A DNA stretch of 64,000 nucleotides from Melioribacteraceae bacterium (GTDB lineage: Bacteria; Bacteroidota; Ignavibacteria; Ignavibacteriales; Melioribacteraceae). The notes beneath the pieces are model-generated. The model did no database searches, was not told the origin of the DNA, and saw nothing but the letters and a program-made list of their open reading frames with translations. Below are positions 1-64,000 of the stretch, in pieces (within the stretch, counting starts at the first letter, position 1; each line of letters begins with the position of its first letter). Where the stretch lies: assembly GCA_021740785.1 (NCBI GenBank), contig JAIOZI010000012.1, positions 1 to 64,000 on the forward strand. Direction: 5' to 3'. Both the position numbers and the translations under genes were made by a program.

Positions 1-1127
1 GCGTTGTAATGAGGAAACAGTATTCAAACGGAAATTGGTCAAGCTCATTTTATAAATACGGTACGGATGTTCAGAACCCGAATATCAATAATTTAACCGG
101 TTCCACATCTAATTATGCCTTCGGATGGAGCGAAGTATCGAACAGCGCAGTAAAATATGTAAAAAGTACTAATATCTATCAAACTTTATCATCGGGATTA
201 ACCGGTAATTATGTGCAGCTATCGAACGGAGATAACTTTCAAGAAATGTTTCTGCATTCGTTTAATAACAGTTCGCTGCCGTACAGCTTCGACTTAACAA
301 CAGTAGAATCCACTACTAAATCAAGCACCATTTCTCAAAGATTCGGCAGGGAAGGAATTCTTAGTTACGGCAGAACCGAGTACTACTTTGCAGTTGCTGA
401 TATCTTGAACGGAGAAGAAGTAATTGAATTTGTAGATTTGGAAGACAGTCCGGCTCTAACCATAAATGAACTAAATGATGCTCTCTACACAAAAGCCTTT
501 CCAGTAACGGAAGGAGCACCGGTGTATTTCAGCGTGATGTACGGAATAGCAGATACAACCGGCACGGCGGATTTAAGCGAAGAAGAATATGTAAATTACA
601 CTGTAGAATTAATTGATGAATCCACCGGTGAAGTAATAGGCGAATATGATAATGTAACCTACGACGCTGAAAATACATCAGGGCGCAAACTGGTAGCATA
701 CGAAATTAACACTGATGGAATGGGCAGCCGTGAGGTAAGATTACGCTTAGCCATAAATACTAATACCGATGCAGTTTACACATTGGGAGAATTAGTAAAC
801 GACGACCAAATAATAACCAAGCAGGGAACAAAAACAATCTCCTATGCCGGAAGTTTGGAAGTAAAGGAGTATGCACTCAGCCAGAACTACCCGAATCCTT
901 TCAATCCTACAACTAACATAATGTATCAACTTCCGAAAGAAGGAAGAGTAGTAATAAAACTATACGACATACTCGGCAGAGAAATACAAACCCTGGTGAA
1001 CGAACCCAAATCACAAGGGCGATACGAGTTCACCTTTGACGGCAGCAAGCTTTCCAGTGGTGTTTATATTTACAGAATTACATCGGGAGAGTTTACGGCA
1101 AGTAAGAAATTCATATTAATGAAGTAA
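1..1127 (+). CDS. T9SS-targeted secreted protein, C-terminal part (5' truncated by window)
   Basis: The reading frame is open to the left edge of the window, and the first ATG (position 9) is followed by no signal peptide, so this is most likely the C-terminal part of a larger secreted protein. Residues from about 288 (counted from that ATG) to the end form a type A sorting domain of the type IX secretion system: it starts with the motif QNYPNPFNPTT, continues with a beta-rich stretch containing LYDILGREI and SGVYIYRI, and ends in KKFILMK. In this family the tail directs export across the outer membrane and is then removed. The upstream 280 residues are rich in S, T, N and Y and show no catalytic motif I recognise. 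The cargo function is unknown. Confidence 0.85.
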   Translation, partial: VVMRKQYSNGNWSSSFYKYGTDVQNPNINNLTGSTSNYAFGWSEVSNSAVKYVKSTNIYQTLSSGLTGNYVQLSNGDNFQEMFLHSFNNSSLPYSFDLTTVESTTKSSTISQRFGREGILSYGRTEYYFAVADILNGEEVIEFVDLEDSPALTINELNDALYTKAFPVTEGAPVYFSVMYGIADTTGTADLSEEEYVNYTVELIDESTGEVIGEYDNVTYDAENTSGRKLVAYEINTDGMGSREVRLRLAINTNTDAVYTLGELVNDDQIITKQGTKTISYAGSLEVKEYALSQNYPNPFNPTTNIMYQLPKEGRVVIKLYDILGREIQTLVNEPKSQGRYEFTFDGSKLSSGVYIYRITSGEFTASKKFILMK

Positions 1128-1672
1128 GATACGGCTTGCACTAATTTAACGGATGGCGCAAATTAACCGGGAAAGAGTTCCCGGAAGAAATGAGTCATCC
1201 GATTTATATAAACAAATATTTTAAAATTCATGAAACCGCTAATTCGCCAATCCGCTAATTCGTAAATTCGCTAATTTTTACCAACCGCAGCCTTGGCGAA
1301 GGTTGGCGTCAATCCAAATTCCATGCAGCCGCTAATGCGCCAATTCGTCAATTCATCAATTCGCAAACCCGGTAATTCGAAAATTCCCTAATAGTTATTG
1401 AGTTAGTAAGTTATTGAGTTATTGCGATCGGGCGAATTGAATAATGACTATCACCTACGCTAAAGCTTCCTCTTTCGTTAAAACTACGGAGGACAGGTCG
1501 GTGATTAAAATTGACAATTGACTATTGGAAAAACAGACAAACACGAAATAGCGGAGTAAAACTCAAGGGATGAGAATTAAGGCAAAATGAAAAAATCAAT
1601 CACTCAATCGCTTAATCATGCAGACATGTAGTCATCCAATCCTGCAATCATCCAAATTTAACTGCCGATTTA

Positions 1673-1841
1673 TCCACCGGAGCTTGACTAAATATCAGAA
1701 TATCATGTTTAAATTTCAGCGTGGGCGGTAGCTGGTTTTTTAGCGTAGGTGGGGTTCCTTGTTTCTTGCTACTGGTTCCTGCTTGCCCACCGAAGCTTGA
1801 ATAAATCAAAATTTCATACATAAATTTTAGCGTAGGTGGGG
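1673..1841. repeat. Two imperfect units with CCACC/GGTGGG ends
   Basis: Two similar units of about 57 bases lie at roughly 1673-1728 and 1785-1841. Each begins CCACCGRAGCTTGA, has an AT-rich centre, and ends near GCGTRGGTGGG or GCGTGGGCGG, so the ends are imperfect inverted complements. A third GCGTAGGTGGGG half-copy sits at 1743-1754, and a reverse-oriented CACCTACGCTAAAGCTTC lies at about 1452. They look like a small dispersed intergenic repeat that could fold as a hairpin. Confidence 0.5.
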
Positions 1842-1905
1842 TTTTTGTGATTTATTTGTCCGCAAAGCGAGATCTCGCCAAAGGCGGATTTTTTTTCTTT
1901 TGTTT

Positions 1906-1947
1906 CTTGATACTTGATACTTGCTACTTGATACTTACTACTTGTGA
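1906..1947. repeat. 7-bp tandem repeat, six units
   Basis: Six consecutive heptamers of the type CTTGATA (variants CTTGCTA, CTTACTA, CTTGTGA) are read at 1906, 1913, 1920, 1927, 1934 and 1941. They lie about 65 bases downstream of the xylB stop codon. No open reading frame crosses them. Confidence 0.7.
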
Positions 1948-2012
1948 TATATTACTTGATTTTTTTTAATCCAGGTTCAATGAATATTTCGCTTAATCGT
2001 TGATGAATAAAA

Positions 2013-3506
2013 TCACTTTCTTAATGAAGCTGTTAATTGTTTCCGCCATTCATGATAAACCACTTCATATTTTTCAGAGTTGATTTTATCCGGTAAAACT
2101 TCTCTTATAACCTGTAAATTTCTAAACGCATCGTCAAATGATTTATAATACCCGCTCCCGATGCCTGCTCCTCTTGCTGCACCTTGTGATCCGTCGGTAT
2201 TGTAGATTTCAATATTAACATTGCATACATCTGAAAAAATTTGAGTAAACAATTCACTTAAAAACAAATTTGCGTTTCCAACTTTAATGACCTTTATATC
2301 CAATCCCATTTCTTTCATTATTTCCAAACCGTAGCGGAATGAAAAAACTATTCCTTCAAGACTTGCTCTAATAAGATGTTTTTTAGTATGCCGGTTAAAA
2401 TCAATCCCGGTTATTTGTGCATGAATATCTTCATTATTCAAGCTCCTTTCAGCACCGTTGCCAAAAGGTAAAATCAATACTCCTTCCGATCCCAAAGGGA
2501 TTTCTCTGCTGAGTTCATTCATTTCATTATAGGAGCAGGAATTGTTCAAAATTTCAGTTCTTAGCCACCGATAAAGAATCGCAGTGCCATTGATGCAGAG
2601 TAAAACTCCTTTATTAGGTTTATCGATAGTGTAATTAACATGAGCAAATGAATTAACACGTGAATTTTTATCAATAGTATTTTTCTTTGATATTCCATAA
2701 ACAACGCCTGATGTTCCGGCAGTTGCGGCAACTTCTCCCTCTTCAAGAACATTTAGCGAGAAAGCATTATTTGGTTGATCACCGGCTCGATATGATACCG
2801 GGATCCCGTTTTTAATTCCAAGCTCGTTAGCTGCAGATGAACTTAATAATCCCTGCTCACCGAAAGTTGGAACTATATCTGCAATTAAATCTCTATCGAT
2901 TCCAAGATGATCGAACAATTCATAAGCAATTTCCTGCTTATCAAAATTCCATCCGATTCCTTCACTCAACCCGGAAATGGTTGTGCAAATTTTACCTGTT
3001 AATTTCATTGCTATATAATCACCGGGCAGCATGAATTTATAAATCCTCTCGTAAATTTCGGGGAGATTATCTTTTACCCATTTTAATTTTGATAAAGTAA
3101 AATTTCCGGGTGAGTTTAAATACGAATTCAAGCAACTATCTATCCCGATCTCTTCTGCTGTTTTATTTCCGGTGCTCACCGCTCTGCTATCGCACCAAAT
3201 TATTGAAGGATACAGAACTTCTTTATTTTTATCGACTATTACAAGTCCGTGCATTTGATATGATATACCAATACTTTCAATATTATCTTTTGCTTCGTTA
3301 CATTTTGCAATCACACTCTTAGTTGCCTTAACAATATGTTCCCACCAAAGGTCGGGATGTTGTTCAGCCCAGCCTGGTTTTTTAGAATCAATCGGCATTT
3401 CAATTTCCGGTGAAAAAGATGAAGCGGCAACTTCACCGGTTTCAGCATTTATTAGAGTCGCTTTTACAGATGAACTGCCTACGTCAAAACCCAGGAGGTA
3501 TTTCAT
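2013..3506 (-). CDS. xylB: Xylulokinase (FGGY family)
   Basis: This encodes a 497-residue sugar kinase of the usual FGGY length that would phosphorylate D-xylulose to xylulose 5-phosphate in the cytoplasm. The N-terminus has the ATPase-fold phosphate-1 motif GFDVGSSSVKATL; QMHGLV follows near residue 90 and IIWCDSRA near 110, both typical of xylulokinases. A second nucleotide-binding stretch, AATAGTSGVVYG, lies near residue 260, and a C-terminal GNANLFLSELFTQIFSDV segment completes the fold. It sits 1 base downstream of the nrtR-like regulator on the same strand and is divergent from xylA, so a xylose operon is the natural reading. Specificity for xylulose rather than another ketose is inferred from xylA next door. 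Confidence 0.93.
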   Translation of the reverse strand: MKYLLGFDVGSSSVKATLINAETGEVAASSFSPEIEMPIDSKKPGWAEQHPDLWWEHIVKATKSVIAKCNEAKDNIESIGISYQMHGLVIVDKNKEVLYPSIIWCDSRAVSTGNKTAEEIGIDSCLNSYLNSPGNFTLSKLKWVKDNLPEIYERIYKFMLPGDYIAMKLTGKICTTISGLSEGIGWNFDKQEIAYELFDHLGIDRDLIADIVPTFGEQGLLSSSAANELGIKNGIPVSYRAGDQPNNAFSLNVLEEGEVAATAGTSGVVYGISKKNTIDKNSRVNSFAHVNYTIDKPNKGVLLCINGTAILYRWLRTEILNNSCSYNEMNELSREIPLGSEGVLILPFGNGAERSLNNEDIHAQITGIDFNRHTKKHLIRASLEGIVFSFRYGLEIMKEMGLDIKVIKVGNANLFLSELFTQIFSDVCNVNIEIYNTDGSQGAARGAGIGSGYYKSFDDAFRNLQVIREVLPDKINSEKYEVVYHEWRKQLTASLRK

Positions 3507-3507
3507 A

Positions 3508-4209
3508 TTAGTTGTCCTTTATTATTTCAAATGTTATTCCGCTATTTCTTAGTTTATTATATCTTTTCAGATCAAATTTATATAAGCGGGCAGCCCTGTG
3601 TGCAACGCCTGTTTGATAACTGTTGGTCGGGATGAGCAAATTCATTCCTAATATTTTTTTTCTAAAATTTCTTTTATCCAATTCTCTTTCGAGAATACAT
3701 TCATAAAGTGATTGTAACTGTGTAAGGGTAAATTTATTCGGGAGCAATTCAAATCCAACCGGTGTAATTCTAATACTTTGTTTTAACTGTGCAAGCGCCG
3801 TATCAAAAATAATTTTATGATCAAACGGTAACTCGATATTATTGTGAATTGGAAACCATTGAGCGTCGGTGGTATCAACACCGGGTTTTAGTGAATGTTT
3901 GTCGGGATCAATTAATGCGAAAAACGAAACCGTGATTACACGTCGCAATGGGAATCTATTAATTTCACTGAATGTATGAACCTGCTCAAGATAAATATTT
4001 TTTACATTACTGGTTTCTTCAAGCACTCTAACGGCTGCTTCATCCACCGTTTCGTTATCCAAAATGAATCCGCCCGGTAAAGCCCATCTGCCTTTTTGCG
4101 GATTTCGTTTTCTCTTTATCAATAATATCTCCAACCGGTAGTTTTTAAATCCGAATACCACGCAGTCAACCGATAAATTGGGAATTATATTCTTTGCTGT
4201 ATGCGACAA
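3508..4209 (-). CDS. NrtR/AraR-type Nudix-domain transcriptional regulator
   Basis: This 233-residue protein has an N-terminal Nudix fold (about 10-140) followed by a C-terminal winged-helix region with QLQSLYECILERELDKRNFRKKI, the layout of the NrtR family, which in Bacteroidota includes arabinose/pentose-responsive repressors. The Nudix box reads GGFILDNETVDEAAVRVLEE, so the usual RE pair is RV. Loss of that catalytic glutamate fits a ligand sensor rather than an active hydrolase. It is divergent from xylA, 1 base upstream of xylB, and near palindromes at 4228-4300, so it probably controls both xylose transcripts. The start codon is TTG at 4209; no in-frame ATG precedes the conserved region. 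Confidence 0.85.
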   Translation of the reverse strand: MSHTAKNIIPNLSVDCVVFGFKNYRLEILLIKRKRNPQKGRWALPGGFILDNETVDEAAVRVLEETSNVKNIYLEQVHTFSEINRFPLRRVITVSFFALIDPDKHSLKPGVDTTDAQWFPIHNNIELPFDHKIIFDTALAQLKQSIRITPVGFELLPNKFTLTQLQSLYECILERELDKRNFRKKILGMNLLIPTNSYQTGVAHRAARLYKFDLKRYNKLRNSGITFEIIKDN

Positions 4210-4227
4210 TCCACACCCGGGCTTTGT

Positions 4228-4300
4228 TTACAAAAAGTGTAACCTTTATTCTAATACATATTGTAATATTTACACTATCTAATTATATTTCATTTGAAAT
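4228..4300. promoter_or_regulatory. Cluster of palindromes, candidate operator(s) for the xylose regulator
   Basis: The 120-base gap between the divergent nrtR-like gene and xylA holds three inverted repeats: TTACA-N5-TGTAA at 4228-4242, TGTAA-N3-TTACA at 4262-4274, and ATTTCA-TT-TGAAAT at 4287-4300. The first two share AGTGTAA/TTACACT in opposite orientation. The position between divergent operons is where an autoregulating repressor would bind. Which palindrome is the true site cannot be told from one sequence. Confidence 0.45.
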
Positions 4301-4329
4301 TATATTTCAACAAAAAAGTGAGATAAGAA

Positions 4330-5667
4330 ATGGCACTAAATCTGACTATCGGTGACAAAGAGTTTTTTGATGGAATTGACAAAATACAGTTTGAAGGGAA
4401 GGGTTCGAAAAATCCGCTCGCATTTAAGTACTATAATCCTGATACCATTGTAGCCGGCAAACGCATGGAGGATCATTTCCGGTTCGCAGTGGCGTATTGG
4501 CATTCGTTGGGAGGATCAAGTGCAGATCCTTTCGGCGCCGAATCCAAAATACTTTCATGGAATTCAGCAACAGAACCAATTCAAAAAGCAAAAGAAAAAA
4601 TGGATGCGGCATTTGAATTTATTACGAAATTGGGAATCCCATTTTACTGTTTCCACGATTATGATTTAGTTGAAGAAGGGGAATCGATTTTAGAGAGCGA
4701 GAAGAGATTATCTCAAATAATTGAGTATGCTAAAATTAAACAAAGTGAATCCGGAGTTAAATTGCTTTGGGGTACGGCAAATTTGTTTAGTCATCCGCGT
4801 TATATGAATGGCGCTGCAACTAATCCGGATTTCAATGTATTGACATATGCCGCAGCCCAGGTTAAAAATGCAATTGATGCAACAATTGAACTCGGCGGAA
4901 CCAATTATGTTTTCTGGGGAGGTAGGGAAGGTTACATGTCGCTTCTAAATACCGATATGAAAAGAGAAATTGAACATCTTGGTTTGTTTTTTAATGTGGC
5001 AAAGGAATACGGTAGAAAGAATGGATTTAAAGGTACATTTCTTATTGAGCCTAAACCGATGGAACCGATGAAGCATCAATATGATTTTGATGCTGCAACC
5101 GTTATCAATTTCTTAAGGCAGTATGATTTAATGAATGATTTCAAACTAAACATTGAAGTCAATCACGCAACATTGGCAAATCATACTTTTCAGCATGAAC
5201 TGCAGGTAGCTGCGGATGCCGGTTTGTTAGGGAGTATAGATGCAAACAGGGGAGACTATCAAAACGGATGGGATACTGATCAATTCCCGATTAACATTTA
5301 TGAAGTTACAGAGGCAATGCTGGTGTTATTACAATCGGGTGGCTTAACTACAGGCGGAATTAATTTCGACGCTAAAACCAGAAGGAACTCAATTGATCAT
5401 CAAGATCTTTTTATTGCTCATATTGCAGGCATTGATGTTTTTGCACGTTCACTTTTAATCGCTGATGATTTTCTCAAGAATTCGGATTATCTGAAATTGA
5501 GAAGCGAAAGGTATTCAAGCTATGACCATGGGACTGGAAGGGAATTTGAATCCGGGAAACTATCTCTTGAAGATTTGAGAGATATTGCTGTTCAAAATGG
5601 TGAACCCAAACGTATCAGCGGTAAACAAGAACTGTATGAAAGTATTATAAACGATTATATCCAATAA
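4330..5667 (+). CDS. xylA: Xylose isomerase
   Basis: This 445-residue enzyme interconverts D-xylose and D-xylulose and is a metal-dependent TIM barrel. Length and motifs match the long class II xylose isomerases. [13 protein letters not shown] near residue 100 carries the catalytic His and Asp; [16 protein letters not shown] lies near 195; [16 protein letters not shown] near 240 carries the metal-binding Glu and the conserved Lys; [16 protein letters not shown] and GSIDANRGD follow with further metal ligands. The ATG at 4330 gives the expected N-terminus. It is 12 bases upstream of the symporter gene and divergent from xylB, so uptake, isomerisation and phosphorylation are encoded together. 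Confidence 0.96.
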
Positions 5668-5679
5668 AGGAATTTCATA

Positions 5680-7434
5680 ATGCAGCATATGACTTTAATT
5701 GATTGGCTGGTAATATTCGCATACTTTGTTTTGCTTTTCGGTATTGCAGTCTGGGTAATTAAACAGAAGCAAAAATCGACTGAAGATTATTTTCTTGCCG
5801 GAAGGCATTTGGGTTGGTTTATCGTCGGAGCCTCAATATTTGCATCAAATATCGGCTCTGAGCATTTAGTCGGACTCGCAGGATCAGGCGCCACAGACGG
5901 TGTAGCGATGGCTCATTATGAACTGCATGCATGGTGTTTATTGGTGCTTGGTTGGATTATGATACCGTTTTATATGCGCTCGAAAGTTTTTACTATGCCG
6001 GAATTTCTAGAAAGAAGATTTTCTCCTGCCGCAAGAACTGTCCTCTCTGTAATTTCACTTGTAGCTTATGTGCTTACTAAGATTGCAGTCGGTATTTTTG
6101 CCGGCGGTATTGTATTTGATGTTCTATTACCCGATATAAATTTTCTTGGATTAAATAGTTTCTGGATCGGATCAATTTTAGTAATTGTACTTACAGGTAT
6201 TTACACTATTTTTGGCGGACTGAGAGCTGTCGCTTATACAGAAGCTATGCAGACAATCGTATTAATATTCGGTTCGGTACTTGTAACTATATTTGGTTTA
6301 CAAGCGCTTGGCGGCTGGGACGAATTAAGACTTATCCTAGGTTCGGAAATGTTTAACTTATGGAAACCATTAGTTCCGGACGGTATTGAATCAACTTGGG
6401 CGCCTATTAGAAATAGTTCGCAGATGGCTTGGTATTTTAATGATAATTATCCTTGGCTCGGAATGTTATTCGCTGCTCCGATTATTGGATTGTGGTACTG
6501 GACAACTGATCAGTATATCGTTCAACGTGCACTCGGAGCACCGAATGAAAAAGAAGCAAGGCGAGGCACAATTGCAGCTGCATTCTTAAAACTACTGCCG
6601 GTATTGATTTTTATTATTCCCGGAATGATTACAATCGCTCTCGCACAATCGGGAAAAATGCCTTCACTTCATAATGAATTTTATGGTTCCGACGGTCAAT
6701 TAATTACCGATAATGCTCAAAAGGCTTTCCCCTTATTAGTTGCAAATGTTCTCCCGATTGGTGTAAGGGGACTGGTTGTTGCCGGTTTGCTTGCAGCCCT
6801 CATGAGCTCACTTGCCGGTGTATTTAACGCATCAGCCACACTTTTTACGATGGATTTTTATTCTCGTTTGCGTCCGAATGTATCGCAGGAAAGATTAGTC
6901 TGGATTGGTCGAGTAGCAACCGGTTTTATGGTTTTCATTGGATTGTTGTGGATTCCCGTTATTCAAGGGGGGAGAGGATTATATGATTATCTTCAAGGGA
7001 TTCAGGCTTATTTAGCTCCGCCGATTTTTGTAGTCTTCATCTTTGGAGTATTCATTAAAAGGCTTAATGCAAAAGGCTGTCTCGCTGCTTTGATTACGGG
7101 TTTTTCATTAGGGATGATCAGATTGGTGATTGATACTCCTGTTAAATTGTTTGAAAACTTTACGTACACAGAAGGGTCTTTATTCTGGATAATCAATAAT
7201 ATTTTCTTTCAATATTATAGTCTGCTCATTACGATCGTTTGTATAATTGTTATGATTGCCGTCAGTTATGCAACCGGAGAACCGGATTATAAAAAGATTG
7301 ATGGTTTGACTTTCGGTACTGTCTCAGATGATCAAAAAAGTGAATCGCGTAAAAGCTGGTCATTAATTGATATAATTGCTTCCGCATTAGTAATTCTATT
7401 AATTATAGCAATTTACATCTATTTCTCAGGATAG
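5680..7434 (+). CDS. Sodium:solute symporter (SSS family), probable xylose/sugar transporter
   Basis: This is a 584-residue polytopic inner-membrane protein with about 13-14 hydrophobic segments. The N-terminus has the SSS-family pattern in which a first helix is followed by TEDYFLAGRHLGWF. ASIFASNIGSEHLVGLAG (about 45-65) corresponds to the sodium-site helix, and GLLAALMSSLAGVFNASATL near residue 365 is the other conserved segment with paired serines. These features fit the SGLT-like branch. It follows xylA by 12 bases in the same operon, so xylose is the likely substrate, although galactose- or glucose-type specificity cannot be excluded from sequence. Confidence 0.88.
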   Translation: MQHMTLIDWLVIFAYFVLLFGIAVWVIKQKQKSTEDYFLAGRHLGWFIVGASIFASNIGSEHLVGLAGSGATDGVAMAHYELHAWCLLVLGWIMIPFYMRSKVFTMPEFLERRFSPAARTVLSVISLVAYVLTKIAVGIFAGGIVFDVLLPDINFLGLNSFWIGSILVIVLTGIYTIFGGLRAVAYTEAMQTIVLIFGSVLVTIFGLQALGGWDELRLILGSEMFNLWKPLVPDGIESTWAPIRNSSQMAWYFNDNYPWLGMLFAAPIIGLWYWTTDQYIVQRALGAPNEKEARRGTIAAAFLKLLPVLIFIIPGMITIALAQSGKMPSLHNEFYGSDGQLITDNAQKAFPLLVANVLPIGVRGLVVAGLLAALMSSLAGVFNASATLFTMDFYSRLRPNVSQERLVWIGRVATGFMVFIGLLWIPVIQGGRGLYDYLQGIQAYLAPPIFVVFIFGVFIKRLNAKGCLAALITGFSLGMIRLVIDTPVKLFENFTYTEGSLFWIINNIFFQYYSLLITIVCIIVMIAVSYATGEPDYKKIDGLTFGTVSDDQKSESRKSWSLIDIIASALVILLIIAIYIYFSG

Positions 7435-7502
7435 ATATACGTTCTTGAATAAAGTAATCAATAGTAAAAATCGTAATTTCATAATCATTATGAATCTCAT
7501 CA

Positions 7503-7725
7503 ACCCAGATTTTCCATTGGAAAATCTGCCCTTCGGTCTGACAATTTGTAAGTTGAGAAATATCAAATACTTAGTCATATAGAAATTTTGGTATTCGTTA
7601 TTTGAGTAAAATATTTTTCTTACAAATTGTCGGGATTAATCCCGCAACATAAATTGTTTTATTAAAACATTTTTTGAGCGACCAGCACAAAAAATTCATT
7701 TCCAATGATTTTTTTGGGATCAACT
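7503..7725. repeat. Dispersed structured repeat, copy 1
   Basis: This 223-base element is about 90% identical (counted by eye) to 32531-32754, in the same orientation. Both contain a perfect palindrome with CAGATTTTCC arms and a 3-base loop (7506-7528 here), a distant inverted pair GACAATTTGTAAG (7540-7552) and its complement (7619-7631), and a small GGGATTAATCCC palindrome (7632-7643). No open reading frame is conserved. It could be a MITE-like element or a structured RNA. The rest of the 7435-7899 gap holds only the promoter at 7831. Confidence 0.8.
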
Positions 7726-7830
7726 GAATTTAAAGAGTTCCTCCACTTCCGTTCGGCAATTCAATATATCATTTATGTTTATTCCGGGTCTGTACTTGTC
7801 ACCCGGTTAAAAAATTTTATCAAATATCTC

Positions 7831-7857
7831 TAAAGTATCAGTACAATTTTTCGATAA
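7831..7857 (+). promoter_or_regulatory. Sigma-28 (FliA)-type promoter before the TonB-like gene and MCP
   Basis: TAAA at 7831-7834, 15 bases, then TTCGATAA at 7850-7857, followed by T. The consensus known for flagellar sigma-28 is TAAA-N15-GCCGATAA. Expected transcription start is about 7864, which places it upstream of the ATG at 7900 and argues against the GTG at 7864 being the start codon. Confidence 0.75.
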
Positions 7858-7899
7858 TGAACTGTGGAACCATATTATATTATCAAGGGAGCTGATAGA

Positions 7900-8298
7900 A
7901 TGTATGTACAAAATCATTTACATTATCGCAAATTCATCTTTTTCGCTGCATTATTTGCTTTTTTCATAACGACAATGCCGGTTCATTCGGAAGGTGAAGA
8001 ATACCTTGCATTCGCTGAGGTTATGCCCGAACCTATTGGCGGAATGTCGGCGATTATATCAAAGGTAGTTTATCCGCAAATTGCAAAATCAGCAGGAATT
8101 CAAGGGAAGGTTTATCTTCTGGCATTTATTGATGAATCCGGAAATGTTACGGATGTTAAAGTGATTAGAGGTATTGGCGGAGGCTGCGATGAAGTAGCGG
8201 TAGAAGCTGTGAAAAAGACAGATTTTAATCCTGGAAAAAATAAGGGGGTTGCTGTTAAGGTCAAGTTATCTCTGCCCATTGAGTTTAAACTACGTTAG
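7900..8298 (+). CDS. Small TonB C-terminal-domain protein
   Basis: This 132-residue protein has one hydrophobic segment at about 10-30 (FIFFAALFAFFITTMPVHS), which could be an uncleaved anchor or a signal peptide. A TonB C-terminal domain follows at about 55-132, shown by YPQIAKSAGIQGKVYLLAFI, GCDEVAVEAVKKTDF and a closing LPIEFKL. This domain in full TonB proteins contacts outer-membrane receptors; here the proline-rich periplasmic spacer is missing. The start at ATG 7900 is chosen because AAGGGA lies 9 bases upstream and the sigma-28-type promoter would start transcription near 7864. It precedes the MCP gene by about 70 bases, so the two are probably co-transcribed with the flagellar regulon. 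Confidence 0.75.
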   Translation: MYVQNHLHYRKFIFFAALFAFFITTMPVHSEGEEYLAFAEVMPEPIGGMSAIISKVVYPQIAKSAGIQGKVYLLAFIDESGNVTDVKVIRGIGGGCDEVAVEAVKKTDFNPGKNKGVAVKVKLSLPIEFKLR

Positions 8299-8367
8299 AC
8301 AAATGATTGATGTGATTATTTCTATTGTATAGTAATTCACTTTTTGAAATTAAACTTTGGTAATCGG

Positions 8368-10449
8368 ATGAACTGGTTGAAGAATCTCAAATTTGTTAGA
8401 AAAATTCAGGGCGGTTATACCTTTTTAGGAATGGTAGCTACTCTTGCGATGGTGGTTGGTTTTTATCAATTAATATCCATTCAAACTGTGAAGGATCAAT
8501 TAATAGTAGAATATATACAACCGAAAGCAATGATCGAGAATTCATATTCAAACTACAGGGAAATGCAGTTTATAATGATGCAGTTTTCCATTCCCGAGTT
8601 CAGCGGGAAGTTTGGTGAGAATGTTAAGAAATATCAGCAAAGCTCCGAGCTTATGGATACCACAATCGATTCGTTGCTGAATTCTCAAATATCCGATGAG
8701 ATAAAAACAGCTCTACTTGAGGTAAAAGAGATTTGGGAAGAATATAAAATGATTGTTGCTGATGGTATTATCAGCGCTTCCGCAAGCCAGATGTTTGACA
8801 TGGCGGCTGAAGTGGCAACAACTTCCGGGGAAGATATCGGCAGCAAACTTCAGTATAAATTTGATGAGATAAATTCATGGCTTGAGATAATTTCTACAAA
8901 TCTAAATGCTCAAATTGATGACACGGTTTTACAAGCAAAATACATAACAATTGGCAGCGCACTTCTAGGTAGTTTTATCTATATATTCTGTGTCTTTTTC
9001 CTTGCGCCTACAATCTCGAGTCCGTTGAATAAAATTCAAAGGTTAGTAAAGCAGTTTGCACTGGGTAATTATAATCTTGATATTAAAGTTGAATCAAAAG
9101 ATGAAATTGGTGAGTTGACCGAAACGCTTATTTCCCTGCAGCAAGCACAAAAAGAAAAGATAGAAGCGGCATCTCAAATTGCATCAGGAAGTATGACAAA
9201 AGTAATACCTGCATCGGAGCATGATGATTTAGCACACGCTTTCAACAAAGTAGTTGATACTATTGAAAGTATTTTGAAAGAGGCGGAAAAAATTAGTTCA
9301 GCGTTGCAAGAGGGTAATCTCAACATACAAGGCGAAGAAAATAAATTTTCCGGCGGATGGCAGAGTCTTCTTCAGGGTATGAATATGATTATTATCAGTA
9401 CGATTGAACCTTTAGATGAGGCTGCAAAAGTGCTGAAAGAAATGGCGGAAGGTGACTTAACGAAGAGAGTTGAGGGTAATTATAAAGGTTATTTTGCCGA
9501 GATAAAGAATAATATTAATGTATTAGGTGATTCATTAGAAAATGCACTCTCGGAAGTATCTTACGGTGTCGAAATGGTAAGTAATTCTGCAAATGAAATT
9601 TCATCAAATTCTGATAAAGTAGCGGAGGGGGCTTCGGAGCAATCAAACCAAGCTTCTGAAGTTGCGTTCTCTGTAAACGAAATGACTAAAACAATTATGG
9701 ATAATACTCAAAATGCATCTTTGGCAGCGGAAACTGCAAAAGAGGCAGGGAATAAAGCTAAAAAAGGCGGTGAAGTTGTAAATAATACACTTTCCGGAAT
9801 GTTGAAAATTGCAGAGGTAGTTGAACGTTCCGCGGCAACTGTTGAAGAACTCGGCAGGAGCAGTGAACAGATTGATAAAATTATTCAAGTAATTGATGAT
9901 ATTGCTGATCAAACAAATCTACTTGCATTAAATGCTGCCATTGAAGCTGCCCGTGCCGGCGATCAAGGAAGAGGATTTGCCGTTGTTGCTGATGAAGTTA
10001 GAAAACTTGCGGAACGAACTACAGGAGCTACTAAAGAGATTGCTGTGATGATTAAGAAAATCCAGAGCGATACGGGTAATGCAGTGGTTTCAATGAAAGA
10101 AGGAACCGAGGAAGTTGAAAAGGGTAAGAAACTTGCTTCGGAAGCTGGTGTTGTACTAGAAGATATTATAAAAGAAGCGGTTAAGGTAAAAGATGTTGCG
10201 GCGCAAGTGGCAACTGCAAGTGAGGAGCAATCTACATCCGCAGAATTGATTTCCAAAAATATTGAAACAATTGCAGATGTTACTGCCCAAAATGTTACCG
10301 GAACCGAAGAAATTGCAAAATCATCTGTTGAATTGCTTGAATTAACTGTTCGCTTGCGAACCATGATTAAGAAATTTAAAATCGATTCAAGTTCCAGATC
10401 AGATAATTATTCAGTAAGAAATAATGGAAAACTGATCTCAAGAAAATAA
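8368..10449 (+). CDS. Methyl-accepting chemotaxis protein
   Basis: This is a transmembrane chemoreceptor of 693 residues. Membrane helix 1 lies at about 17-38, a mostly helical periplasmic sensor domain at about 40-190, membrane helix 2 at about 192-214, a HAMP domain to about 270, further HAMP-like helical linker to about 390, and a long cytoplasmic coiled coil. The signalling tip [20 protein letters not shown] is near residue 515, followed by [16 protein letters not shown]. There is no C-terminal pentapeptide of the NWETF type, so it probably lacks a CheR tether. A TTG at 8344 would add 8 residues; ATG 8368 gives the common MCP start. It follows the TonB-like gene behind a sigma-28-type promoter. 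Confidence 0.93.
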
Positions 10450-10514
10450 GCCCGGTTAATTGACTTATGTGAAATTTTATTCACTTGTTTTGTGATGTTT
10501 TTGTAAAGCTTGGT

Positions 10515-13500
10515 TTATCCGAGGAGTTTTTCTTTATCGATTAATAACCTGAATTTTGTTCCCTTGTTTTCTTCACTCTCAACGTATATTTTTGCCCCCA
10601 GTAAATCAATTGCTTCTTTCGCTATTGATAAACCAAGTCCGCTACCCGGTATATGTGATACTTTTGAAGCGCGGAAAAATGTATCGAATACATTCGGCAG
10701 CTCTTCTTCGGATAATCCAATCCCCTGGTCTATCACATCGACAATTATTTGGTCATTATTTTCAATACAATTTAGCTGAATTTCCTTCCCTTCATCTGAA
10801 AATTTAATTGCATTGGATAGGAGATTATTAAAGATATTCTCAAATAATTTTCTGTCGCATTTTGCTTTATCTTCGACAAGCTCAAAATTAAGCGTTATGC
10901 TCTGATTTTTTTTCAGCGCCGGTCTATGATGCTCTATTAATTCCGTGAAAAATTTCTTCAGATTTATTTCAGATACGTTTACTTTTAACTTCCCGGTTTC
11001 ACTTTTGCTAAGTAACAGAACATCTTCAATTAGAGAAGTAATTTTTTGTACTGATCTCTGAATTTTCTTTATATGAATTTGATATTTATTCTCATCCCAG
11101 GTTCGACCATACATTTCCAACAAATCAGTTGAGGCTAGGATGGATGTAAGCGGCGTTCTGAATTCATGAGAAGCCATAGAAATAAAATTACTTTTCATTC
11201 TATTAAGCTGCCGTTCCTTGTTCAGAGCTTTCACGGTTAGATCTTCGAATTCCTTTTGATCAGTTATATCTATTACTAAACCAATAATTCCATCGGGATT
11301 ATTTTCATCCTTTCCAAATGATGATTTGTAAATTAGGATATCCCTTTTGTTTCCATTTTTCTTAATGTGAAAGTTTTCATATACGGTTTTTGTGTTATAT
11401 TGAATTAGGAGTTCATCTTTTTTCATTGAGATTTCAGCAGCTTCCGCCTGTGTGAAAACATTTACCTTTTTCCCAATTACTTCATCCTTCTTAACTTCGA
11501 AATAAACTTCAAACTCCTTATTAATATCAGTGAACTTTCCATTTTTATCTTTAATGAAAACCGGGTTCGGAATGTTGTCAAAGAACACTTTCAAAAATTG
11601 ATTTTGCTTTTCCAGTTGGTTGGTTCTTTCCTTGACTAAATTTTCTAGATTTTCTCTGTAATGATTTAGTTCTTCCTCTGCCTTGATTTTTTCAGTGATA
11701 TCTTCTTTAACAGCAACAAAATGTGTGATACGATTCTGTTCGTCTTTAATTGGTGAAATATTTGCCGATTCCCAAAAAAGTTCTCCGTTTTTCTTCATGT
11801 TGCAGAATTGCCCCTGCCATACATTCCCCGACTTAAGCGTGTCCCAAAGGTCTTTATAAAATGTAGCATCCATTTTATTCGATTTGAGTATACTCGAATA
11901 CTTTCCGATAATTTCTTCAGTTGAATACCCGGAAACCTCGCAAAATTTTGGATTTACATATTCAATTTTTCCGTTTACATCTGTAATCATTATCGAAACC
12001 TGGCTTTGCTCAACGGCTTTAGAGAGTTTTAGCAGGTGCTTCTCAGTTAGGTACTTTTCAGTAACATCTTGCTGAGTGCCCCAAACCCTAAGAAGGAAGC
12101 CGTCTTTCTCAATTCCAACTGCGTTGTTATTGATGTAAATTATTCTGTCTTCGGTATTTTGTTCTATTGTGATTATATCCTGTATCTTAAATCCGTTTTC
12201 TATAAAACTTTTTATCGAAGATTTATTCACATCTACATCGCCGCCTTGAAAATCTTTAAGATATTGTCCGATAATATCTTTTCTCTTTTCAATTCCGTAC
12301 ATCCTCATAAAGACTTTATTGCATTCTGCAAGTACTGCATTTTCATGATAGTACTCTACCTGATCATCAATAGGCATCGATAAATCAATTGGATTTTCGA
12401 ACTCGAGCCTGTAAATTCCCTCGGTTGTCTGTTCAATAAAAGTAGAATATCTCTCCTGACTTTCTTCAAGTTCCTTTTGACTAAAATGCTTCTCGGTGAT
12501 ATCCGCAGCAATTCCTTCAATTATTATTTCATTTTTTTCGTAACGAATATTAATAATGCGGTCATTCAGCCAATGCCATTTTGCATTTTTATCCTTGACC
12601 CGGTATTCAATCTCGTAGAATTCACCCAACTTTGTTTTTTGATGGGCGCTTTCCAATAAGGATTTATCATCAGGGTGTACCTCATCACTCCACATAAACT
12701 TACCGGTAGTTTTTTGAGGATCGTATCCGAAAATCTCTATGGCTTTTTTTGAACAAAATAGAAATCCTTTAGTTAATGAATAGATATAAACTATAAAAGG
12801 TGATTCTTCAACAAGTCTTTTGTACCTTTCTTCACTTTCAATTAATGCTTGTTCAGCTTTTTTCTCCGGGGTTATATCAATCATTATGCCCCGAAGTAAA
12901 ACAGGTTTATCGTTTTGTATTACTACTGAAACAATATCTCGAAGCCACAAAACGCTACCGTTTTTTTTAATGAACCGATATTCTAATTGGTAATCCGTCT
13001 TTTTCCGAATGGATCTACTATAAAATGAAATAACATAATCCTTATCTTCATAATACAAGTGATCCGACCAAAAATTTTTCTTGTACCATTCATCAATATT
13101 GTAACCTAAAATTTCTTCAGCCTTTTTGCTTACAAAAGTGAATTGGAAAGTCTCTACATCTAATTCCCAAACAATCCCATCGGTTGTATTAACGATATCT
13201 TCAAATTGTTTTTTTCTCTCCAGTATTTGAAACTCTGCAGCTTTATCCTTAGTGATATCTATATAAGTGCCTAACATCCGGACAGATTTTCCTTCAGAAT
13301 TTTTTTGAACTGTTTTCCCGCGGCATCTCATCCATTTCCATGAATTGTTTGCGGTCTTAAGTCGAATTTCAACCGAAAAAGGTTCTCCTGTGATTAATGA
13401 ATTTGAGATTGCCGGATAAACTTGGTTAAAGTCATCCTTGTTGATGAGGGATTTCCATTTTTCAAAGTTCAGTTCAAAAGTTGACTTATAACCAAGCAAC

Positions 13501-14513
13501 TGAAAGGAGCGCCAATCCCAAATTATTTCGCCGGTTATTAAATTCCAATCCCATAAACCGAATCCAACAGCTTTCTGAACAAGATTAAATCTTTTCTCAT
13601 TCTCTTCCAATTTAAATTGGTATTCCATGCTGTCGGTTATATCACGTATAATCCAGATTGCTGCTTTTTCATCTCCGATATAAATTATATTTACTGAAAT
13701 TAATCCAATCCGAAGACTGCCGTTTTTCATTATTAATTCTGTTTCAAAATTTTCTATCCTTTGCCCGAGTTTAAGTTTATTGATTAATTCATCATGAATA
13801 TTTTCGTCGTGGAAAAACTTTAATCTAGTGAATGTATTATCCAGAACCTCGCTGCTTGTGTAACCCCATAGCTTAGTAAAGTTGTCATTTACCTCTATAA
13901 TTGTACCATCTTTAAATCGGTTAAGAACAATTGAATCGGGACTGGATTGAAACATCTGCAGAAACTTATTTTCATTTTTGGCGGAATATATTTCAACATT
14001 TTTTTTACGGTACGAGAGCCAAATAGCATTACCTAATAACTGAATAATCCGGGTATCTAAATCGTCATAATCGGATTCTTTATTCCCGACAACAATTACT
14101 GCTGCAATTTTTCCATCCTCGAATATCGGAACACTCAATGCACGCGTTAAATAATTCTTCCCCGCGGGTTTATTATTTACTGTCAGTTCGGAGTTGATTT
14201 TATTATCTAATATCGGTTTCGCATGTTCAATACTATCATTTAAAATGTTGATTTCCTTAAGCATCTGTGCAGATGATTGGATATGCTCGAAATTGGTTTT
14301 TGAAAATTCAGACCAGATAATAATTTTTTTCGAAGTGGCGTCTCGATCAACAAAATATAAAAAGGAAAACATACTTGAAGTGATTTTCTCGCATGCTTCC
14401 AATCCGACCGTAATAATATCATCGATCAAAGCAGAGTCTAGCCGGGACTTTAACTCAAGCGCTGAATTAAGCGCATCATCCATTCTACTCTTATTTGCCT
14501 TTGGCTTACTCAT
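10515..14513 (-). CDS. Multi-PAS sensor histidine kinase (GAF, seven PAS, HisKA, HATPase)
   Basis: This 1332-residue kinase has no predicted membrane helix and is probably cytoplasmic. A GAF-like domain (about 20-175) is followed by seven PAS or PAC-containing modules, recognised by repeated GYxxxE and DITxxK boundaries, up to about 1085. The HisKA dimerisation domain has the phosphoacceptor in SHEFRTPLTSI near residue 1113, followed by a HATPase domain with NLLSNAIKFS, DQGIGLS and GSGLGLSIAK. There is no receiver domain and no adjacent response regulator, so the partner is unknown. Its last two PAS modules and kinase core closely resemble those of the 808-residue kinase upstream. It is convergent with the MCP gene; only 65 bases separate the two stops. 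Confidence 0.9.
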   Translation of the reverse strand: MSKPKANKSRMDDALNSALELKSRLDSALIDDIITVGLEACEKITSSMFSFLYFVDRDATSKKIIIWSEFSKTNFEHIQSSAQMLKEINILNDSIEHAKPILDNKINSELTVNNKPAGKNYLTRALSVPIFEDGKIAAVIVVGNKESDYDDLDTRIIQLLGNAIWLSYRKKNVEIYSAKNENKFLQMFQSSPDSIVLNRFKDGTIIEVNDNFTKLWGYTSSEVLDNTFTRLKFFHDENIHDELINKLKLGQRIENFETELIMKNGSLRIGLISVNIIYIGDEKAAIWIIRDITDSMEYQFKLEENEKRFNLVQKAVGFGLWDWNLITGEIIWDWRSFQLLGYKSTFELNFEKWKSLINKDDFNQVYPAISNSLITGEPFSVEIRLKTANNSWKWMRCRGKTVQKNSEGKSVRMLGTYIDITKDKAAEFQILERKKQFEDIVNTTDGIVWELDVETFQFTFVSKKAEEILGYNIDEWYKKNFWSDHLYYEDKDYVISFYSRSIRKKTDYQLEYRFIKKNGSVLWLRDIVSVVIQNDKPVLLRGIMIDITPEKKAEQALIESEERYKRLVEESPFIVYIYSLTKGFLFCSKKAIEIFGYDPQKTTGKFMWSDEVHPDDKSLLESAHQKTKLGEFYEIEYRVKDKNAKWHWLNDRIINIRYEKNEIIIEGIAADITEKHFSQKELEESQERYSTFIEQTTEGIYRLEFENPIDLSMPIDDQVEYYHENAVLAECNKVFMRMYGIEKRKDIIGQYLKDFQGGDVDVNKSSIKSFIENGFKIQDIITIEQNTEDRIIYINNNAVGIEKDGFLLRVWGTQQDVTEKYLTEKHLLKLSKAVEQSQVSIMITDVNGKIEYVNPKFCEVSGYSTEEIIGKYSSILKSNKMDATFYKDLWDTLKSGNVWQGQFCNMKKNGELFWESANISPIKDEQNRITHFVAVKEDITEKIKAEEELNHYRENLENLVKERTNQLEKQNQFLKVFFDNIPNPVFIKDKNGKFTDINKEFEVYFEVKKDEVIGKKVNVFTQAEAAEISMKKDELLIQYNTKTVYENFHIKKNGNKRDILIYKSSFGKDENNPDGIIGLVIDITDQKEFEDLTVKALNKERQLNRMKSNFISMASHEFRTPLTSILASTDLLEMYGRTWDENKYQIHIKKIQRSVQKITSLIEDVLLLSKSETGKLKVNVSEINLKKFFTELIEHHRPALKKNQSITLNFELVEDKAKCDRKLFENIFNNLLSNAIKFSDEGKEIQLNCIENNDQIIVDVIDQGIGLSEEELPNVFDTFFRASKVSHIPGSGLGLSIAKEAIDLLGAKIYVESEENKGTKFRLLIDKEKLLG

Positions 14514-14866
14514 TCTTCGTAAGATTATTATTTATGGAATAATTCTAAATTAGCTTACAAATGGATTGAAATCAATGAAGATAAATAAAATGTTTCACAA
14601 TGATTTCTTCCCAGACCCATTTTCTACAATCGGAAAAAGAATGAATATGTGAATATTTACCTAATTAGACGATGTTAGCTTGATAATAAAACCCTGGTAA
14701 ATGTTATTATGATTCTTAACCTAACCAATGTTTCATTTGATTTATGAGCCGAATCAAAAAAGCCTGATTTGAATATTTTTGATTTCGATTTTATTGCAAA
14801 ACCAAAGAATTTTGATAGTAATTTTACCTTTTTAGAGCAAGCTCATTTATTAATCTTACAAACACT
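14514..14866. other. Intergenic gap between two histidine kinase genes
   Basis: This 353-base AT-rich gap lies between two minus-strand kinase genes. I find no gene, no strong hairpin with T-run, and no match to the TAAA-N15-CGATAA pattern on either strand. Confidence 0.5.
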
Positions 14867-17293
14867 TTATTCCGGTAAATCCAATTCGGAAGATTTATAG
14901 GGAAGCATAATCTTAACATGGGTTCCCTCATTAAGCCGGCTTTCAATTAAGTGAGTTCCGTTCATAAGGTCTAAGTATTTTTTTATTATTGCAAGTCCAA
15001 GTCCGTGACCTTCATAAGAATAAGTATTGGAAGCTCTTGAAAATGGTTGGAATAGTAATTTGATTTCTTCTGCCGGAATTCCAATTCCTTCATCAGTTAT
15101 TTCAATTATAAGTTTTTCGTTTACTTTACTGATAATCAAACAAATTTTACCGCCGTCCGGTGAGTACTTTATTGCATTGTTTAATAGATTAGAAATTATC
15201 AGGTATATTGCTTCTTCATTAAATATGAAGTGATAATCGGGAACTTTATATTCAAGGGAGATTAGATGCTTATCGCTATTAACTGTGCGTGCTTCATTAA
15301 TTATCTTTTCGGAAATCTCAAATAGATTTATGTGCTGAGATTTCACGTTCAGCTTTCCGCGATCAGCTCTGCTTAATGTAATTATCTCATCAAGCATTGC
15401 GGTTAAACGCATTACAGAACCTTGAATACGGTTTGCCTGCTTAAGAATTGATTCCGGGTTAATTGAATCTGCAAATAATTCCAGGTAGTCGCTTGCAGTT
15501 AAAATTGAAGTAAGAGGAGTTCTAAACTCATGTGAAACCATCGTAATAATATGCCGTTGTAAATCGTTGAGTTCTCGTTCTTTATGAAGGGATTTTTGAA
15601 TTTGATTTTCGAGCAGTTTTCTATCCGTAATATCAATTAAAATACCTAACACACCGCTAGGTCCGTCACTGCTTAAACCAAACGGCACTTTATAAATTAT
15701 TGCCTGCTTACGAACACCATCCTTGTCGATATAATCACTTTCAAAAACAAATGTTTTCTCCTGTTCTAAAACCTCTTTATCCTTTCCGTTTACCAAGTCG
15801 GCGATATCAATAGGAGCCAAGCTATAAACATTTGAGCCGATAACATCTTCCGATGTCAATCCCATTACATCTTCGAATGCCTTATTTACAATTCTATATT
15901 CCAGCCTTCTGTTTTTTACATATATCGGGTTTGGAATTGAATCAATAAGAGTCTTAAGGAAACGATTCTGTTCATCCAGCTCATCGGTTCTTTCCTTAAT
16001 CAGCTCCTCCAAATTTTCTTTATGTTTCTCTAACTCTTTTTGAATCAGCTTGCTCTTTGTTATGTCATTTTTCAAAGCTACGTAATTGGTGATAATTCCC
16101 TGTTTATTTTTTATGGGAGAAATAACTGCAGATTCCCAGTAATATACTCCATCTGAAGATTTATTATAAAACTCTCCCCGCCAAGTTGCTCCACTTTTAA
16201 TTGTGCTCCATAAATCGCAATAAAATTCTTTTGTATGTTTACCGGATTTTATAATTCCGGCACTTTTCCCAACCGCCTCTGATGGATCAAGCTTGTTTAA
16301 TTTATAAAAACTGGGATTAGCAAATTCAATTATTCCTTTCTCATCAGTAATTACAACCGATGTTTGACTTTGCTCAATTGCCATGCTTAGTTTTTTAAGT
16401 CTTTCCTCGGTTTTAATGTGTTTGGATATACTTCTCGAACTAATTACAATCCCTGTTAATTTATTATTTTCAATAACTGATTTAGCATGGGATTCCATCC
16501 ACTCAAACTCTCCGCTGCTTTTCCTGAATCGTACCACGAAAGTAACTTTTTCATTATTAACTAAATTCGCGAGTTTTAATTTTAGTATATCTTTATCATT
16601 AGGATGGATAAATTGTAATATGGAAGAGCCTGCGGTTGAAAAGCAATCATAACCAAAATTTTTATTAAAAGATGGATTCGTATATATAAAATTCAGATTA
16701 CTATCAATCAGACATATCACATCAACTACGTTTTCCATTATTGTGCTAATTGATCCATTTAATTCTTCCGGGTGACTATTAGCTGTTTCCTCTTTATCAA
16801 CTTTTAGTATTGAAATAACATGAAGTTCACTTCCAATATTAAAAATCCCGGTGTTGATTTTAGCTTTTAGTGAGCGTCCTTCTTTGGTCCTTAATTGTAA
16901 ATTGAATTCTGCACTCTTATTCTTTTGAAGATTTCTGAAATTTTCATTTAACTTTTTGCCCTGTTGTTGATTTACAATATCGGGAAAAGATAATTTTTGC
17001 AGATCTTCCTTTGAGTAATTTAATAACCTTACCGCCGCATCATTTGCTCTGGAAAAAGCTGGGAAAATATCATTCTTATTAACCGGGTGGATTAAAACAA
17101 TATCATCTGATTTTCCGATTAAGAAATTCACAGGTTCCATGTTTGTATTAGGGTATAAATCGTTAGTTTGAAATGCCGTATTTATTTGTTCTGAAGAAAA
17201 ATCAATTGGAAGTTCAATCTCTGGTTTTTTTTCCCTTTTACCTGAATTAATCACTAAACCCCCGGAAGTATTTCTGTTTTTAATTGAAAACAT
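14867..17293 (-). CDS. PAS-domain sensor histidine kinase
   Basis: This 808-residue cytoplasmic-looking kinase has four PAS modules: about 50-170, 180-300, 300-425 and 440-565. The third carries VVITDEKGIIEFANPSFYKL and the fourth FLKTLIDSIPNPIYVKN. The HisKA phosphoacceptor lies in SHEFRTPLTSILTASDY near residue 586, and the HATPase domain shows NLLNNAIKYS, DEGIGIP and GHGLGLAIIK. No receiver domain or neighbouring regulator is present. From about residue 300 onward the order of modules, the coiled linker (LIKERTDELDEQNRFLK) and the kinase core match the tail of the 1332-residue kinase, which suggests duplication followed by a change of the N-terminal sensors. Confidence 0.9.
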   Translation of the reverse strand: MFSIKNRNTSGGLVINSGKREKKPEIELPIDFSSEQINTAFQTNDLYPNTNMEPVNFLIGKSDDIVLIHPVNKNDIFPAFSRANDAAVRLLNYSKEDLQKLSFPDIVNQQQGKKLNENFRNLQKNKSAEFNLQLRTKEGRSLKAKINTGIFNIGSELHVISILKVDKEETANSHPEELNGSISTIMENVVDVICLIDSNLNFIYTNPSFNKNFGYDCFSTAGSSILQFIHPNDKDILKLKLANLVNNEKVTFVVRFRKSSGEFEWMESHAKSVIENNKLTGIVISSRSISKHIKTEERLKKLSMAIEQSQTSVVITDEKGIIEFANPSFYKLNKLDPSEAVGKSAGIIKSGKHTKEFYCDLWSTIKSGATWRGEFYNKSSDGVYYWESAVISPIKNKQGIITNYVALKNDITKSKLIQKELEKHKENLEELIKERTDELDEQNRFLKTLIDSIPNPIYVKNRRLEYRIVNKAFEDVMGLTSEDVIGSNVYSLAPIDIADLVNGKDKEVLEQEKTFVFESDYIDKDGVRKQAIIYKVPFGLSSDGPSGVLGILIDITDRKLLENQIQKSLHKERELNDLQRHIITMVSHEFRTPLTSILTASDYLELFADSINPESILKQANRIQGSVMRLTAMLDEIITLSRADRGKLNVKSQHINLFEISEKIINEARTVNSDKHLISLEYKVPDYHFIFNEEAIYLIISNLLNNAIKYSPDGGKICLIISKVNEKLIIEITDEGIGIPAEEIKLLFQPFSRASNTYSYEGHGLGLAIIKKYLDLMNGTHLIESRLNEGTHVKIMLPYKSSELDLPE

Positions 17294-17416
17294 AATAATG
17301 TTTTTAAATATTAGAATGGAGTAATAAAATCCGAATAATTAATCAATTCTTTTCCAAATTTATTTTGATTAATAAGTATAGAAATTACAAAAATATATTT
17401 GCAATAAAATTATTTA

Positions 17417-18556
17417 TCACGAAAAATTATTTCTATTTCTAAACAGCATTGGGAATTGCAGGTAAAAAATTGTTCCAGTTTTTCTGTTGGATTTAAAGTG
17501 AACTTTGCCATGCAGATATTTTTCCGTCAATAACTTAACACTGTAAGTGCCCAGTCCATGATACTCACCTTTTGTTGATGATGATTTGGTAAATATCCTT
17601 TTTTTAATGTCCGGACTAATAACAGCGCTGTTCGCAATTGAGAAATTTATTTTAAAACCATCCCGGTAGATTGAAATACGTATTGCTTCGTTATTACTGC
17701 TTGCCTCAATTGCATTTTTCACTAAGTTATGAATTATTCTCCGCATTAATACATGATCGCTTTCTATCCACACTTCATCATTCTTTTCGAAAATAATATT
17801 ATGCTTTTCAAAAACACCTTTTTCAATAAATGATTCAACAACCGATTGAACAAGACTGTTGAATAAAAATTCTTTCACATCAACCCGGAACTCCCGGTTT
17901 TCAGAATCATTAAGAATTCTCTGATACTGGATTTCCTCAACCAATTCATTGCTGATTCTTTTTATAGTATCAAGAATATCTGTCTTTTCATTATCATCGA
18001 CTTCATCGAATAAAGTGCAGAAATTTCGTAGAGAGCCAGCAGTGTTAAGAATGTCGTGAAAAAATATTTTTTCTAGCTCTCTCTTCTTTCTTTCAATGCT
18101 TATATCGGAGAGGGCTGCGATTATAAAATAATGATTTTTTCGGCGCAGCGGTGTTGACCAAACTCTCATTTCCAACATTGAGCCGCTCTGTTGAATAATA
18201 TCGGTTTCGCGGCGGTCTGTCTTGTTTTCATTTAATGTGTTGATAAAAGAAAGACCCAAACCACAATCTTTACAATGAATTGATTCACCACATCCTTTAT
18301 CTGTCTTTGAAGCGTGAACACAATAAACAGCTTCCCCCGGTTTTAATCCTATTATTGAATCAACATTCTTGATTTTAAAGAAATTAAGTGCGATATCATT
18401 CAGATAAACAATTTGTCGATTTTGATTTAGTATTAGTATAATACTCGGCGTAGTATTAATAAATAGATTTACTTCATTATTTCGCAATAATGAATTGTAA
18501 TCCTCCCATAGTTCTTGTTTCGATGATCTCATTGTAAGGGTGTAAGAATTATTCAT
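17417..18556 (-). CDS. PAS histidine kinase with a four-cysteine motif
   Basis: This is a kinase of about 379 residues. One PAS domain (about 25-145) contains a cysteine cluster near residues 78-98 reading CVHASKTDKGCGESIHCKDCG, which could bind a metal, Fe-S cluster or haem. The phosphoacceptor region is EKIFFHDILNTAGSLRNF near residue 160, a variant H-box, followed by a HATPase with NLVKNAIEASS and GLGTYSVKLL. There are no membrane helices and no receiver. The ATG at 18556 is preferred; a TTG at 18568 would add four residues. A sigma-28-type promoter points at it (18628 to 18602), so it is probably expressed with late flagellar genes. Its response regulator is not adjacent. Confidence 0.85.
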   Translation of the reverse strand: MNNSYTLTMRSSKQELWEDYNSLLRNNEVNLFINTTPSIILILNQNRQIVYLNDIALNFFKIKNVDSIIGLKPGEAVYCVHASKTDKGCGESIHCKDCGLGLSFINTLNENKTDRRETDIIQQSGSMLEMRVWSTPLRRKNHYFIIAALSDISIERKKRELEKIFFHDILNTAGSLRNFCTLFDEVDDNEKTDILDTIKRISNELVEEIQYQRILNDSENREFRVDVKEFLFNSLVQSVVESFIEKGVFEKHNIIFEKNDEVWIESDHVLMRRIIHNLVKNAIEASSNNEAIRISIYRDGFKINFSIANSAVISPDIKKRIFTKSSSTKGEYHGLGTYSVKLLTEKYLHGKVHFKSNRKTGTIFYLQFPMLFRNRNNFS

Positions 18557-18601
18557 GAAATACCACAAAAGATTAAAGAAAAATATAATTACCCATTATT
18601 A

Positions 18602-18628
18602 TTATCGGATTGTTCTTTAAAAAGTTTA
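18602..18628 (-). promoter_or_regulatory. Sigma-28-type promoter before the Cys-motif histidine kinase
   Basis: Read on the minus strand: TAAA (18628-18625), 15 bases, TCCGATAA (18609-18602), then T. It lies about 45 bases before the kinase ATG at 18556, back to back with a matching promoter on the plus strand at 18661. Confidence 0.7.
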
Positions 18629-18660
18629 TGATGGCAACCAATTTATTTCTGATGTGCGTA

Positions 18661-18687
18661 TAAAGTTTTGCTCTTTTTCTCCGATAA
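18661..18687 (+). promoter_or_regulatory. Sigma-28-type promoter before the 618-residue membrane protein
   Basis: TAAA at 18661-18664, 15 bases, TCCGATAA at 18680-18687, then T. It points toward the gene at 18893 with a leader of about 200 bases. It is arranged divergently with the minus-strand promoter at 18602-18628; their -35 elements are 32 bases apart. Confidence 0.65.
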
Positions 18688-18831
18688 TAAATAGTCGCAA
18701 ATGGAATGAAAATATTCTTTGTAATATTAATCGGGCTGTATCGAAGCCTCATTGCGCGAATTATAAGAGCCGGTAATTTAGTTGAAATAATTTAGTCTTC
18801 TGTTTAACGATAAAATTGTGCTTATAATATC

Positions 18832-18858
18832 TAAATAAATAGAAAAAAAGTTCGATAC
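18832..18858 (+). promoter_or_regulatory. Possible second sigma-28-like promoter before the 618-residue protein
   Basis: TAAA at 18832-18835, 15 bases, TTCGATAC at 18851-18858. The last base of the -10 element departs from the pattern shared by the other sites. Its distance to the ATG at 18893 (about 35 bases) is more usual than that of the site at 18661, so the two could be tandem promoters. Confidence 0.35.
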
Positions 18859-18892
18859 TTAATGTAGTAACGGAATACTGCACACAAATTTC

Positions 18893-20749
18893 ATGGAAGA
18901 AATATTGTCACTAGCCAATCAATATATAACATCTGAAAGCGAAGATTTTGAACAAATCAACAATAAGTTGATTGAATCTAAGTTTCGCAATATTTCAAAG
19001 AGAATCTTCAATACTGATACAATTCAAGATGTTGAATTTGTTGATTTTTTGAAGTACTCCTATAAATTTTTCTCATTAAATTTACCGTCAGAAATTGGGG
19101 AGTTGTTTATCAGTAAAGAAATAGCTCCGTATGTTTTGGTTGCAGATCACCCGGTATTTGTTTATGCGGAAGATTTAATTAAAAGCTTTTCAAAGACAGC
19201 AATTTACAGCTACGAGGAGACAAAAAAGTATTACTCAAAATGGCTGAATATTAAAAACGAAAAAGAGAAACAATACTTTGCACTCTCGACATTGAATTTA
19301 CTTGAGAAAGACCGGAGCAGTCAAAATTTCCTAAAGTATATATTATATGCAATAGTTCTTTCGTATGATAAGAGGATGTATTCTCCCGAAAAATCTATTA
19401 AAATGATGGAGCAAGCGATTGCCGTATTCCGCAGATTGAATATTAGCGATGAATATCGGAATGAAATAAATTATCTTTTATCTCTATATTATGGTTTCAT
19501 TCACTTAAGAAGATATGATCTTGAAAATGCAAATTCTAAATTTATTGATGCCGCAGTAATAAAATCGCACGGTATAAGTGCGCTCTTTTATAATGGATTG
19601 ATGGAAAATTTACTGGGAAAGTCCGATAAATCCATTGGACTGCTTTCAGAGGTTCTGTCGGTTGACAAAAGAAGAATTGGTTTTGCAATAAAAACTAATA
19701 ATCTTGGGTTATTCACATTCTTTACAAAAGCGACTATTTCTCAAAATATTTTTCGTGAAAAGGGATTTGTAAATATAGCCGAAGAATTGAATTACTTATT
19801 CAATTCATTCTTAAATGATGACGAAAGATTTTTTGCTCAACTGAATAATAAAATGAACGGGCTTGATCTCCTAAAAATTAAAGATTTTTATGATGATCAA
19901 ATTATAAGTGATTTAGAATTTATTAAAAAATTTATTACAAAATATGAACAGGATGATAACCTTTTTGTTCAATACTCGTATAATTTTATTGCTGAAAAAT
20001 TTAACAACATTCTCGATACAGCAAAAGCAAATATTAAGAAAAAATATCAGAATGAAATTACAGATGAAATAAGGGTTTATGACAATCAAATAAAATCTTT
20101 ACAAGACAAGATTACATATAAACAGAAAGAGGCTGAAGATGGAAATGCCGCACTCAACCAGCAACTAGAAAAATCACTCTCCCGGATAGATAAAGTGGTA
20201 AAAGAAAGAATTGATGAAATTGAATTTAAAATTGAACATCTGGAGCTGGATAAGAAATATGATCCGCGTAATACATTCAGTAGTTCATTAGTTAATACAC
20301 TTGTTATTTCTTTAATGGTCTTAACAATCGGCGGATTCGCTAACGGAATTATGAGCAACGGGGAAGTCTATAATGTTAGTGAAATAATTTCCGAAGTATT
20401 TATATCAGGAATGAAATGGGGATTGATAACCTTAGTTCTCGGAATAATAATATCATTTTTTTCATCAGTATCAGTAGTTTGGGACAGGTTGAATAATAAG
20501 CAAAGGCTATTAAAAGAAATAAGTTATTTAAAAAATTATAAAGAAAAGGAAATTTCGTCGTTAAAGACCGATGCAGAAAGAAAGAAAAAAGTTTTTCAAG
20601 AAAAAATAAAATCGAAAATTGAAAATCTTCAAAAGGAACTTGAATTTGTTAAACATGATAAAAATGAAAAGTTCGAGGAGTTTAATGAGAAGACCAGCGC
20701 AGAAATCAGTAACTATGAACAAGAAATAAGTGGACTATATTTAAATTAA
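18893..20749 (+). CDS. Coiled-coil membrane protein of unknown function
   Basis: I do not recognise this 618-residue protein. The N-terminal 340 residues are helical and TPR-like in spacing but without a clear consensus. A long coiled coil rich in K, E and Q runs at about 365-450. Two membrane segments follow, near 463-487 (LVISLMVLTIGGFANGIM) and 506-529 (WGLITLVLGIIISFFSSVSVV), and the C-terminal 85 residues are again a charged coiled coil (REISY-type heptads with many K and E). This predicts a hairpin in the membrane with both coils on the cytoplasmic side. It stands alone between divergent kinase and glycosyltransferase genes; the sigma-28-type promoter at 18661 suggests a motility-linked role, which is inference. 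Confidence 0.6.
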   Translation: MEEILSLANQYITSESEDFEQINNKLIESKFRNISKRIFNTDTIQDVEFVDFLKYSYKFFSLNLPSEIGELFISKEIAPYVLVADHPVFVYAEDLIKSFSKTAIYSYEETKKYYSKWLNIKNEKEKQYFALSTLNLLEKDRSSQNFLKYILYAIVLSYDKRMYSPEKSIKMMEQAIAVFRRLNISDEYRNEINYLLSLYYGFIHLRRYDLENANSKFIDAAVIKSHGISALFYNGLMENLLGKSDKSIGLLSEVLSVDKRRIGFAIKTNNLGLFTFFTKATISQNIFREKGFVNIAEELNYLFNSFLNDDERFFAQLNNKMNGLDLLKIKDFYDDQIISDLEFIKKFITKYEQDDNLFVQYSYNFIAEKFNNILDTAKANIKKKYQNEITDEIRVYDNQIKSLQDKITYKQKEAEDGNAALNQQLEKSLSRIDKVVKERIDEIEFKIEHLELDKKYDPRNTFSSSLVNTLVISLMVLTIGGFANGIMSNGEVYNVSEIISEVFISGMKWGLITLVLGIIISFFSSVSVVWDRLNNKQRLLKEISYLKNYKEKEISSLKTDAERKKKVFQEKIKSKIENLQKELEFVKHDKNEKFEEFNEKTSAEISNYEQEISGLYLN

Positions 20750-21162
20750 TCCGCTTAAATAAAAATAATTCACCTGGTCATATCAGTAAAAGCATTTCAA
20801 CATTTCCAACTCAGACTTAATCAAATACTTTCGAAAAAATTAGAAATCTCAAGACATCTCCACAAAGTGATAATTAACAACGGTTCAAATTAAAATGCCT
20901 ATTGTGAAACACATATCAGCAATTAATTGGAATCAATTTTTTCTACTCACAGCTTAATTACAGTTAAAAAGTCATTTTCACCGAGAATAAAGAAAGTTAA
21001 TTATAGAAATGAAAAACGATAGAGAGTGGCTAATATTAGGCATGTGGTAATTATTGGAATCAAGAAAGTTGGTTTTTGGCGAATATTTCAAGAAAGGCTT
21101 TGGCATAATAATTTCTCTGACTTACACAAGGTATAAAATTCAAACAATTTTTAGGATCGATT
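20750..21162. other. Intergenic gap before the glycosyltransferase cluster
   Basis: This 413-base AT-rich gap has no ORF above about 20 codons that looks real, and no clear terminator. No sigma-28-type match is present. A TGGCAT followed at 5 bases by TTTCT (21101-21116) lacks the GC of a sigma-54 -12 element. Confidence 0.45.
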
Positions 21163-24100
21163 TTGAATAAAAGTCTGCTGAACACAGCTATTGAATCCTT
21201 TAAAATTTACGGTATGCTGCGTGTACGAAATGAATCCAAAATTATCTCAGATACTCTTGACCATATGGCGACATTTTGTAGCGGGGGTATTATTGTATAT
21301 GATGATTTTTCGGAGGATAATACAGTAGAAATTTGCAGGAAACATGCATCCATTCTCAAGGTTATTACAGGAAAATATTGGGATTCGAATAGAGCTAGAG
21401 CAGAATACGAAAATAGAGAGAATCTTCTAAAGGTAACGAAAGAATATGCAAAAGAAATCGATTGGCTTGTTTATCAGGATGCCGATGAACGAATTGATTT
21501 CGATTGGGCAAAACTAAAAGAGCTCGATAAAAGTGTAATTGCAATAAGGATGAAACTTTTTGATTATTACATTACTTCAGAGGATGTTTACGATAATTAT
21601 TCTCTACGTAAGTGGATAGGACCGGAGTATCGCGAAATAATTATGGCATTTCGCAACCTACCACACCTTTCTTATACATTACCTGATCAAAGGGAAGTTG
21701 GGCTTGGCAAAGAAGGGATTATACTGAATGAAGGATTTGTGAAGCATTATGGAAAGGCTATTTCTGTTGAGGATTGGGAAAAGAAATGTGATTACTATTC
21801 TGATCATTTCCCCATGTACTCTGAAAAATGGAGAAAAAGGAAGGGAAAAGCGGTTCATAATTTTGAATCGGATTTTGGTAGAAAATTGATTAAATGGGAG
21901 CAGAAAGAAGAACTTGGAATAAATCTTATGAAAGAAAATAACGAGTTAAAAATAAATAGAAAATTGAACATTCTTATTGCCACTCATCATCTTAACGGTT
22001 ATACCGGTTCGGAGATTTTAACAAAGACATTAGCTGTTGCTTTAAGAAGAAATGGTCATAAAGTCACAGTTTATTCAAAGTACATTGATAAAATCAGAAC
22101 TGAATTTGAACGTTTTGGAATCAAACTCACTGACGATTTGGCATCAATAAAGAATGAAAAGTTTGATATTGCTCATGTGCATCATAATATAAATGCTATT
22201 GAAATACGATATTATTTTCCAACTCTTCACATTGTATTTTATTCACAGGGAGTTTTACCCTTTTTAGAGCAACCACCGATTATAGATTTAGGAATTAAAA
22301 AATATTTAGCACTAAGCGAAGAAATAAGAGACAATCTGATCTCGAAAGGAGTCAAATCAAGCGAAATTGAAATTATTAGGAATTTTGTCGATCAAGATCT
22401 ATTTCATTCCCAAAATGAAATCAGCAGTATACCACGTAACGTTCTTGTAATCAGCGGAAGACTAGATACGCTGAGGGAAAATATTATTAAACGTTCATGT
22501 GAAAGAGCAGGATTAAATTGCAAATTTGTTGGTGGTAGACACGAAAGTGTTGAGCAAAAAAAACTTATCGAACTTATTAAACAATGCGATATCGTATTCT
22601 CACTGGGTCGAGGAGCAATCGAAAGTATGATGTGCGGTCGAGTTACGATAATTTATGATTATCTCGGCGGCGATGGAATGGTTACACCGGATACTTTTGA
22701 TGAGATAAAGAAAAACAATTTTTCAGGGAGGAGATTTCATTATGAATATAATGAAGAAGAGTTGATTGCAGAATTAAAAAAATATCATAAGGAATTTGGA
22801 GCTATAATTAGACAGAAAATAATAGAGGAATACTCGATCGATTCTGTGATTCCCAAATTACTGAAGCTTTATTATGAGACCATTGAATCACCATTGCTCC
22901 CAACATCAAATAGTAATAAAGAAATGGAATTTTGTATTAATACTGTTAATGAAACTAGAAACTATTCTTATGATTTAGGGCGAAGACACTTTCGCAGTGA
23001 ATTGAAAAATTTTATGGAAGTTGAAAAAATTATAAATATTGCTGAAGATTTGATAAACCGAAACAATCTCGAAAGTGCAAAACAAATCCTAAGAGTCCTC
23101 AATTTTGTCCATATAGAGAATGTTATGGTACTGAATAATTTAGCAAGCATCAGCATAATTCAAAGTGATTATGAATCAGCTATAAAGTATTTAGAAGAAG
23201 TGATTCGCTTTGATGCAAACAATCAAATAGCAATTGACAATTTGAAGTTGCTAAAAAACAAATTAAGTGGAAATTTGAATATTAACGAGAGTGAAATGGA
23301 AAAAACGGAAATTAAAGATTCGCAGAATGAAAATACAGGCAATTTCAGCAAGGAATTAATCAACGCCGAAGAACTGCTGGGAAATGGGAACTTTAGTGAA
23401 GCCCGTGAAATTCTTGAAAAAATACTGGAGGAGGATTCAACTAACCTGGATGCAATGAATGATCTTGCTGTATTAAATATAATGCAAAATGATTTTGTTA
23501 CAGCAAAGAACTTCATACAGCAAATTTTCAAAATTGATCCGAGTAATGAAGTAGCAATCGATAATTGGAATTATTTGAACCAGCGGGCATATGTTAATGA
23601 CGACGTTCAAAATGAGCTAGGTGCCGTGATTTTGGATATTGAGAATAAATTGAAAGAAGAGCGATTTGACGATGTACTAACAACAGCTGCTCCGATATTG
23701 GAACAGGTGAACTTGGATAGTAGATATGAAAAAATTGCATGTCCGTTTTGTGGCAGTATAAATGCATTGGCTGTTAGGCATGCTGCCGATATTGTGAAGT
23801 GTGCGGATTGTGAAGTTGTCTATTTAAGATATAGGTTGAAGAAAGAAGAAATGTACAAACTATATCAGTCCTATGCTAAAGAGGATTCGCACATGGCATT
23901 GCCGAAAAACAATGAGCAGATAAAGTTGAGCCCGCTCAGAAGAGATTATTTTTTAAGTGAAATTATTAAATTTACTAAACCAACCGGTGTTCTTCTAGAT
24001 GTAGGTTGCGGGTGGGGCGGTTTTCTCGACAATGCCAGGGACAAAGGATTTATTCCTGTTGGAATTGAGATGACGAAAGATTGTGTTGATTTTGCAAATG

Positions 24101-24564
24101 ACGTGTTAAAAATTAAGGTTACAAATGAACAGTTTGAGGATACTCCATTTGATGATAATTCTATTTCGGTAATATCCATGAATCATGTTTTGGAGCATCT
24201 TCCATACCCGCTTAAAGTATTGAGGAAAATGAGTAGAATCCTTAAACGAGGCGGCTTATTTGCCGGAATGGTTCCGAACTTCAACAGTTATGTTTCAAAT
24301 ACACTAAAAGATAATTGGTACTGGCTCGATCCAAATTATCATTATGTTCATTACACACCTCAAACACTCCAAAGACAACTGGAAAAGGTTGGATTCGTTG
24401 TTGAAAAATTATATACAGCTACAGGTGATTATGGGCGCGATAATGTTACAAAAATTTTAATGAAAGATGGAAATGTTGATGTAAATAATGTTTTGTCTGA
24501 ATTAAATAAAATCGAAGAGATGGGTATGGGTGAAGAGATAAGGTTTATTGCAAGAAAACAATAA
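21163..24564 (+). CDS. Multidomain glycosyltransferase-methyltransferase (GT2, GT4-like, TPR, SAM methyltransferase)
   Basis: This 1133-residue protein has four parts. About 14-230 is a GT2-like transferase with RVRNESKIISDTL, YDDFSEDNT and QDADERIDF (the DxD-type motif). About 268-560 is a GT4-like GT-B fold with THHLNGYTGSEI, HVHHN and GRGAIESMMCGR. TPR-like repeats follow at about 620-850. The end is a class I methyltransferase: a zinc ribbon with CPFCG and CADC near 860-885, then LLDVGCGWGGFLDNA near 945 and MNHVLEHLPYPL. The TTG start at 21163 has AGGA 6 bases upstream. It opens a glycosyltransferase cluster that runs to two flagellin genes, so glycosylation and methylation of a flagellin glycan is a fair inference; surface polysaccharide is the alternative. 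Confidence 0.8.
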   Translation: MNKSLLNTAIESFKIYGMLRVRNESKIISDTLDHMATFCSGGIIVYDDFSEDNTVEICRKHASILKVITGKYWDSNRARAEYENRENLLKVTKEYAKEIDWLVYQDADERIDFDWAKLKELDKSVIAIRMKLFDYYITSEDVYDNYSLRKWIGPEYREIIMAFRNLPHLSYTLPDQREVGLGKEGIILNEGFVKHYGKAISVEDWEKKCDYYSDHFPMYSEKWRKRKGKAVHNFESDFGRKLIKWEQKEELGINLMKENNELKINRKLNILIATHHLNGYTGSEILTKTLAVALRRNGHKVTVYSKYIDKIRTEFERFGIKLTDDLASIKNEKFDIAHVHHNINAIEIRYYFPTLHIVFYSQGVLPFLEQPPIIDLGIKKYLALSEEIRDNLISKGVKSSEIEIIRNFVDQDLFHSQNEISSIPRNVLVISGRLDTLRENIIKRSCERAGLNCKFVGGRHESVEQKKLIELIKQCDIVFSLGRGAIESMMCGRVTIIYDYLGGDGMVTPDTFDEIKKNNFSGRRFHYEYNEEELIAELKKYHKEFGAIIRQKIIEEYSIDSVIPKLLKLYYETIESPLLPTSNSNKEMEFCINTVNETRNYSYDLGRRHFRSELKNFMEVEKIINIAEDLINRNNLESAKQILRVLNFVHIENVMVLNNLASISIIQSDYESAIKYLEEVIRFDANNQIAIDNLKLLKNKLSGNLNINESEMEKTEIKDSQNENTGNFSKELINAEELLGNGNFSEAREILEKILEEDSTNLDAMNDLAVLNIMQNDFVTAKNFIQQIFKIDPSNEVAIDNWNYLNQRAYVNDDVQNELGAVILDIENKLKEERFDDVLTTAAPILEQVNLDSRYEKIACPFCGSINALAVRHAADIVKCADCEVVYLRYRLKKEEMYKLYQSYAKEDSHMALPKNNEQIKLSPLRRDYFLSEIIKFTKPTGVLLDVGCGWGGFLDNARDKGFIPVGIEMTKDCVDFANDVLKIKVTNEQFEDTPFDDNSISVISMNHVLEHLPYPLKVLRKMSRILKRGGLFAGMVPNFNSYVSNTLKDNWYWLDPNYHYVHYTPQTLQRQLEKVGFVVEKLYTATGDYGRDNVTKILMKDGNVDVNNVLSELNKIEEMGMGEEIRFIARKQ

Positions 24565-24575
24565 TTAATAAATGG

Positions 24576-27500
24576 ATGATTAATAAAGTGAAAATAACTG
24601 CATCAATAATAATTCCCGTATATAACAATTATTTTTATACTGAAAAGTGTATTAAAGCAGTATTGGAAAATTCAGGCGATGAAATTGATTATGAAATAAT
24701 TGTTGTAGATAATGATTCAACTGATCAAACCTCTTTCGAAATTAATAAAATGCAGGGTGAGATCCGATCATTGAATTATTTTAAGCTGGATAGTAATTAT
24801 GGGTTTGGTTATGCATGTAATTACGGTGCCGAAAAAGCACGCGGCAAATATTTGGTTTTCTTAAATAATGATACCGAGCCTTTAAAAGATTGGTTATTTA
24901 ACGCAATCAATAGTTTTAAGCTAAGTAATCGTATTGGAATTGTTGGATCAAAATTATTATACCCGGATTACACAATTCAGCATTGCGGCATACAATTTTT
25001 TAAAGATGTAAATCCACACTTTAAATTTTGGCCGTTACACAGATTTATGGGTAAGCCCGCTGATTATCCACAGGCAAATAAACCTGAAATAGTAAGAGCA
25101 GTGACCGGGGCATGTTTATTTATAGCCAAAGAACTTTTTAATGAAGTAGGGGGTTTTGATCTAACATATAAAATGTACTTCGAAGACACTGATCTAAATT
25201 TCAAAGTAAAAGCTCGAGGATATAATTCTTTTTATCAGCCAGCCTCAGTTGTAATTCATCACGAAGGCAAATCATCAGCGAATCAAGAGGTAGTCGACAT
25301 TCTAAATGCAGAATCTGCAAAAGTATTTTATGAAAAGTGGAAAAAGGAAATAAATATAATCGAGGAGATAGAAGAGTATATATTAGAGTATGATGAAAAT
25401 ATAACAATTCTATCAGATAATATTTATCCCAAAAATTTAATCACATATCCTGAAAACGGACCCGCTGTAATTGATTTGGAACTCTTCAAAAAATTTATTT
25501 TGCGGTTCTTAATCCTCGGTAAAGCATATTATCACTTCGGAGGTGCAGGAGATGCGCTTCTTTTATTATCAACTTTTTATGATGAGAACCCAAATCAAAT
25601 TATAATAAGTTTTACAAATTCAACTGCTGCATTAAAAAGCTTTTTCAAGTCATTCCGAGATCTGAAACATGTATATATGGTAAAAATTCCAGATGATCCC
25701 TTTATTCATAGCAATCTCAGAAAACTGCTCCCGGAATTCAACAATTTTCTAGGTATGGGCGTAACACCATCAAAACCTTATGAATTTGAATGGTTTCATG
25801 GGTTAGATATTTTTACCAAATATGGTATAAAAAAACATCCTGAATGGATAAATATTTTTAGAAATCGTGAACGGAACAATTATGATGTAATAATTGCACC
25901 TAGGGGAAGTGTGCTCGGGATGTATAAATCTAAAAAGAATATTATTGATCCATCAATCTGGTCGGATTTAATAAATTATTTAAATAGGAAAGGGATAGTT
26001 CCTGCAGTGATTGGAACTCCTGATGAAGATGAATTTTATCCATTAATAGGTAAAACAATTAATAAACGAAGCTATTCCTTTTCTGACCAAATGAGCCATA
26101 TTGCTAAAAGCAAAATACTTATAGGTGCAGATTCATGGGCAAAAACTTTTTCTGCTTTAGCAGGTATTGCTACTATCGTTTTCGAGCCCATAAAGGGAAA
26201 AGACCTCGATGGTTGGAAAGATAGTTCTGATTATGTTTTTATTGAACCATGGAATGAGATTAAGGTTGTTAAAAATTTCGATGAATTTAAAAATATATTT
26301 AGTGAATTATATCAGGAATCTGAAAGTGCAGTTGAATCTCAATCAAAAACTGATGTGGATAATGATGAACCAAAGGTTAGCTCTATTGCAATAGATTCGA
26401 ATTATCAACTAATCTGGAATTCCCCGATATATGACAATAGCGGGTATGCGGATGAATCCAGAAATTTTGTGTTAGGTTTACATGAAGAAGGCGTCGATTT
26501 AAAACTAAATCCAATAACCTGGAGTAATTCAGAAGCTCAATTACCGGTTCAAACTTTGAAATTATTTGATTCGCTTTGCAGTGTAAAACTAAACGAGAAT
26601 AAGGAGAAAATAAATGTATCGCATTTATTCGCACCCTTTTTTATTAAGCGAAAGGATAGTTACAATATAGGGCGAACTATGTATGAGACGGATACAATAC
26701 CTAATGACTGGATAATTAAATGCAATGAGATGGATGAAGTTTGGGTCCCGAGTGAATTCAATATTAATTCTTTTGAAAAAGCCGGTGTTAATAAAAACAA
26801 ACTTTTTAAGATCCCCGAAGCTATTGACACTGATCTATTTAATCCTAAAGGTGAAGTTATAGAAGAGATATCTTCTATTAAGGGTTTTAAATTTTTATCA
26901 GTATTTGACTGGACTTTGCGTAAAGGCTGGGACGTATTGATAAAAGTATTTACGGAATTGTATGGAGATAACCCGGATGTGAAATTAATTTTAAAAGTCT
27001 GGTCTTCGTACGGCAAATCAATCAACGAGATAAAAAATGATATAGAAACTTTTCTTAATAAAAATAATTTGAGTGAAGACATACCGAAAAATATAATTTT
27101 CTTTTCAAAGACAATTCCTGTTGAAGAAATGCCTGCATTGTACAGATCAGTAAATGCCTACGTCTCTCCGAATAGAGGTGAAGGATGGGGCAGACCTCTG
27201 ATAGAATCAATGGCATCCGGAATTCCAGTGATAACGACTCGCTGCACTGGTCAATTGGAATTCATGAATAACAATAACTCGTTTCTTATCAATAATAAAA
27301 AGGTTCTGGTACCGGAGGAAGCGGTCAAAGAATTGAATATATTAAAAGGTCACTCATGGTTTGAGCCATCAGCTGAACATCTAAAGAAATTAATGAAAAC
27401 GGTCTATGAAAATCCGAATTTAGTCCAAGCCAAAGTTCAGCAAGGAATTGAAGATATTCAAACAAAATTCAACAGAAAAAGCGTGGCTAAACTTATAAAA

Positions 27501-29087
27501 CAGAGATTAGATAAAATATCGAGGCATCTTGCAGTACGTGATGTAAAAATTCTTTGGAATGGAAATTTTGATTACAATTCCTCTTTAGGGATTGTCAATA
27601 ATCATATGTCAGCTTCCTTGAAAAATTTGGGAGTAAATGTTAATACTCCATTAGACAAATCTAATTCAAATGTTGAGTTAAAGTCTGAAGCTCATCTCGA
27701 TGAACAAAAGGTAATAAATGTGCGGCATTCTTGGCCGCCAGATTTAACTCCTCCATCAAAGGGTTATTGGGTGGTAATCCAGCCCTGGGAATTCGGTAGT
27801 CTCCCGGAAAAATGGATAGAAACATTTGAATATGAAGTTGATGAAATTTGGGTTCCTAGTAATTACGTAAAAGAATGTTTTATTGAAAGCGGGGTAAACT
27901 CAGATAAGGTGAAAGTAATCCCGAATGGATTCGATCCGAATATTTTTAATAAACATGCAAAACCTTTCACACTAAAAACCAAAAAGAAATTTAAATTCTT
28001 GTATGTGGGTGGAACAATATATAGAAAAGGTATTGATATACTTATTGAAACGTATTTAAAAACATTTAATAATGATGACGATGTCTGCCTTGTAATTAAG
28101 GATATGGGAGGAGATTCATTTTATAATGGTCGCAATATTAATCGGGATAAATTGGATTTACTTAGGAATAAAAATTATCCGGAAATTGAGTATGTAGATA
28201 AATTTCTTACCCCGAATGAATTGGCAGGAACATATAGATCTTGTGATGTTTTGGTTCACCCATATAGAGGGGAAGGATTTGGATTACCAATTCTGGAATC
28301 TATGGCCTGTGGTACACCAGTGATTGTAACAAACGGTGGGGCTTGTTTAGATTTTTGCAATTCTCAAAATAGTTTTTTAACCAAAGCAGAGAAAATTATT
28401 CTGAATAAAAAAATGGTTGGCGATCTGGCTACAGTCGATTTTCCTTGGCTTTTGGAGACCAACAAGAATGAGTTGGCAATCAATATGAAGCAGGTGTTTG
28501 ATAATCAGTCATCTCTAAAAGCTAAATCTCATTTTGCCTATGAATCAGTGCATGAAAATTTTACATGGAATAATTCCGGAATGAAAATTTTTGAAAGAAT
28601 TCTAGAATTAAAAGAAAAAAATATCATCAGATATCATAATAATCTAAAACCTAAAAGCGCTATTACAAGTATTCTTGATCAAGCAAATAAATTATTAGTA
28701 GATGAAGATTATGAGAATGCCCTAATAACCTTAGATAAATTATTAACTCACCATGAGGATTATAACTTCAAGGATAGTAAAATTGGTTTGGACAAGTTAT
28801 TTCAATTAGCTGGTAAAATAGCTAATGCTGCCGGTGATTTACAAAAATCGAATTCGTATTTCGAAAAGTTACTTGAACTGAATCCGAACTCGTCTGAAGC
28901 TTGTGCCGGACTGGGTGAAAATCTTTACATGCTCGGTAATTTAGAAGCCTCAAAAACAATGCTTGAGTGGGCGATTAATTTCGACTCAAATAATGAACTG
29001 CTTTTACAGAAGCTTGCAATTGTAAACGAAGAATTAAACTTGGACTCTGCTGATAATTCACTGTTAAAAGAACAAGAACAACTTTAA
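24576..29087 (+). CDS. Multidomain glycosyltransferase (GT2, GT9-like, two GT4, TPR)
   Basis: This 1503-residue protein appears to join four glycosyltransferase units. About 6-260 is GT2 with IIPVYNN, VDNDSTDQT and a conserved GACLFIAKELFNEVGGFD. About 305-585 looks like a GT-B fold of the GT9 type (HFGGAGDALLLL, IIAPRGSVLG, GADSWAKTFSALAG), a weaker call. Two GT4 domains follow at about 605-965 and 985-1345, each with its EX7E motif (EGWGRPLIE near 868; EGFGLPILE near 1232). TPRs occupy about 1365-1495. It lies 11 bases after the preceding fusion gene. The ATG at 24576 has no good ribosome site; a GTG at 24588 is possible. One chain may build several sugars in order, which is inference. Confidence 0.82.
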   Translation: MINKVKITASIIIPVYNNYFYTEKCIKAVLENSGDEIDYEIIVVDNDSTDQTSFEINKMQGEIRSLNYFKLDSNYGFGYACNYGAEKARGKYLVFLNNDTEPLKDWLFNAINSFKLSNRIGIVGSKLLYPDYTIQHCGIQFFKDVNPHFKFWPLHRFMGKPADYPQANKPEIVRAVTGACLFIAKELFNEVGGFDLTYKMYFEDTDLNFKVKARGYNSFYQPASVVIHHEGKSSANQEVVDILNAESAKVFYEKWKKEINIIEEIEEYILEYDENITILSDNIYPKNLITYPENGPAVIDLELFKKFILRFLILGKAYYHFGGAGDALLLLSTFYDENPNQIIISFTNSTAALKSFFKSFRDLKHVYMVKIPDDPFIHSNLRKLLPEFNNFLGMGVTPSKPYEFEWFHGLDIFTKYGIKKHPEWINIFRNRERNNYDVIIAPRGSVLGMYKSKKNIIDPSIWSDLINYLNRKGIVPAVIGTPDEDEFYPLIGKTINKRSYSFSDQMSHIAKSKILIGADSWAKTFSALAGIATIVFEPIKGKDLDGWKDSSDYVFIEPWNEIKVVKNFDEFKNIFSELYQESESAVESQSKTDVDNDEPKVSSIAIDSNYQLIWNSPIYDNSGYADESRNFVLGLHEEGVDLKLNPITWSNSEAQLPVQTLKLFDSLCSVKLNENKEKINVSHLFAPFFIKRKDSYNIGRTMYETDTIPNDWIIKCNEMDEVWVPSEFNINSFEKAGVNKNKLFKIPEAIDTDLFNPKGEVIEEISSIKGFKFLSVFDWTLRKGWDVLIKVFTELYGDNPDVKLILKVWSSYGKSINEIKNDIETFLNKNNLSEDIPKNIIFFSKTIPVEEMPALYRSVNAYVSPNRGEGWGRPLIESMASGIPVITTRCTGQLEFMNNNNSFLINNKKVLVPEEAVKELNILKGHSWFEPSAEHLKKLMKTVYENPNLVQAKVQQGIEDIQTKFNRKSVAKLIKQRLDKISRHLAVRDVKILWNGNFDYNSSLGIVNNHMSASLKNLGVNVNTPLDKSNSNVELKSEAHLDEQKVINVRHSWPPDLTPPSKGYWVVIQPWEFGSLPEKWIETFEYEVDEIWVPSNYVKECFIESGVNSDKVKVIPNGFDPNIFNKHAKPFTLKTKKKFKFLYVGGTIYRKGIDILIETYLKTFNNDDDVCLVIKDMGGDSFYNGRNINRDKLDLLRNKNYPEIEYVDKFLTPNELAGTYRSCDVLVHPYRGEGFGLPILESMACGTPVIVTNGGACLDFCNSQNSFLTKAEKIILNKKMVGDLATVDFPWLLETNKNELAINMKQVFDNQSSLKAKSHFAYESVHENFTWNNSGMKIFERILELKEKNIIRYHNNLKPKSAITSILDQANKLLVDEDYENALITLDKLLTHHEDYNFKDSKIGLDKLFQLAGKIANAAGDLQKSNSYFEKLLELNPNSSEACAGLGENLYMLGNLEASKTMLEWAINFDSNNELLLQKLAIVNEELNLDSADNSLLKEQEQL

Positions 29088-29120
29088 CATTATTTTCAAC
29101 AAAAATAGGAGTCTAATCAA

Positions 29121-29843
29121 ATGGAAAAAATCAATAAGATGCTAAGGGATGCATACCGGTTATTTTATGAAAAGCATTTCAATGAATCTCTGGAGAGATT
29201 AAAAAAACTCGAGATTTTATTCGAAGATTCGCAAAAGGATCACAAGAAAAAAGATTATATGCTGTCTAGCCTTTATAATTTTATGGGATTTAATTACCTG
29301 GCTTTGGATAAACTAAAGGATAGTAAAACCGTGTTTGAAAAAGCGCTTAATCTTTATCCTGCTTCATCTCAAGCTTGCGCCGGCTTGGGTGAAATTCTTT
29401 TTTTAGTAAATATGGATCGTGAATCAAAAACTATGTATGAATGGGCTTTGTACAATAATCCTAAAAACAAATTCGCACTTTCGGGGTTGGCTAAAGTAAA
29501 TCTTCAACTTGAATATCCGTTGGAGCATAATTCCCTAACACAAAAACCGAATGAAATTGAAGAGAAACGCTTGGATGAATTATTTAAAAAAGCATTTTCT
29601 TTTTTACAGGAAAAGGAATTCCGGCAGGCATTGGAAGTAATTGAAATGGTTCAATCTGATACGGAGAAAACATTACGAGATTTTGAATTGCTGCTCTCGG
29701 AATTACTGGGAATGAAGGGATTTGCATTGCTAGGTCTTAATGATATGGAAAATGCTAAGCATTCTTTTGAAATTGCTCTAAGTCTAAATCCCGAATCTGC
29801 ATTGGCAGAAAGTCTTTTAGAACATAAATTTTCCGATGTATAG
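29121..29843 (+). CDS. TPR protein related to the tail of the upstream glycosyltransferase
   Basis: This 240-residue soluble protein is built of TPR units (about 35-110 and 155-235). Residues 75-130, including ACAGLGEILFLV and SKTMYEWAL, match the C-terminal TPR block of the preceding gene (ACAGLGENLYML, SKTMLEWAI) almost position for position, so it looks like a detached copy of that block. It starts 33 bases after the glycosyltransferase stop, with AGGAGT before the ATG. A role as a scaffold or adaptor for the glycosyltransferases is possible; no catalytic motif is present. Confidence 0.75.
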   Translation: MEKINKMLRDAYRLFYEKHFNESLERLKKLEILFEDSQKDHKKKDYMLSSLYNFMGFNYLALDKLKDSKTVFEKALNLYPASSQACAGLGEILFLVNMDRESKTMYEWALYNNPKNKFALSGLAKVNLQLEYPLEHNSLTQKPNEIEEKRLDELFKKAFSFLQEKEFRQALEVIEMVQSDTEKTLRDFELLLSELLGMKGFALLGLNDMENAKHSFEIALSLNPESALAESLLEHKFSDV

Positions 29844-29873
29844 TTAATTTTTAATTTAAAAAATGGAGTAATA

Positions 29874-31409
29874 GTGCCGCGATTATCATTAAGTATGATT
29901 GTAAAAAATGAAAGCAATAACTTGGAAAAATGTCTCTCTTCTGTAAAGGATCTCGCAGATGAGATTGTTATTGTTGATACAGGATCTACAGATAACACCA
30001 AAGACATTGCAAGTAAATTTACAAGCAGGATTTATACGTATGAATGGGATAATGATTTCTCGGCAGCGCGGAATTTCGCACTTGGAAAATGCACCGGCAA
30101 CTGGGTACTCTATCTTGATGCTGATGAATACATTGATTCTAATTCTGTAGAGATGTTAAAATCTATTATCAATAAGCAGGAAAAGCTGGGAGTGAAATGC
30201 TTAATTGAGAATAAGGATGACTTCAATAACAAACCGATGCTCCAAAAATACACAAGGTTATTTACTAGAAGCGATGCAGTCAAATTCAGCGGAAAGGTAC
30301 ATGAGCAAATAGATGATTCGCTAATTAAGAACGGATATAGATTTGTTGATACGAATATCAAAATCATTCACACTGGTTATAACCAAAACAAAGATATATT
30401 GATTGAGAAAGCCCGGCGGAATTTAGATTTATTGTTAAGTGATTATGAAAATAACGGCTCATCTTATTATGATTTTCAAATCGGCAATACTTATAAATTG
30501 CTTGAAGAAAATGATAAAGCCGCAGTATATTATCACCGGGCGTTTACTTCCGAAGACCTGAATAAAGAATACAGGGCACTCTCCAGTTTGCATATAGTTT
30601 CGTCATTACTTGATAATCTTCAAATTTCTGAAGCATTGGAGATTATTAAAAAAGGGATTGCATTGGATTCTACACAGCCTGTTTTATATTTGGCTGCAGC
30701 TGATGTGTTTTTCAGATCAGGCAATGTTCAGCAGGCTATCGAGTATTCTTTAACATCAATAAAAAAGAATAAATTGTTAAAACAATCCGAAACGATAAAT
30801 GGAGAATTAAAGATTTTAGCTGATGAACTTCAACTCATCACGTTTGGGATGTATATTTGTCTCGAATCAAACTTGGATTATAATCTTCAGTTGTTAAAAA
30901 AAGAATTGCGTATTGTAAAAAATTATTCCTTCGATAGTATCCAAATTGATTCTATTGAATTAATTGAAAAACTACTTGAGGGTAAAGCTGACATTGATGC
31001 AATTGAAAAAGAAGGGAAAAGCCTATTAAAAGAAAACTACTTGAATTTCCTAACATCGGTTTCGAAGAAAATTGAAAATCCTGACGATAGGAAAACGTAT
31101 TTAAAATTATTAAACAATCATTTTCCTGATGATGTAAAAATATTAATTAGACTTGGAAATTTATTTGAAGCCGAAGGGGATGTGACGGAAGCTATTGAGA
31201 AATATGAGGCGGGTTTACAAAAAGACAATATCGATCCGGCTTTAATTTTTTATTTGCTTTCTGCATACATAAAAATGAATGAGTTTGAAAAAATTCCGGA
31301 GTTAATAGAAAAGGCAGAACAGGATTTCGGGTTGGTTCCTGAAGTAATGAATAAACTAAATGCAGTAAAACAGAAACTGTCCGGGTTCTATGAATCAATG
31401 GTAAATTAG
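29874..31409 (+). CDS. GT2 glycosyltransferase with C-terminal TPR repeats
   Basis: This 511-residue protein has a GT2 domain at about 1-220: SLSMIVKNESNNLEKCL, IVDTGSTDNT near 35, WDNDFSAARNFAL, and LYLDADEYID near 82, the nucleotide-sugar-binding DxD-type motif. This arrangement is the one found in transferases that glycosylate peptides or start glycan chains. The remaining residues are helical TPR-like repeats, e.g. AEGDVTEAIEKYEAGLQKD near 440. The GTG start at 29874 has GGAG 7 bases upstream. It is the last gene before the flagellins, about 140 bases upstream of flagellin 1, so flagellin is a plausible acceptor. Confidence 0.85.
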   Translation: MPRLSLSMIVKNESNNLEKCLSSVKDLADEIVIVDTGSTDNTKDIASKFTSRIYTYEWDNDFSAARNFALGKCTGNWVLYLDADEYIDSNSVEMLKSIINKQEKLGVKCLIENKDDFNNKPMLQKYTRLFTRSDAVKFSGKVHEQIDDSLIKNGYRFVDTNIKIIHTGYNQNKDILIEKARRNLDLLLSDYENNGSSYYDFQIGNTYKLLEENDKAAVYYHRAFTSEDLNKEYRALSSLHIVSSLLDNLQISEALEIIKKGIALDSTQPVLYLAAADVFFRSGNVQQAIEYSLTSIKKNKLLKQSETINGELKILADELQLITFGMYICLESNLDYNLQLLKKELRIVKNYSFDSIQIDSIELIEKLLEGKADIDAIEKEGKSLLKENYLNFLTSVSKKIENPDDRKTYLKLLNNHFPDDVKILIRLGNLFEAEGDVTEAIEKYEAGLQKDNIDPALIFYLLSAYIKMNEFEKIPELIEKAEQDFGLVPEVMNKLNAVKQKLSGFYESMVN

Positions 31410-31448
31410 TCGCAAAAAAACAATTAAATATTTTTTTTAGATTTTCGC

Positions 31449-31475
31449 TAAACTTCAGAAAAGTACCTCCGATAA
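31449..31475 (+). promoter_or_regulatory. Sigma-28-type promoter of flagellin 1
   Basis: TAAA at 31449-31452, 15 bases, TCCGATAA at 31468-31475, then T. It lies about 75 bases before the flagellin ATG, the expected place for a class III flagellar promoter. Confidence 0.85.
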
Positions 31476-31551
31476 TGTAGTTGAGAACAAACTCAAAACA
31501 AACAGGCAAGGATGCCTGATAAACAATCAACAAATACACGGAGGTAACACA

Positions 31552-32445
31552 ATGTCATTTCGTATCAACACAAACATCGGAGCATTACAAGCATACAATG
31601 CTCTAGCCAAGGTAAACAAAGAAACCTCAACGGCACAACTAAGATTAGCAACACAAAAAAGAATAAACAGCGTTGCTGATGATACTTCAGGTTTTGCAGT
31701 TGGAAAATCTTTGGATCAAAAGGTGAAATTGATGCAGGCTGCACAAAATAACGTCGGATCGGCTAAAGATATGCTGGCAACTGCAGAGTCTCAGCTTATC
31801 AGTGTAAAAGATCTTATTACTGATATCCGAACAAAGATCGCAGATGCTAGCAACCCTGCTGCTGATAAAGAAAGACTATCTGATGACGTTAAAGCTCTTG
31901 CCGAAGAAATTGGAAACATCTTCTCAGGTACTAAATTTAATGATACAAGTTTGTTAGTATCTGCTGCAACAGGCGGCGCACAATCAAACTTCACATTCCA
32001 GACGGGTGTAACATCAAGCGATACTCTTTCAGTTAATTATGCTAGCGGCTTGGTAGGCGCTACTGACCTCGCTATTGGAGATGTCAGCGTATCTGCATCG
32101 GTTAGCGCTGCAGTATCAGATGCAATCAGTGAGATAGATGGTTGGACGTCTGCTTCTGTAACCGCATCTGATTTCACAACACTCGAAACAAATTTGGATA
32201 CTTTTGAAGATGCTGTTGATGATTCACTTTCCAAAATCGGTAACTTATCTCAAAGGTTGGATGTGAAAGATGAGTTCCTAACATCCGCTATTTCAAATTC
32301 TCAAGCATCGGTTTCAAGGCTGTTTGATGCAGATATGGCAATGGAGCAATTAAATGCAACGAAGGGACAGATTTCCGGTCAAGTTGCAACATCTATGCTT
32401 GCACAGATGAACATGGCTCCACAAAACATTCTAAGCCTTTTCTAA
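31552..32445 (+). CDS. fliC: Flagellin 1
   Basis: This 297-residue flagellin forms the filament. The N-terminal D0/D1 helices start FRINTNIGALQAYNAL and include LRLATQKRINSVADDTSGFA. The C-terminal helices include DMAMEQLNATKGQISGQVA and end in MAPQNILSLF. The middle (about 145-220) is short and rich in S, T and A, so the variable outer domains are small. It has a strong ribosome site (GGAGG, 7 bases before the ATG), its own sigma-28-type promoter and a terminator. It is nearly identical in its helices to the next flagellin. Confidence 0.97.
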   Translation: MSFRINTNIGALQAYNALAKVNKETSTAQLRLATQKRINSVADDTSGFAVGKSLDQKVKLMQAAQNNVGSAKDMLATAESQLISVKDLITDIRTKIADASNPAADKERLSDDVKALAEEIGNIFSGTKFNDTSLLVSAATGGAQSNFTFQTGVTSSDTLSVNYASGLVGATDLAIGDVSVSASVSAAVSDAISEIDGWTSASVTASDFTTLETNLDTFEDAVDDSLSKIGNLSQRLDVKDEFLTSAISNSQASVSRLFDADMAMEQLNATKGQISGQVATSMLAQMNMAPQNILSLF

Positions 32446-32468
32446 AAGTAGTGCCTTTCTTTCTGGTT

Positions 32469-32499
32469 AAAGACCCGTCATTTGGCGGGTCTTTTTTTT
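32469..32499 (+). terminator. Rho-independent terminator after flagellin 1
   Basis: A perfect 9-base stem (AAAGACCCG at 32469-32477 and its complement at 32486-32494) with an 8-base loop, continuing into a run of eight T (32492-32499). Confidence 0.9.
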
Positions 32500-32530
32500 A
32501 GTTCAGAAAAATCTCATAACAAAAAACTAA

Positions 32531-32754
32531 ACCCAGATTTTCCATTGGAAAATCTGCCCTTCGGGCCGACAATTTGTAAGTTGAGAAATATCAAATACTT
32601 AGGCATGTAGAAATTTTGGAATTCGTTATTTGAGTAGAATATTTTTCTTACAAATTGTCGGGGTTAATCCCGCAACATAAACTGTTTGAATAAAACATTT
32701 TATGAGCGGCCAACGGCAAAAAAATTATTTCCAATGATTTTTTTGGGCTAAACT
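32531..32754. repeat. Dispersed structured repeat, copy 2
   Basis: This is the second copy of the element at 7503-7725, in the same orientation and about 90% identical. The CAGATTTTCC palindrome is at 32534-32556. The distant inverted pair is longer here, 15 perfect bases (CCGACAATTTGTAAG at 32566-32580 with its complement at 32647-32661). The GGGATTAATCCC palindrome of copy 1 is GGGGTTAATCCC here. It lies between the flagellin 1 terminator and the flagellin 2 promoter, whose TAAA falls at the repeat's end. Confidence 0.8.
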
Positions 32755-32775
32755 TTCAAGAAGCCGTTTCGATAA
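32749..32775 (+). promoter_or_regulatory. Sigma-28-type promoter of flagellin 2
   Basis: TAAA at 32749-32752, 15 bases, TTCGATAA at 32768-32775, then T. It lies about 40 bases before the flagellin 2 ATG. Confidence 0.82.
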
Positions 32776-32813
32776 TGAAGTTAGAAATTAACCGCTAAGA
32801 AAGGAGAAGCATT

Positions 32814-33716
32814 ATGTCTTCAACATTTCGAATCAACACTAACCTTGGGGCATTGCAGGCTTACAATGCTTTAGCAAAGGTTAACAAGGAAACTGCGACG
32901 GCGCAGTTAAGGTTGGCAACGCAAAAAAGAATAAACAGTGTTGCCGATGACACATCTGGTTTTGCTGTTGGAAAATCACTCGACCAGAAAGTAAAATTAA
33001 TGCAGGCTGCACAGAACAATGTCGGTTCAGCAAAAGATATGCTGGCAACGGCGGAATCACAACTTGTAAGTGTAAAAGATCTTATTACTGAAATAAGAGC
33101 TAAAATTGCAGATGCAAGTAATCCTGCTGCCGATAAAGAAAGATTGTCTGATGACGTTAAGGCTCTTGCTGAAGAAATCGGCAATATCTTCTCAGGAACA
33201 AAATTTAATGATACCAGTTTGCTGGTTTCAGCAGCAACCGGTGGCGCTCAATCAGATTTTACATTCCAAACCGGAGTTTCTTCTAGTGATACACTTAAAG
33301 TAGATTATGCAAGCGGTTTGGTTGGAAGTACCGATTTGGCTATCGGAGATGTTAGTGAAACAGCCTCTGTCAGCGCTGCTGTATCTGCTGCACTTAGTGA
33401 AATAGATGGCTGGACGTCTGCTTCTGTAACTGCTTCTGATTTCACAACGCTCGAAACAAACTTGGATACTTTTGAGGGTGCAGTTGATACCTCTTTATCA
33501 AGTATCGGTAATTCGCTTCAGAGATTGGATGTTAAGGATGAATTCCTAACTGCTGCTATCTCAAATTCACAAGCTTCTGTTTCTAGACTGTTTGATGCTG
33601 ATATGGCAATGGAACAACTGAATGCAACAAGGGGACAAATATCCGGACAAGTTGCAACTTCAATGCTTGCACAGTTGAACATGTCGCCGCAGAATATTCT
33701 CAGTCTATTCGGTTAA
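32814..33716 (+). CDS. Flagellin 2
   Basis: This 300-residue flagellin differs from flagellin 1 at few positions; the N-terminal 140 residues and the C-terminal helices are almost identical, and changes cluster in the S/T-rich centre (e.g. SETASVSAAVSAALSEIDG). AAAGGAGAA lies just before the ATG. With its own promoter and terminator it is a separate transcript. It is probably a tandem duplication of flagellin 1; which is the major subunit cannot be told from sequence. Confidence 0.96.
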   Translation: MSSTFRINTNLGALQAYNALAKVNKETATAQLRLATQKRINSVADDTSGFAVGKSLDQKVKLMQAAQNNVGSAKDMLATAESQLVSVKDLITEIRAKIADASNPAADKERLSDDVKALAEEIGNIFSGTKFNDTSLLVSAATGGAQSDFTFQTGVSSSDTLKVDYASGLVGSTDLAIGDVSETASVSAAVSAALSEIDGWTSASVTASDFTTLETNLDTFEGAVDTSLSSIGNSLQRLDVKDEFLTAAISNSQASVSRLFDADMAMEQLNATRGQISGQVATSMLAQLNMSPQNILSLFG

Positions 33717-33724
33717 TAATAAAT

Positions 33725-33757
33725 AAAGCTCCGGTTCATTTGAGCCGGAGCTTTGCT
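33725..33757 (+). terminator. Terminator after flagellin 2
   Basis: A perfect 10-base stem (AAAGCTCCGG at 33725-33734 and its complement at 33745-33754) with a 10-base loop. The T-run is short (TTTGCTTTC), so some read-through into fliS and fliD is possible, and no separate promoter for fliS is evident. Confidence 0.8.
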
Positions 33758-33789
33758 TTCACATTATATCAAAATGGAGTTGATAAAAA

Positions 33790-34131
33790 ATGAATAATGC
33801 TGCATTATCATATGGTTATCAAAATCTTTCGAAGCGATATCAGGTAAATGAAATTTTAGAAGCATCTCCTGAAAAGCTGCTCCTTAAAGTTTATGACTTT
33901 GCTATTGTAAACAGTAAGAATGAAAATTTGGCTAAAACAAATAAGGCTCTTCAAGTGCTTATTGATGCATTAAGATTTGACACTGATGAATTGAGAGAAG
34001 TTTCTACAGGATTATTAAGACTATACAAGTTCTGCCAAGACCAAATGAGAGAAGGTAATTACGAAATTGTTTCAAAAGTTCTTCAGGATCTCAAAAGTTC
34101 ATGGCTGGAAGCATTTTCACAAAAACAATAA
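33790..34131 (+). CDS. fliS: Flagellar export chaperone FliS
   Basis: This 113-residue helical protein of the usual FliS length binds the flagellin C-terminus in the cytoplasm and delivers it for export. Typical features are the N-terminal YQNLSKRYQVNEILEASPEKLLLKVYDFAI and a C-terminal helix ending LKSSWLEAF. The gene lies between flagellin 2 and fliD, as in many bacteria. TGGAGT precedes the ATG by 10 bases. Confidence 0.9.
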   Translation: MNNAALSYGYQNLSKRYQVNEILEASPEKLLLKVYDFAIVNSKNENLAKTNKALQVLIDALRFDTDELREVSTGLLRLYKFCQDQMREGNYEIVSKVLQDLKSSWLEAFSQKQ

Positions 34132-34145
34132 ATTGATGAGTAAAC

Positions 34146-36005
34146 ATGGACGTTTTATCAACCTCAGGTATTAACTCCTTAATCACTTCTTATAGGAGTG
34201 CGGAATTTAAGAAGCGAATCTATCCGCTGCGGACCAGGGTGGATAAGTATGACAATTTATCATCTGCTTATAGTAATCTTTCCGCTAAATTATCTGATTT
34301 GAAAAATGTTCTTGATGATTTGAAATTAACCGGGTCAGATTCAAAATTTTCTCAGAAAACTTCAACTTCTTCAAATGATTCTTTTATTACTTCCACTGCA
34401 ACTAGTTCAGCATCGACCGGTACCAACTCCGTACGAGTCAACTCGTTGGCTCATTCGGATCTGGTTTTTTCAACTACTTTAGGATCTGATCTGGCAAATG
34501 GAATAACCGAAGGAGTTCATTCTTTCAGAGTAAGAAGCGGTGTTTACGAAACTAATATCGAAGTAACTGCTGGAACGGGTGAAACGAATGCCACCTTGAT
34601 GGAAAAAATTAATGATGCGGTGTACGGCAGGACCAAAGCAAAGGTATTATCAGCAGAGAAAACTGCAGCCGGTGCATTTACAATGGATGCAACCAATAAT
34701 ACATTCGATATTACAGTTAATGATACAACAACCACCGTTACAATTGATTCGAGTGAATGGGCCGGGATAACCGATTATAATTCACTCATGGATGTGCTGG
34801 TATCAAACATTAATGATCAAGTTGATGGAGTAATAACCGAAAAGGTCTCAGACAATACTGCCGGAACCGTAAGGTTATCCATCAAGAGCAGCAATTCTTC
34901 AGATTTAATAACACTTAACAGTACGGGATTAGATGGTTCCGGGAACAAGATCTCCGCCGGTAATTTATTGATGGATGATCTGGGTATTACTGCATATAAT
35001 GAAAAAGCTGCAACTGCTGTTCTTAATACATCTGTTTTCGCGCCAACAAGCGGTGAATCAAAAATATCATTTACTGCGGTGAATTCAGGTTATGAAAATC
35101 GCCTAATTTTTGAATCAAGTGAACTCTTGAATAATTTAGGGCTAACTTCCGATGTTCTGTCTAACCGTTATAAAAATAGCGATGATGGAACTTCTGTTAA
35201 TAATGATAAAGCTGGATTTGCATACGGTACAAAGTGGCTCGATGTATCTTTAATAGAACAAGGAACAGCAGAAAGTACTACTAATAATAACCTTGATGCC
35301 GAAATTGAATTCAACGGAATTAGTATTAGAAGAGATTCAAATACGATTAGTGATTTAGTGACCGGTGTGACTTTTACACTTAATAATGTTATGGAAGCAG
35401 CAGATGAAGATGTTAATATTACAATCGCAAATGATGTTGACGCAATTAAAAGTGATCTGGAAGAATTTATTTCAAAATTTAACTCTGCTTATTTTTACAT
35501 AAAAGATAATATGGGAATTAGTAATGATGTTCGATTGCCGTTTACATCAAATTCCTATGCTACCTCGTTATTAAATACTTTTAACTCATTCGCCTATGGT
35601 GAAGTTGCGGGAATTACTAATCAGGACATTAATTCATTATTGGAAATCGGGATTTCATTCGATATTAATTCCGGACTGTCAATTTCATCTTCGAGTACCC
35701 TTGAAGATAAACTGGCGGGGAATCTAACCGATGTTGAAGAATTATTTAATTCAACATCGGGAATTGCATCTTCTTTATATGATGCGCTTGATCCATATTT
35801 AGGAACGGACGGGTACCTCGCAACATCTACGGAATCACTTGCTAATAATTCAAAATATCTTGACGACAGAATTACATCAATGGAAACACGTATTGATAAA
35901 AGTGCATCAGTGCTTAGGAAAAGATATGAGGGATTACAGCAGCAATTAATTTCTTTGATGAATATGCAGAATATGTTTAGTCAATTTACCGGAGGCATGT
36001 TTTAG
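34146..36005 (+). CDS. fliD: Flagellar filament cap FliD (hook-associated protein 2)
   Basis: This 619-residue cap protein promotes flagellin polymerisation at the filament tip. The N-terminal FliD_N region has GINSLITSYRSAEFKKRIYPL, and the C-terminal region ends in a coiled coil, RITSMETRIDKSASVLRKRYEGLQQQLISLM, followed by MFSQFTGGMF. The central domains are S/T/N-rich. The gene is 14 bases after fliS and 3 bases before a small helical protein, so it is part of a fliS-fliD operon. FlgK and FlgL, the usual junction proteins, are not in the window. Confidence 0.93.
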   Translation: MDVLSTSGINSLITSYRSAEFKKRIYPLRTRVDKYDNLSSAYSNLSAKLSDLKNVLDDLKLTGSDSKFSQKTSTSSNDSFITSTATSSASTGTNSVRVNSLAHSDLVFSTTLGSDLANGITEGVHSFRVRSGVYETNIEVTAGTGETNATLMEKINDAVYGRTKAKVLSAEKTAAGAFTMDATNNTFDITVNDTTTTVTIDSSEWAGITDYNSLMDVLVSNINDQVDGVITEKVSDNTAGTVRLSIKSSNSSDLITLNSTGLDGSGNKISAGNLLMDDLGITAYNEKAATAVLNTSVFAPTSGESKISFTAVNSGYENRLIFESSELLNNLGLTSDVLSNRYKNSDDGTSVNNDKAGFAYGTKWLDVSLIEQGTAESTTNNNLDAEIEFNGISIRRDSNTISDLVTGVTFTLNNVMEAADEDVNITIANDVDAIKSDLEEFISKFNSAYFYIKDNMGISNDVRLPFTSNSYATSLLNTFNSFAYGEVAGITNQDINSLLEIGISFDINSGLSISSSSTLEDKLAGNLTDVEELFNSTSGIASSLYDALDPYLGTDGYLATSTESLANNSKYLDDRITSMETRIDKSASVLRKRYEGLQQQLISLMNMQNMFSQFTGGMF

Positions 36006-36008
36006 GCT

Positions 36009-36353
36009 ATGAAGCTTACTGAACGCTCACCAGGTGATATCAATCACCTCGAGGAAAAATTACTTAAACTTGCCAGCATCCTTAAGAAATTAGAAGACAG
36101 CAATTCGGAAAACATCGAATTTGGTGAAATATCAAACAACCTAAATGATATAAGAGATTTGAAAGAGAAACTTGTTCGGCAAAGCCCGGCGGCAGCATTT
36201 AAGAATATCAATAAAAACATTTCCGTTTATGTTAAACAAATCAATTGTATATTCGATAATATAATTGAAAGAAAAAAGAATGATTTACAAGAAGTTAAAA
36301 TTGAATTACGCAAAACGGAAAATCAAAAAAAGATAATTAATTATTATAGGTAA
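36009..36353 (+). CDS. Small helical protein after fliD, possible FliT/FlgN-type chaperone
   Basis: This 114-residue, highly charged protein is predicted to be almost all helix, with heptad-like spacing (LEEKLLKLASILKKLED; LNDIRDLKEKL). I cannot assign it by motif. Its size, helical nature and place 3 bases after fliD and 4 bases before the flgM-like gene fit a substrate chaperone of the FliT or FlgN type. That is inference from context. Confidence 0.55.
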   Translation: MKLTERSPGDINHLEEKLLKLASILKKLEDSNSENIEFGEISNNLNDIRDLKEKLVRQSPAAAFKNINKNISVYVKQINCIFDNIIERKKNDLQEVKIELRKTENQKKIINYYR

Positions 36354-36357
36354 ATAA

Positions 36358-36615
36358 ATGGATATTCAATCAATAAATAACGGTTTCAATATACCAAGTA
36401 GAACTCAAAAAAAACCCGTACTTAATTCCGGCGAAAGTGAAAAAAAAGCTATGGATAAACTTGATATTTCTGAACAAGCAAAAAACATGGGTAAGGTTGC
36501 TGCATCCGACAAAAAAGATTTGAGTGAAATAAAAGCAAAAGTAAATTCTAAGTTCTATGATTCAGATAAAGTAATCGAGAAAGTAGCGGAGAATATTTTA
36601 AACGAAATTATTTGA
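36358..36615 (+). CDS. flgM: Anti-sigma-28 factor, FlgM-like
   Basis: This 85-residue protein has the order of a FlgM: a disordered N-terminus rich in N, S and K, then KLDISEQAKNM, and a C-terminal helical part, LSEIKAKVNSKFYDSDKVIEKVAENILNEI, which resembles the sigma-28-binding segment of the family. FlgM holds sigma-28 inactive until it is exported through the completed hook. It is encoded right after the fliD operon, in a window full of sigma-28-type promoters. The family is short and variable, so the call rests on pattern plus context. Confidence 0.75.
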   Translation: MDIQSINNGFNIPSRTQKKPVLNSGESEKKAMDKLDISEQAKNMGKVAASDKKDLSEIKAKVNSKFYDSDKVIEKVAENILNEII

Positions 36616-36735
36616 AGTAAAATCCCCCGGTAAAAAGCCCTTCCCATAAATTGCGCTACTTGCTATTTGAATGTTCAATTTAATTTCTATAATATTGTGT
36701 AAACAATATGAGATAGTGAGATAGAACAAAAAACT

Positions 36736-37443
36736 TTGAATAACCTGATAAAAAATAATAAGCTGCAAATTCTTGGAAAACTTTCCGCTAGTTTTGCGCA
36801 CGATGCAAGAAATCCGCTATCGGCATTAAAACTAAATCTAAATTACCTCAAATTATATCCTGATATTGAACCTGACGAAATATCAGAAGGTGTAAACGCA
36901 TGCTTGGAGGCTGTAGAAAGAATAGAGGCTCTAATTGAAAACACTTTGGATTTTTCGCGAAGACCGGGCGATGATACAAAAATGCTTGACATAAACAAAA
37001 TAATTCTCGATGCTGCCGGTATAATGACAAGCTTCGCAAATCGAAATGGAATTAAAATCGTAACTGACCTTGATGAAATACCAGAGATTGATCTGCATAA
37101 AAATAAAATTTTGCAGGTACTGCTGAATTTAATCGGGAATGCCATTGAAGCGTGTTCAAGAGGGAGCGAGATTACCATCTCTACAAGATTTAAAGATCAA
37201 AACCAATGTGTTGAAGTAGCAATTAAAGATGAAGGTGTTGGTATCAAAGATTCAGATAAAGATAAAATATTTGATGATTTTTTTACCAATAAAGATCAAG
37301 GAACCGGTCTGGGTTTAAGTGTGTGCAAGATGATTCTCGGACAGCAGAATGCACAAATTTATTTTGAAAGTACATACGGGAAGGGCACAACGTTTTTTGT
37401 GATGTTTTATTTAAATGATAAGAGTGAGGGTAATGAGACCTAA
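36736..37443 (+). CDS. NtrB/FlgS-like sensor histidine kinase
   Basis: This minimal 235-residue cytoplasmic kinase has no sensor domain. The HisKA domain has LGKLSASFAHDARNPLSALK, with the phosphoacceptor His near residue 22, and the HATPase domain has NLIGNAIEACSRG, DEGVGIKDSD and GTGLGLSVCKMI. This is the kind of kinase that partners NtrC-type regulators such as FlgR in flagellar cascades. It overlaps the sigma-54 activator gene by about 11 bases, so the two are co-translated. The start is TTG at 36736; no ribosome site is obvious. Confidence 0.87.
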   Translation: MNNLIKNNKLQILGKLSASFAHDARNPLSALKLNLNYLKLYPDIEPDEISEGVNACLEAVERIEALIENTLDFSRRPGDDTKMLDINKIILDAAGIMTSFANRNGIKIVTDLDEIPEIDLHKNKILQVLLNLIGNAIEACSRGSEITISTRFKDQNQCVEVAIKDEGVGIKDSDKDKIFDDFFTNKDQGTGLGLSVCKMILGQQNAQIYFESTYGKGTTFFVMFYLNDKSEGNET

Positions 37444-38827
37444 GATTTTAATCATAGATGACGATAATTTAGTTTGTGCCTCACTTAGAAAAGTGCTTAT
37501 TAAAATGGGCTACGATGCGGAAATTTGTATGGAAGCAGAATATGCGTTTGAGTCCGTGGAAAAACATAAGCCCGATATTATTCTTCTTGATATTTATTTA
37601 ACTACACATAACGGTCTTGATATTCTAAAAGTATTACATGATAAATATTTTGAAATTCCGGTTATTATGATTACCGCTTATTCCGATGTAAAGATTGCAG
37701 TAGCTGCAATGAAATCCGGCGCATATGATTTTTTACTAAAACCAATTGACCTTGAGCAGCTAAAACACATATTGGATAAATGTGTAAATCATCTTTCATT
37801 AAAAAGGGAAGTCGATAAACTTCATGCTATACTTGATGAAGATAAGTTGTTAACAAAAGAATATTTCGGGTCAAGCCGTGGAATTATAAAAACACTTTCA
37901 ATAGCTGAACGGTATGCAAAAGCTGAAGATACAACTGTATTAATTGAAGGGGAGAGCGGAACAGGCAAGGAAGTATTTGCAAATTATATTCATCAAAACA
38001 GCAGCAGAAAAGAAAAAGTTTTCATTTCATTAAATTGCGGTACAATTCCAAAAGAGCTTGCCGAAAGTGAATTATTCGGTCATGAAAAAGGAGCTTTCAC
38101 CGGTGCGGCACAAAAGACTAAGCTAGGTAAATTTGAATTATCAGACGGAGGCACACTGCTGCTGGATGAAATCGGGGAATTGACTTTAGACCTTCAAGTT
38201 AAATTGTTGAGAGTTTTACAGGAAAGAAAATTTTATCGTCTCGGCGGTGAAAGAGAATTAAGCGTTAATGTAAGAGTAATTGCCGCCACAAATAAAAATT
38301 TGGAAGATGAAGTTAGAGATGGCAATTTTCGTGAAGATTTATTCTATAGATTAAACGTTGCTAAAATTATTATTCCACCTCTTAGAGAACGGAAAGAAGA
38401 TATCCCGGCACTTACATATTCATTTGCACATGCGTTTGCTAAAAAATTCGATAAAAAAATTCTAAAGATAAATGAAGACCTTATTCAATTTTTGCAGGAA
38501 CAAACTTGGAAAGGAAATATTCGTGAGTTAAGAAATGCCGTTGAAAGAGCTGTGCTTCTTTTAGACGGAAGTGAATTAAAAATACAGCATTTTGATTTCC
38601 TCAGACTTAATAAAACTGAAGTCGGCGACACTGATAATTTTCAACTTCATGTTCCACCGCAAGGTGTAAAAATAGAAACTGTATTAAGAGAATTAATTAT
38701 AAAAACGCTTAAAATCACTGACGGTAACCAGGTGCGTGCCGCTAAAATACTTGGATTATCCAGGTCAAAATTTCGGTACAGGATGGAACAATTGGGTATC
38801 GAAATAACAAAAAATTTCATCTCCTGA
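37433..38827 (+). CDS. Sigma-54-dependent response regulator (NtrC family), probable flagellar activator
   Basis: This 464-residue regulator has a receiver domain (about 1-120; DD near 9-11, phosphoacceptor Asp in LLDIYL near 53, Lys in LLKPID). The AAA+ domain has Walker A GESGTGKE near 173, the sigma-54-contacting GAFTGA near 220, and DGGTLLLDEIGEL as Walker B. A Fis-type HTH, NQVRAAKILGLSRSKFRYRM, closes the protein. It is paired with the kinase just upstream. The good sigma-54 promoter before flgB is its likely target. ATG 37433 gives the standard MRPKILIIDDD start; ATG 37415 is possible. It resembles FlgR/FleQ-type activators. Confidence 0.92.
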   Translation: MRPKILIIDDDNLVCASLRKVLIKMGYDAEICMEAEYAFESVEKHKPDIILLDIYLTTHNGLDILKVLHDKYFEIPVIMITAYSDVKIAVAAMKSGAYDFLLKPIDLEQLKHILDKCVNHLSLKREVDKLHAILDEDKLLTKEYFGSSRGIIKTLSIAERYAKAEDTTVLIEGESGTGKEVFANYIHQNSSRKEKVFISLNCGTIPKELAESELFGHEKGAFTGAAQKTKLGKFELSDGGTLLLDEIGELTLDLQVKLLRVLQERKFYRLGGERELSVNVRVIAATNKNLEDEVRDGNFREDLFYRLNVAKIIIPPLRERKEDIPALTYSFAHAFAKKFDKKILKINEDLIQFLQEQTWKGNIRELRNAVERAVLLLDGSELKIQHFDFLRLNKTEVGDTDNFQLHVPPQGVKIETVLRELIIKTLKITDGNQVRAAKILGLSRSKFRYRMEQLGIEITKNFIS

Positions 38828-38910
38828 TGAGATATATCTTTTACTAACCTTTACTTTCCGGTATATTTCAGCCCGCTTACCCTATTAAGAAAAAAAACTT
38901 ACAAAATCAC

Positions 38911-38937
38911 TAAAATCAAATTCAATTTATTCGATAA
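38911..38937 (+). promoter_or_regulatory. Sigma-28-type promoter of the chemotaxis operon
   Basis: TAAA at 38911-38914, 15 bases, TTCGATAA at 38930-38937, then T. It lies about 40 bases before the first gene of the operon (HEAT protein). Confidence 0.78.
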
Positions 38938-38977
38938 TGTTGTAGGAATACTCTGAAAATATTTATCGGATCAACTT

Positions 38978-40357
38978 ATGCAATTGCAATCGGAAGTAAT
39001 TAAAGAACTAAACGGGAACCTGCAATCGAATGATGCTTCTATTCGGCGAAGGGCTGTAGAAAAATATGCTCAGGAAGAAGTGGAAGACGGCATCATTATA
39101 AAATTTATTGAAATGCTTTATGATGAAGACATCGGAGTTCGGGATTCCATTTCTAAATTACTCATTAAGAATAAACGGAAAAGTGTCGCCGAATCATTGG
39201 TTCCGTTAATCTCTTCTGAACAAATCAGCATCAGGAATTTGGCAGGCGAGATATTGGTACAATTTGGCGAGCATGCTGTAGATCCGCTAAGTAATTACTT
39301 AACAATTGCTAATGATGACGATCAGAAATTTGTTGTTGATCTGCTCAGTTTGATTGGCAGCAACAATGCATCGACAGAAATTTATAAGGTACTAAAAACC
39401 TCAAAAAACAGTAATGTAATAATTGCTTGTATCGAAGCATTGGGCAGCACCCGGTACGCAGAGGCTGTTCAGCCGATAAGCGTTTTATATAATAATAATG
39501 ATCTTTACAAACCGACAATAGTTGAAGCCCTGGGTAGAATTGGAACGAAAGAAGCATATGATTTTCTACTCCAAAATTATAATGTAGAAGATGATCTGAC
39601 AAAATTTGCAATAATTGAAAGTTTCGGGGCGCTGGGTGATGAAGAAGCATTTTTCATTTTAATCTCGGATCTAAAGAAATTTTCTGGTCCTCTTTGCTGG
39701 GCGGCAGTTGAATCTTTATCCCAATTAAAAGAGCGTTTGGCACTTGATATACCATTTGATGATAATGTTAAGAACGCTCTATTATCTGTTTTAAGAGAAA
39801 GCGAACTTAAATATCAAAAAGCTGCTATTTCACTTTTGGCGGTGTATGACGATAAAGATTTAATTCTGGAAGTACTCTCTTTCTACGGTATGGATGAACT
39901 AATTGACAAACAAATCAAAGAACAAGTGTTTGCAAATCCGGTTAATTTTATTTTTGCACTTCTCAAATATGATTTTGAATACAACCAAAATATTAAATCC
40001 GTACTTGAATTAACCAAGGAAGTAATTGGATCTTTCGGGGCAGAAATCCTCGATAAACTCGGTGATATTAATTCAAAAAATTTGTGCGAAATATTCAGCG
40101 GCAAACTGTCCCATGCCGATGAAGAAATAAGAAGATATTGTACTGAACTCCTATTCTTTTGTGCTCCTGACCTGGCGATCTTATATATAGATGAAATGAT
40201 TTCGGATGATAACATTTGGAATAGGTTAAGACTTGTTGAGATACTTGAATATTTCATTAATAATGAAACTGTAAAAGAAGCCATCGAAAAGCTGTGTGAT
40301 GATTCAGAAGAGATGGTGAGCAACAAAGCGAATGAAGTAATATTAGCAAATAGATAA
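38978..40357 (+). CDS. HEAT-repeat protein at the head of the chemotaxis operon
   Basis: This 459-residue soluble helical protein consists of HEAT-like repeats of about 30 residues: examples are NDASIRRRAVEKYAQEE, DEDIGVRDSISKLLI, SIRNLAGEILVQFGEHAVDPL and KPTIVEALGRIGTKEAYDFLL. Such repeats form protein-binding superhelices. No catalytic motif or lyase domain is seen. It is the first gene behind a sigma-28-type promoter and is followed by cheR after 28 bases. A scaffold or adaptor in chemotaxis is therefore likely, but its partner is unknown. Confidence 0.75.
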   Translation: MQLQSEVIKELNGNLQSNDASIRRRAVEKYAQEEVEDGIIIKFIEMLYDEDIGVRDSISKLLIKNKRKSVAESLVPLISSEQISIRNLAGEILVQFGEHAVDPLSNYLTIANDDDQKFVVDLLSLIGSNNASTEIYKVLKTSKNSNVIIACIEALGSTRYAEAVQPISVLYNNNDLYKPTIVEALGRIGTKEAYDFLLQNYNVEDDLTKFAIIESFGALGDEEAFFILISDLKKFSGPLCWAAVESLSQLKERLALDIPFDDNVKNALLSVLRESELKYQKAAISLLAVYDDKDLILEVLSFYGMDELIDKQIKEQVFANPVNFIFALLKYDFEYNQNIKSVLELTKEVIGSFGAEILDKLGDINSKNLCEIFSGKLSHADEEIRRYCTELLFFCAPDLAILYIDEMISDDNIWNRLRLVEILEYFINNETVKEAIEKLCDDSEEMVSNKANEVILANR

Positions 40358-40385
40358 ATGATTTTTTCGAACTGTGGAAGGAAGA

Positions 40386-41291
40386 ATGAATAACTTTGCA
40401 TTGAACACTGCCGGACAATCAAATTCATCCTTTGGATTTAATTTAAGTAAAAATTCAGCCGCACTTTCTAATGAATGTTTTGCAGAATGGCGTGAGTACA
40501 TTTATAAATTATGCGGTATATATTTTCAGGATAATAAAAAATATCTGCTTGAGAACCGCTTACAAAAACGGTTGAATTATCTTGGAATTGATACATTTGA
40601 GAAATATTTAGATTATGTAAAATACGGAACCAAGAGAAGTGTTGAACTGGAATATCTCTATGAAGTAATTACAATTAATGAAACCTTCTTTTTCAGAAAT
40701 CAACCGCAGTTGAATGTTCTTGTTTCTTCTGTAATTCCCGAACTTCACAAATCCAAAAGTGAATTCAACAGAAATAAACTGAGAATCTGGAGCGCCGCAT
40801 CCTCATCGGGCGAAGAAGCTTATTCAATCGCCATGACAATTGAAGAGTTTGTTAAACCGAAATTTCCCGGTTTACGCGTTGAAATTGTAGGTACCGATAT
40901 AAACAGAAATGTTTTACAAACTGCATCAAAGGGAATTTACAGAGAATACTCGATCCGGAATACACCCTCATATTATCTGAAAAAATATTTCTCTACAAGG
41001 GATGGGCAATATGAACTTAATTCGAATATCAAATCTATGGTTTCCTTCAAATTTTTGAATCTCTTCGATGAATCGAGTATGAGAATGATGTTGAATTTCG
41101 ATATAATTTATTGTGCAAACGTATTGATCTACTTTAACGCGGAATCAAAGATACAGGTAGTGTCGAACTTATATAATGCACTTAATAAATACGGTTATTT
41201 ATTTATCGGTTATTCAGAAACGCTTCATGGAATTTCCAGAGCTTTTAAATTAGTAAGCTATCCGAAAACAATTGGTTATAAAAAGGAGTAA
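40386..41291 (+). CDS. cheR: Chemotaxis protein methyltransferase CheR
   Basis: This protein of about 301 residues transfers methyl groups from S-adenosylmethionine to glutamates of MCPs. The N-terminal helical domain has WREYIYKLCGIYF and LENRLQKRL; the SAM domain has TINETFFFRNQPQL, IWSAASSSGEEAYSIAM, GTDINRNVL, and IIYCANVLIYFNAE. The start at ATG 40386 has GGAAGGAAG directly upstream; a GTG at 40374 would add four residues and lacks a ribosome site. There is no TPR extension. It opens the canonical part of the che operon, and its target in the window is the MCP at 8368. Confidence 0.93.
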   Translation: MNNFALNTAGQSNSSFGFNLSKNSAALSNECFAEWREYIYKLCGIYFQDNKKYLLENRLQKRLNYLGIDTFEKYLDYVKYGTKRSVELEYLYEVITINETFFFRNQPQLNVLVSSVIPELHKSKSEFNRNKLRIWSAASSSGEEAYSIAMTIEEFVKPKFPGLRVEIVGTDINRNVLQTASKGIYREYSIRNTPSYYLKKYFSTRDGQYELNSNIKSMVSFKFLNLFDESSMRMMLNFDIIYCANVLIYFNAESKIQVVSNLYNALNKYGYLFIGYSETLHGISRAFKLVSYPKTIGYKKE

Positions 41292-41298
41292 GGGCTTA

Positions 41299-41664
41299 AT
41301 GAAAAAAATTATTTTATTAGCAGACGATTCACCAACAATTAGGAAATTTGTAGCTTTTTCACTAAAGATGAAAGGCTACGAGGTTCTTTCCGCATCCGAT
41401 GGAATGGAGGCAATGGAAATGCTCCCCGATAATGCGATTGATCTGATTATAACTGATTTAAACATGCCTAACCTTGATGGTTTTTCATTAATAAATATGC
41501 TGAGAGAAAATCCTGATTATGAGGATGTGCCGATTATAATTCTTTCATCATTATCAAGCGGGGAAGAAATAAAGCGCGGAATGTCTTGCGGCGCTAATTC
41601 TTATTTAATTAAACCGTTCAACCCGGAAAGAATCCACTACGAAGTATCAAAATATCTAAATTAA
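41299..41664 (+). CDS. Single-domain response regulator, CheY-like
   Basis: This 121-residue receiver has no output domain: ADDSPTIRKF at the N-terminus, phosphoacceptor Asp in LIITDLNMPNLDGF near 52, SS in place of the common TT switch region (ILSSLSSGEE), and Lys in SYLIKPF. The ATG at 41299 follows an AAGGAG and aligns with other CheY proteins. It is the first of two consecutive CheY-type genes between cheR and the cheZ-like gene. One of them probably serves the motor; the other may act as phosphate sink. Confidence 0.88.
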   Translation: MKKIILLADDSPTIRKFVAFSLKMKGYEVLSASDGMEAMEMLPDNAIDLIITDLNMPNLDGFSLINMLRENPDYEDVPIIILSSLSSGEEIKRGMSCGANSYLIKPFNPERIHYEVSKYLN

Positions 41665-41676
41665 AAAAGAGGATGA

Positions 41677-42054
41677 ATGATGGATTTAACTTTTTTAGTT
41701 GTTGATGATTCAGTAACAATGAGAAGAATCGTCGTTAACACATTAAAGAATATTGGATTTGTAAATTATGTTGAAGCTGCGGACGGTAAAGAAGCGCTTC
41801 AAAAACTACACGCGAATACTAATATTAATTTTGTGATAACTGACTGGAACATGCCGGAAATGTCGGGACTTGAACTCGTAAAAAGCATTAGGGGAGATGA
41901 AAATTTTGCAAATCTGCCCATACTTATGGTTACAACCCGAGGTGTTAAGGAAGATATTGTTGAGGCATTAAAGGTGAAGGTCTCTAACTATGTTGTAAAA
42001 CCTTTTACGCCTGCAGTCCTTAAAGATAAAATCGATCAAATACTCTCTCAATAA
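41677..42054 (+). CDS. cheY: Chemotaxis response regulator CheY
   Basis: This 125-residue protein is closer to classical CheY: VVDDSVTMRRIVVNTLKNIGF, EAADGKEAL, phosphoacceptor Asp in FVITDWNMPEMSGLELVK, MVTTRG as the switch, and NYVVKPFTP with the conserved Lys. The DWNMP sequence is typical of the CheY that binds FliM. It sits directly upstream of the cheZ-like gene, which would dephosphorylate it. Confidence 0.92.
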   Translation: MMDLTFLVVDDSVTMRRIVVNTLKNIGFVNYVEAADGKEALQKLHANTNINFVITDWNMPEMSGLELVKSIRGDENFANLPILMVTTRGVKEDIVEALKVKVSNYVVKPFTPAVLKDKIDQILSQ

Positions 42055-42066
42055 TTAGGTGAAATT

Positions 42067-42828
42067 ATGTCATTAAAAAATAACATGGCTGATGTTTTTA
42101 GTAAACTCGATGATCTGAAAACAGTCTTTAAGTTTGGCGAAAAGGTTGTTCCTATAATTCAAAACCTGATTGAATTTATGAAAGAGATAGTTCCTCTACT
42201 GGAACAAATTAATACTTCAATTGCAGACAGCACTAAACAGATGCCGAAAGCAACTTACCAGATTAATGATGTTACAAGCGCAACCGAACTTGCTACGAAT
42301 GAAATTCTTGATCTGGTTGACCAGATTTCTAATACTCTTGAGCGGCTTGAAGCTTCGGTTGACGGGCTGATTGAGCAAAGCAAAAGCAGAGATGAACTTC
42401 GCATTAAGTTACTGAATGTTCTGGCAGGAAATGACGAAGCTATTTCAATATTCAATGAATATGAAAAACTTCAAATTACCAGCGGTGAAATTGATGAATA
42501 TAAGCAAATTATTAAATCCGTAAGTGAGGATACTTATAAGATTACTCTTTCACTTCAAGTCCAGGATATTACAACACAGCAGCTTGGCGCCGTTAATCAT
42601 TTAATTGTTTCGGTGAATAACAGGTTGAGTTCATTAATTGAAAATATTGAAAAATCGGATCTGCATTCAGATATTGAAGAGCTTTCTATTGAACTTCCGA
42701 AAGACGTACATTTTGATGCTAATGCAACATACAATAACCGCGAAGGTAAACAAGATGCTGTTGATGAATTAATTGAAGTGGAAAATAAAAAAACCACGCA
42801 GGCAGAAATTGATGAACTATTTAAGTGA
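42067..42828 (+). CDS. cheZ: CheZ-like CheY phosphatase
   Basis: This 253-residue, nearly all-helical protein shows the catalytic helix LQVQDITTQQLGAVNHLI, with Asp167 and Gln171 at the spacing of the catalytic pair of CheZ (D-x3-Q), preceded by ATNEILDLVDQISN. The C-terminus ends AEIDELFK after a disordered linker, as in CheZ proteins where a C-terminal peptide docks on CheY. It lies between cheY and cheA. It would dephosphorylate CheY-P. Confidence 0.82.
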   Translation: MSLKNNMADVFSKLDDLKTVFKFGEKVVPIIQNLIEFMKEIVPLLEQINTSIADSTKQMPKATYQINDVTSATELATNEILDLVDQISNTLERLEASVDGLIEQSKSRDELRIKLLNVLAGNDEAISIFNEYEKLQITSGEIDEYKQIIKSVSEDTYKITLSLQVQDITTQQLGAVNHLIVSVNNRLSSLIENIEKSDLHSDIEELSIELPKDVHFDANATYNNREGKQDAVDELIEVENKKTTQAEIDELFK

Positions 42829-42833
42829 TCATT

Positions 42834-44588
42834 ATGGATGAAACAAACACATACGAAATGCTGAACGATCCCGAAATGAAAGAAATTTTTGAAAGCTTCA
42901 TTACGGAAACTAAAGAAATACTTGAAAAATTGGATGTAGATCTAATTGAACTGGAAAAAGATTCGCAAAATAAAGATTTGCTTAATCAAATTTTCCGGGC
43001 ATTTCATACAATTAAAGGTACGTCCGGATTCTTAAGTTTAGAAAAACTGCAAACTCTTACACATCGATGTGAAGATATTCTAAATAAACTGAGAAAAGGT
43101 GAAGTATTATTAAATGATGATATAATGGATATCATTCTTAAAGCATTCGACAGCATAAAGGAATTGATGGTTGTAATAGAAACAAATAAAAATGAGGATT
43201 ATGATGTTCAATTTATAATTGAAACGCTGGACAAGCTTTTAGAAGTTATTGAGAATGATGATGAAATAAAAAAAGTAATGAAGGAAGTTGGGGAACAAGA
43301 ACAAATAGCAAATACTTCTGAAATTAAAACCACCGGTGATAAAAATGAAGGAGTAAAATCAGCACAAACCTCTAGAGCAAAACCTAGCAAATTGGTTGAT
43401 AACAGTATCCGTGTTGATGTTGAACGTCTTGACGAACTTCTGAATATAGTTTCGGAATTGGTGCTGGGAAGAAATCGATTATCACAGATAAACATGGATG
43501 TTGCTAATGAATATGAAGCAACCGATCTCGCCAGGGGGTTGGCGGAAACAACCAGGCAAATTGATTTGATGACGACCGAACTGCAACTGGCTGTTATGAA
43601 AACAAGGATGATTAAAATAGGGAAAGTGTTTAATAAGTTTCCTCGTTTGGTACGTGATCTGAGCCGGGAAGTTGGAAAAGAGATTGCATTAGAAATTAAT
43701 GGCGAAGAGACTGAACTTGACAAAACATTAATTGAAGAAATTCACGATCCATTAGTTCATTTGATTAGAAACTCAGTTGATCATGGAATTGAATCTGCAG
43801 AAGAAAGAAAAAAAGTAAATAAGGATGCAAAAGGAAAAATAATTCTCTCTGCCGAACATGAAGGAAATAATATTATCATTAGGATTGAAGATGACGGCAA
43901 AGGAATTGATACAGAAAAAATAAAGAAAAGCGCTATAAAGAAAGGATTAATAACAAAAGATAAAGCCGAAGAACTCTCGGAGAATGAAGTTTATAATCTT
44001 ATTTTTTTACCCGGCTTTTCAACTGCCGAAAAAGTAAGTAATGTTTCAGGCAGAGGCGTTGGTATGGATGTAGTTAAGACCAACGTAATGAAATTAAGGG
44101 GAATTATCAATATTGAGTCGGAAGTTGGAAAAGGAACAAAAATAATAATTAAGCTGCCATTAACTTTAGCAATAATTCAAGGATTACTTGTACAAGTTGC
44201 AGGCAACACAATTGTTTTGCCTCTCAGTACTGTTGTGGAGGTCGTTAGAATTTCTAAGAAGAAAATTCATTCCGTTAATGGAAGAAAGGTTATTAATCTA
44301 AGAGACAAAGTTTTACCGTTACTTAATATTCACAAAGAAATGTTCGGAATAAATACTAATGGTAAAAATAGCGAATGGAGTTACATCGTTGTACTCGGAA
44401 TTGCAGAAAAGCGTTTCGGTATTGTTGTTGATAAATTAATAGGTCAAAAAGAAGTTGTAATCAAATCACTCGGTAATTATCTCGGAAAGGTACAAGGCGT
44501 TGCCGGTTCGACGATTATGGGTGACGGCACGGTTGTAATTATTGCAGATATTGCTGAATTATTAAATAAAATTGCTGAAGAAAATTGA
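42834..44588 (+). CDS. cheA: Chemotaxis histidine kinase CheA
   Basis: This kinase of about 584 residues has an Hpt domain with the phosphoacceptor His58 in FHTIKGTSGF, a linker of about 65 residues with no recognisable CheY-binding P2 domain, a dimerisation helix (RLDELLNIVSELVLGRNRL), an HATPase with HLIRNSVDHGIES, DDGKGID and GRGVGMDVVK, and a C-terminal CheW-like domain. The gene overlaps the cheZ-like stop if the GTG at 42825 is used; ATG 42834 is preferred. No separate cheW is in the window. Confidence 0.94.
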   Translation: MDETNTYEMLNDPEMKEIFESFITETKEILEKLDVDLIELEKDSQNKDLLNQIFRAFHTIKGTSGFLSLEKLQTLTHRCEDILNKLRKGEVLLNDDIMDIILKAFDSIKELMVVIETNKNEDYDVQFIIETLDKLLEVIENDDEIKKVMKEVGEQEQIANTSEIKTTGDKNEGVKSAQTSRAKPSKLVDNSIRVDVERLDELLNIVSELVLGRNRLSQINMDVANEYEATDLARGLAETTRQIDLMTTELQLAVMKTRMIKIGKVFNKFPRLVRDLSREVGKEIALEINGEETELDKTLIEEIHDPLVHLIRNSVDHGIESAEERKKVNKDAKGKIILSAEHEGNNIIIRIEDDGKGIDTEKIKKSAIKKGLITKDKAEELSENEVYNLIFLPGFSTAEKVSNVSGRGVGMDVVKTNVMKLRGIINIESEVGKGTKIIIKLPLTLAIIQGLLVQVAGNTIVLPLSTVVEVVRISKKKIHSVNGRKVINLRDKVLPLLNIHKEMFGINTNGKNSEWSYIVVLGIAEKRFGIVVDKLIGQKEVVIKSLGNYLGKVQGVAGSTIMGDGTVVIIADIAELLNKIAEEN

Positions 44589-45661
44589 TAGAAAAAATTA
44601 AGGTTGCGATTGTTGATGATTCTGCCTTCATGAGAAAGTCGCTTTCAATTATTTTGGGGGCTGATCCTGAAATTGAGATTATCGGTACTGCCAGGGATGG
44701 AGTTGACGGAATTGAACTTATTAAAAAAACCAAACCTGATGTTGTAACACTCGATATTGAAATGCCCCGTATGGACGGGCTTTCAGCATTAAAAATAATT
44801 ATGAAGGAATGTCCCACTTCGGTTATAATGGTAAGTTCATTAACTACCGAAGGCGCCGAAGCAACAATGGAAGCCCTGGAACTCGGAGCTGTAGATTTTA
44901 TTCCGAAAGAAATGTCATACGTCAGCGTAAAAATAGTTGATATTAAAGAAGAATTAATAAGAAAAATCAAATCTATTGCTAAGCATCATGCTTTAAAGAA
45001 TAGATTATTAAGAATCCAAAGCAGGCTTCATAGTCCGCAAGACTCAGCGCCGAAAATCCCGGCTTACAGAACCAATAATATTCCCAAAGCCGGATTTAAA
45101 GCAATTACTATCGGAATTTCAACTGGGGGACCTATTTCGCTTCAGAAGGTTATCCCGATGCTGTCTGGAGATATTAAAATTCCGATTTTTTTGGTTCAGC
45201 ATATGCCGCCTACATTTACAAAGTCGCTTGCCGATAGATTGAATAATCTCAGTAGTATTAAGGTTAAAGAGGCTGAACATAACGAGGTTGTAAAAGGTGG
45301 TACGGTTTATGTTGCACATGGTGGACAGCACATGCTGATCTATAAAAGTACTAAAGGAAATGTCTGCATTAAGTTATCAGAATATCCGGCAAATACATTA
45401 CATAAACCATCGGTTGATGTTATGATGAATTCCGTTCTTGATATTTACGGCAGACAAACATTAGGAGTAATAATGACAGGAATGGGGAAGGATGGTTTTG
45501 AAGGAATTAAAAGACTTAAAGCACTCGGTGGATATACAATTGCGCAGGACGAATTATCTTGCGTGGTTTACGGGATGCCTAAAGCAATTGTTGACAAAGG
45601 GCTTGCAGATTCAATATCTCCCTTAGAGAAAATACCAAAATTAATCAATAACGCGGTGTAA
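44585..45661 (+). CDS. cheB: Protein-glutamate methylesterase CheB
   Basis: This 358-residue protein demethylates and deamidates MCPs. The receiver domain has VAIVDDSAFMRKSL and phosphoacceptor Asp57 in LDIEMPRMDGL. The methylesterase domain has the catalytic Ser179 in GISTGGP, His in LVQHMPPTFTKSLADRL, and Asp in GVIMTGMGKDGFEG. The TTG start overlaps the cheA stop (TTGA), which suggests coupled translation. It is paired with cheR in the same operon; no cheD is seen. Confidence 0.93.
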   Translation: MIEKIKVAIVDDSAFMRKSLSIILGADPEIEIIGTARDGVDGIELIKKTKPDVVTLDIEMPRMDGLSALKIIMKECPTSVIMVSSLTTEGAEATMEALELGAVDFIPKEMSYVSVKIVDIKEELIRKIKSIAKHHALKNRLLRIQSRLHSPQDSAPKIPAYRTNNIPKAGFKAITIGISTGGPISLQKVIPMLSGDIKIPIFLVQHMPPTFTKSLADRLNNLSSIKVKEAEHNEVVKGGTVYVAHGGQHMLIYKSTKGNVCIKLSEYPANTLHKPSVDVMMNSVLDIYGRQTLGVIMTGMGKDGFEGIKRLKALGGYTIAQDELSCVVYGMPKAIVDKGLADSISPLEKIPKLINNAV

Positions 45662-45663
45662 TA

Positions 45664-45912
45664 ATGGAAGAAAATTTTGAAGAGATATTATATACTGAAA
45701 TTTCACCCAGAGATATTTCCGGAAGCGGAAATGTTATTAAAAGTGAAAATGTTAATCTTACTGGTAAATCAAAAATTTCAATTGAACAAAACAGTGAAGA
45801 TGGTGTTAAAATTGTTTTAAAAAAGGATGATGAAGAAAACATCAAAGAGATAAAATTTATCTGTTCATGCGGCGAAACCAAATCAATATTATTAGATTAT
45901 TCCGACCAATAA
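45664..45912 (+). CDS. Small protein with a CSCG motif, unknown
   Basis: This 82-residue acidic protein starts 2 bases after cheB, so it is probably co-transcribed. It is predicted to be beta-rich, and near residue 70 has ICSCGETKSILLDY, a CxCG motif that may bind metal or serve as half of a zinc site. I know of no chemotaxis protein with this pattern. It is the last gene before the flgB promoter. Confidence 0.55.
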   Translation: MEENFEEILYTEISPRDISGSGNVIKSENVNLTGKSKISIEQNSEDGVKIVLKKDDEENIKEIKFICSCGETKSILLDYSDQ

Positions 45913-45988
45913 TCAGCAAGTGTATATATTTAGCCAACCATTATTCTAATTCCGGCTTCTATTCTCAATTTATAATGTAAATTCAGTC

Positions 45989-46004
45989 TGGCACTCAAAT
46001 TGCA
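45989..46004 (+). promoter_or_regulatory. Sigma-54 promoter before flgB
   Basis: TGGCAC at 45989-45994, 5 bases, TTGCA at 46000-46004: a full match to the known -24/-12 consensus (GG and GC correctly spaced). It lies 28 bases before the flgB ATG, as expected for early flagellar genes under an NtrC-type activator. Confidence 0.88.
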
Positions 46005-46031
46005 AATATTATCAGAAAAGAGATATTTGCA

Positions 46032-46421
46032 ATGGAAACAAATTCAATAAAATTACTCAATAAAGTTCTTAATTACTCGGTTGCCAAACAGAAAAAAATC
46101 AGCAAGAATATTGCAAATGTGGCAACTGAAAATTATCAACGAGAAGATGTTGACTTTTCAAAATTTTTGAAGCAATCTGAAGCTGCCGGCAATTTAAGAA
46201 TCGAAAAACCCAAACATATCGATATTAGTAACATCGATACTTATCAATCAGAATTAATTGAACCAACAAAAGATCTTTCCAGCGGATCGGGAAAGAACAA
46301 TGTAAATATTGATGAGGAGATGGCGGAAATGGCTCAGAATTCTCTTCTATTCAAATTTGCATCACAAAAACTGAATAGTCAATTCCGACAAATTCGAAAA
46401 GTAATCAGCGGAGGTAGATGA
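46032..46421 (+). CDS. flgB: Flagellar basal-body rod protein FlgB
   Basis: This 129-residue proximal rod protein is exported through the flagellar system. The N-terminus has the rod/hook helix motif KQKKISKNIANVATENYQRED, and the C-terminus is helical with VNIDEEMAEMAQNSLLFKFASQKL. It is the first gene behind the sigma-54 promoter at 45989 and overlaps flgC by 4 bases. Confidence 0.92.
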   Translation: METNSIKLLNKVLNYSVAKQKKISKNIANVATENYQREDVDFSKFLKQSEAAGNLRIEKPKHIDISNIDTYQSELIEPTKDLSSGSGKNNVNIDEEMAEMAQNSLLFKFASQKLNSQFRQIRKVISGGR

Positions 46422-46933
46422 TGAAAATAGGACCTAATTTTTCATCGTTTGGTGTCAGTTCAAAAGGAATGAGCATCCAAAGAAAAAAGATGGATTTAAT
46501 TTCGGAGAATATTGCAAACATCAGTACAACGAAGGCTGAAAATGGCAAACCATATCAAAAGAAATATCTACAGATAATGCAGGTTGATTCTTTATCCCCT
46601 GCACCTTTACGCACAAATAGCGGAAGCATTGGAATTGTTCGAACAAATTCCAACCATATGAGATTATCTAATACTCCCGGCTTAGGTGAGTTTGTTAAAT
46701 CTGCATCAGAAAATGATAAAATTGTTGCTGAAATAAAGAGTGATAATACAATGGGCAATATGGAATACATACCGGATCATCCGGATTCTGACGAAAATGG
46801 TTATGTAATAATGCCAAATGTAAATGTTGTAACTGAGATGGTTGACATGATTGCAGCCACTAGGAGTTATGAGGCTAATTTAACTGCATTTAATGCATCA
46901 AAACAAATGACAAAAGATTCATTGGAGATTTAA
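46418..46933 (+). CDS. flgC: Flagellar basal-body rod protein FlgC
   Basis: This 171-residue proximal rod protein has the N-terminal motif SSKGMSIQRKKMDLISENIANI and the C-terminal signature VIMPNVNVVTEMVDMIAATRSYEANLTAFNASKQM, diagnostic for FlgC. The ATG overlaps the end of flgB. It is slightly longer than typical FlgC in the loop between the two. Confidence 0.93.
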   Translation: MMKIGPNFSSFGVSSKGMSIQRKKMDLISENIANISTTKAENGKPYQKKYLQIMQVDSLSPAPLRTNSGSIGIVRTNSNHMRLSNTPGLGEFVKSASENDKIVAEIKSDNTMGNMEYIPDHPDSDENGYVIMPNVNVVTEMVDMIAATRSYEANLTAFNASKQMTKDSLEI

Positions 46934-46934
46934 T

Positions 46935-47180
46935 ATGAAAATTGGCGCCAATCCAGCAGGAAATTATTCACCTTTTATGGTAAATAAAACAGCGGCAGTA
47001 AAAAATTCAACTAAAACCATGAGCGCTGAAAAATCCGGCAGTATTAATGAAAATGAAAAATCATTCTTCAAAAATCTTTACCCGGAACAATCTTCTGAAA
47101 TAGATAATTATCATTTTTACAGCAAAGGCGGCAGTATGTCGGGAGTAAGCGTCGGTTCATTACTAGATAGAAGAGGATAA
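46935..47180 (+). CDS. Small protein between flgC and fliE, unknown
   Basis: This 81-residue protein starts 1 base after flgC and ends 1 base before fliE, so it is clearly a member of the operon. The N-terminal half is S/T/K-rich and probably disordered (MKIGANPAGNYSP). The C-terminal half has FFKNLYPEQSSEIDNYHFY and then a Gly/Ser-rich end, SGVSVGSLLDRRG. I cannot assign a family. It might be an export substrate or assembly factor of the rod-MS ring junction. Confidence 0.65.
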   Translation: MKIGANPAGNYSPFMVNKTAAVKNSTKTMSAEKSGSINENEKSFFKNLYPEQSSEIDNYHFYSKGGSMSGVSVGSLLDRRG

Positions 47181-47181
47181 A

Positions 47182-47469
47182 ATGAAAATTGATAGTTCAA
47201 TTAATATCTCAAAATTTTTACCGAAAGATAAACCGCATGAGAGCCGAAAAACAGATGGCTTCGGGGAGCTGGTCGGCGGTTTTATTGAACAGGTAAAAAG
47301 TGAGCAGCAGAATTCAGTAAGTAAAATGAATGAATTTATAACAGGCGGTGATGTTGAAATTCATGAAGTTATGATCGCCGGAGAAAAAGCCAAAACAAGT
47401 TTAGACTTATTGATTGAATTAAGAAACAAAACTTTGGATATGTATAAAGAAATTACGAGGATGCAATAA
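47182..47469 (+). CDS. fliE: Flagellar hook-basal body protein FliE
   Basis: This 95-residue adaptor joins the MS ring to the rod. Family features are FGELVGGFIEQVKSEQQNSV and the C-terminal VMIAGEKAKTSLDLLIELRNKTLDMYKEITRMQ. Size and place between flgBC and fliF fit. Confidence 0.9.
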   Translation: MKIDSSINISKFLPKDKPHESRKTDGFGELVGGFIEQVKSEQQNSVSKMNEFITGGDVEIHEVMIAGEKAKTSLDLLIELRNKTLDMYKEITRMQ

Positions 47470-47471
47470 CT

Positions 47472-49073
47472 GTGGAAGATCCTAAAAATTCTGTTAATGC
47501 TTTTTTAAGCATTTTAAAAAAGCTTTCGGTACAGCAAAAAATTCTGGTTGGAATTGTATTCATAACAACAATCATAATGCTGGCTTTTGTTTTATTTTTG
47601 TTTAACGAGCCTAATTATCAACGATTATATTCCAGCTTAACCCCGGATGATGCAGCAAAAGTTTTGGAAGAACTCAGCGCTCAGAAAATACCATATAAAA
47701 TTGATGATGATGGGCGCACAATAAAAGTCCCGGCAGAAAAGGTTTATGAATTACGATTAAAAATGGCGGGTAAAGGAATTCCAAATTCGGGAATAATTGG
47801 GTATGAAATTTTTGATAAGAATACGCTTGGAATGTCGGACTTTATGCAGAAGTTAAATTTTAAGCGAGCTTTGGAAGGGGAGCTTTCACGAACTATTGCC
47901 GAACAGAATGGAGTGCAATCTGCGAGAGTACAGATCGTGATACCTGAAAAATCTATCTTCAAAGATGAACACAAACCTACTACTGCATCTGTTGTACTTA
48001 AACTTCATTCCCGCAACGCACTTGTTGATGAAAATATTTATGCTATTACTCATTTGGTTGCCAGCAGCGTTGAAGGATTAGAGCCTGAAAAAGTAACTAT
48101 TCTGGATACTCAGGGTAGGTTGCTTACAAAAGAAGAAGAAGATAATACTTTAGCCGAGGTAAGCGGTAAGCAATATGAAATTAAAGGAAAAATTGAAAAT
48201 TATTTATCGTCTAAAGCTCAGAGCATTCTCGACAATATTTTAGGTTACGGTAATGCAATTGTAAAGGTCAATGTCGATTTGGATTTTACCCAGATAGATA
48301 AGACCATGGAACGTTACGATCCGGATTCACAAGTAGCTATTAGTGAACAGACAGTAACAACTGAAAGTACAGGGCGCAGTATGAGCGATTCGAATGCGGT
48401 TATAAGTCAAAATTCTGTTACTAACTATGAGTTAAGTAAATCAATTGAGAGAGTGATAGAGGGTTCCGGCAATATTAAGAGAATAACAGTTGCTGCAGTT
48501 GTTAATGGCATTCCGAAAGAGATTAAAACTAAAGATAAAACCGAAACAGTAATTGAACCCAGATCAGAACAACAACTGCAGCAATTGGAACAATTAGTTA
48601 GAAGAGCAATTGGAATAAATGATGGACGGAAAGATGAAATTTCCATTATTAGTTTCCCATTCGAAAATAACCAGTTTGAAGGGATGGAAGAAACTACTGT
48701 CGAAAACGTCGATTTCATAAAAGAATATTCAAATTACATATTATTTGTTCTTGCCGCTATTGCAGCGTTGTTTGTATTAAAATCACTTATGACCAAACTG
48801 AAAAACGAAAAGATTATAATCGGTACAGTTGATAATGGAAATAGTTATGAAGATTTAGCTTCGGTATCTGCAGGAAATAGTTCGCTCTCACGTTCGATGA
48901 GAATTCCGGGAAATAAGAAAAAATTATTAGAAGTTGGCGATATAGAAGAAGAAATTTCGGATGAAGCACATGAGAAAAAAGTAAAACAGGAAAAGATAGT
49001 TAATTACGTAGCAAAAAATCCGACTGATGCGGCAAGACTAATAAATTCATGGTTAAGGGAGGATGAATATTAG
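47472..49073 (+). CDS. fliF: Flagellar MS-ring protein FliF
   Basis: This 533-residue protein forms the MS ring in the inner membrane. The first membrane helix is at about 23-45, the ring-building motif domains follow (e.g. DGRTIKVPAEKVYELRLKMA, GYEIFDKNTLGMSDFMQ, ARVQIVIPEKSIF), and a second helix lies near 415-435 (YILFVLAAIAALFVLKSL). The C-terminal tail ends AARLINSWLREDEY, the FliG-binding peptide. The start is GTG at 47472. It overlaps the fliG reading frame if fliG begins at 49063. Confidence 0.95.
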   Translation: MEDPKNSVNAFLSILKKLSVQQKILVGIVFITTIIMLAFVLFLFNEPNYQRLYSSLTPDDAAKVLEELSAQKIPYKIDDDGRTIKVPAEKVYELRLKMAGKGIPNSGIIGYEIFDKNTLGMSDFMQKLNFKRALEGELSRTIAEQNGVQSARVQIVIPEKSIFKDEHKPTTASVVLKLHSRNALVDENIYAITHLVASSVEGLEPEKVTILDTQGRLLTKEEEDNTLAEVSGKQYEIKGKIENYLSSKAQSILDNILGYGNAIVKVNVDLDFTQIDKTMERYDPDSQVAISEQTVTTESTGRSMSDSNAVISQNSVTNYELSKSIERVIEGSGNIKRITVAAVVNGIPKEIKTKDKTETVIEPRSEQQLQQLEQLVRRAIGINDGRKDEISIISFPFENNQFEGMEETTVENVDFIKEYSNYILFVLAAIAALFVLKSLMTKLKNEKIIIGTVDNGNSYEDLASVSAGNSSLSRSMRIPGNKKKLLEVGDIEEEISDEAHEKKVKQEKIVNYVAKNPTDAARLINSWLREDEY

Positions 49074-49074
49074 T

Positions 49075-50100
49075 ATGCAAAAATCTGATGTAAAATTAGA
49101 AACCTTAACGGGCTTGCAAAAAGCAGCGCTCTTATTAATTGCCTTAAATGTGGAGAATGCATCTCAAGTATTTAGAAGTTTAGACCCAATGGATGTTGAG
49201 GCAATTTCAACAGAAATAAGCCGGGTAAGAAATATACCTTCGAATGTTGTTGATGATGTTCTGGATGATTATTACAACATGGTAACTGCCAGAGAGTATG
49301 CATTAGAAGGCGGTCTCGAATATGCTCAAAAAGTGCTTGAGAAATCTTTTGGTTTAACCAAGGCGCTGGAAATAATCGATAAAGTTAAAAATGTAACAAC
49401 GCTTCATGGATTTGATGTGCTGAAAAAAGCTGATTCTGTTCAACTTGTGAATTTTTTAAGTAAAGAACATCCGCAGACAATTGCCCTTATTCTATCTCAT
49501 CTTAATCCCGAACAGACTGCAGAGGCATTGAAGGAATTGCCTGAGGATATGAAATCCGACATCACATTTAGAATTGCAACACTCGGGAAAATTTCACCGA
49601 GTACTTTAAAACAGATTGAAAAGGTAGTTGATGAAATGGCAGGCCAGTCAATTAATCAATCACTGAGTAAACTTGGCGGACCGAAAAGCGTGGCTAATAT
49701 TCTTAATCGAACAAGTGTTTTAACCAGCAAAGAAATACTAGCCGAAATTGAACAGAAGAACCCGGATGTAGCTAACGAAATAAAAAGATTAATGTTTCTG
49801 TTTGATGATATCATTCATCTTCAGGATAAGGATATTCAGAGAATATTGAAAGAAGTTGACCGTAAAGATTTAGCCCTTTCGCTTAAAATTAGTGATGATG
49901 GTGCAAAAGAAAAAATATTCAAGAACATGTCTGAACGGGCTGTGGATCTCCTAAAAGAAGAACTTGAATTTATGGGTCCGATAAAACTAAAAGAAGTTGA
50001 AGATGCTCAGTCGAGAATTGTGGATATAATTAAAGAATTAGAAGAACAGGAAGAAATAACAATTAACTTCAGGGGAGGCGCCGAAGAGGTATATGTCTAG
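49075..50100 (+). CDS. fliG: Flagellar motor switch protein FliG
   Basis: This protein of about 341 residues couples the MS ring to torque generation. The N-terminal domain has LTGLQKAALLLIALNVE; the middle has FLSKEHPQTIALILSHL with the EHPQTIA motif; the C-terminal domain has MFLFDDIIHLQDKDIQRILKEVD with charged torque-helix residues. AAGGGAGG abuts the ATG at 49063 with no spacing, so the ATG at 49075 (12 bases away) is preferred; neither spacing is ideal. It ends 8 bases inside the fliH start. Confidence 0.94.
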   Translation: MQKSDVKLETLTGLQKAALLLIALNVENASQVFRSLDPMDVEAISTEISRVRNIPSNVVDDVLDDYYNMVTAREYALEGGLEYAQKVLEKSFGLTKALEIIDKVKNVTTLHGFDVLKKADSVQLVNFLSKEHPQTIALILSHLNPEQTAEALKELPEDMKSDITFRIATLGKISPSTLKQIEKVVDEMAGQSINQSLSKLGGPKSVANILNRTSVLTSKEILAEIEQKNPDVANEIKRLMFLFDDIIHLQDKDIQRILKEVDRKDLALSLKISDDGAKEKIFKNMSERAVDLLKEELEFMGPIKLKEVEDAQSRIVDIIKELEEQEEITINFRGGAEEVYV

Positions 50101-50731
50101 TGTACTCAAGCTAAACTTAGCGCAAAAATACAGAAAGCCAAAGATAATTTTGGCGCCTGATGATTTTAATGTTGATGGTGATTCATCTGATCCGATGGAT
50201 ATTTTAATGATTGAAAAAGAGAACAGCTACTCCGAAGGTTTGGAGAACGGATACAGAAAAGCTAAAGAAGAATTAGAGCAGGAATATATAAATAAAGCAA
50301 TAAACCGCTCCGAGGAATTTTACAACGTACTATCAAGCTTTGAAAATCAGATAAACAATTATTCCGAGGCTTTCGATCAAATAGTGATTGCCCTTTCGGT
50401 TAAGATTGCTGAAAAGATAATTAGAAAAAAGATAGAAAATAACGGCACCATTGAGGAAGTATTGCAAGAATCTCTCAAAAAGATAATCGGTGCGAATAAG
50501 GTAATTGTAAAAATAAATGAAAAGGATTATGAATTTTTAGAAAATGAAAGCAAAATTGATAATTACCTTAAATCATTCCAAAAAATTGTTTTTGAAAAAG
50601 ATGAGAGCATTAAGCAGGGCGGTTGTTTTATTGATACTGAAATAGGAAACGTTGATGCGAGGATTGAAACGCAATTAAAAGAGCTGCAGAAGAAAATCAG
50701 TTTGACCATGGAAACAGAAGAAGAATTATGA
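50093..50731 (+). CDS. fliH: Flagellar export apparatus protein FliH
   Basis: This 212-residue peripheral export protein holds the ATPase FliI in its inactive or cycling state. There is a Glu/Lys-rich coiled coil in the middle (EGLENGYRKAKEELEQEYINKA), followed by a VATPase-E-like C-terminal domain (IALSVKIAEKIIRKKI, SIKQGGCFIDTEIGNVDARI). It overlaps fliG by 8 bases and fliI by 4 (ATGA). Confidence 0.88.
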   Translation: MSSVLKLNLAQKYRKPKIILAPDDFNVDGDSSDPMDILMIEKENSYSEGLENGYRKAKEELEQEYINKAINRSEEFYNVLSSFENQINNYSEAFDQIVIALSVKIAEKIIRKKIENNGTIEEVLQESLKKIIGANKVIVKINEKDYEFLENESKIDNYLKSFQKIVFEKDESIKQGGCFIDTEIGNVDARIETQLKELQKKISLTMETEEEL

Positions 50732-52062
50732 AAGAACTATCTGAATTTTATATTACCAAGTACGGTACATTGATTGATAGTCTTAATTTAATTAAGATGA
50801 ATGGACGAGTTACCGATGTTGTCGGGTTGATCATAGAATCGATTGGACCAAATGTCTCACTTGGTGAAATATGTACAGTCAGAGATCAAACAGGAAAGAA
50901 AGTATGCAACTGCGAAGTTGTTGGATTTAAAGAAGGCAAAGTGCTTACAATCGCACTAGATGAAATCGAAAATATTTCGCCGGCATGTGAGATAATAAGT
51001 GAGGGTCATAGGTTTAAAGTTGGACTTGGAGTTAATCTTCTCGGGAGAATTCTGGATGGATTCGGAAGACCAATTGATGAGAAAGGTGACTTAAATATTG
51101 AATCCTACAGAAGTATAAACCGTGTACCTCCAAACCCGCTGAGCAGGAAAAGAATAGCCGAGCCTTTACAGACAGGAATAAGAGCTATTGACGGGATCTT
51201 AACTTGCGGGAAAGGACAGCGGGTAGGAATATTTGCAGGAAGCGGTGTCGGCAAAAGTGTAATGCTCAGTATGATTGCACGTAACACGAATGCAGATGTT
51301 AACGTGATTGTACTGGTCGGTGAGCGGGGAAGAGAAGTTAGAGAGTTTATTGAAAAGGATCTTGGTGAAGAAGGACTGAAAAGATCTGTTGTTGTAGTTG
51401 CTACTAGTGATAAACCTGCATTGATGAGAATTAAAGCTGCATTCATTGGCACTACAATTGCCGAATATTTCCGTGATCTCGGCAAAGATGTTGTACTCAT
51501 GATGGATTCGGTAACACGGTTTGCAATGGCGCAGCGTGAAGTTGGATTAACCATCGGAGAGCCTCCGACATCAAAAGGATATACTCCCTCTGTATTTGCT
51601 GTGCTACCCAAATTACTTGAACGAACCGGAACATCACTTACCGGTACGATTACCGGGTTCTATACAGTATTGGTGGATGGAGATGATCTTAATGAACCTA
51701 TCGCTGATGCAGCCAGGTCAATTCTTGATGGTCATGTTGTTTTATCACGAAAATTAGCAGCGAAAGGACATTTCCCGGCAATCGATACTTTGATGAGTGT
51801 AAGCAGGGTAATGCCTGATATTGTTGATGACTCTCATCGTAAACGAGCCGGTGAATTTAATGAAATTCTATCTACTTATAATGAGGCGGAAGATTTAATT
51901 AGTATCGGGGCATATGTTAAAGGCAGCAATCCGCAAATCGATCATTCGCTTACAAAAATCAATCATCTTCGAAGTTTCTTAAAACAAGATATGAATGAAA
52001 AATCCACAATTGATGAAGCAATAGAAAAATTAAATAAGATAGTAGAACTACCGTTAGGCTGA
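50728..52062 (+). CDS. fliI: Flagellum-specific ATPase FliI
   Basis: This 444-residue AAA-like ATPase of the type III export apparatus has Walker A GSGVGKS near residue 171, Walker B LMMDSVTRFAMAQREVGL, and the switch region GEPPTSKGYTPSVF. The C-terminal helical domain has GAYVKGSNPQID. It closely follows FliI length and motif order. ATGA overlap with fliH and TGATG overlap with fliJ indicate coupled translation. Confidence 0.96.
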   Translation: MKELSEFYITKYGTLIDSLNLIKMNGRVTDVVGLIIESIGPNVSLGEICTVRDQTGKKVCNCEVVGFKEGKVLTIALDEIENISPACEIISEGHRFKVGLGVNLLGRILDGFGRPIDEKGDLNIESYRSINRVPPNPLSRKRIAEPLQTGIRAIDGILTCGKGQRVGIFAGSGVGKSVMLSMIARNTNADVNVIVLVGERGREVREFIEKDLGEEGLKRSVVVVATSDKPALMRIKAAFIGTTIAEYFRDLGKDVVLMMDSVTRFAMAQREVGLTIGEPPTSKGYTPSVFAVLPKLLERTGTSLTGTITGFYTVLVDGDDLNEPIADAARSILDGHVVLSRKLAAKGHFPAIDTLMSVSRVMPDIVDDSHRKRAGEFNEILSTYNEAEDLISIGAYVKGSNPQIDHSLTKINHLRSFLKQDMNEKSTIDEAIEKLNKIVELPLG

Positions 52063-52490
52063 TGAAAAAGTTTCGTTTTAAATATCAAACCGTAATCAAG
52101 ACTAAAGAGATATTTCTTGAAAAGAAAATGAAGGAAATTGCACTTGTAGAAAGAGAAATAGAGAATATAAACGGGATGATTCTAGAGCATAGAAAAGAAA
52201 GGAAAAATGCCGCTAAAGAAAAACTGGGCAGCCCAATTAATAATTCTACCGATATGAAATTTGTGAATAATTTCCAGAGATACATCGATTCGAAAATTGA
52301 CAGTTGCAAAAAACAACTAGTTGAAAAAGAAAAAGTTCGTGGTCTTTTGGTCTCGGAGTTAATGACTATTTACAAGGAATTAAAAATTCATGAAAATCTG
52401 AAAGAAAAACATCATGAAAATTATATGATAGAATTCAAAAGAGAAGAGCAAAAAGAAATTGATGAAATTGCATCCAATAGATCAAGATAG
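52062..52490 (+). CDS. fliJ: Flagellar export chaperone FliJ
   Basis: This 142-residue protein is almost all coiled coil, with FKYQTVIKTKEIFLEKKMKE at the N-terminus and a C-terminal EKHHENYMIEFKREEQKEID. It matches FliJ in size and in place after fliI. FliJ acts as the stalk of the export ATPase. The family has little sequence identity, so context carries much of the call. Confidence 0.82.
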   Translation: MKKFRFKYQTVIKTKEIFLEKKMKEIALVEREIENINGMILEHRKERKNAAKEKLGSPINNSTDMKFVNNFQRYIDSKIDSCKKQLVEKEKVRGLLVSELMTIYKELKIHENLKEKHHENYMIEFKREEQKEIDEIASNRSR

Positions 52491-52502
52491 CGGGGAATTC
52501 AA

Positions 52503-53102
52503 GTGAAGAATTTAATAACATATATTTTGGTGTTCTTTATGGCATTCATGTTTGTCACATCCGGCATCGTTTATCTAAATCAAAAGTATGTGAATATATT
52601 CAAATTCGACTTCCGGGAAGCTGAAGCAAAAAGGGTTAGTGAATTAAGAAAATTATCAGCAAATGATTTTATGAAAATCCGGGAAGCTGTATATACTCAA
52701 ATTAAATCGGAATTAGATGAATCGAAAAAGGATGATACAAAGGTATCTATCGATTCGACATATTTAACAACGATGAATGAAAACGTATCAAAGATTGATA
52801 AACTTTCGGAGGAGTTTAATAAAATAGCGCAGTTGAGAAAAGATAATTCTCAAAAGGACAAAAAAATAAAGGAATTGGAATCGCAGAGTAAGATACGCCA
52901 GGATAGTATTTATAATGAATGGGTTAAAGCAACAGTGAAATTATATGAGTCTATGGATTCAAAAGATGCAGCTAAATTTATTCAGAAATATTCCGATAAT
53001 GTTGCTAGAGACTTAATATATACAATGAAAAAGAAAAAAGCTGCTGCAATACTTAGTAATCTAAACCCGGATATGGTTATAAATCTTACAAAGGCTCAAT
53101 AA
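52503..53102 (+). CDS. MotE/FlbB-like membrane protein with MgtE-N-like C-terminus
   Basis: This 199-residue protein has one N-terminal membrane helix (about 5-26), a coiled coil (about 85-145) and a C-terminal helical domain like the N-domain of MgtE and MotE: SKDAAKFIQKYSDNVARDLIYTMKKKKAAAILSNL. Such proteins between fliJ and fliK support stator or collar assembly in other bacteria (MotE, FlbB). The GTG start at 52503 follows GGGGA. It overlaps the fliK start by one base (TAATG). Confidence 0.75.
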   Translation: MKNLITYILVFFMAFMFVTSGIVYLNQKYVNIFKFDFREAEAKRVSELRKLSANDFMKIREAVYTQIKSELDESKKDDTKVSIDSTYLTTMNENVSKIDKLSEEFNKIAQLRKDNSQKDKKIKELESQSKIRQDSIYNEWVKATVKLYESMDSKDAAKFIQKYSDNVARDLIYTMKKKKAAAILSNLNPDMVINLTKAQ

Positions 53103-56100
53103 TGATTTTGAATTCACTTTTCTTACAAAATAATTTTAATTCTGAAAACAGCTCCGCGGCAAACAACGGCACACAAAAAAGAACAAACAATTATTTATTC
53201 GCCGATATAATCAAATTGGCTTCAGGCAAAGAGCAGAGTCAAATAGAATTGATGACAGATAAAAAATTTCATTTGCCCGGTGAAAAATCACTTCCTGAAG
53301 CAGTTGAAGAATTAAAAATGCTGTGGAATGATCCCGATGATGCATCAAAATTTGAGGGAAGCGAGAGTGTGTTAAATAATATTTTAAAAAATATTATTGA
53401 TGATATACTTGAACAGGAATTTCCAGAATCATCTCTAGTTATAAAGGATTCCGGTATAAAGAAGGAGCTAAGAGCAATACTCGGTGGAAATGCTGATAAA
53501 CCGGAATTGAAAATACTTCAGCCGAAAACGGAAAATGGTTCTCAAGCGACTGAGATAGAAAAAGTAATTGAAAGTATATTAAGCCTCTCTGATGAGAATA
53601 GTTTTGTTATTTTGGATAATTCATCGGATAAGCAGAATTTCATACATCTGGAAAAGGAAATTCAATCAAACCCGGGATTGAAAAATTTAGATATAAATAC
53701 TGGTAGTGAAGAATCCAAGTTTATTATGAGGTTATATGATTTTGAGTCACTCTACAACGCTGCTCAAAAACTTGAAGAAACAAGCACGAACAGACCGAAT
53801 GTAGTTATCCTAAACCTTTCTTCTTTTCAAAAAGCGAAAACAAATAGCGAAAATGTTGAAGAGAATGATCAACAATTGGTAAGCAGTGAAATTAGTAATG
53901 CGGAAATTGAAGGGAAAGGATTATCAGAGGCAAATGAAAACGAGCAAATAACTGATGTGACTGAAATAGTTAATAAAAATTTGGATGAAAATATTACTGT
54001 CAGTCAATCTATAAATCCTGAGATAACTAATAAAGAAATAATTAATAATTCTCCTTTAGTTAGCAGTACGAAACAAAGTGATTCACAAGTCTTCCCAGAG
54101 AATAAGTCCGGGGAAAACAAAGTAAATAGTGAATCAAAACCTGGGAAGAAATTAATTCCGGAAAATGAAAATATTACAAATAAAAAACATGCAAGTAAAG
54201 CGGATGGTGAAGTAAAGGGTGAATCTATTACAAACCAGCCGGATAAAAAATCATCAAGCACCCAAATTCCGGTTAGCAGCAAAGAAGAACTCAAACAGGT
54301 TTTCCGGGCAAGTAACTCAAGCAATATAATTGAGAATGGAAAATCGCTGCAGTCAAATGGAAAATCCGATTCACCGGGTGACGTTAGGGTATTTGTTTAT
54401 AAGAAAAATCCCGGTCTTGTTCATGTAACAACCAGTAAACAATTGGAAGAAGTACAAAAATATTTTGTTAAGAACGGCTCGGGAAAAATAAATCCGAAAG
54501 AAAATATTACTGTCAATGGACAAACAAAATCCGAACCTTCCAAAATAGAAGCGGGACTAGCTAATTCACCTAAGAAAGGAAGTGCTGTAGAAATCGAGTT
54601 GAATGAAAAAACTGTTCAGCAAAATAAATCAAATAATACGGCGGCAAAAGTAAACGGTAATAATGTAACAGGTAATAAAGAATTTACAATTGATAAGAAA
54701 CCTGTTAATTCGAATGGAAAAATTGAGCAATTACAGACGGAGCAAAGTAAATCCGGGTTCCAGAAGAATGATGAAATAAAGATTGAAAAGAGCATTAAAA
54801 ATGATGCCGGCAAAATAGAAGGTACTGAAATAAACAAAGCTGAAAAAACAACTACTAAACCCGTGAATGCTGATCCGGTAAAGATTTCGTTAAAGAGTCC
54901 GGCTAAAATATCTGCCAGCGGTAAGATAAATGTTCACAATACTATTAATCGAATGATGGATTCAAACCCAAGTATTAAAGTAGAACAAATAACGAAAAAT
55001 CAACCTGGTGATTCAAAGCAAAATGTGAATGCTAATCAGAAATTGCATAAAAATTTTGAAATCAACTTTTCTAAAAACACACACGGTCTAAAACTATCTG
55101 CTGATCATTCAAAAATTGAAGGCAAAAATATTAATGAAGCTACAGCGGCTAAACCTATTCAGCAAAAAGGAGAAATTCAATTAACCAATGATCTAAAAAC
55201 AAAATCTCCCGAATTGAATTCAAAAGAAATTATTTCAGCAGAGAAAGCAAAAATATCAACAGAACATGCTAAAGTTGATCAAGTAAAACCACAGATTAAA
55301 AAGGAAGTATCCCAATCAGGTATGCCCAAAGCAGCAAATTCGAAAGCGCCTGAATTGAATATAACGAATGATGCTGCGGAGAAAAAAGAAAAAGTATTTA
55401 CAGAACAAATAAAAGCTGATCAGGTAAAACCACAGATTGATAAGGAAGTATTGCAAACAGATACGCATAAATCAACAAATTCGAAAGCGCCTGAATTGAA
55501 TGTAAGGGATGATGCTGCAGAGAAAAAAGAAAAAGTATTTACAGGTCAAATAAAAGTTGATCATGTAAAATCGAAGATGAATAAGGAAGTATCGCAAACA
55601 GATTCGCCGAAATCTGCAAATTCAAAAGCGTATGAATTTAATATAATGGATACTGCTTCGGATAAGAAAATAAAAGTAATTACAGAACAGATAAAAGTTA
55701 ATCAAGCAAAACCTGAGTCTGTTAAAGAAGTAACAATTCCATCAATGAAACCTGTGAAAAATGAAAATAAACCGGCAGCACAGAAAGAAGTACAATCTAC
55801 TGGAAATAAAGTTATCGAGAATGAAAGTCCTATGACTCGAAAATCGGTAGCGGAGAGCAAAGAAACATTAATAAGTAAAAAGAGTTCGCCGGAAGTTAAG
55901 CACCATAATGAACCAAAAGTAATTGCTTCAACGAAGAATCCGGAAAGTAGAAAAATTGATGCAAAACAAGAAAGCCAAATTAATATAAATGAAAGAGTAA
56001 TAACTGAATCCGATTCGTCGGAAAATATAAAGATAAATGAAAAGCCGGAAGCAAAAATTATTAACGATAATCAAAATTATAACCGGGCTAAAATTGTTGG

Positions 56101-57226
56101 GGAGATTAAATCAAAGGTTGATGAAAATCATTTTGAGAAAGTTAATAAAGATGAGTTTACGGTAAATAACGGTTCAGAGACTGCTAAGAAAACTAAGATT
56201 GAGAATAGTGTTGGTCAGAGGAATATTGTTGATGAGAAGTCTACGGCTGAAAAATATATTCATGAAGTAAAAAGCATTGAAAAGAGCAATGATACCAAAA
56301 CCGTAAATGCTGAAGCAAAGACAACACAGAATGAAATCAAAGAAGTCATTACAAATGAAGTAAAACACACATCACAAAATTCCGAAAAACCATCGTCAAA
56401 AGAAATGGATTCTTCTGTAAAGACAGTTAAGGGAAGCGAAACTGAATCAAGTAACAATAACAAACAAAGCGCTTCAGAAAACTCCAGCGATAAAAATTCG
56501 ATGAAACATACTGAACACAACATAATAAAAAATAAATCTATTGAAGAAACTGATGATGGACAAAACTTATATAAAAACGGAATTGATAAGAATTTAGTAA
56601 AACCGGAAAATGAGAATAAGCAGAGTCAAATAAAACCGGAAATTCCTGAAGAAAAAATAATTACCGAGCAGCCGCTGCCAGCCGGTGAAAAAGTCGATAG
56701 ATCTTCAGATACAAATTCAAAGCATAACATGAACATCAATGACTTAAAAAATGATGCCAAAGTGGAACATCCAAATAATGAAAGAGTCGTTGATAATCTT
56801 ACTGATAGGCAAAGTAGAACGGTAAAGCTAAATGAAGTAATAAAGGATGTATCAAAGTTTATCGAGAGACACGAAAAAAATTCGATGGTACTAACGCTTG
56901 ACCCGAAGGAATTGGGACGTGTAAAACTAAACATTGATGTAATTGATAAAATAGTTTATGCAAATTTTGAAGTTGATAGTGAAGCTGTAAGAAAAGTGAT
57001 TGAGACACAGATTAACCAATTGAACAGCAATCTTCATAATGCCGGTTTACAAATAGGTTCTTATAATGTTTCACTCAGTAATTCCGATTCGAAATATACG
57101 AAGGGGAGTGAAGGAAAGCGTAAGGGCAATCAAAGTAAAGATGATGAAGTAAACGGCGCTGAATCATTTTCCGATACAGACAAACAGAAACTAGTTGGAT
57201 ATAATACATACGACTTTTTAGTATAA
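53102..57226 (+). CDS. fliK: Giant FliK-like hook-length control protein
   Basis: This 1374-residue protein is far longer than typical FliK (about 400-600). The C-terminal Flg_hook domain (about 1250-1345) has the signature LTLDPKELGRVKLNI near 1263 and VRKVIETQINQLNSNLHNAGLQ. Almost everything from about 230 to 1240 is low-complexity and probably disordered, rich in K, E, N, S and T, with three 46-47-residue tandem repeats at about 713-852. FliK is exported while measuring the hook, and its length sets hook length in studied species. The gene overlaps the preceding stop by one base and is followed by flgD. Confidence 0.85.
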   Translation: MILNSLFLQNNFNSENSSAANNGTQKRTNNYLFADIIKLASGKEQSQIELMTDKKFHLPGEKSLPEAVEELKMLWNDPDDASKFEGSESVLNNILKNIIDDILEQEFPESSLVIKDSGIKKELRAILGGNADKPELKILQPKTENGSQATEIEKVIESILSLSDENSFVILDNSSDKQNFIHLEKEIQSNPGLKNLDINTGSEESKFIMRLYDFESLYNAAQKLEETSTNRPNVVILNLSSFQKAKTNSENVEENDQQLVSSEISNAEIEGKGLSEANENEQITDVTEIVNKNLDENITVSQSINPEITNKEIINNSPLVSSTKQSDSQVFPENKSGENKVNSESKPGKKLIPENENITNKKHASKADGEVKGESITNQPDKKSSSTQIPVSSKEELKQVFRASNSSNIIENGKSLQSNGKSDSPGDVRVFVYKKNPGLVHVTTSKQLEEVQKYFVKNGSGKINPKENITVNGQTKSEPSKIEAGLANSPKKGSAVEIELNEKTVQQNKSNNTAAKVNGNNVTGNKEFTIDKKPVNSNGKIEQLQTEQSKSGFQKNDEIKIEKSIKNDAGKIEGTEINKAEKTTTKPVNADPVKISLKSPAKISASGKINVHNTINRMMDSNPSIKVEQITKNQPGDSKQNVNANQKLHKNFEINFSKNTHGLKLSADHSKIEGKNINEATAAKPIQQKGEIQLTNDLKTKSPELNSKEIISAEKAKISTEHAKVDQVKPQIKKEVSQSGMPKAANSKAPELNITNDAAEKKEKVFTEQIKADQVKPQIDKEVLQTDTHKSTNSKAPELNVRDDAAEKKEKVFTGQIKVDHVKSKMNKEVSQTDSPKSANSKAYEFNIMDTASDKKIKVITEQIKVNQAKPESVKEVTIPSMKPVKNENKPAAQKEVQSTGNKVIENESPMTRKSVAESKETLISKKSSPEVKHHNEPKVIASTKNPESRKIDAKQESQININERVITESDSSENIKINEKPEAKIINDNQNYNRAKIVGEIKSKVDENHFEKVNKDEFTVNNGSETAKKTKIENSVGQRNIVDEKSTAEKYIHEVKSIEKSNDTKTVNAEAKTTQNEIKEVITNEVKHTSQNSEKPSSKEMDSSVKTVKGSETESSNNNKQSASENSSDKNSMKHTEHNIIKNKSIEETDDGQNLYKNGIDKNLVKPENENKQSQIKPEIPEEKIITEQPLPAGEKVDRSSDTNSKHNMNINDLKNDAKVEHPNNERVVDNLTDRQSRTVKLNEVIKDVSKFIERHEKNSMVLTLDPKELGRVKLNIDVIDKIVYANFEVDSEAVRKVIETQINQLNSNLHNAGLQIGSYNVSLSNSDSKYTKGSEGKRKGNQSKDDEVNGAESFSDTDKQKLVGYNTYDFLV
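55238..55730 (+). repeat. Tandem 141-base repeat inside fliK
   Basis: Units begin at 55238 (138 bases), 55376 (141), 55517 (141) and 55658 (partial). Each encodes AEKKEKVFTEQIK..VKPQI.KEV.QTD..KS.NSKAPELN.., about 47 residues. The frame is preserved, and units 2 and 3 are the closest. This is the kind of repeat that changes protein length by slippage or recombination. Confidence 0.85.
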
Positions 57227-57235
57227 GGAAACAAG

Positions 57236-57934
57236 ATGAATATAGATGGATTAAATTCGCAATTAGGACAATTCAATTCAATGGGTACAGGAAATAATGT
57301 ACTAGGCAAAGATGATTTTATGACGCTGTTAATTGAACAATTAAAAAATCAAGATCCGTTAAACCCAATGGAAGGTTCGGAGTTTGCCGCTCAACTGGCT
57401 CAATTCAGTTCGCTTGAACAATTGTCGAATATGAATGAAACATTACAGAGCAGTATTAATGCGAATTATCAGTTGACTCAATCTATTAATAACACAATGA
57501 GTGCAGGTTTGATCGGCAAGCAAATAAAAATTGAAACAAATAATATTTCGTACGAAGGACAAGAATCTATCGATATCGGTTATTCTCTTGCCGGTAATGC
57601 TGCGAATGGCTCGATAAAAATTTACAATGACCAGGGGCTTTTAATAAAAACAATAGATAGTCTTGATTTTTCTAAAGGAGACCATAAAGTTTCTTGGGAT
57701 TTTACCGATAATAATGGTGACAAAGTTGGTAATGGTAATTATACATTTGAGTTTACGGCAATGACATCTTCAGATCAAGCAATAGATACAAAAGCATATT
57801 TAACCGGAATTATCGATTCAATAAGATTTACTGAAAACGGGACTATGCTTGTTCTTGACAATATTGAATACCAGCTTTCCGATGTAATTGAAATTATTAA
57901 CCCGGAAACAGAAGACGGAGATAACAATGGCTGA
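57236..57934 (+). CDS. flgD: Flagellar hook capping protein FlgD
   Basis: This 232-residue scaffold is needed for hook polymerisation. The N-terminus has the diagnostic LGKDDFMTLLIEQLKNQDPLNPMEGSEFAAQLAQFSSLEQLSNM. The C-terminal half has the beta-sandwich parts with KGDHKVSWDFTDNNGDKVGNG. It follows fliK by 9 bases with AAGGAAA before the ATG, and its end overlaps the next gene. A sigma-28-like sequence lies inside it at 57685. Confidence 0.93.
   Translation: MNIDGLNSQLGQFNSMGTGNNVLGKDDFMTLLIEQLKNQDPLNPMEGSEFAAQLAQFSSLEQLSNMNETLQSSINANYQLTQSINNTMSAGLIGKQIKIETNNISYEGQESIDIGYSLAGNAANGSIKIYNDQGLLIKTIDSLDFSKGDHKVSWDFTDNNGDKVGNGNYTFEFTAMTSSDQAIDTKAYLTGIIDSIRFTENGTMLVLDNIEYQLSDVIEIINPETEDGDNNG
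57685..57711 (+). promoter_or_regulatory. Possible internal sigma-28-like promoter within flgD
   Basis: TAAA at 57685-57688, 15 bases, ACCGATAA at 57704-57711, then T. The first -10 base is A rather than T, and the site lies in coding sequence (HKVSWDFTDNN), so it may be chance. If active it would give a second transcript of the next gene and flgE. Confidence 0.3.
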
Positions 57935-58307
57935 GATGATTAACGGTATTAAAGTTCCTTTCGTACCTGTTGTTAACAACACTCCATCACAGAAAAGTGT
58001 TGAAAAGTCATCGTACAGTGAGTTCGATTCAATATTCAAACATGAGCTGGAAAAACTCAAATTCTCGAGTCATGCTTCAAAAAGAATGGAAACAAGAAAT
58101 ATAAATCTATCGGAAAGTGATATGAGCAGGTTACAAAATGCAATTGAAAAAGCCGGAACAAAGGGATCGAGAGATTCATTAATAATGATGGGCGACAATG
58201 CATTTGTAGTTAGTGTTGATAACCGGACAGTAATCACGGCAGTTCAAATGAATGAAACTAATGATAAAGTTTTCACAAATATAGACAGTGTAGTTTTTGC
58301 ACAATAA
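57927..58307 (+). CDS. Flagellar operon protein between flgD and flgE (TIGR02530-like)
   Basis: This protein of about 126 residues contains KFSSHASKRMETRNINLSE, and later DNAFVVSVDNRTVITAVQM, the two conserved features of the small flagellar operon protein family found beside flgD and flgE in Bacillus-type and other operons. Its role is not known. ATG 57927, 6 bases after CGGAG, is preferred over the TTG at 57888. It overlaps the end of flgD by 8 bases. Confidence 0.8.
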   Translation: MAEMINGIKVPFVPVVNNTPSQKSVEKSSYSEFDSIFKHELEKLKFSSHASKRMETRNINLSESDMSRLQNAIEKAGTKGSRDSLIMMGDNAFVVSVDNRTVITAVQMNETNDKVFTNIDSVVFAQ

Positions 58308-58320
58308 AATTTAATTAACA

Positions 58321-58374
58321 GGGCGGGACCTTCAGAGGACGCCCCCGATTCAACCGATCGATTGACGTTGAATC
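58321..58374 (+). promoter_or_regulatory. Two adjacent hairpins before flgE
   Basis: GGGCG (58321-58325) can pair with CGCCC (58340-58344), with an inner CCT/AGG pair. GATTCAAC (58347-58354) pairs perfectly with GTTGAATC (58367-58374) over a 12-base loop. No T-run follows either. They precede the flgE ribosome site (GGAGG at about 58395) and may stabilise or process the hook mRNA. Confidence 0.4.
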
Positions 58375-58405
58375 AATTGACAATTCAAAATATCTGGAGG
58401 ATATT

Positions 58406-60037
58406 ATGTCTCTACTTAACTCACTCTTTTCGGGCGTTTCCGGGCTTCGAAATCATCAATCTATGATGGATGTTGTTGGTAATAATATTGCCAACGTCAA
58501 TTCAATTGGTTACAAAGGCTCACGTGTAACGTTCAGTGATACATTCAATAACTTCGTACGTTTCGGCTCAAATCCAACCGATACATCAGGCGGTACAAAT
58601 GCATTCCAGATTGGTCTGGGAATGAAAATTAGTTCCATAGATCGAAACTGGAACCAAGGTACATTTGAAAGAACCGGTATCACCACGGATTTAGCGCTTC
58701 AAGGAAACGGATTATTTATTCTTGAAAATAACGGCGAAAAATTCTATTCAAGAGCCGGGGCATTTGCATTCGATGCTAACGGAAAGTTGGTTAACCCGCA
58801 GAATGGTTCAATTGTTCAGGGTAAATTAGCTACCGAAGACGGTGTAATTCCACCCGGAAATAATCTTGATGATATTGTTGTTGATGCAAACTTAAAACTG
58901 CCTGCCGAAGCAACAACGCTTACTTCCTGGGGCGGAAATCTTAACAGCATGGCATCGCTTACACGAACAGAAAAATATGCACAATCAGGAAATATCAACG
59001 CCTCAATGGCTGTCGGTGACACAATAACCGATCAGAACACGATTTACGATTTCAACGGTAATGCGTATACACTTCAAACTTCTTATGAGAAAACAGCAGC
59101 CGATACTTATGATTTAACTTATGAATTGGTTGATGAAGCCGGCACAAGTATTTTGGGTCCGACAACCGCCGAAGCTGTATTTGATGCCGATGGAAATTTG
59201 GCAACATTAGACGGAGCGGCAGCGAGTACAATTAGTCTTGAAGATTCTGCAATCGGTATTAATTTTCAATTGGATGTGAGCGAAGTTACTCAACTTGACA
59301 GTGCAGCCACATTAAGTTCTACTGTTGATGATAACCGTGAACCAACGATTGTAAACGGAACAGTTACCGTATATGATTCTTTGGGAAATCCTCATAATTT
59401 AACAATTACATTTACGAAGACAGCTTCGAACAGTTGGAATTGGAATACTGAAGTACCGGCTTCAAGCGGTACACTAAGTTCATCTTCAGGGTCGATTGTA
59501 TTTAATTCCGACGGATCAATAAATACAATATCACCTAATCCGCCGGTAGTAAGTTTAACTCCTTCAGGCGGTGCAAGTGTGCAGAATATTAAACTTAATT
59601 TTGGCGAAAGTTTTGGCGGAATAACTCAAACTTCATCCGATTCGGTAATTTCGGCACTTAGCCAGAATGGTACTGCTGCGGCAACTCTATCAAATTTAAG
59701 TATAGATCAATACGGTTATATAGTTGGTGTTTTCTCCAACGGTCAATCTAGAAAATTAGCTCAATTGATGCTTGCAACATTCCCGAATTTAAATGGATTA
59801 ACAAGCGTTGGAGATAACATGTTTACAGTTTCAGCAAATGCAGGCGATCCGTTGATTGGTGAACCGGGAGAAGCCACCGGAACAACAATTCAATCGGGCG
59901 CTTTGGAACAATCAAACGTGGATCTGTCGGAAGAATTTACACGGATGATTGTTGCACAACGAGGATTTCAGGCAAATGCAAGAGTTGTAACAACTTCAGA
60001 TAGTTTACTCCAAGAAATCACAAATTTAGTAAGATAA
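58406..60037 (+). CDS. flgE: Flagellar hook protein FlgE
   Basis: This 543-residue protein is the hook subunit. The N-terminus has LFSGVSGLRNHQSMMDVVGNNIANVNSIGYKGSRVTF and the C-terminus has GALEQSNVDLSEEFTRMIVAQRGFQANARVVTTSDSLLQE, the standard hook/rod terminal signatures. The middle contains FlgE-type domains with TVYDSLGNPHNLTITF. A strong ribosome site (GGAGG) precedes the ATG. A terminator lies 30 bases after the stop, so this ends the flgB operon. Confidence 0.95.
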   Translation: MSLLNSLFSGVSGLRNHQSMMDVVGNNIANVNSIGYKGSRVTFSDTFNNFVRFGSNPTDTSGGTNAFQIGLGMKISSIDRNWNQGTFERTGITTDLALQGNGLFILENNGEKFYSRAGAFAFDANGKLVNPQNGSIVQGKLATEDGVIPPGNNLDDIVVDANLKLPAEATTLTSWGGNLNSMASLTRTEKYAQSGNINASMAVGDTITDQNTIYDFNGNAYTLQTSYEKTAADTYDLTYELVDEAGTSILGPTTAEAVFDADGNLATLDGAAASTISLEDSAIGINFQLDVSEVTQLDSAATLSSTVDDNREPTIVNGTVTVYDSLGNPHNLTITFTKTASNSWNWNTEVPASSGTLSSSSGSIVFNSDGSINTISPNPPVVSLTPSGGASVQNIKLNFGESFGGITQTSSDSVISALSQNGTAAATLSNLSIDQYGYIVGVFSNGQSRKLAQLMLATFPNLNGLTSVGDNMFTVSANAGDPLIGEPGEATGTTIQSGALEQSNVDLSEEFTRMIVAQRGFQANARVVTTSDSLLQEITNLVR

Positions 60038-60066
60038 ACTACATTCATTAACATTGGTTAATTTCT

Positions 60067-60100
60067 AAATGGGGACACTACACGTCCCCATTTATTTTTA
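60067..60100 (+). terminator. Terminator after flgE
   Basis: A perfect 10-base stem (AAATGGGGAC at 60067-60076 and its complement at 60084-60093) with a 7-base loop, followed by ATTTTTA. Confidence 0.88.
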
Positions 60101-60192
60101 CTCAACTGCACAATAATAGCCACCCAGACTTAAATTCCAATTTATAATAGCGCAAATATTTATAAAAAACCCATTATTTAGCCAAGCCATGT

Positions 60193-60208
60193 TGGCATAT
60201 CAATTGAT
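60193..60208 (+). promoter_or_regulatory. Weak sigma-54-like sequence before fliL
   Basis: TGGCAT at 60193-60198, 5 bases, TTGAT at 60204-60208. It is spaced like a sigma-54 site but has GA instead of the near-invariant GC in the -12 element. It sits about 30 bases before the fliL ATG, like the good site before flgB, and shares two 11-base words with the flgB upstream region. Confidence 0.35.
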
Positions 60209-60236
60209 CTTACTTATAAAAAGTTGAGGCTGGATA

Positions 60237-60770
60237 ATGGAAGAAAAACTTGAACCACAAGAGAATTCAAGTAAAGAATCAAAATTAAATCCGAAAATAT
60301 TTTTATATGGAATTCCAATTTTCATAGTGCAATTGATCATTGTGTATATAATCTCGGCAAATATGGTGATGAGTAAAATGGAAAAAATTCCGGGGGAGAC
60401 AGAACTTTCTGCTGAAGAGGCTATTTTGAATGAAGAGGATACGACAGAAGCTGATAATGCTGCAATCGGGAATTTTATTTACACTGTTGAGGATATTATC
60501 ATAAATCCGGCTAATACTGATGGTCAGAGACTTATGCTGATTTCACTCGGATTTGACATTCCCAGTGAGGAGACTCAAGCTGAGCTTAACAGCAAAGAAA
60601 TTCTGCTAAAAGATATGATTATCTCAACAATTTCCAGTAAGACTCTCAATCAATTAAGCAGTGCGGGATTCAAAGATTCATTAAGAGTGGAATTAGCAGG
60701 CAACCTGACAAACCTGTTCCCTAACGTTAAAATTAATCGTGTTTATTTCAGTAAATATATAATTCAATAA
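60237..60770 (+). CDS. fliL: Flagellar basal body-associated protein FliL
   Basis: This 177-residue single-pass membrane protein has a short cytoplasmic N-terminus, a membrane helix at about 22-45 (IPIFIVQLIIVYIISANMVM), and then a periplasmic domain with FIYTVEDIIINPANTDGQRLMLISLGFDI, typical for FliL. FliL surrounds or supports the stator. It is first in the fliL-M-N-O-P-Q-R operon, 2 bases before fliM. Confidence 0.88.
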   Translation: MEEKLEPQENSSKESKLNPKIFLYGIPIFIVQLIIVYIISANMVMSKMEKIPGETELSAEEAILNEEDTTEADNAAIGNFIYTVEDIIINPANTDGQRLMLISLGFDIPSEETQAELNSKEILLKDMIISTISSKTLNQLSSAGFKDSLRVELAGNLTNLFPNVKINRVYFSKYIIQ

Positions 60771-60771
60771 A

Positions 60772-61755
60772 ATGGCTGAAGTTCTATCGCAAAATGAAAT
60801 CGACCAACTGCTCAATGACGTTAAGTCGGGCAGTGAACATAAGGAAAAATCAGAAGTTCATCGGGATGTTATTCCATATGATTTTAGATTACCAAACCGT
60901 ATATCTAAAATTCAACTAAGGACCTTGCAGAATATTCATGAAAATTTCTCCGAGAGCTTCAGTTCTTTCCTAATGACCAAATTACAGTCTATTGTTAATA
61001 TTAATGTTATTTCGGTAGATCAAATTTATTACTCTGAATATGTCCTTTCTGTATCAAACCCTGCATGTCTTTACAAATTTGAGGTTACCGATACAGACAT
61101 AAAAGGCATCTTGGAATTGAGCCCGGAATTAGCAATACTTTTTGTTGACAGGCTGCTCGGCGGTACCGGTGATAATGTAAAGCATTCTAACCTAATCACT
61201 GCAATTGAACAGAAAGTGTTGACTGTAATAATTGAGAGAATATTTCAGGACTTAAGAAAATCATGGACTATCATCGGAGATTACCACTTTAAATTAGATC
61301 GATTTGAGCCCGACATTGATTTTGCTCAAATAACATCTCAAAGTGAATCCGTTTTGCTCATCTCGTTCGAGGTGAAGCTTGGTGAAGAATCATACATGAT
61401 GAATCTTTGCTTTGCCACATATGCATTCGATTCCGTCCTTGCAAAACTAAATAACCAAAACTTTTCAACTATCAGACCCATAAAATATAAAGGAACTACT
61501 GCAAGAAATATTCTGGTTAGAAATTTGCATAAAACAGAATTGGCAGTGAGTGTAAAGTTCGGATCAGCAAAAGTTTCCATTAAAGATTTAGTCGGTCTTC
61601 AAAAAGGTGATGTAGTAATCTTGCAGACGAAAGTGGGATCTGAAATGGAAGTTTATACTAACGATAAATTGGTTTTCTTCGGAATGCCGGGTAATGTTAA
61701 TAATCATAAAGCAGTAAAAATTACTAGAAAGCTTGAAAATAAGGAGGAATTGTAA
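60772..61755 (+). CDS. fliM: Flagellar motor switch protein FliM
   Basis: This 327-residue C-ring protein has the N-terminal CheY-binding peptide LSQNEIDQLLNDV, separated by a linker from the middle domain, with DFRLPNRISKIQLRTLQNIHENF and GGTGDN, and a C-terminal SpoA domain (VSIKDLVGLQKGDVVIL). Length is normal. It overlaps fliN by one base (TAATG). Confidence 0.95.
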   Translation: MAEVLSQNEIDQLLNDVKSGSEHKEKSEVHRDVIPYDFRLPNRISKIQLRTLQNIHENFSESFSSFLMTKLQSIVNINVISVDQIYYSEYVLSVSNPACLYKFEVTDTDIKGILELSPELAILFVDRLLGGTGDNVKHSNLITAIEQKVLTVIIERIFQDLRKSWTIIGDYHFKLDRFEPDIDFAQITSQSESVLLISFEVKLGEESYMMNLCFATYAFDSVLAKLNNQNFSTIRPIKYKGTTARNILVRNLHKTELAVSVKFGSAKVSIKDLVGLQKGDVVILQTKVGSEMEVYTNDKLVFFGMPGNVNNHKAVKITRKLENKEEL

Positions 61756-62150
61756 TGTCAGAAGAAAAACTGGATTCAAATTCTAAAAAAGACTCTGAAG
61801 TTGTTGAAAAAAATTCTAATGGCGAACAAATAGACAGCAATTTTGCTGAATTCGAGGATTTTGACGAATCCGCAAGAAAAAAATATGCCGGTATCGAGAG
61901 TATCGATTTTATAAAAGATTTGCAACTGAATATTTTTATTGAATTGGGTCGTACTAAAATGCGCATAGAAGAAATACTTGAATTAGAACGCGGGTACGTT
62001 GTTGAACTCGATAAGCTTGCAAGTGAACCTGTAGATATTTTTGTAAATAACAGAAAAATTGCAGAAGGAGAAGTAGTTGTTATTGATAAACATTTTGGCG
62101 TTAGAATTACAAATCTTATCGATTCGACCAAAAGGATTCAAGGAATATAA
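61755..62150 (+). CDS. fliN: Flagellar motor switch protein FliN
   Basis: This 131-residue protein has a disordered acidic N-terminus of about 50 residues and a C-terminal SpoA domain, LGRTKMRIEEILELERGYVVEL and VNNRKIAEGEVVVIDKHFGVRI. It forms the bottom of the C-ring with FliM. It overlaps fliO by one base. Confidence 0.94.
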   Translation: MSEEKLDSNSKKDSEVVEKNSNGEQIDSNFAEFEDFDESARKKYAGIESIDFIKDLQLNIFIELGRTKMRIEEILELERGYVVELDKLASEPVDIFVNNRKIAEGEVVVIDKHFGVRITNLIDSTKRIQGI

Positions 62151-62491
62151 TGGTAGGTATATGGGATTTTGTAAATGTATTTTTGGTACTGGGTGTTATG
62201 ATACTGGTATTCTACTTTTCGATGAAACTATTGAAAAAGTATATGGGTCAATCGTACAATACCAAAAACTCACCGGTTGCAATTGAAATTATACATTCCA
62301 AGGTAATTCTTCCCAAAAAGTATTTAAGTGTTGTTAAGGTCAACAACGAATTTTACCTGCTGGGTATCAGCGATCAGAATATTAACCTAATTGAAAAAAT
62401 GAAAGACATTGATTACAACCCTTCTGAAACTGAAAATAAGGGGAGAACGTTTTTCAGTTATTTTAAAGAAAACATGGGCATGAGCAAATGA
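62150..62491 (+). CDS. fliO: FliO-like export apparatus protein
   Basis: This 113-residue protein has one membrane helix at about 4-24 (FVNVFLVLGVMILVFYFSM), a basic stretch, and a beta-rich cytoplasmic domain (VAIEIIHSKVILPKKYLSVVKV and EFYLLGIS). This is the layout of FliO, which helps fold FliP. The call depends on size, topology and place between fliN and fliP; FliO has weak sequence conservation. It overlaps fliP by 4 bases. Confidence 0.82.
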   Translation: MVGIWDFVNVFLVLGVMILVFYFSMKLLKKYMGQSYNTKNSPVAIEIIHSKVILPKKYLSVVKVNNEFYLLGISDQNINLIEKMKDIDYNPSETENKGRTFFSYFKENMGMSK

Positions 62492-63255
62492 AAAAAAATC
62501 TGCTGATCACAATATTTGTTTTTATGTTGTTATTTGCTCATGACAATAGTTTTGCTCAAGCCGGTCAAGGCGGAGCAAGTTTCCCGCAGATCGGTGTGAA
62601 CATATCCGGCAGCGATGATCCGGAAGATGTCTCCGTCACTCTTCAATTATTACTTCTGCTTACGGTTCTTTCGCTTGCTCCTTCAATAATTATAATGACG
62701 ACTTCTTATTTAAGAATAATTATTGTACTTCAATTCCTCAAGAATGCATTAGGCACTATGCAAATGCCGCCGAATCAGTTGCTGGCGGGAATAGCTTTAT
62801 TTGTAACGTTCTTCGTAATGGCGCCTACTTTTACACAAATAAATGATAATGCACTGCAGCCATACATGGAAAACAAAATTGATATTGATTCGGCATACGC
62901 TAAAGGAATTAAGCCGTTAAGAGAATTTATGATGGCAAATGTTAAGGATGAGGATCTTGAACTTTTCATCGGTTTTGCCGATATCAATAAACCGAACACA
63001 AGGGATGAATTGCCTACACATATTCTAATTCCTTCCTTTGTATTAAGTGAATTGAAGACTGGATTTATTATGGGATTTTTTATCTTCATTCCGTTTTTGA
63101 TGGTAGATATGATTGTCGCAAGCATTCTAATGTCGATGGGTATGATGATGATACCGCCTATGATGGTTGCTCTGCCGTTTAAATTGCTTCTCTTCATTTT
63201 GGTCGACGGTTGGAATTTGGTCGTCGGCTCTTTAGTAAGGAGTTTCACAGGATGA
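62488..63255 (+). CDS. fliP: Flagellar biosynthetic protein FliP
   Basis: This 255-residue export-gate protein has an N-terminal signal peptide (about 1-25, ending NSFAQA) and four membrane helices. Diagnostic motifs are TSYLRIIIVLQFLKNALGTMQMPPNQ and GFFIFIPFLMVDMIVASILMSMGMMMIPP. It overlaps fliQ by 4 bases (ATGA). Confidence 0.96.
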   Translation: MKKNLLITIFVFMLLFAHDNSFAQAGQGGASFPQIGVNISGSDDPEDVSVTLQLLLLLTVLSLAPSIIIMTTSYLRIIIVLQFLKNALGTMQMPPNQLLAGIALFVTFFVMAPTFTQINDNALQPYMENKIDIDSAYAKGIKPLREFMMANVKDEDLELFIGFADINKPNTRDELPTHILIPSFVLSELKTGFIMGFFIFIPFLMVDMIVASILMSMGMMMIPPMMVALPFKLLLFILVDGWNLVVGSLVRSFTG

Positions 63256-63521
63256 ATGTAGATTTAGTTATTTCGCTTTTAACCGAAGTCTTCTATACAG
63301 TACTGATTATTTTACTCCCAATTCTCGGAGCATCATTAGTGCTGGGTATTGTGATTTCAATTTTTCAAGCGGCAACATCTATTCAAGAGATGACCTTAAC
63401 ATTCGTCCCCAAAATAGTAATTACCGGACTTACAATAATAATAATGCTTCCTTTTATTGCCGATAAGTTGATAAGTATAACTCACAAAATTTTTGATTTA
63501 ATCTCAACTGTGGTAGTATGA
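63252..63521 (+). CDS. fliQ: Flagellar biosynthetic protein FliQ
   Basis: This 89-residue export-gate protein has two membrane helices, about 12-38 and 53-75, with LVLGIVISIFQAATSIQEMTLTFVPK, the FliQ hallmark. ATG 63252 is chosen because it overlaps the fliP stop as ATGA; a TTG at 63210 would add 14 residues of no family match. It overlaps fliR by 4 bases. Confidence 0.95.
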   Translation: MNVDLVISLLTEVFYTVLIILLPILGASLVLGIVISIFQAATSIQEMTLTFVPKIVITGLTIIIMLPFIADKLISITHKIFDLISTVVV

Positions 63522-64000
63522 TTGAAATTGCTGTTTCAAATTTTCTTTTTCTTGTTTTAATATTCCTACGCGTAAGTGGGCTGGTTTTTACTGCTCCGTT
63601 TCTCAGTGACAGCCGGTTTCCCATTAAAGCAAAAATTGGGCTTTCAATAATATTAGCATATATAATTTTTTATTCGATGCCGGAAATTGAAATGCCGGCT
63701 GACGATTCAATTATCAGCATAATTTTTATCGGAGTTAAAGAAGTACTTGTGGGATTAATAATCGGCTTCGTGATGAATTTTATCTTTTGGGGAATCTCAT
63801 TTGCCGGTTCTCTAATCGGTTTTGAAATGGGACTGGCAATGGCGCAGGCGTTTGATTCCACAACTGAAATTGAAAATAATATCATCGGCACGGTCTTAAG
63901 TTTTCTTGCGCTGCTGATTTTTGTTTTGATCAACGGGCATCATTATTTAATTCAATCAATTATTTATTCATATAAACTGATACCAATGAGCGGTATAAAA
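63518..64000 (+). CDS. fliR: Flagellar biosynthetic protein FliR, N-terminal part (3' truncated by window)
   Basis: The frame is open from ATG 63518 to the last base (161 codons). The start forms an ATGA overlap with the fliQ stop. The product has hydrophobic helices and the FliR-type segments RVSGLVFTAPFLSD and ALAMAQAF-like GFEMGLAMAQAFDSTT, then LLIFVLINGHH. FliR completes the FliP-Q-R export gate. The rest lies outside the window. Confidence 0.92.
   Translation, partial: MIEIAVSNFLFLVLIFLRVSGLVFTAPFLSDSRFPIKAKIGLSIILAYIIFYSMPEIEMPADDSIISIIFIGVKEVLVGLIIGFVMNFIFWGISFAGSLIGFEMGLAMAQAFDSTTEIENNIIGTVLSFLALLIFVLINGHHYLIQSIIYSYKLIPMSGIK

Follow-up and report, generated by a model that had tools for sequence, protein, structure and literature searches.

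Giant modular glycosyltransferases beside the flagellin genes of a Melioribacteraceae bacterium, and a TPR tail that accompanies flagellin in its relatives

Variable glycosyltransferase (GT) and methyltransferase genes adjoin flagellin in the glycosylation islands of Geobacillus (PMC5109656), Enterobacteriaceae (PMC4875605), Aeromonas (PMC7874193), and Clostridium (PMC13317340). Enterobacteriaceae islands hold one to three GTs each and include GT41 enzymes that bear methyltransferase domains (194 strains; PMC4875605), Geobacillus has up to five GTs per strain (PMC5109656), and the TPR-bearing GT2 enzymes of Clostridium are predicted flagellin transferases (PMC13317340). Two single enzymes are close to those considered here. 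FlmG of Caulobacter is a cytoplasmic flagellin transferase whose TPR domain binds flagellins and confers specificity, and it differs in being a 596-aa protein with a single GT-B domain, the TPR at the N terminus, and pseudaminic acid as the sugar (PMC7591256). GmaR of Listeria, whose TPR has been proposed to recognize flagellin, shares a GT2-then-TPR layout with the 511-aa protein described below; it differs in having 637 aa with linker and antirepressor domains, and the giant proteins described here are not GmaR (PMC9638930).

GT–methyltransferase chains have also been reported away from flagella. WsaE of Geobacillus stearothermophilus joins a methyltransferase and two GTs in one chain, with a methyl cap thought to end the glycan, but it works on an S-layer glycan on a lipid carrier, carries its methyltransferase at the N terminus, and is described with three domains and no TPR; the TPR protein listed there comes from another gene, wsaA (PMC2943079). 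A064R of chlorovirus PBCV-1 is a GT-GT-methyltransferase chain whose domains have been shown to work one after another, the O-methyl group being added at the terminus. It is 638 aa long, serves a viral N-glycan, uses different GT families, and is described with three domains and without a TPR (PMC9614988). Flagellin glycosylation islands as such are already known, and so are TPR-guided flagellin transferases and GT–methyltransferase fusions. We do not regard such fusions beside flagellin as new, given the enterobacterial GT41-methyltransferase enzymes (PMC4875605) and, outside the class, 5 of 15 flagellated genomes with multi-module frames of 928-1488 aa. Compared with the published islands, the loci analyzed here have up to 13 catalytic-profile matches (three covering less than half of the profile) in the largest chain, of 4710 aa, and a common TPR tail. 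No description of this giant, shuffled, tail-sharing enzyme form was found in the open-licence PMC literature searched.

The window is a stretch of 64,000 nucleotides from a Melioribacteraceae bacterium (order Ignavibacteriales, class Ignavibacteria; contig JAIOZI010000012.1), and its relatives place the genome in this family too. The window contains the two giant open frames, of 1133 and 1503 aa, where the sequence-only reading had placed them, and the domain E-values, together with similar loci recurring across the order, indicate that the giant-fusion locus is not due to chance. Its features are as follows.

21163..24564, + strand: gene of the 1133-aa protein; TTG start, AGGA directly upstream
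23740..24408, + strand: zinc ribbon and methyltransferase module of the 1133-aa protein; Methyltransf_23, motif I DVGCGWG
24576..29087, + strand: gene of the 1503-aa protein; ATG start
25476..26420, + strand: GT9-like module of the 1503-aa protein; hhalign to GT9 profile
28692..29039, + strand: conserved TPR tail of the 1503-aa protein; 102 bits
29121..29843, + strand: gene of the 240-aa TPR protein; Pfam and tail profile
29874..31409, + strand: gene of the 511-aa GT2-TPR protein; Pfam, GmaR match
31449..31475, + strand: sigma-28-like promoter match before flagellin 1; 1 mismatch
31552..32445, + strand: flagellin 1, 297 aa, presumed acceptor
32469..32494, + strand: terminator-like hairpin after flagellin 1
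32814..33716, + strand: flagellin 2, 300 aa, 92% identical to flagellin 1
33790..34131, + strand: FliS flagellin chaperone
34146..36005, + strand: FliD filament cap
Modules of the 1133-aa protein: GT2, aa 13-245; GT4, 270-599; TPRs, about 615-807; zinc ribbon CPFC..CADC, 860-883; class I SAM methyltransferase, 931-1082
Modules of the 1503-aa protein: GT2, aa 10-254; GT9-like, 301-615; GT4, 709-972; GT4, 1091-1332; C-terminal TPR tail, 1373-1488

The giants had been read as lying directly before the two flagellins, but the codirectional 240-aa and 511-aa genes intervene (gaps of 33 and 30 bases, against 11 bases between the giant frames), and the flagellins begin at 31552 and 32814. The locus has the flagellin-linked GT genes typical of a glycosylation island, and no sugar-nucleotide gene, frequent but not necessary in such islands, was recognized among the 25 window proteins scanned. 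None of the four proteins upstream of the flagellins (1133, 1503, 240, and 511 aa) has a membrane-like segment (top 19-residue hydropathy, 1.43), and a plasmid search with the 1503-aa protein returned 10 records, none of them covering 80% of the query. A scan for sigma-28 sites gave 30 matches at ≤2 mismatches versus 11.1 expected, none of them within 400 bases before 21163. A sigma-54 match at 21101 is not claimed, since that scan gave 18 matches, fewer than the 22.7 expected by chance.

In the 1133-aa protein, the order is GT2, GT4, TPR, zinc ribbon, and methyltransferase. The GT2, GT4-like, TPR, and methyltransferase make-up proposed for it was confirmed module by module in Pfam: PF13704 at 22-116 (1.4e-9) for the GT2, PF13439 at 282-412 (1.2e-7) for the GT4, PF14559 at 738-795 (7.3e-12) among the TPRs, and Methyltransf_23 at 931-1082 (6.4e-25). 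The GT2 carries a DAD motif, and a motif check of the GT4 found no canonical E-x7-E at the expected place. The TPRs are generic repeats (29 and 35 bits) and not the tail, so that gene order alone ties this protein to flagella.

The 1503-aa protein runs GT2, GT9-like, GT4, GT4, and TPR tail. Its GT2 (PF00535 at 10-126, 2.3e-24), its GT4s (two PF00534 stretches, 2.1e-33), and its tail (TPR_19 at 1418-1465, 1.2e-5) were matched in Pfam, with NDT and EDTD motifs in the GT2 and E-x7-E in both GT4s. The middle segment, also called GT9-like beforehand, was not matched by Pfam even with E allowed up to 0.1, and its single-sequence structure prediction had a pLDDT of 35; profile comparison was used instead. 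Against a GT9 module profile from neighboring loci, seeded on a segment labeled Glyco_transf_9 by Pfam, the segment alone reached an hhalign probability of 51%, while a three-sequence profile made with its two homologues (about 51% identical, from two other genomes among 164 of the order searched) reached 91% (E, 1e-6); GT4 and GT2 profiles gave ≤1%. These comparisons lend the GT9-like assignment support of modest strength.

The tail is a distinct TPR element of ~118 aa, with the consensus NPxSSxACxGLGEV...EEAKTMFEWAVKNNPxN, that occurs both in giants and in stand-alone proteins. The 240-aa protein is one of the latter; its full copy at aa 12-130 (135 bits) is accompanied by part of a second one (46 bits). 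TPRs in general serve many purposes, a point against the flagellin reading. The tail was found in 40 of 58 relatives, namely in 40 of the 42 in which Flagellin_N is matched and 0 of the 16 others (Fisher p 1.9e-12, relatedness ignored), and in a phylum-wide sample it appeared in 29 of 296 genomes, all among the 69 with Flagellin_N (p 1.9e-21, again ignoring relatedness). In these samples it is limited to genomes with flagellin-type genes, as expected of a glycosylation island, and by this linkage a role of the giants in making a flagellin glycan is well supported. Within the 40 tail genomes, the tail shared a contig with flagellin in 29, at a distance of up to about 20 kb, and lay on a contig other than that of the flagellins in 11; in one of the genomes (G028) it sits midway in a 64-kb contig without flagellins. 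In the relative G043, none of four flagellin loci retrieved has a tail or a multi-module frame. Elsewhere in the class, outside the order, five of nine tail matches were <80 bits, and no flagellin was found in the 18 kb examined around four of these five.

Beyond the window, multi-module frames of 810–4710 aa occur at 33 of the 42 flagellin loci retrieved from the order, and genera differ in the module content of their giants. The tail is carried by 29 of 64 such frames. Excluding the TPR-GT9(-GT4) type, it is present in 27 of 44, lying ≤60 residues from the C terminus in 19 of the 27, and in all 12 frames of ≥2000 aa. Two further frames, of 2290 aa (G034) and 2574 aa (G009), fall below the tail threshold; they are single-module by our own profiles and multi-module by Pfam and stand outside the 44. 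Last GT2 modules share a mean identity of 54.6% (226 BLAST-aligned pairs between different genomes) versus 30.9% for internal ones (854 such pairs), only pairs aligning over 150 residues being entered. The idea of a constant C-terminal GT2 across giants is only partly true: last GT2s form two main tree groups, and the 1503-aa protein of the window has a GT4 before its tail.

Splitting and fusion are also apparent for the 1133-aa protein. Its GT2-GT4 and TPR-methyltransferase parts are adjacent separate genes in G388 (the methyltransferase module there, in a 455-aa gene, is 62% identical); in G017 the GT2-GT4 part forms a separate gene, and in G047 the same part lies inside an 1809-aa giant. 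The view that an oligosaccharide is built on one scaffold is supported only in part, since, with these parts separate or fused anew in relatives, a single chain is not required. Such fusions in non-flagellated relatives, which the sequence-only reading had named, if consistently beside LPS or capsule genes, as speaking against it, were not seen in the 16 genomes without Flagellin_N. There, with up to nine candidates per genome scored, the longest frame matched by the 1503-aa query had 692 aa; the 1133-aa query matched no more than two genomes, with frames of 335 and 303 aa.

The best solved match of the 511-aa protein is a GmaR chain in the PDB (1.7e-35), followed by SunS. This match covers the GT2 part only, which is homologous to GmaR and has a DxD motif (DAD), and a TPR region follows the GT2, as in GmaR-type flagellin GlcNAc transferases. 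By sequence, the protein is a candidate priming flagellin transferase. Among 50 flagellin loci (window included, several clipped by contig ends), a homologue was one of the two nearest upstream frames in 35, and the tail was among the six nearest frames in 36; the order giant, GmaR-like gene, flagellin, FliS, FliD recurs among them.

We consider, with a probability of roughly 0.78, that the locus serves flagellin glycosylation. By its homology to GmaR, the 511-aa enzyme would attach the initial sugar to Ser/Thr of flagellin in the cytoplasm; the giants may then lengthen the glycan stepwise, sugar by sugar, through their GT2, GT9-like, and GT4 modules; the predicted methyltransferase ending the 1133-aa protein would decorate the glycan with a methyl group; and the TPR tail, which closes the 1503-aa protein and also occurs in the 240-aa protein, may tether the enzymes to flagellin (by itself or as FliS-flagellin) or to one another. 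The variable middle of flagellin 1 is 33% Ser+Thr, and for 138 flagellins (same-genome repeats counted) the figure is 31% in the middles versus 17% in the conserved ends, with 20% for the middles of 8 flagellins of other bacteria; such Ser/Thr-rich middles are a possible sign of glycosylation but no proof.

That the giants instead produce a polysaccharide of the cell surface (O-antigen, capsule, or exopolysaccharide), their proximity to flagellin being due to chance or co-regulation, seems very unlikely to us. Their GT2 and GT4 modules do show family-level similarity to transferases for exopolysaccharide and LPS, in every case far under curated cut-offs, and separate GT2 frames of about 660-670 aa exist elsewhere in the genome of the window and in relatives. 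But the tail follows flagellin-type genes (40/42 versus 0/16) as do the long frames, for which reason the LPS or capsule reading is not favored; the gene order up to FliD recurs; and no polysaccharide export or polymerase gene was recognized among the 25 window proteins scanned. FliD and further flagellar genes in the same cluster would suit an action on other exported flagellar proteins (cap, hook, or hook-associated), instead of or besides flagellin. We judge this unlikely, as the flagellins are the nearest genes and the characterized GmaR and FlmG both act on flagellin (PMC9638930, PMC7591256). Even less probable is that the giants are mainly scaffolds with some catalytically dead modules: the GT4 of the 1133-aa protein without canonical E-x7-E and the existence of tail-only proteins would agree with it, but the other modules included in the motif check, which did not cover the GT9-like one, do carry the main motifs.

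The role of the methyltransferase, which the sequence-only reading suggested could cap the chain by methylation, deserves more hesitation. TcaB9 is a zinc-ribbon enzyme that C-methylates a sugar, and the 1133-aa protein matches it over aa 877-1080 (1.3e-5) and combines, like it, a zinc ribbon (860-883) with a SAM domain. A C-methylated or otherwise modified sugar, made at the nucleotide-sugar or glycan level and not as a chain cap, is a possibility to be taken seriously, though less likely than not; the separate TPR-methyltransferase gene in G388 also fits it. Against this, TcaB9 has a C-terminal part following its SAM domain that finds no counterpart, the alignment stopping at TcaB9 residue 247/416 and the 1133-aa protein ending 53 residues on. 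Other methyltransferases score better than or similar to TcaB9, a glucose O-methyltransferase is matched weakly (6.8e-4), and O-methylating GT-methyltransferase fusions exist, such as A064R (PMC9614988).

Returning to flagellin glycosylation, a broader and rather doubtful proposal is that assembly-line-like synthases decorate flagellin in the class: the modules would encode the glycan, the GT and tail end would dock to flagellin or to tail-only scaffolds, and upstream shuffling would yield new glycans, akin to module exchange in polyketide synthases. If right, the make-up of a flagellar glycan would be predictable from how a few genes are built, and this in a lineage in which module gain, loss, and fusion can be followed from genus to genus. 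The multi-GT chains found here offer a concrete case for whether modules work in a set order, and the tail is a candidate flagellin-docking TPR with a recognizable signature.

The sequence-only reading had described two giant glycosyltransferase (GT) fusions upstream of the flagellins, and both frames were confirmed:

21163-24564, + strand: 1133-aa protein; Pfam matches to GT2 (PF13704), GT4 (PF13439), TPRs and Methyltransf_23 (6.4e-25)
24576-29087, + strand: 1503-aa protein; Pfam matches to GT2 (PF00535), two GT4 stretches and TPRs

Pfam matched all the GT2, GT4-like, TPR and methyltransferase modules ascribed to the 1133-aa protein, as well as the GT2, two GT4 domains and TPRs ascribed to the 1503-aa protein. 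The GT9-like segment proposed for the latter was modestly supported by profile comparison, with 51% probability against the GT9 profile when used alone and 91% (E 1e-6) when used as three homologous sequences; with GT4 and GT2 profiles the probability stayed at 1% or below. In the 1133-aa protein, the methyltransferase is preceded by a zinc ribbon (CPFC at 860, CADC at 880), and the sole antibiotic-sugar-type enzyme among the solved matches of this module is TcaB9, which catalyzes C-methylation.

The giants are followed by a 240-aa TPR protein, a 511-aa GT2-TPR protein, two flagellins, FliS and FliD, with chemotaxis genes, FliF, FliG and FliK farther along; gaps of 11, 33 and 30 bases separate the genes of the GT run. 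Among solved structures, the 511-aa protein matched a GmaR-labelled chain best (1.7e-35, residues 2-194, with the DxD region inside the alignment), followed by SunS. Sigma-28-like matches with up to two mismatches numbered 30 in the window (11.1 expected), among them:

31449-31475, + strand: sigma-28-like site with one mismatch, preceding flagellin 1

Another such site, at 18661, goes with a 618-aa protein (18893-20749) that has a hydrophobic segment and whose single Pfam match stays below threshold; frames close to it in length (ca. 610 to 650 aa) are found in many of the order's flagellin loci. Upstream of the locus, the opposite strand encodes two long histidine kinases with multiple PAS domains (1332 and 808 aa, 10515-17293), and a FliK-like frame (53102-57226) appears unusually long at 1374 aa, with its hook-length domain confined to residues 1257-1329.

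The 1503-aa protein has at its C-terminus a distinct TPR unit (the tail) of ca. 118 residues. Among solved natural proteins, O-GlcNAc transferase and SPINDLY have the TPRs closest to it, with a similarity that generic TPRs also attain. The tail profile gave 361 hits in the window and the loci fetched from compared genomes; these separate into low- and high-scoring groups and are sparse from 70 to 90 bits, and the copies scoring at least 80 bits numbered 84. Multi-module frames of at least 800 aa totalled 64, of which 29 had the tail. With the TPR-GT9(-GT4) type excluded, it was found in 27 of 44 (12/12 of those of 2000 aa or more), lying 60 residues or less from the C-terminus in 19 of the 27. 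Stand-alone tail proteins, including the 240-aa protein of the window, have one to five copies in 141 to 719 aa.

By comparison with named relatives, of which the closest is labelled Melioribacteraceae, the genome falls in that family, within the Ignavibacteriales. The search among relatives covered 58 genomes, mostly drafts, from this family and order; 42 of them had a Flagellin_N match. The 1503-aa query matched in 57, and, among the matches listed (up to nine candidates scored per genome), frames of at least 1000 aa occurred only in Flagellin_N genomes, while the longest in the 16 others was 692 aa. Flagellin flanks and some giant-bearing stretches were annotated with profiles derived from sequences of the window and its relatives, the unit being loci rather than genomes, several of them ending at contig ends. 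Window included, 33 of 42 flagellin loci of the order had a multi-catalytic-module frame of at least 800 aa (TPR-GT9 proteins counted) and 30 had the tail; for the 44 named loci with flanks of 10 kb, in which some genomes recur, these numbers were 19 and 16. Of 32 control loci retrieved from other bacteria by flagellin search, only seven matched both flagellin profiles, and none of these seven had a multi-module frame or tail, a count that may be too low because the training sequences of the module profiles came from this order. Four separate flagellin loci of one genome, G043 (L071 to L074), had neither in the fetched stretches.

The largest frame, of 4710 aa, had 13 catalytic-profile hits, of which three span less than half of the profile:

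L080:638-6961 + L079:2-7807 (genome G055), upstream of flagellin: 4710-aa frame with GT2, GT4, GT9 and methyltransferase profiles and three tails

A Pfam scan of fifteen locus sequences, two being halves of one protein, added FkbM, TylF, Methyltransf_24, radical SAM with B12-binding, polysaccharide pyruvyl transferase and WbsX modules. Flagellin-locus giants at L104:8787-16511 (G009; radical SAM, B12-binding, WbsX) and L064:10047-16919 (G034; radical SAM, B12-binding, polysaccharide pyruvyl transferase) suggest, from their domain matches, an unusual sugar modification. In six genomes (stretches L113, L102, L107, L116, L117 and L060), the nearest frame upstream of flagellin, elsewhere the position of the GmaR-like enzyme, was a protein of 1518 to 1720 aa with three TPR-GT9 units.

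Searched genome-wide with a model made from sequences of flagellin-bearing genomes, the tail was present in 40 of the 58 relatives, namely 40/42 with Flagellin_N and 0/16 without (P = 1.9e-12, kinship ignored). The two exceptions, G004 and G022 (88% and 87% complete), each had a single Flagellin_N match; the matched frames are 428 and 424 aa long, a size that would fit the hook-associated protein FlgL. The tail was on a flagellin contig, within ca. 20 kb, in 29 of the 40 genomes and on a different contig in 11. When 296 genomes sampled from the phylum were searched (up to 15 candidates scored per genome), the tail appeared, among the matches listed, in 29, all among the 69 Flagellin_N genomes. 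Within the class but beyond the order, 9 of 19 Flagellin_N genomes had it; beyond the class, 0 of 30 did. Five of these nine scored below 80 bits, and for four of the five the surrounding sequence retrieved (18 kb) contained no flagellin. Beyond the class, 20-kb flagellin-region stretches, some of which were truncated so as to exclude flagellin itself, had multi-module frames of 928 to 1488 aa in 5 of 15 flagellated genomes and no tail. Three stretches from beyond the class (L231, L238 and L240) had frames of 974 to 1488 aa near flagellin genes with TPR, GT and FkbM-type profile hits. No multi-module frame appeared in the stretches of four flagellated genomes of the class itself lacking a strong tail (G093, G165, G097 and G320).

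Modules were found in different combinations between genomes. The counterpart of the 1133-aa protein in G388 is split into two adjacent genes, a 763-aa GT2-GT4 (55% identical to the corresponding part) and a 455-aa TPR-methyltransferase (45%; methyltransferase part 62%). The GT2-GT4 part is a separate 708-aa gene in G017 and the beginning of an 1809-aa giant in G047. When 164 genomes of the order were searched for the GT9-like module of the 1503-aa protein, only two others had a homologue, one in a frame of 1345 aa (GT2-GT9-GT4-tail-tail), the other in a frame of 1941 aa (GT2-GT2-GT4-GT9-GT4-tail). In both loci a homologue of the 511-aa gene follows, and then flagellin, FliS and FliD, with an 889-aa TPR-GT9-GT4 gene intervening in G388. 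Between genomes, the last GT2 before the TPR end averaged 54.6% identity (226 aligned pairs), whereas internal GT2 modules were less alike (30.9%, 854 pairs). In a 157-row tree (quick method, long branches flagged by the program), the last GT2 modules fell mainly in two groups and the GmaR-like enzymes in one (39 rows, SH-aLRT 99). Judged from these comparisons, the evolution of the giants is mosaic.

Flagellin glycosylation islands (PMC5109656, PMC4875605, PMC7874193, PMC13317340), TPR-guided flagellin transferases (PMC7591256, PMC9638930) and GT-methyltransferase fusions (PMC2943079, PMC9614988) are already published; no description of the giant, tail-sharing form was found in the open-licence literature searched. 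A TPR-flagellin contact is demonstrated for FlmG (PMC7591256) and proposed for GmaR (PMC9638930); such contact is putative for the window proteins. The fusions WsaE (PMC2943079) and A064R (PMC9614988) O-methylate the chain end. The methyltransferase here may likewise cap the chain or may act otherwise. The best-supported reading is stepwise cytoplasmic glycosylation of flagellin, in which the 511-aa enzyme would prime flagellin, the giants would then extend and modify the glycan, and the TPR tails would hold the partners together.
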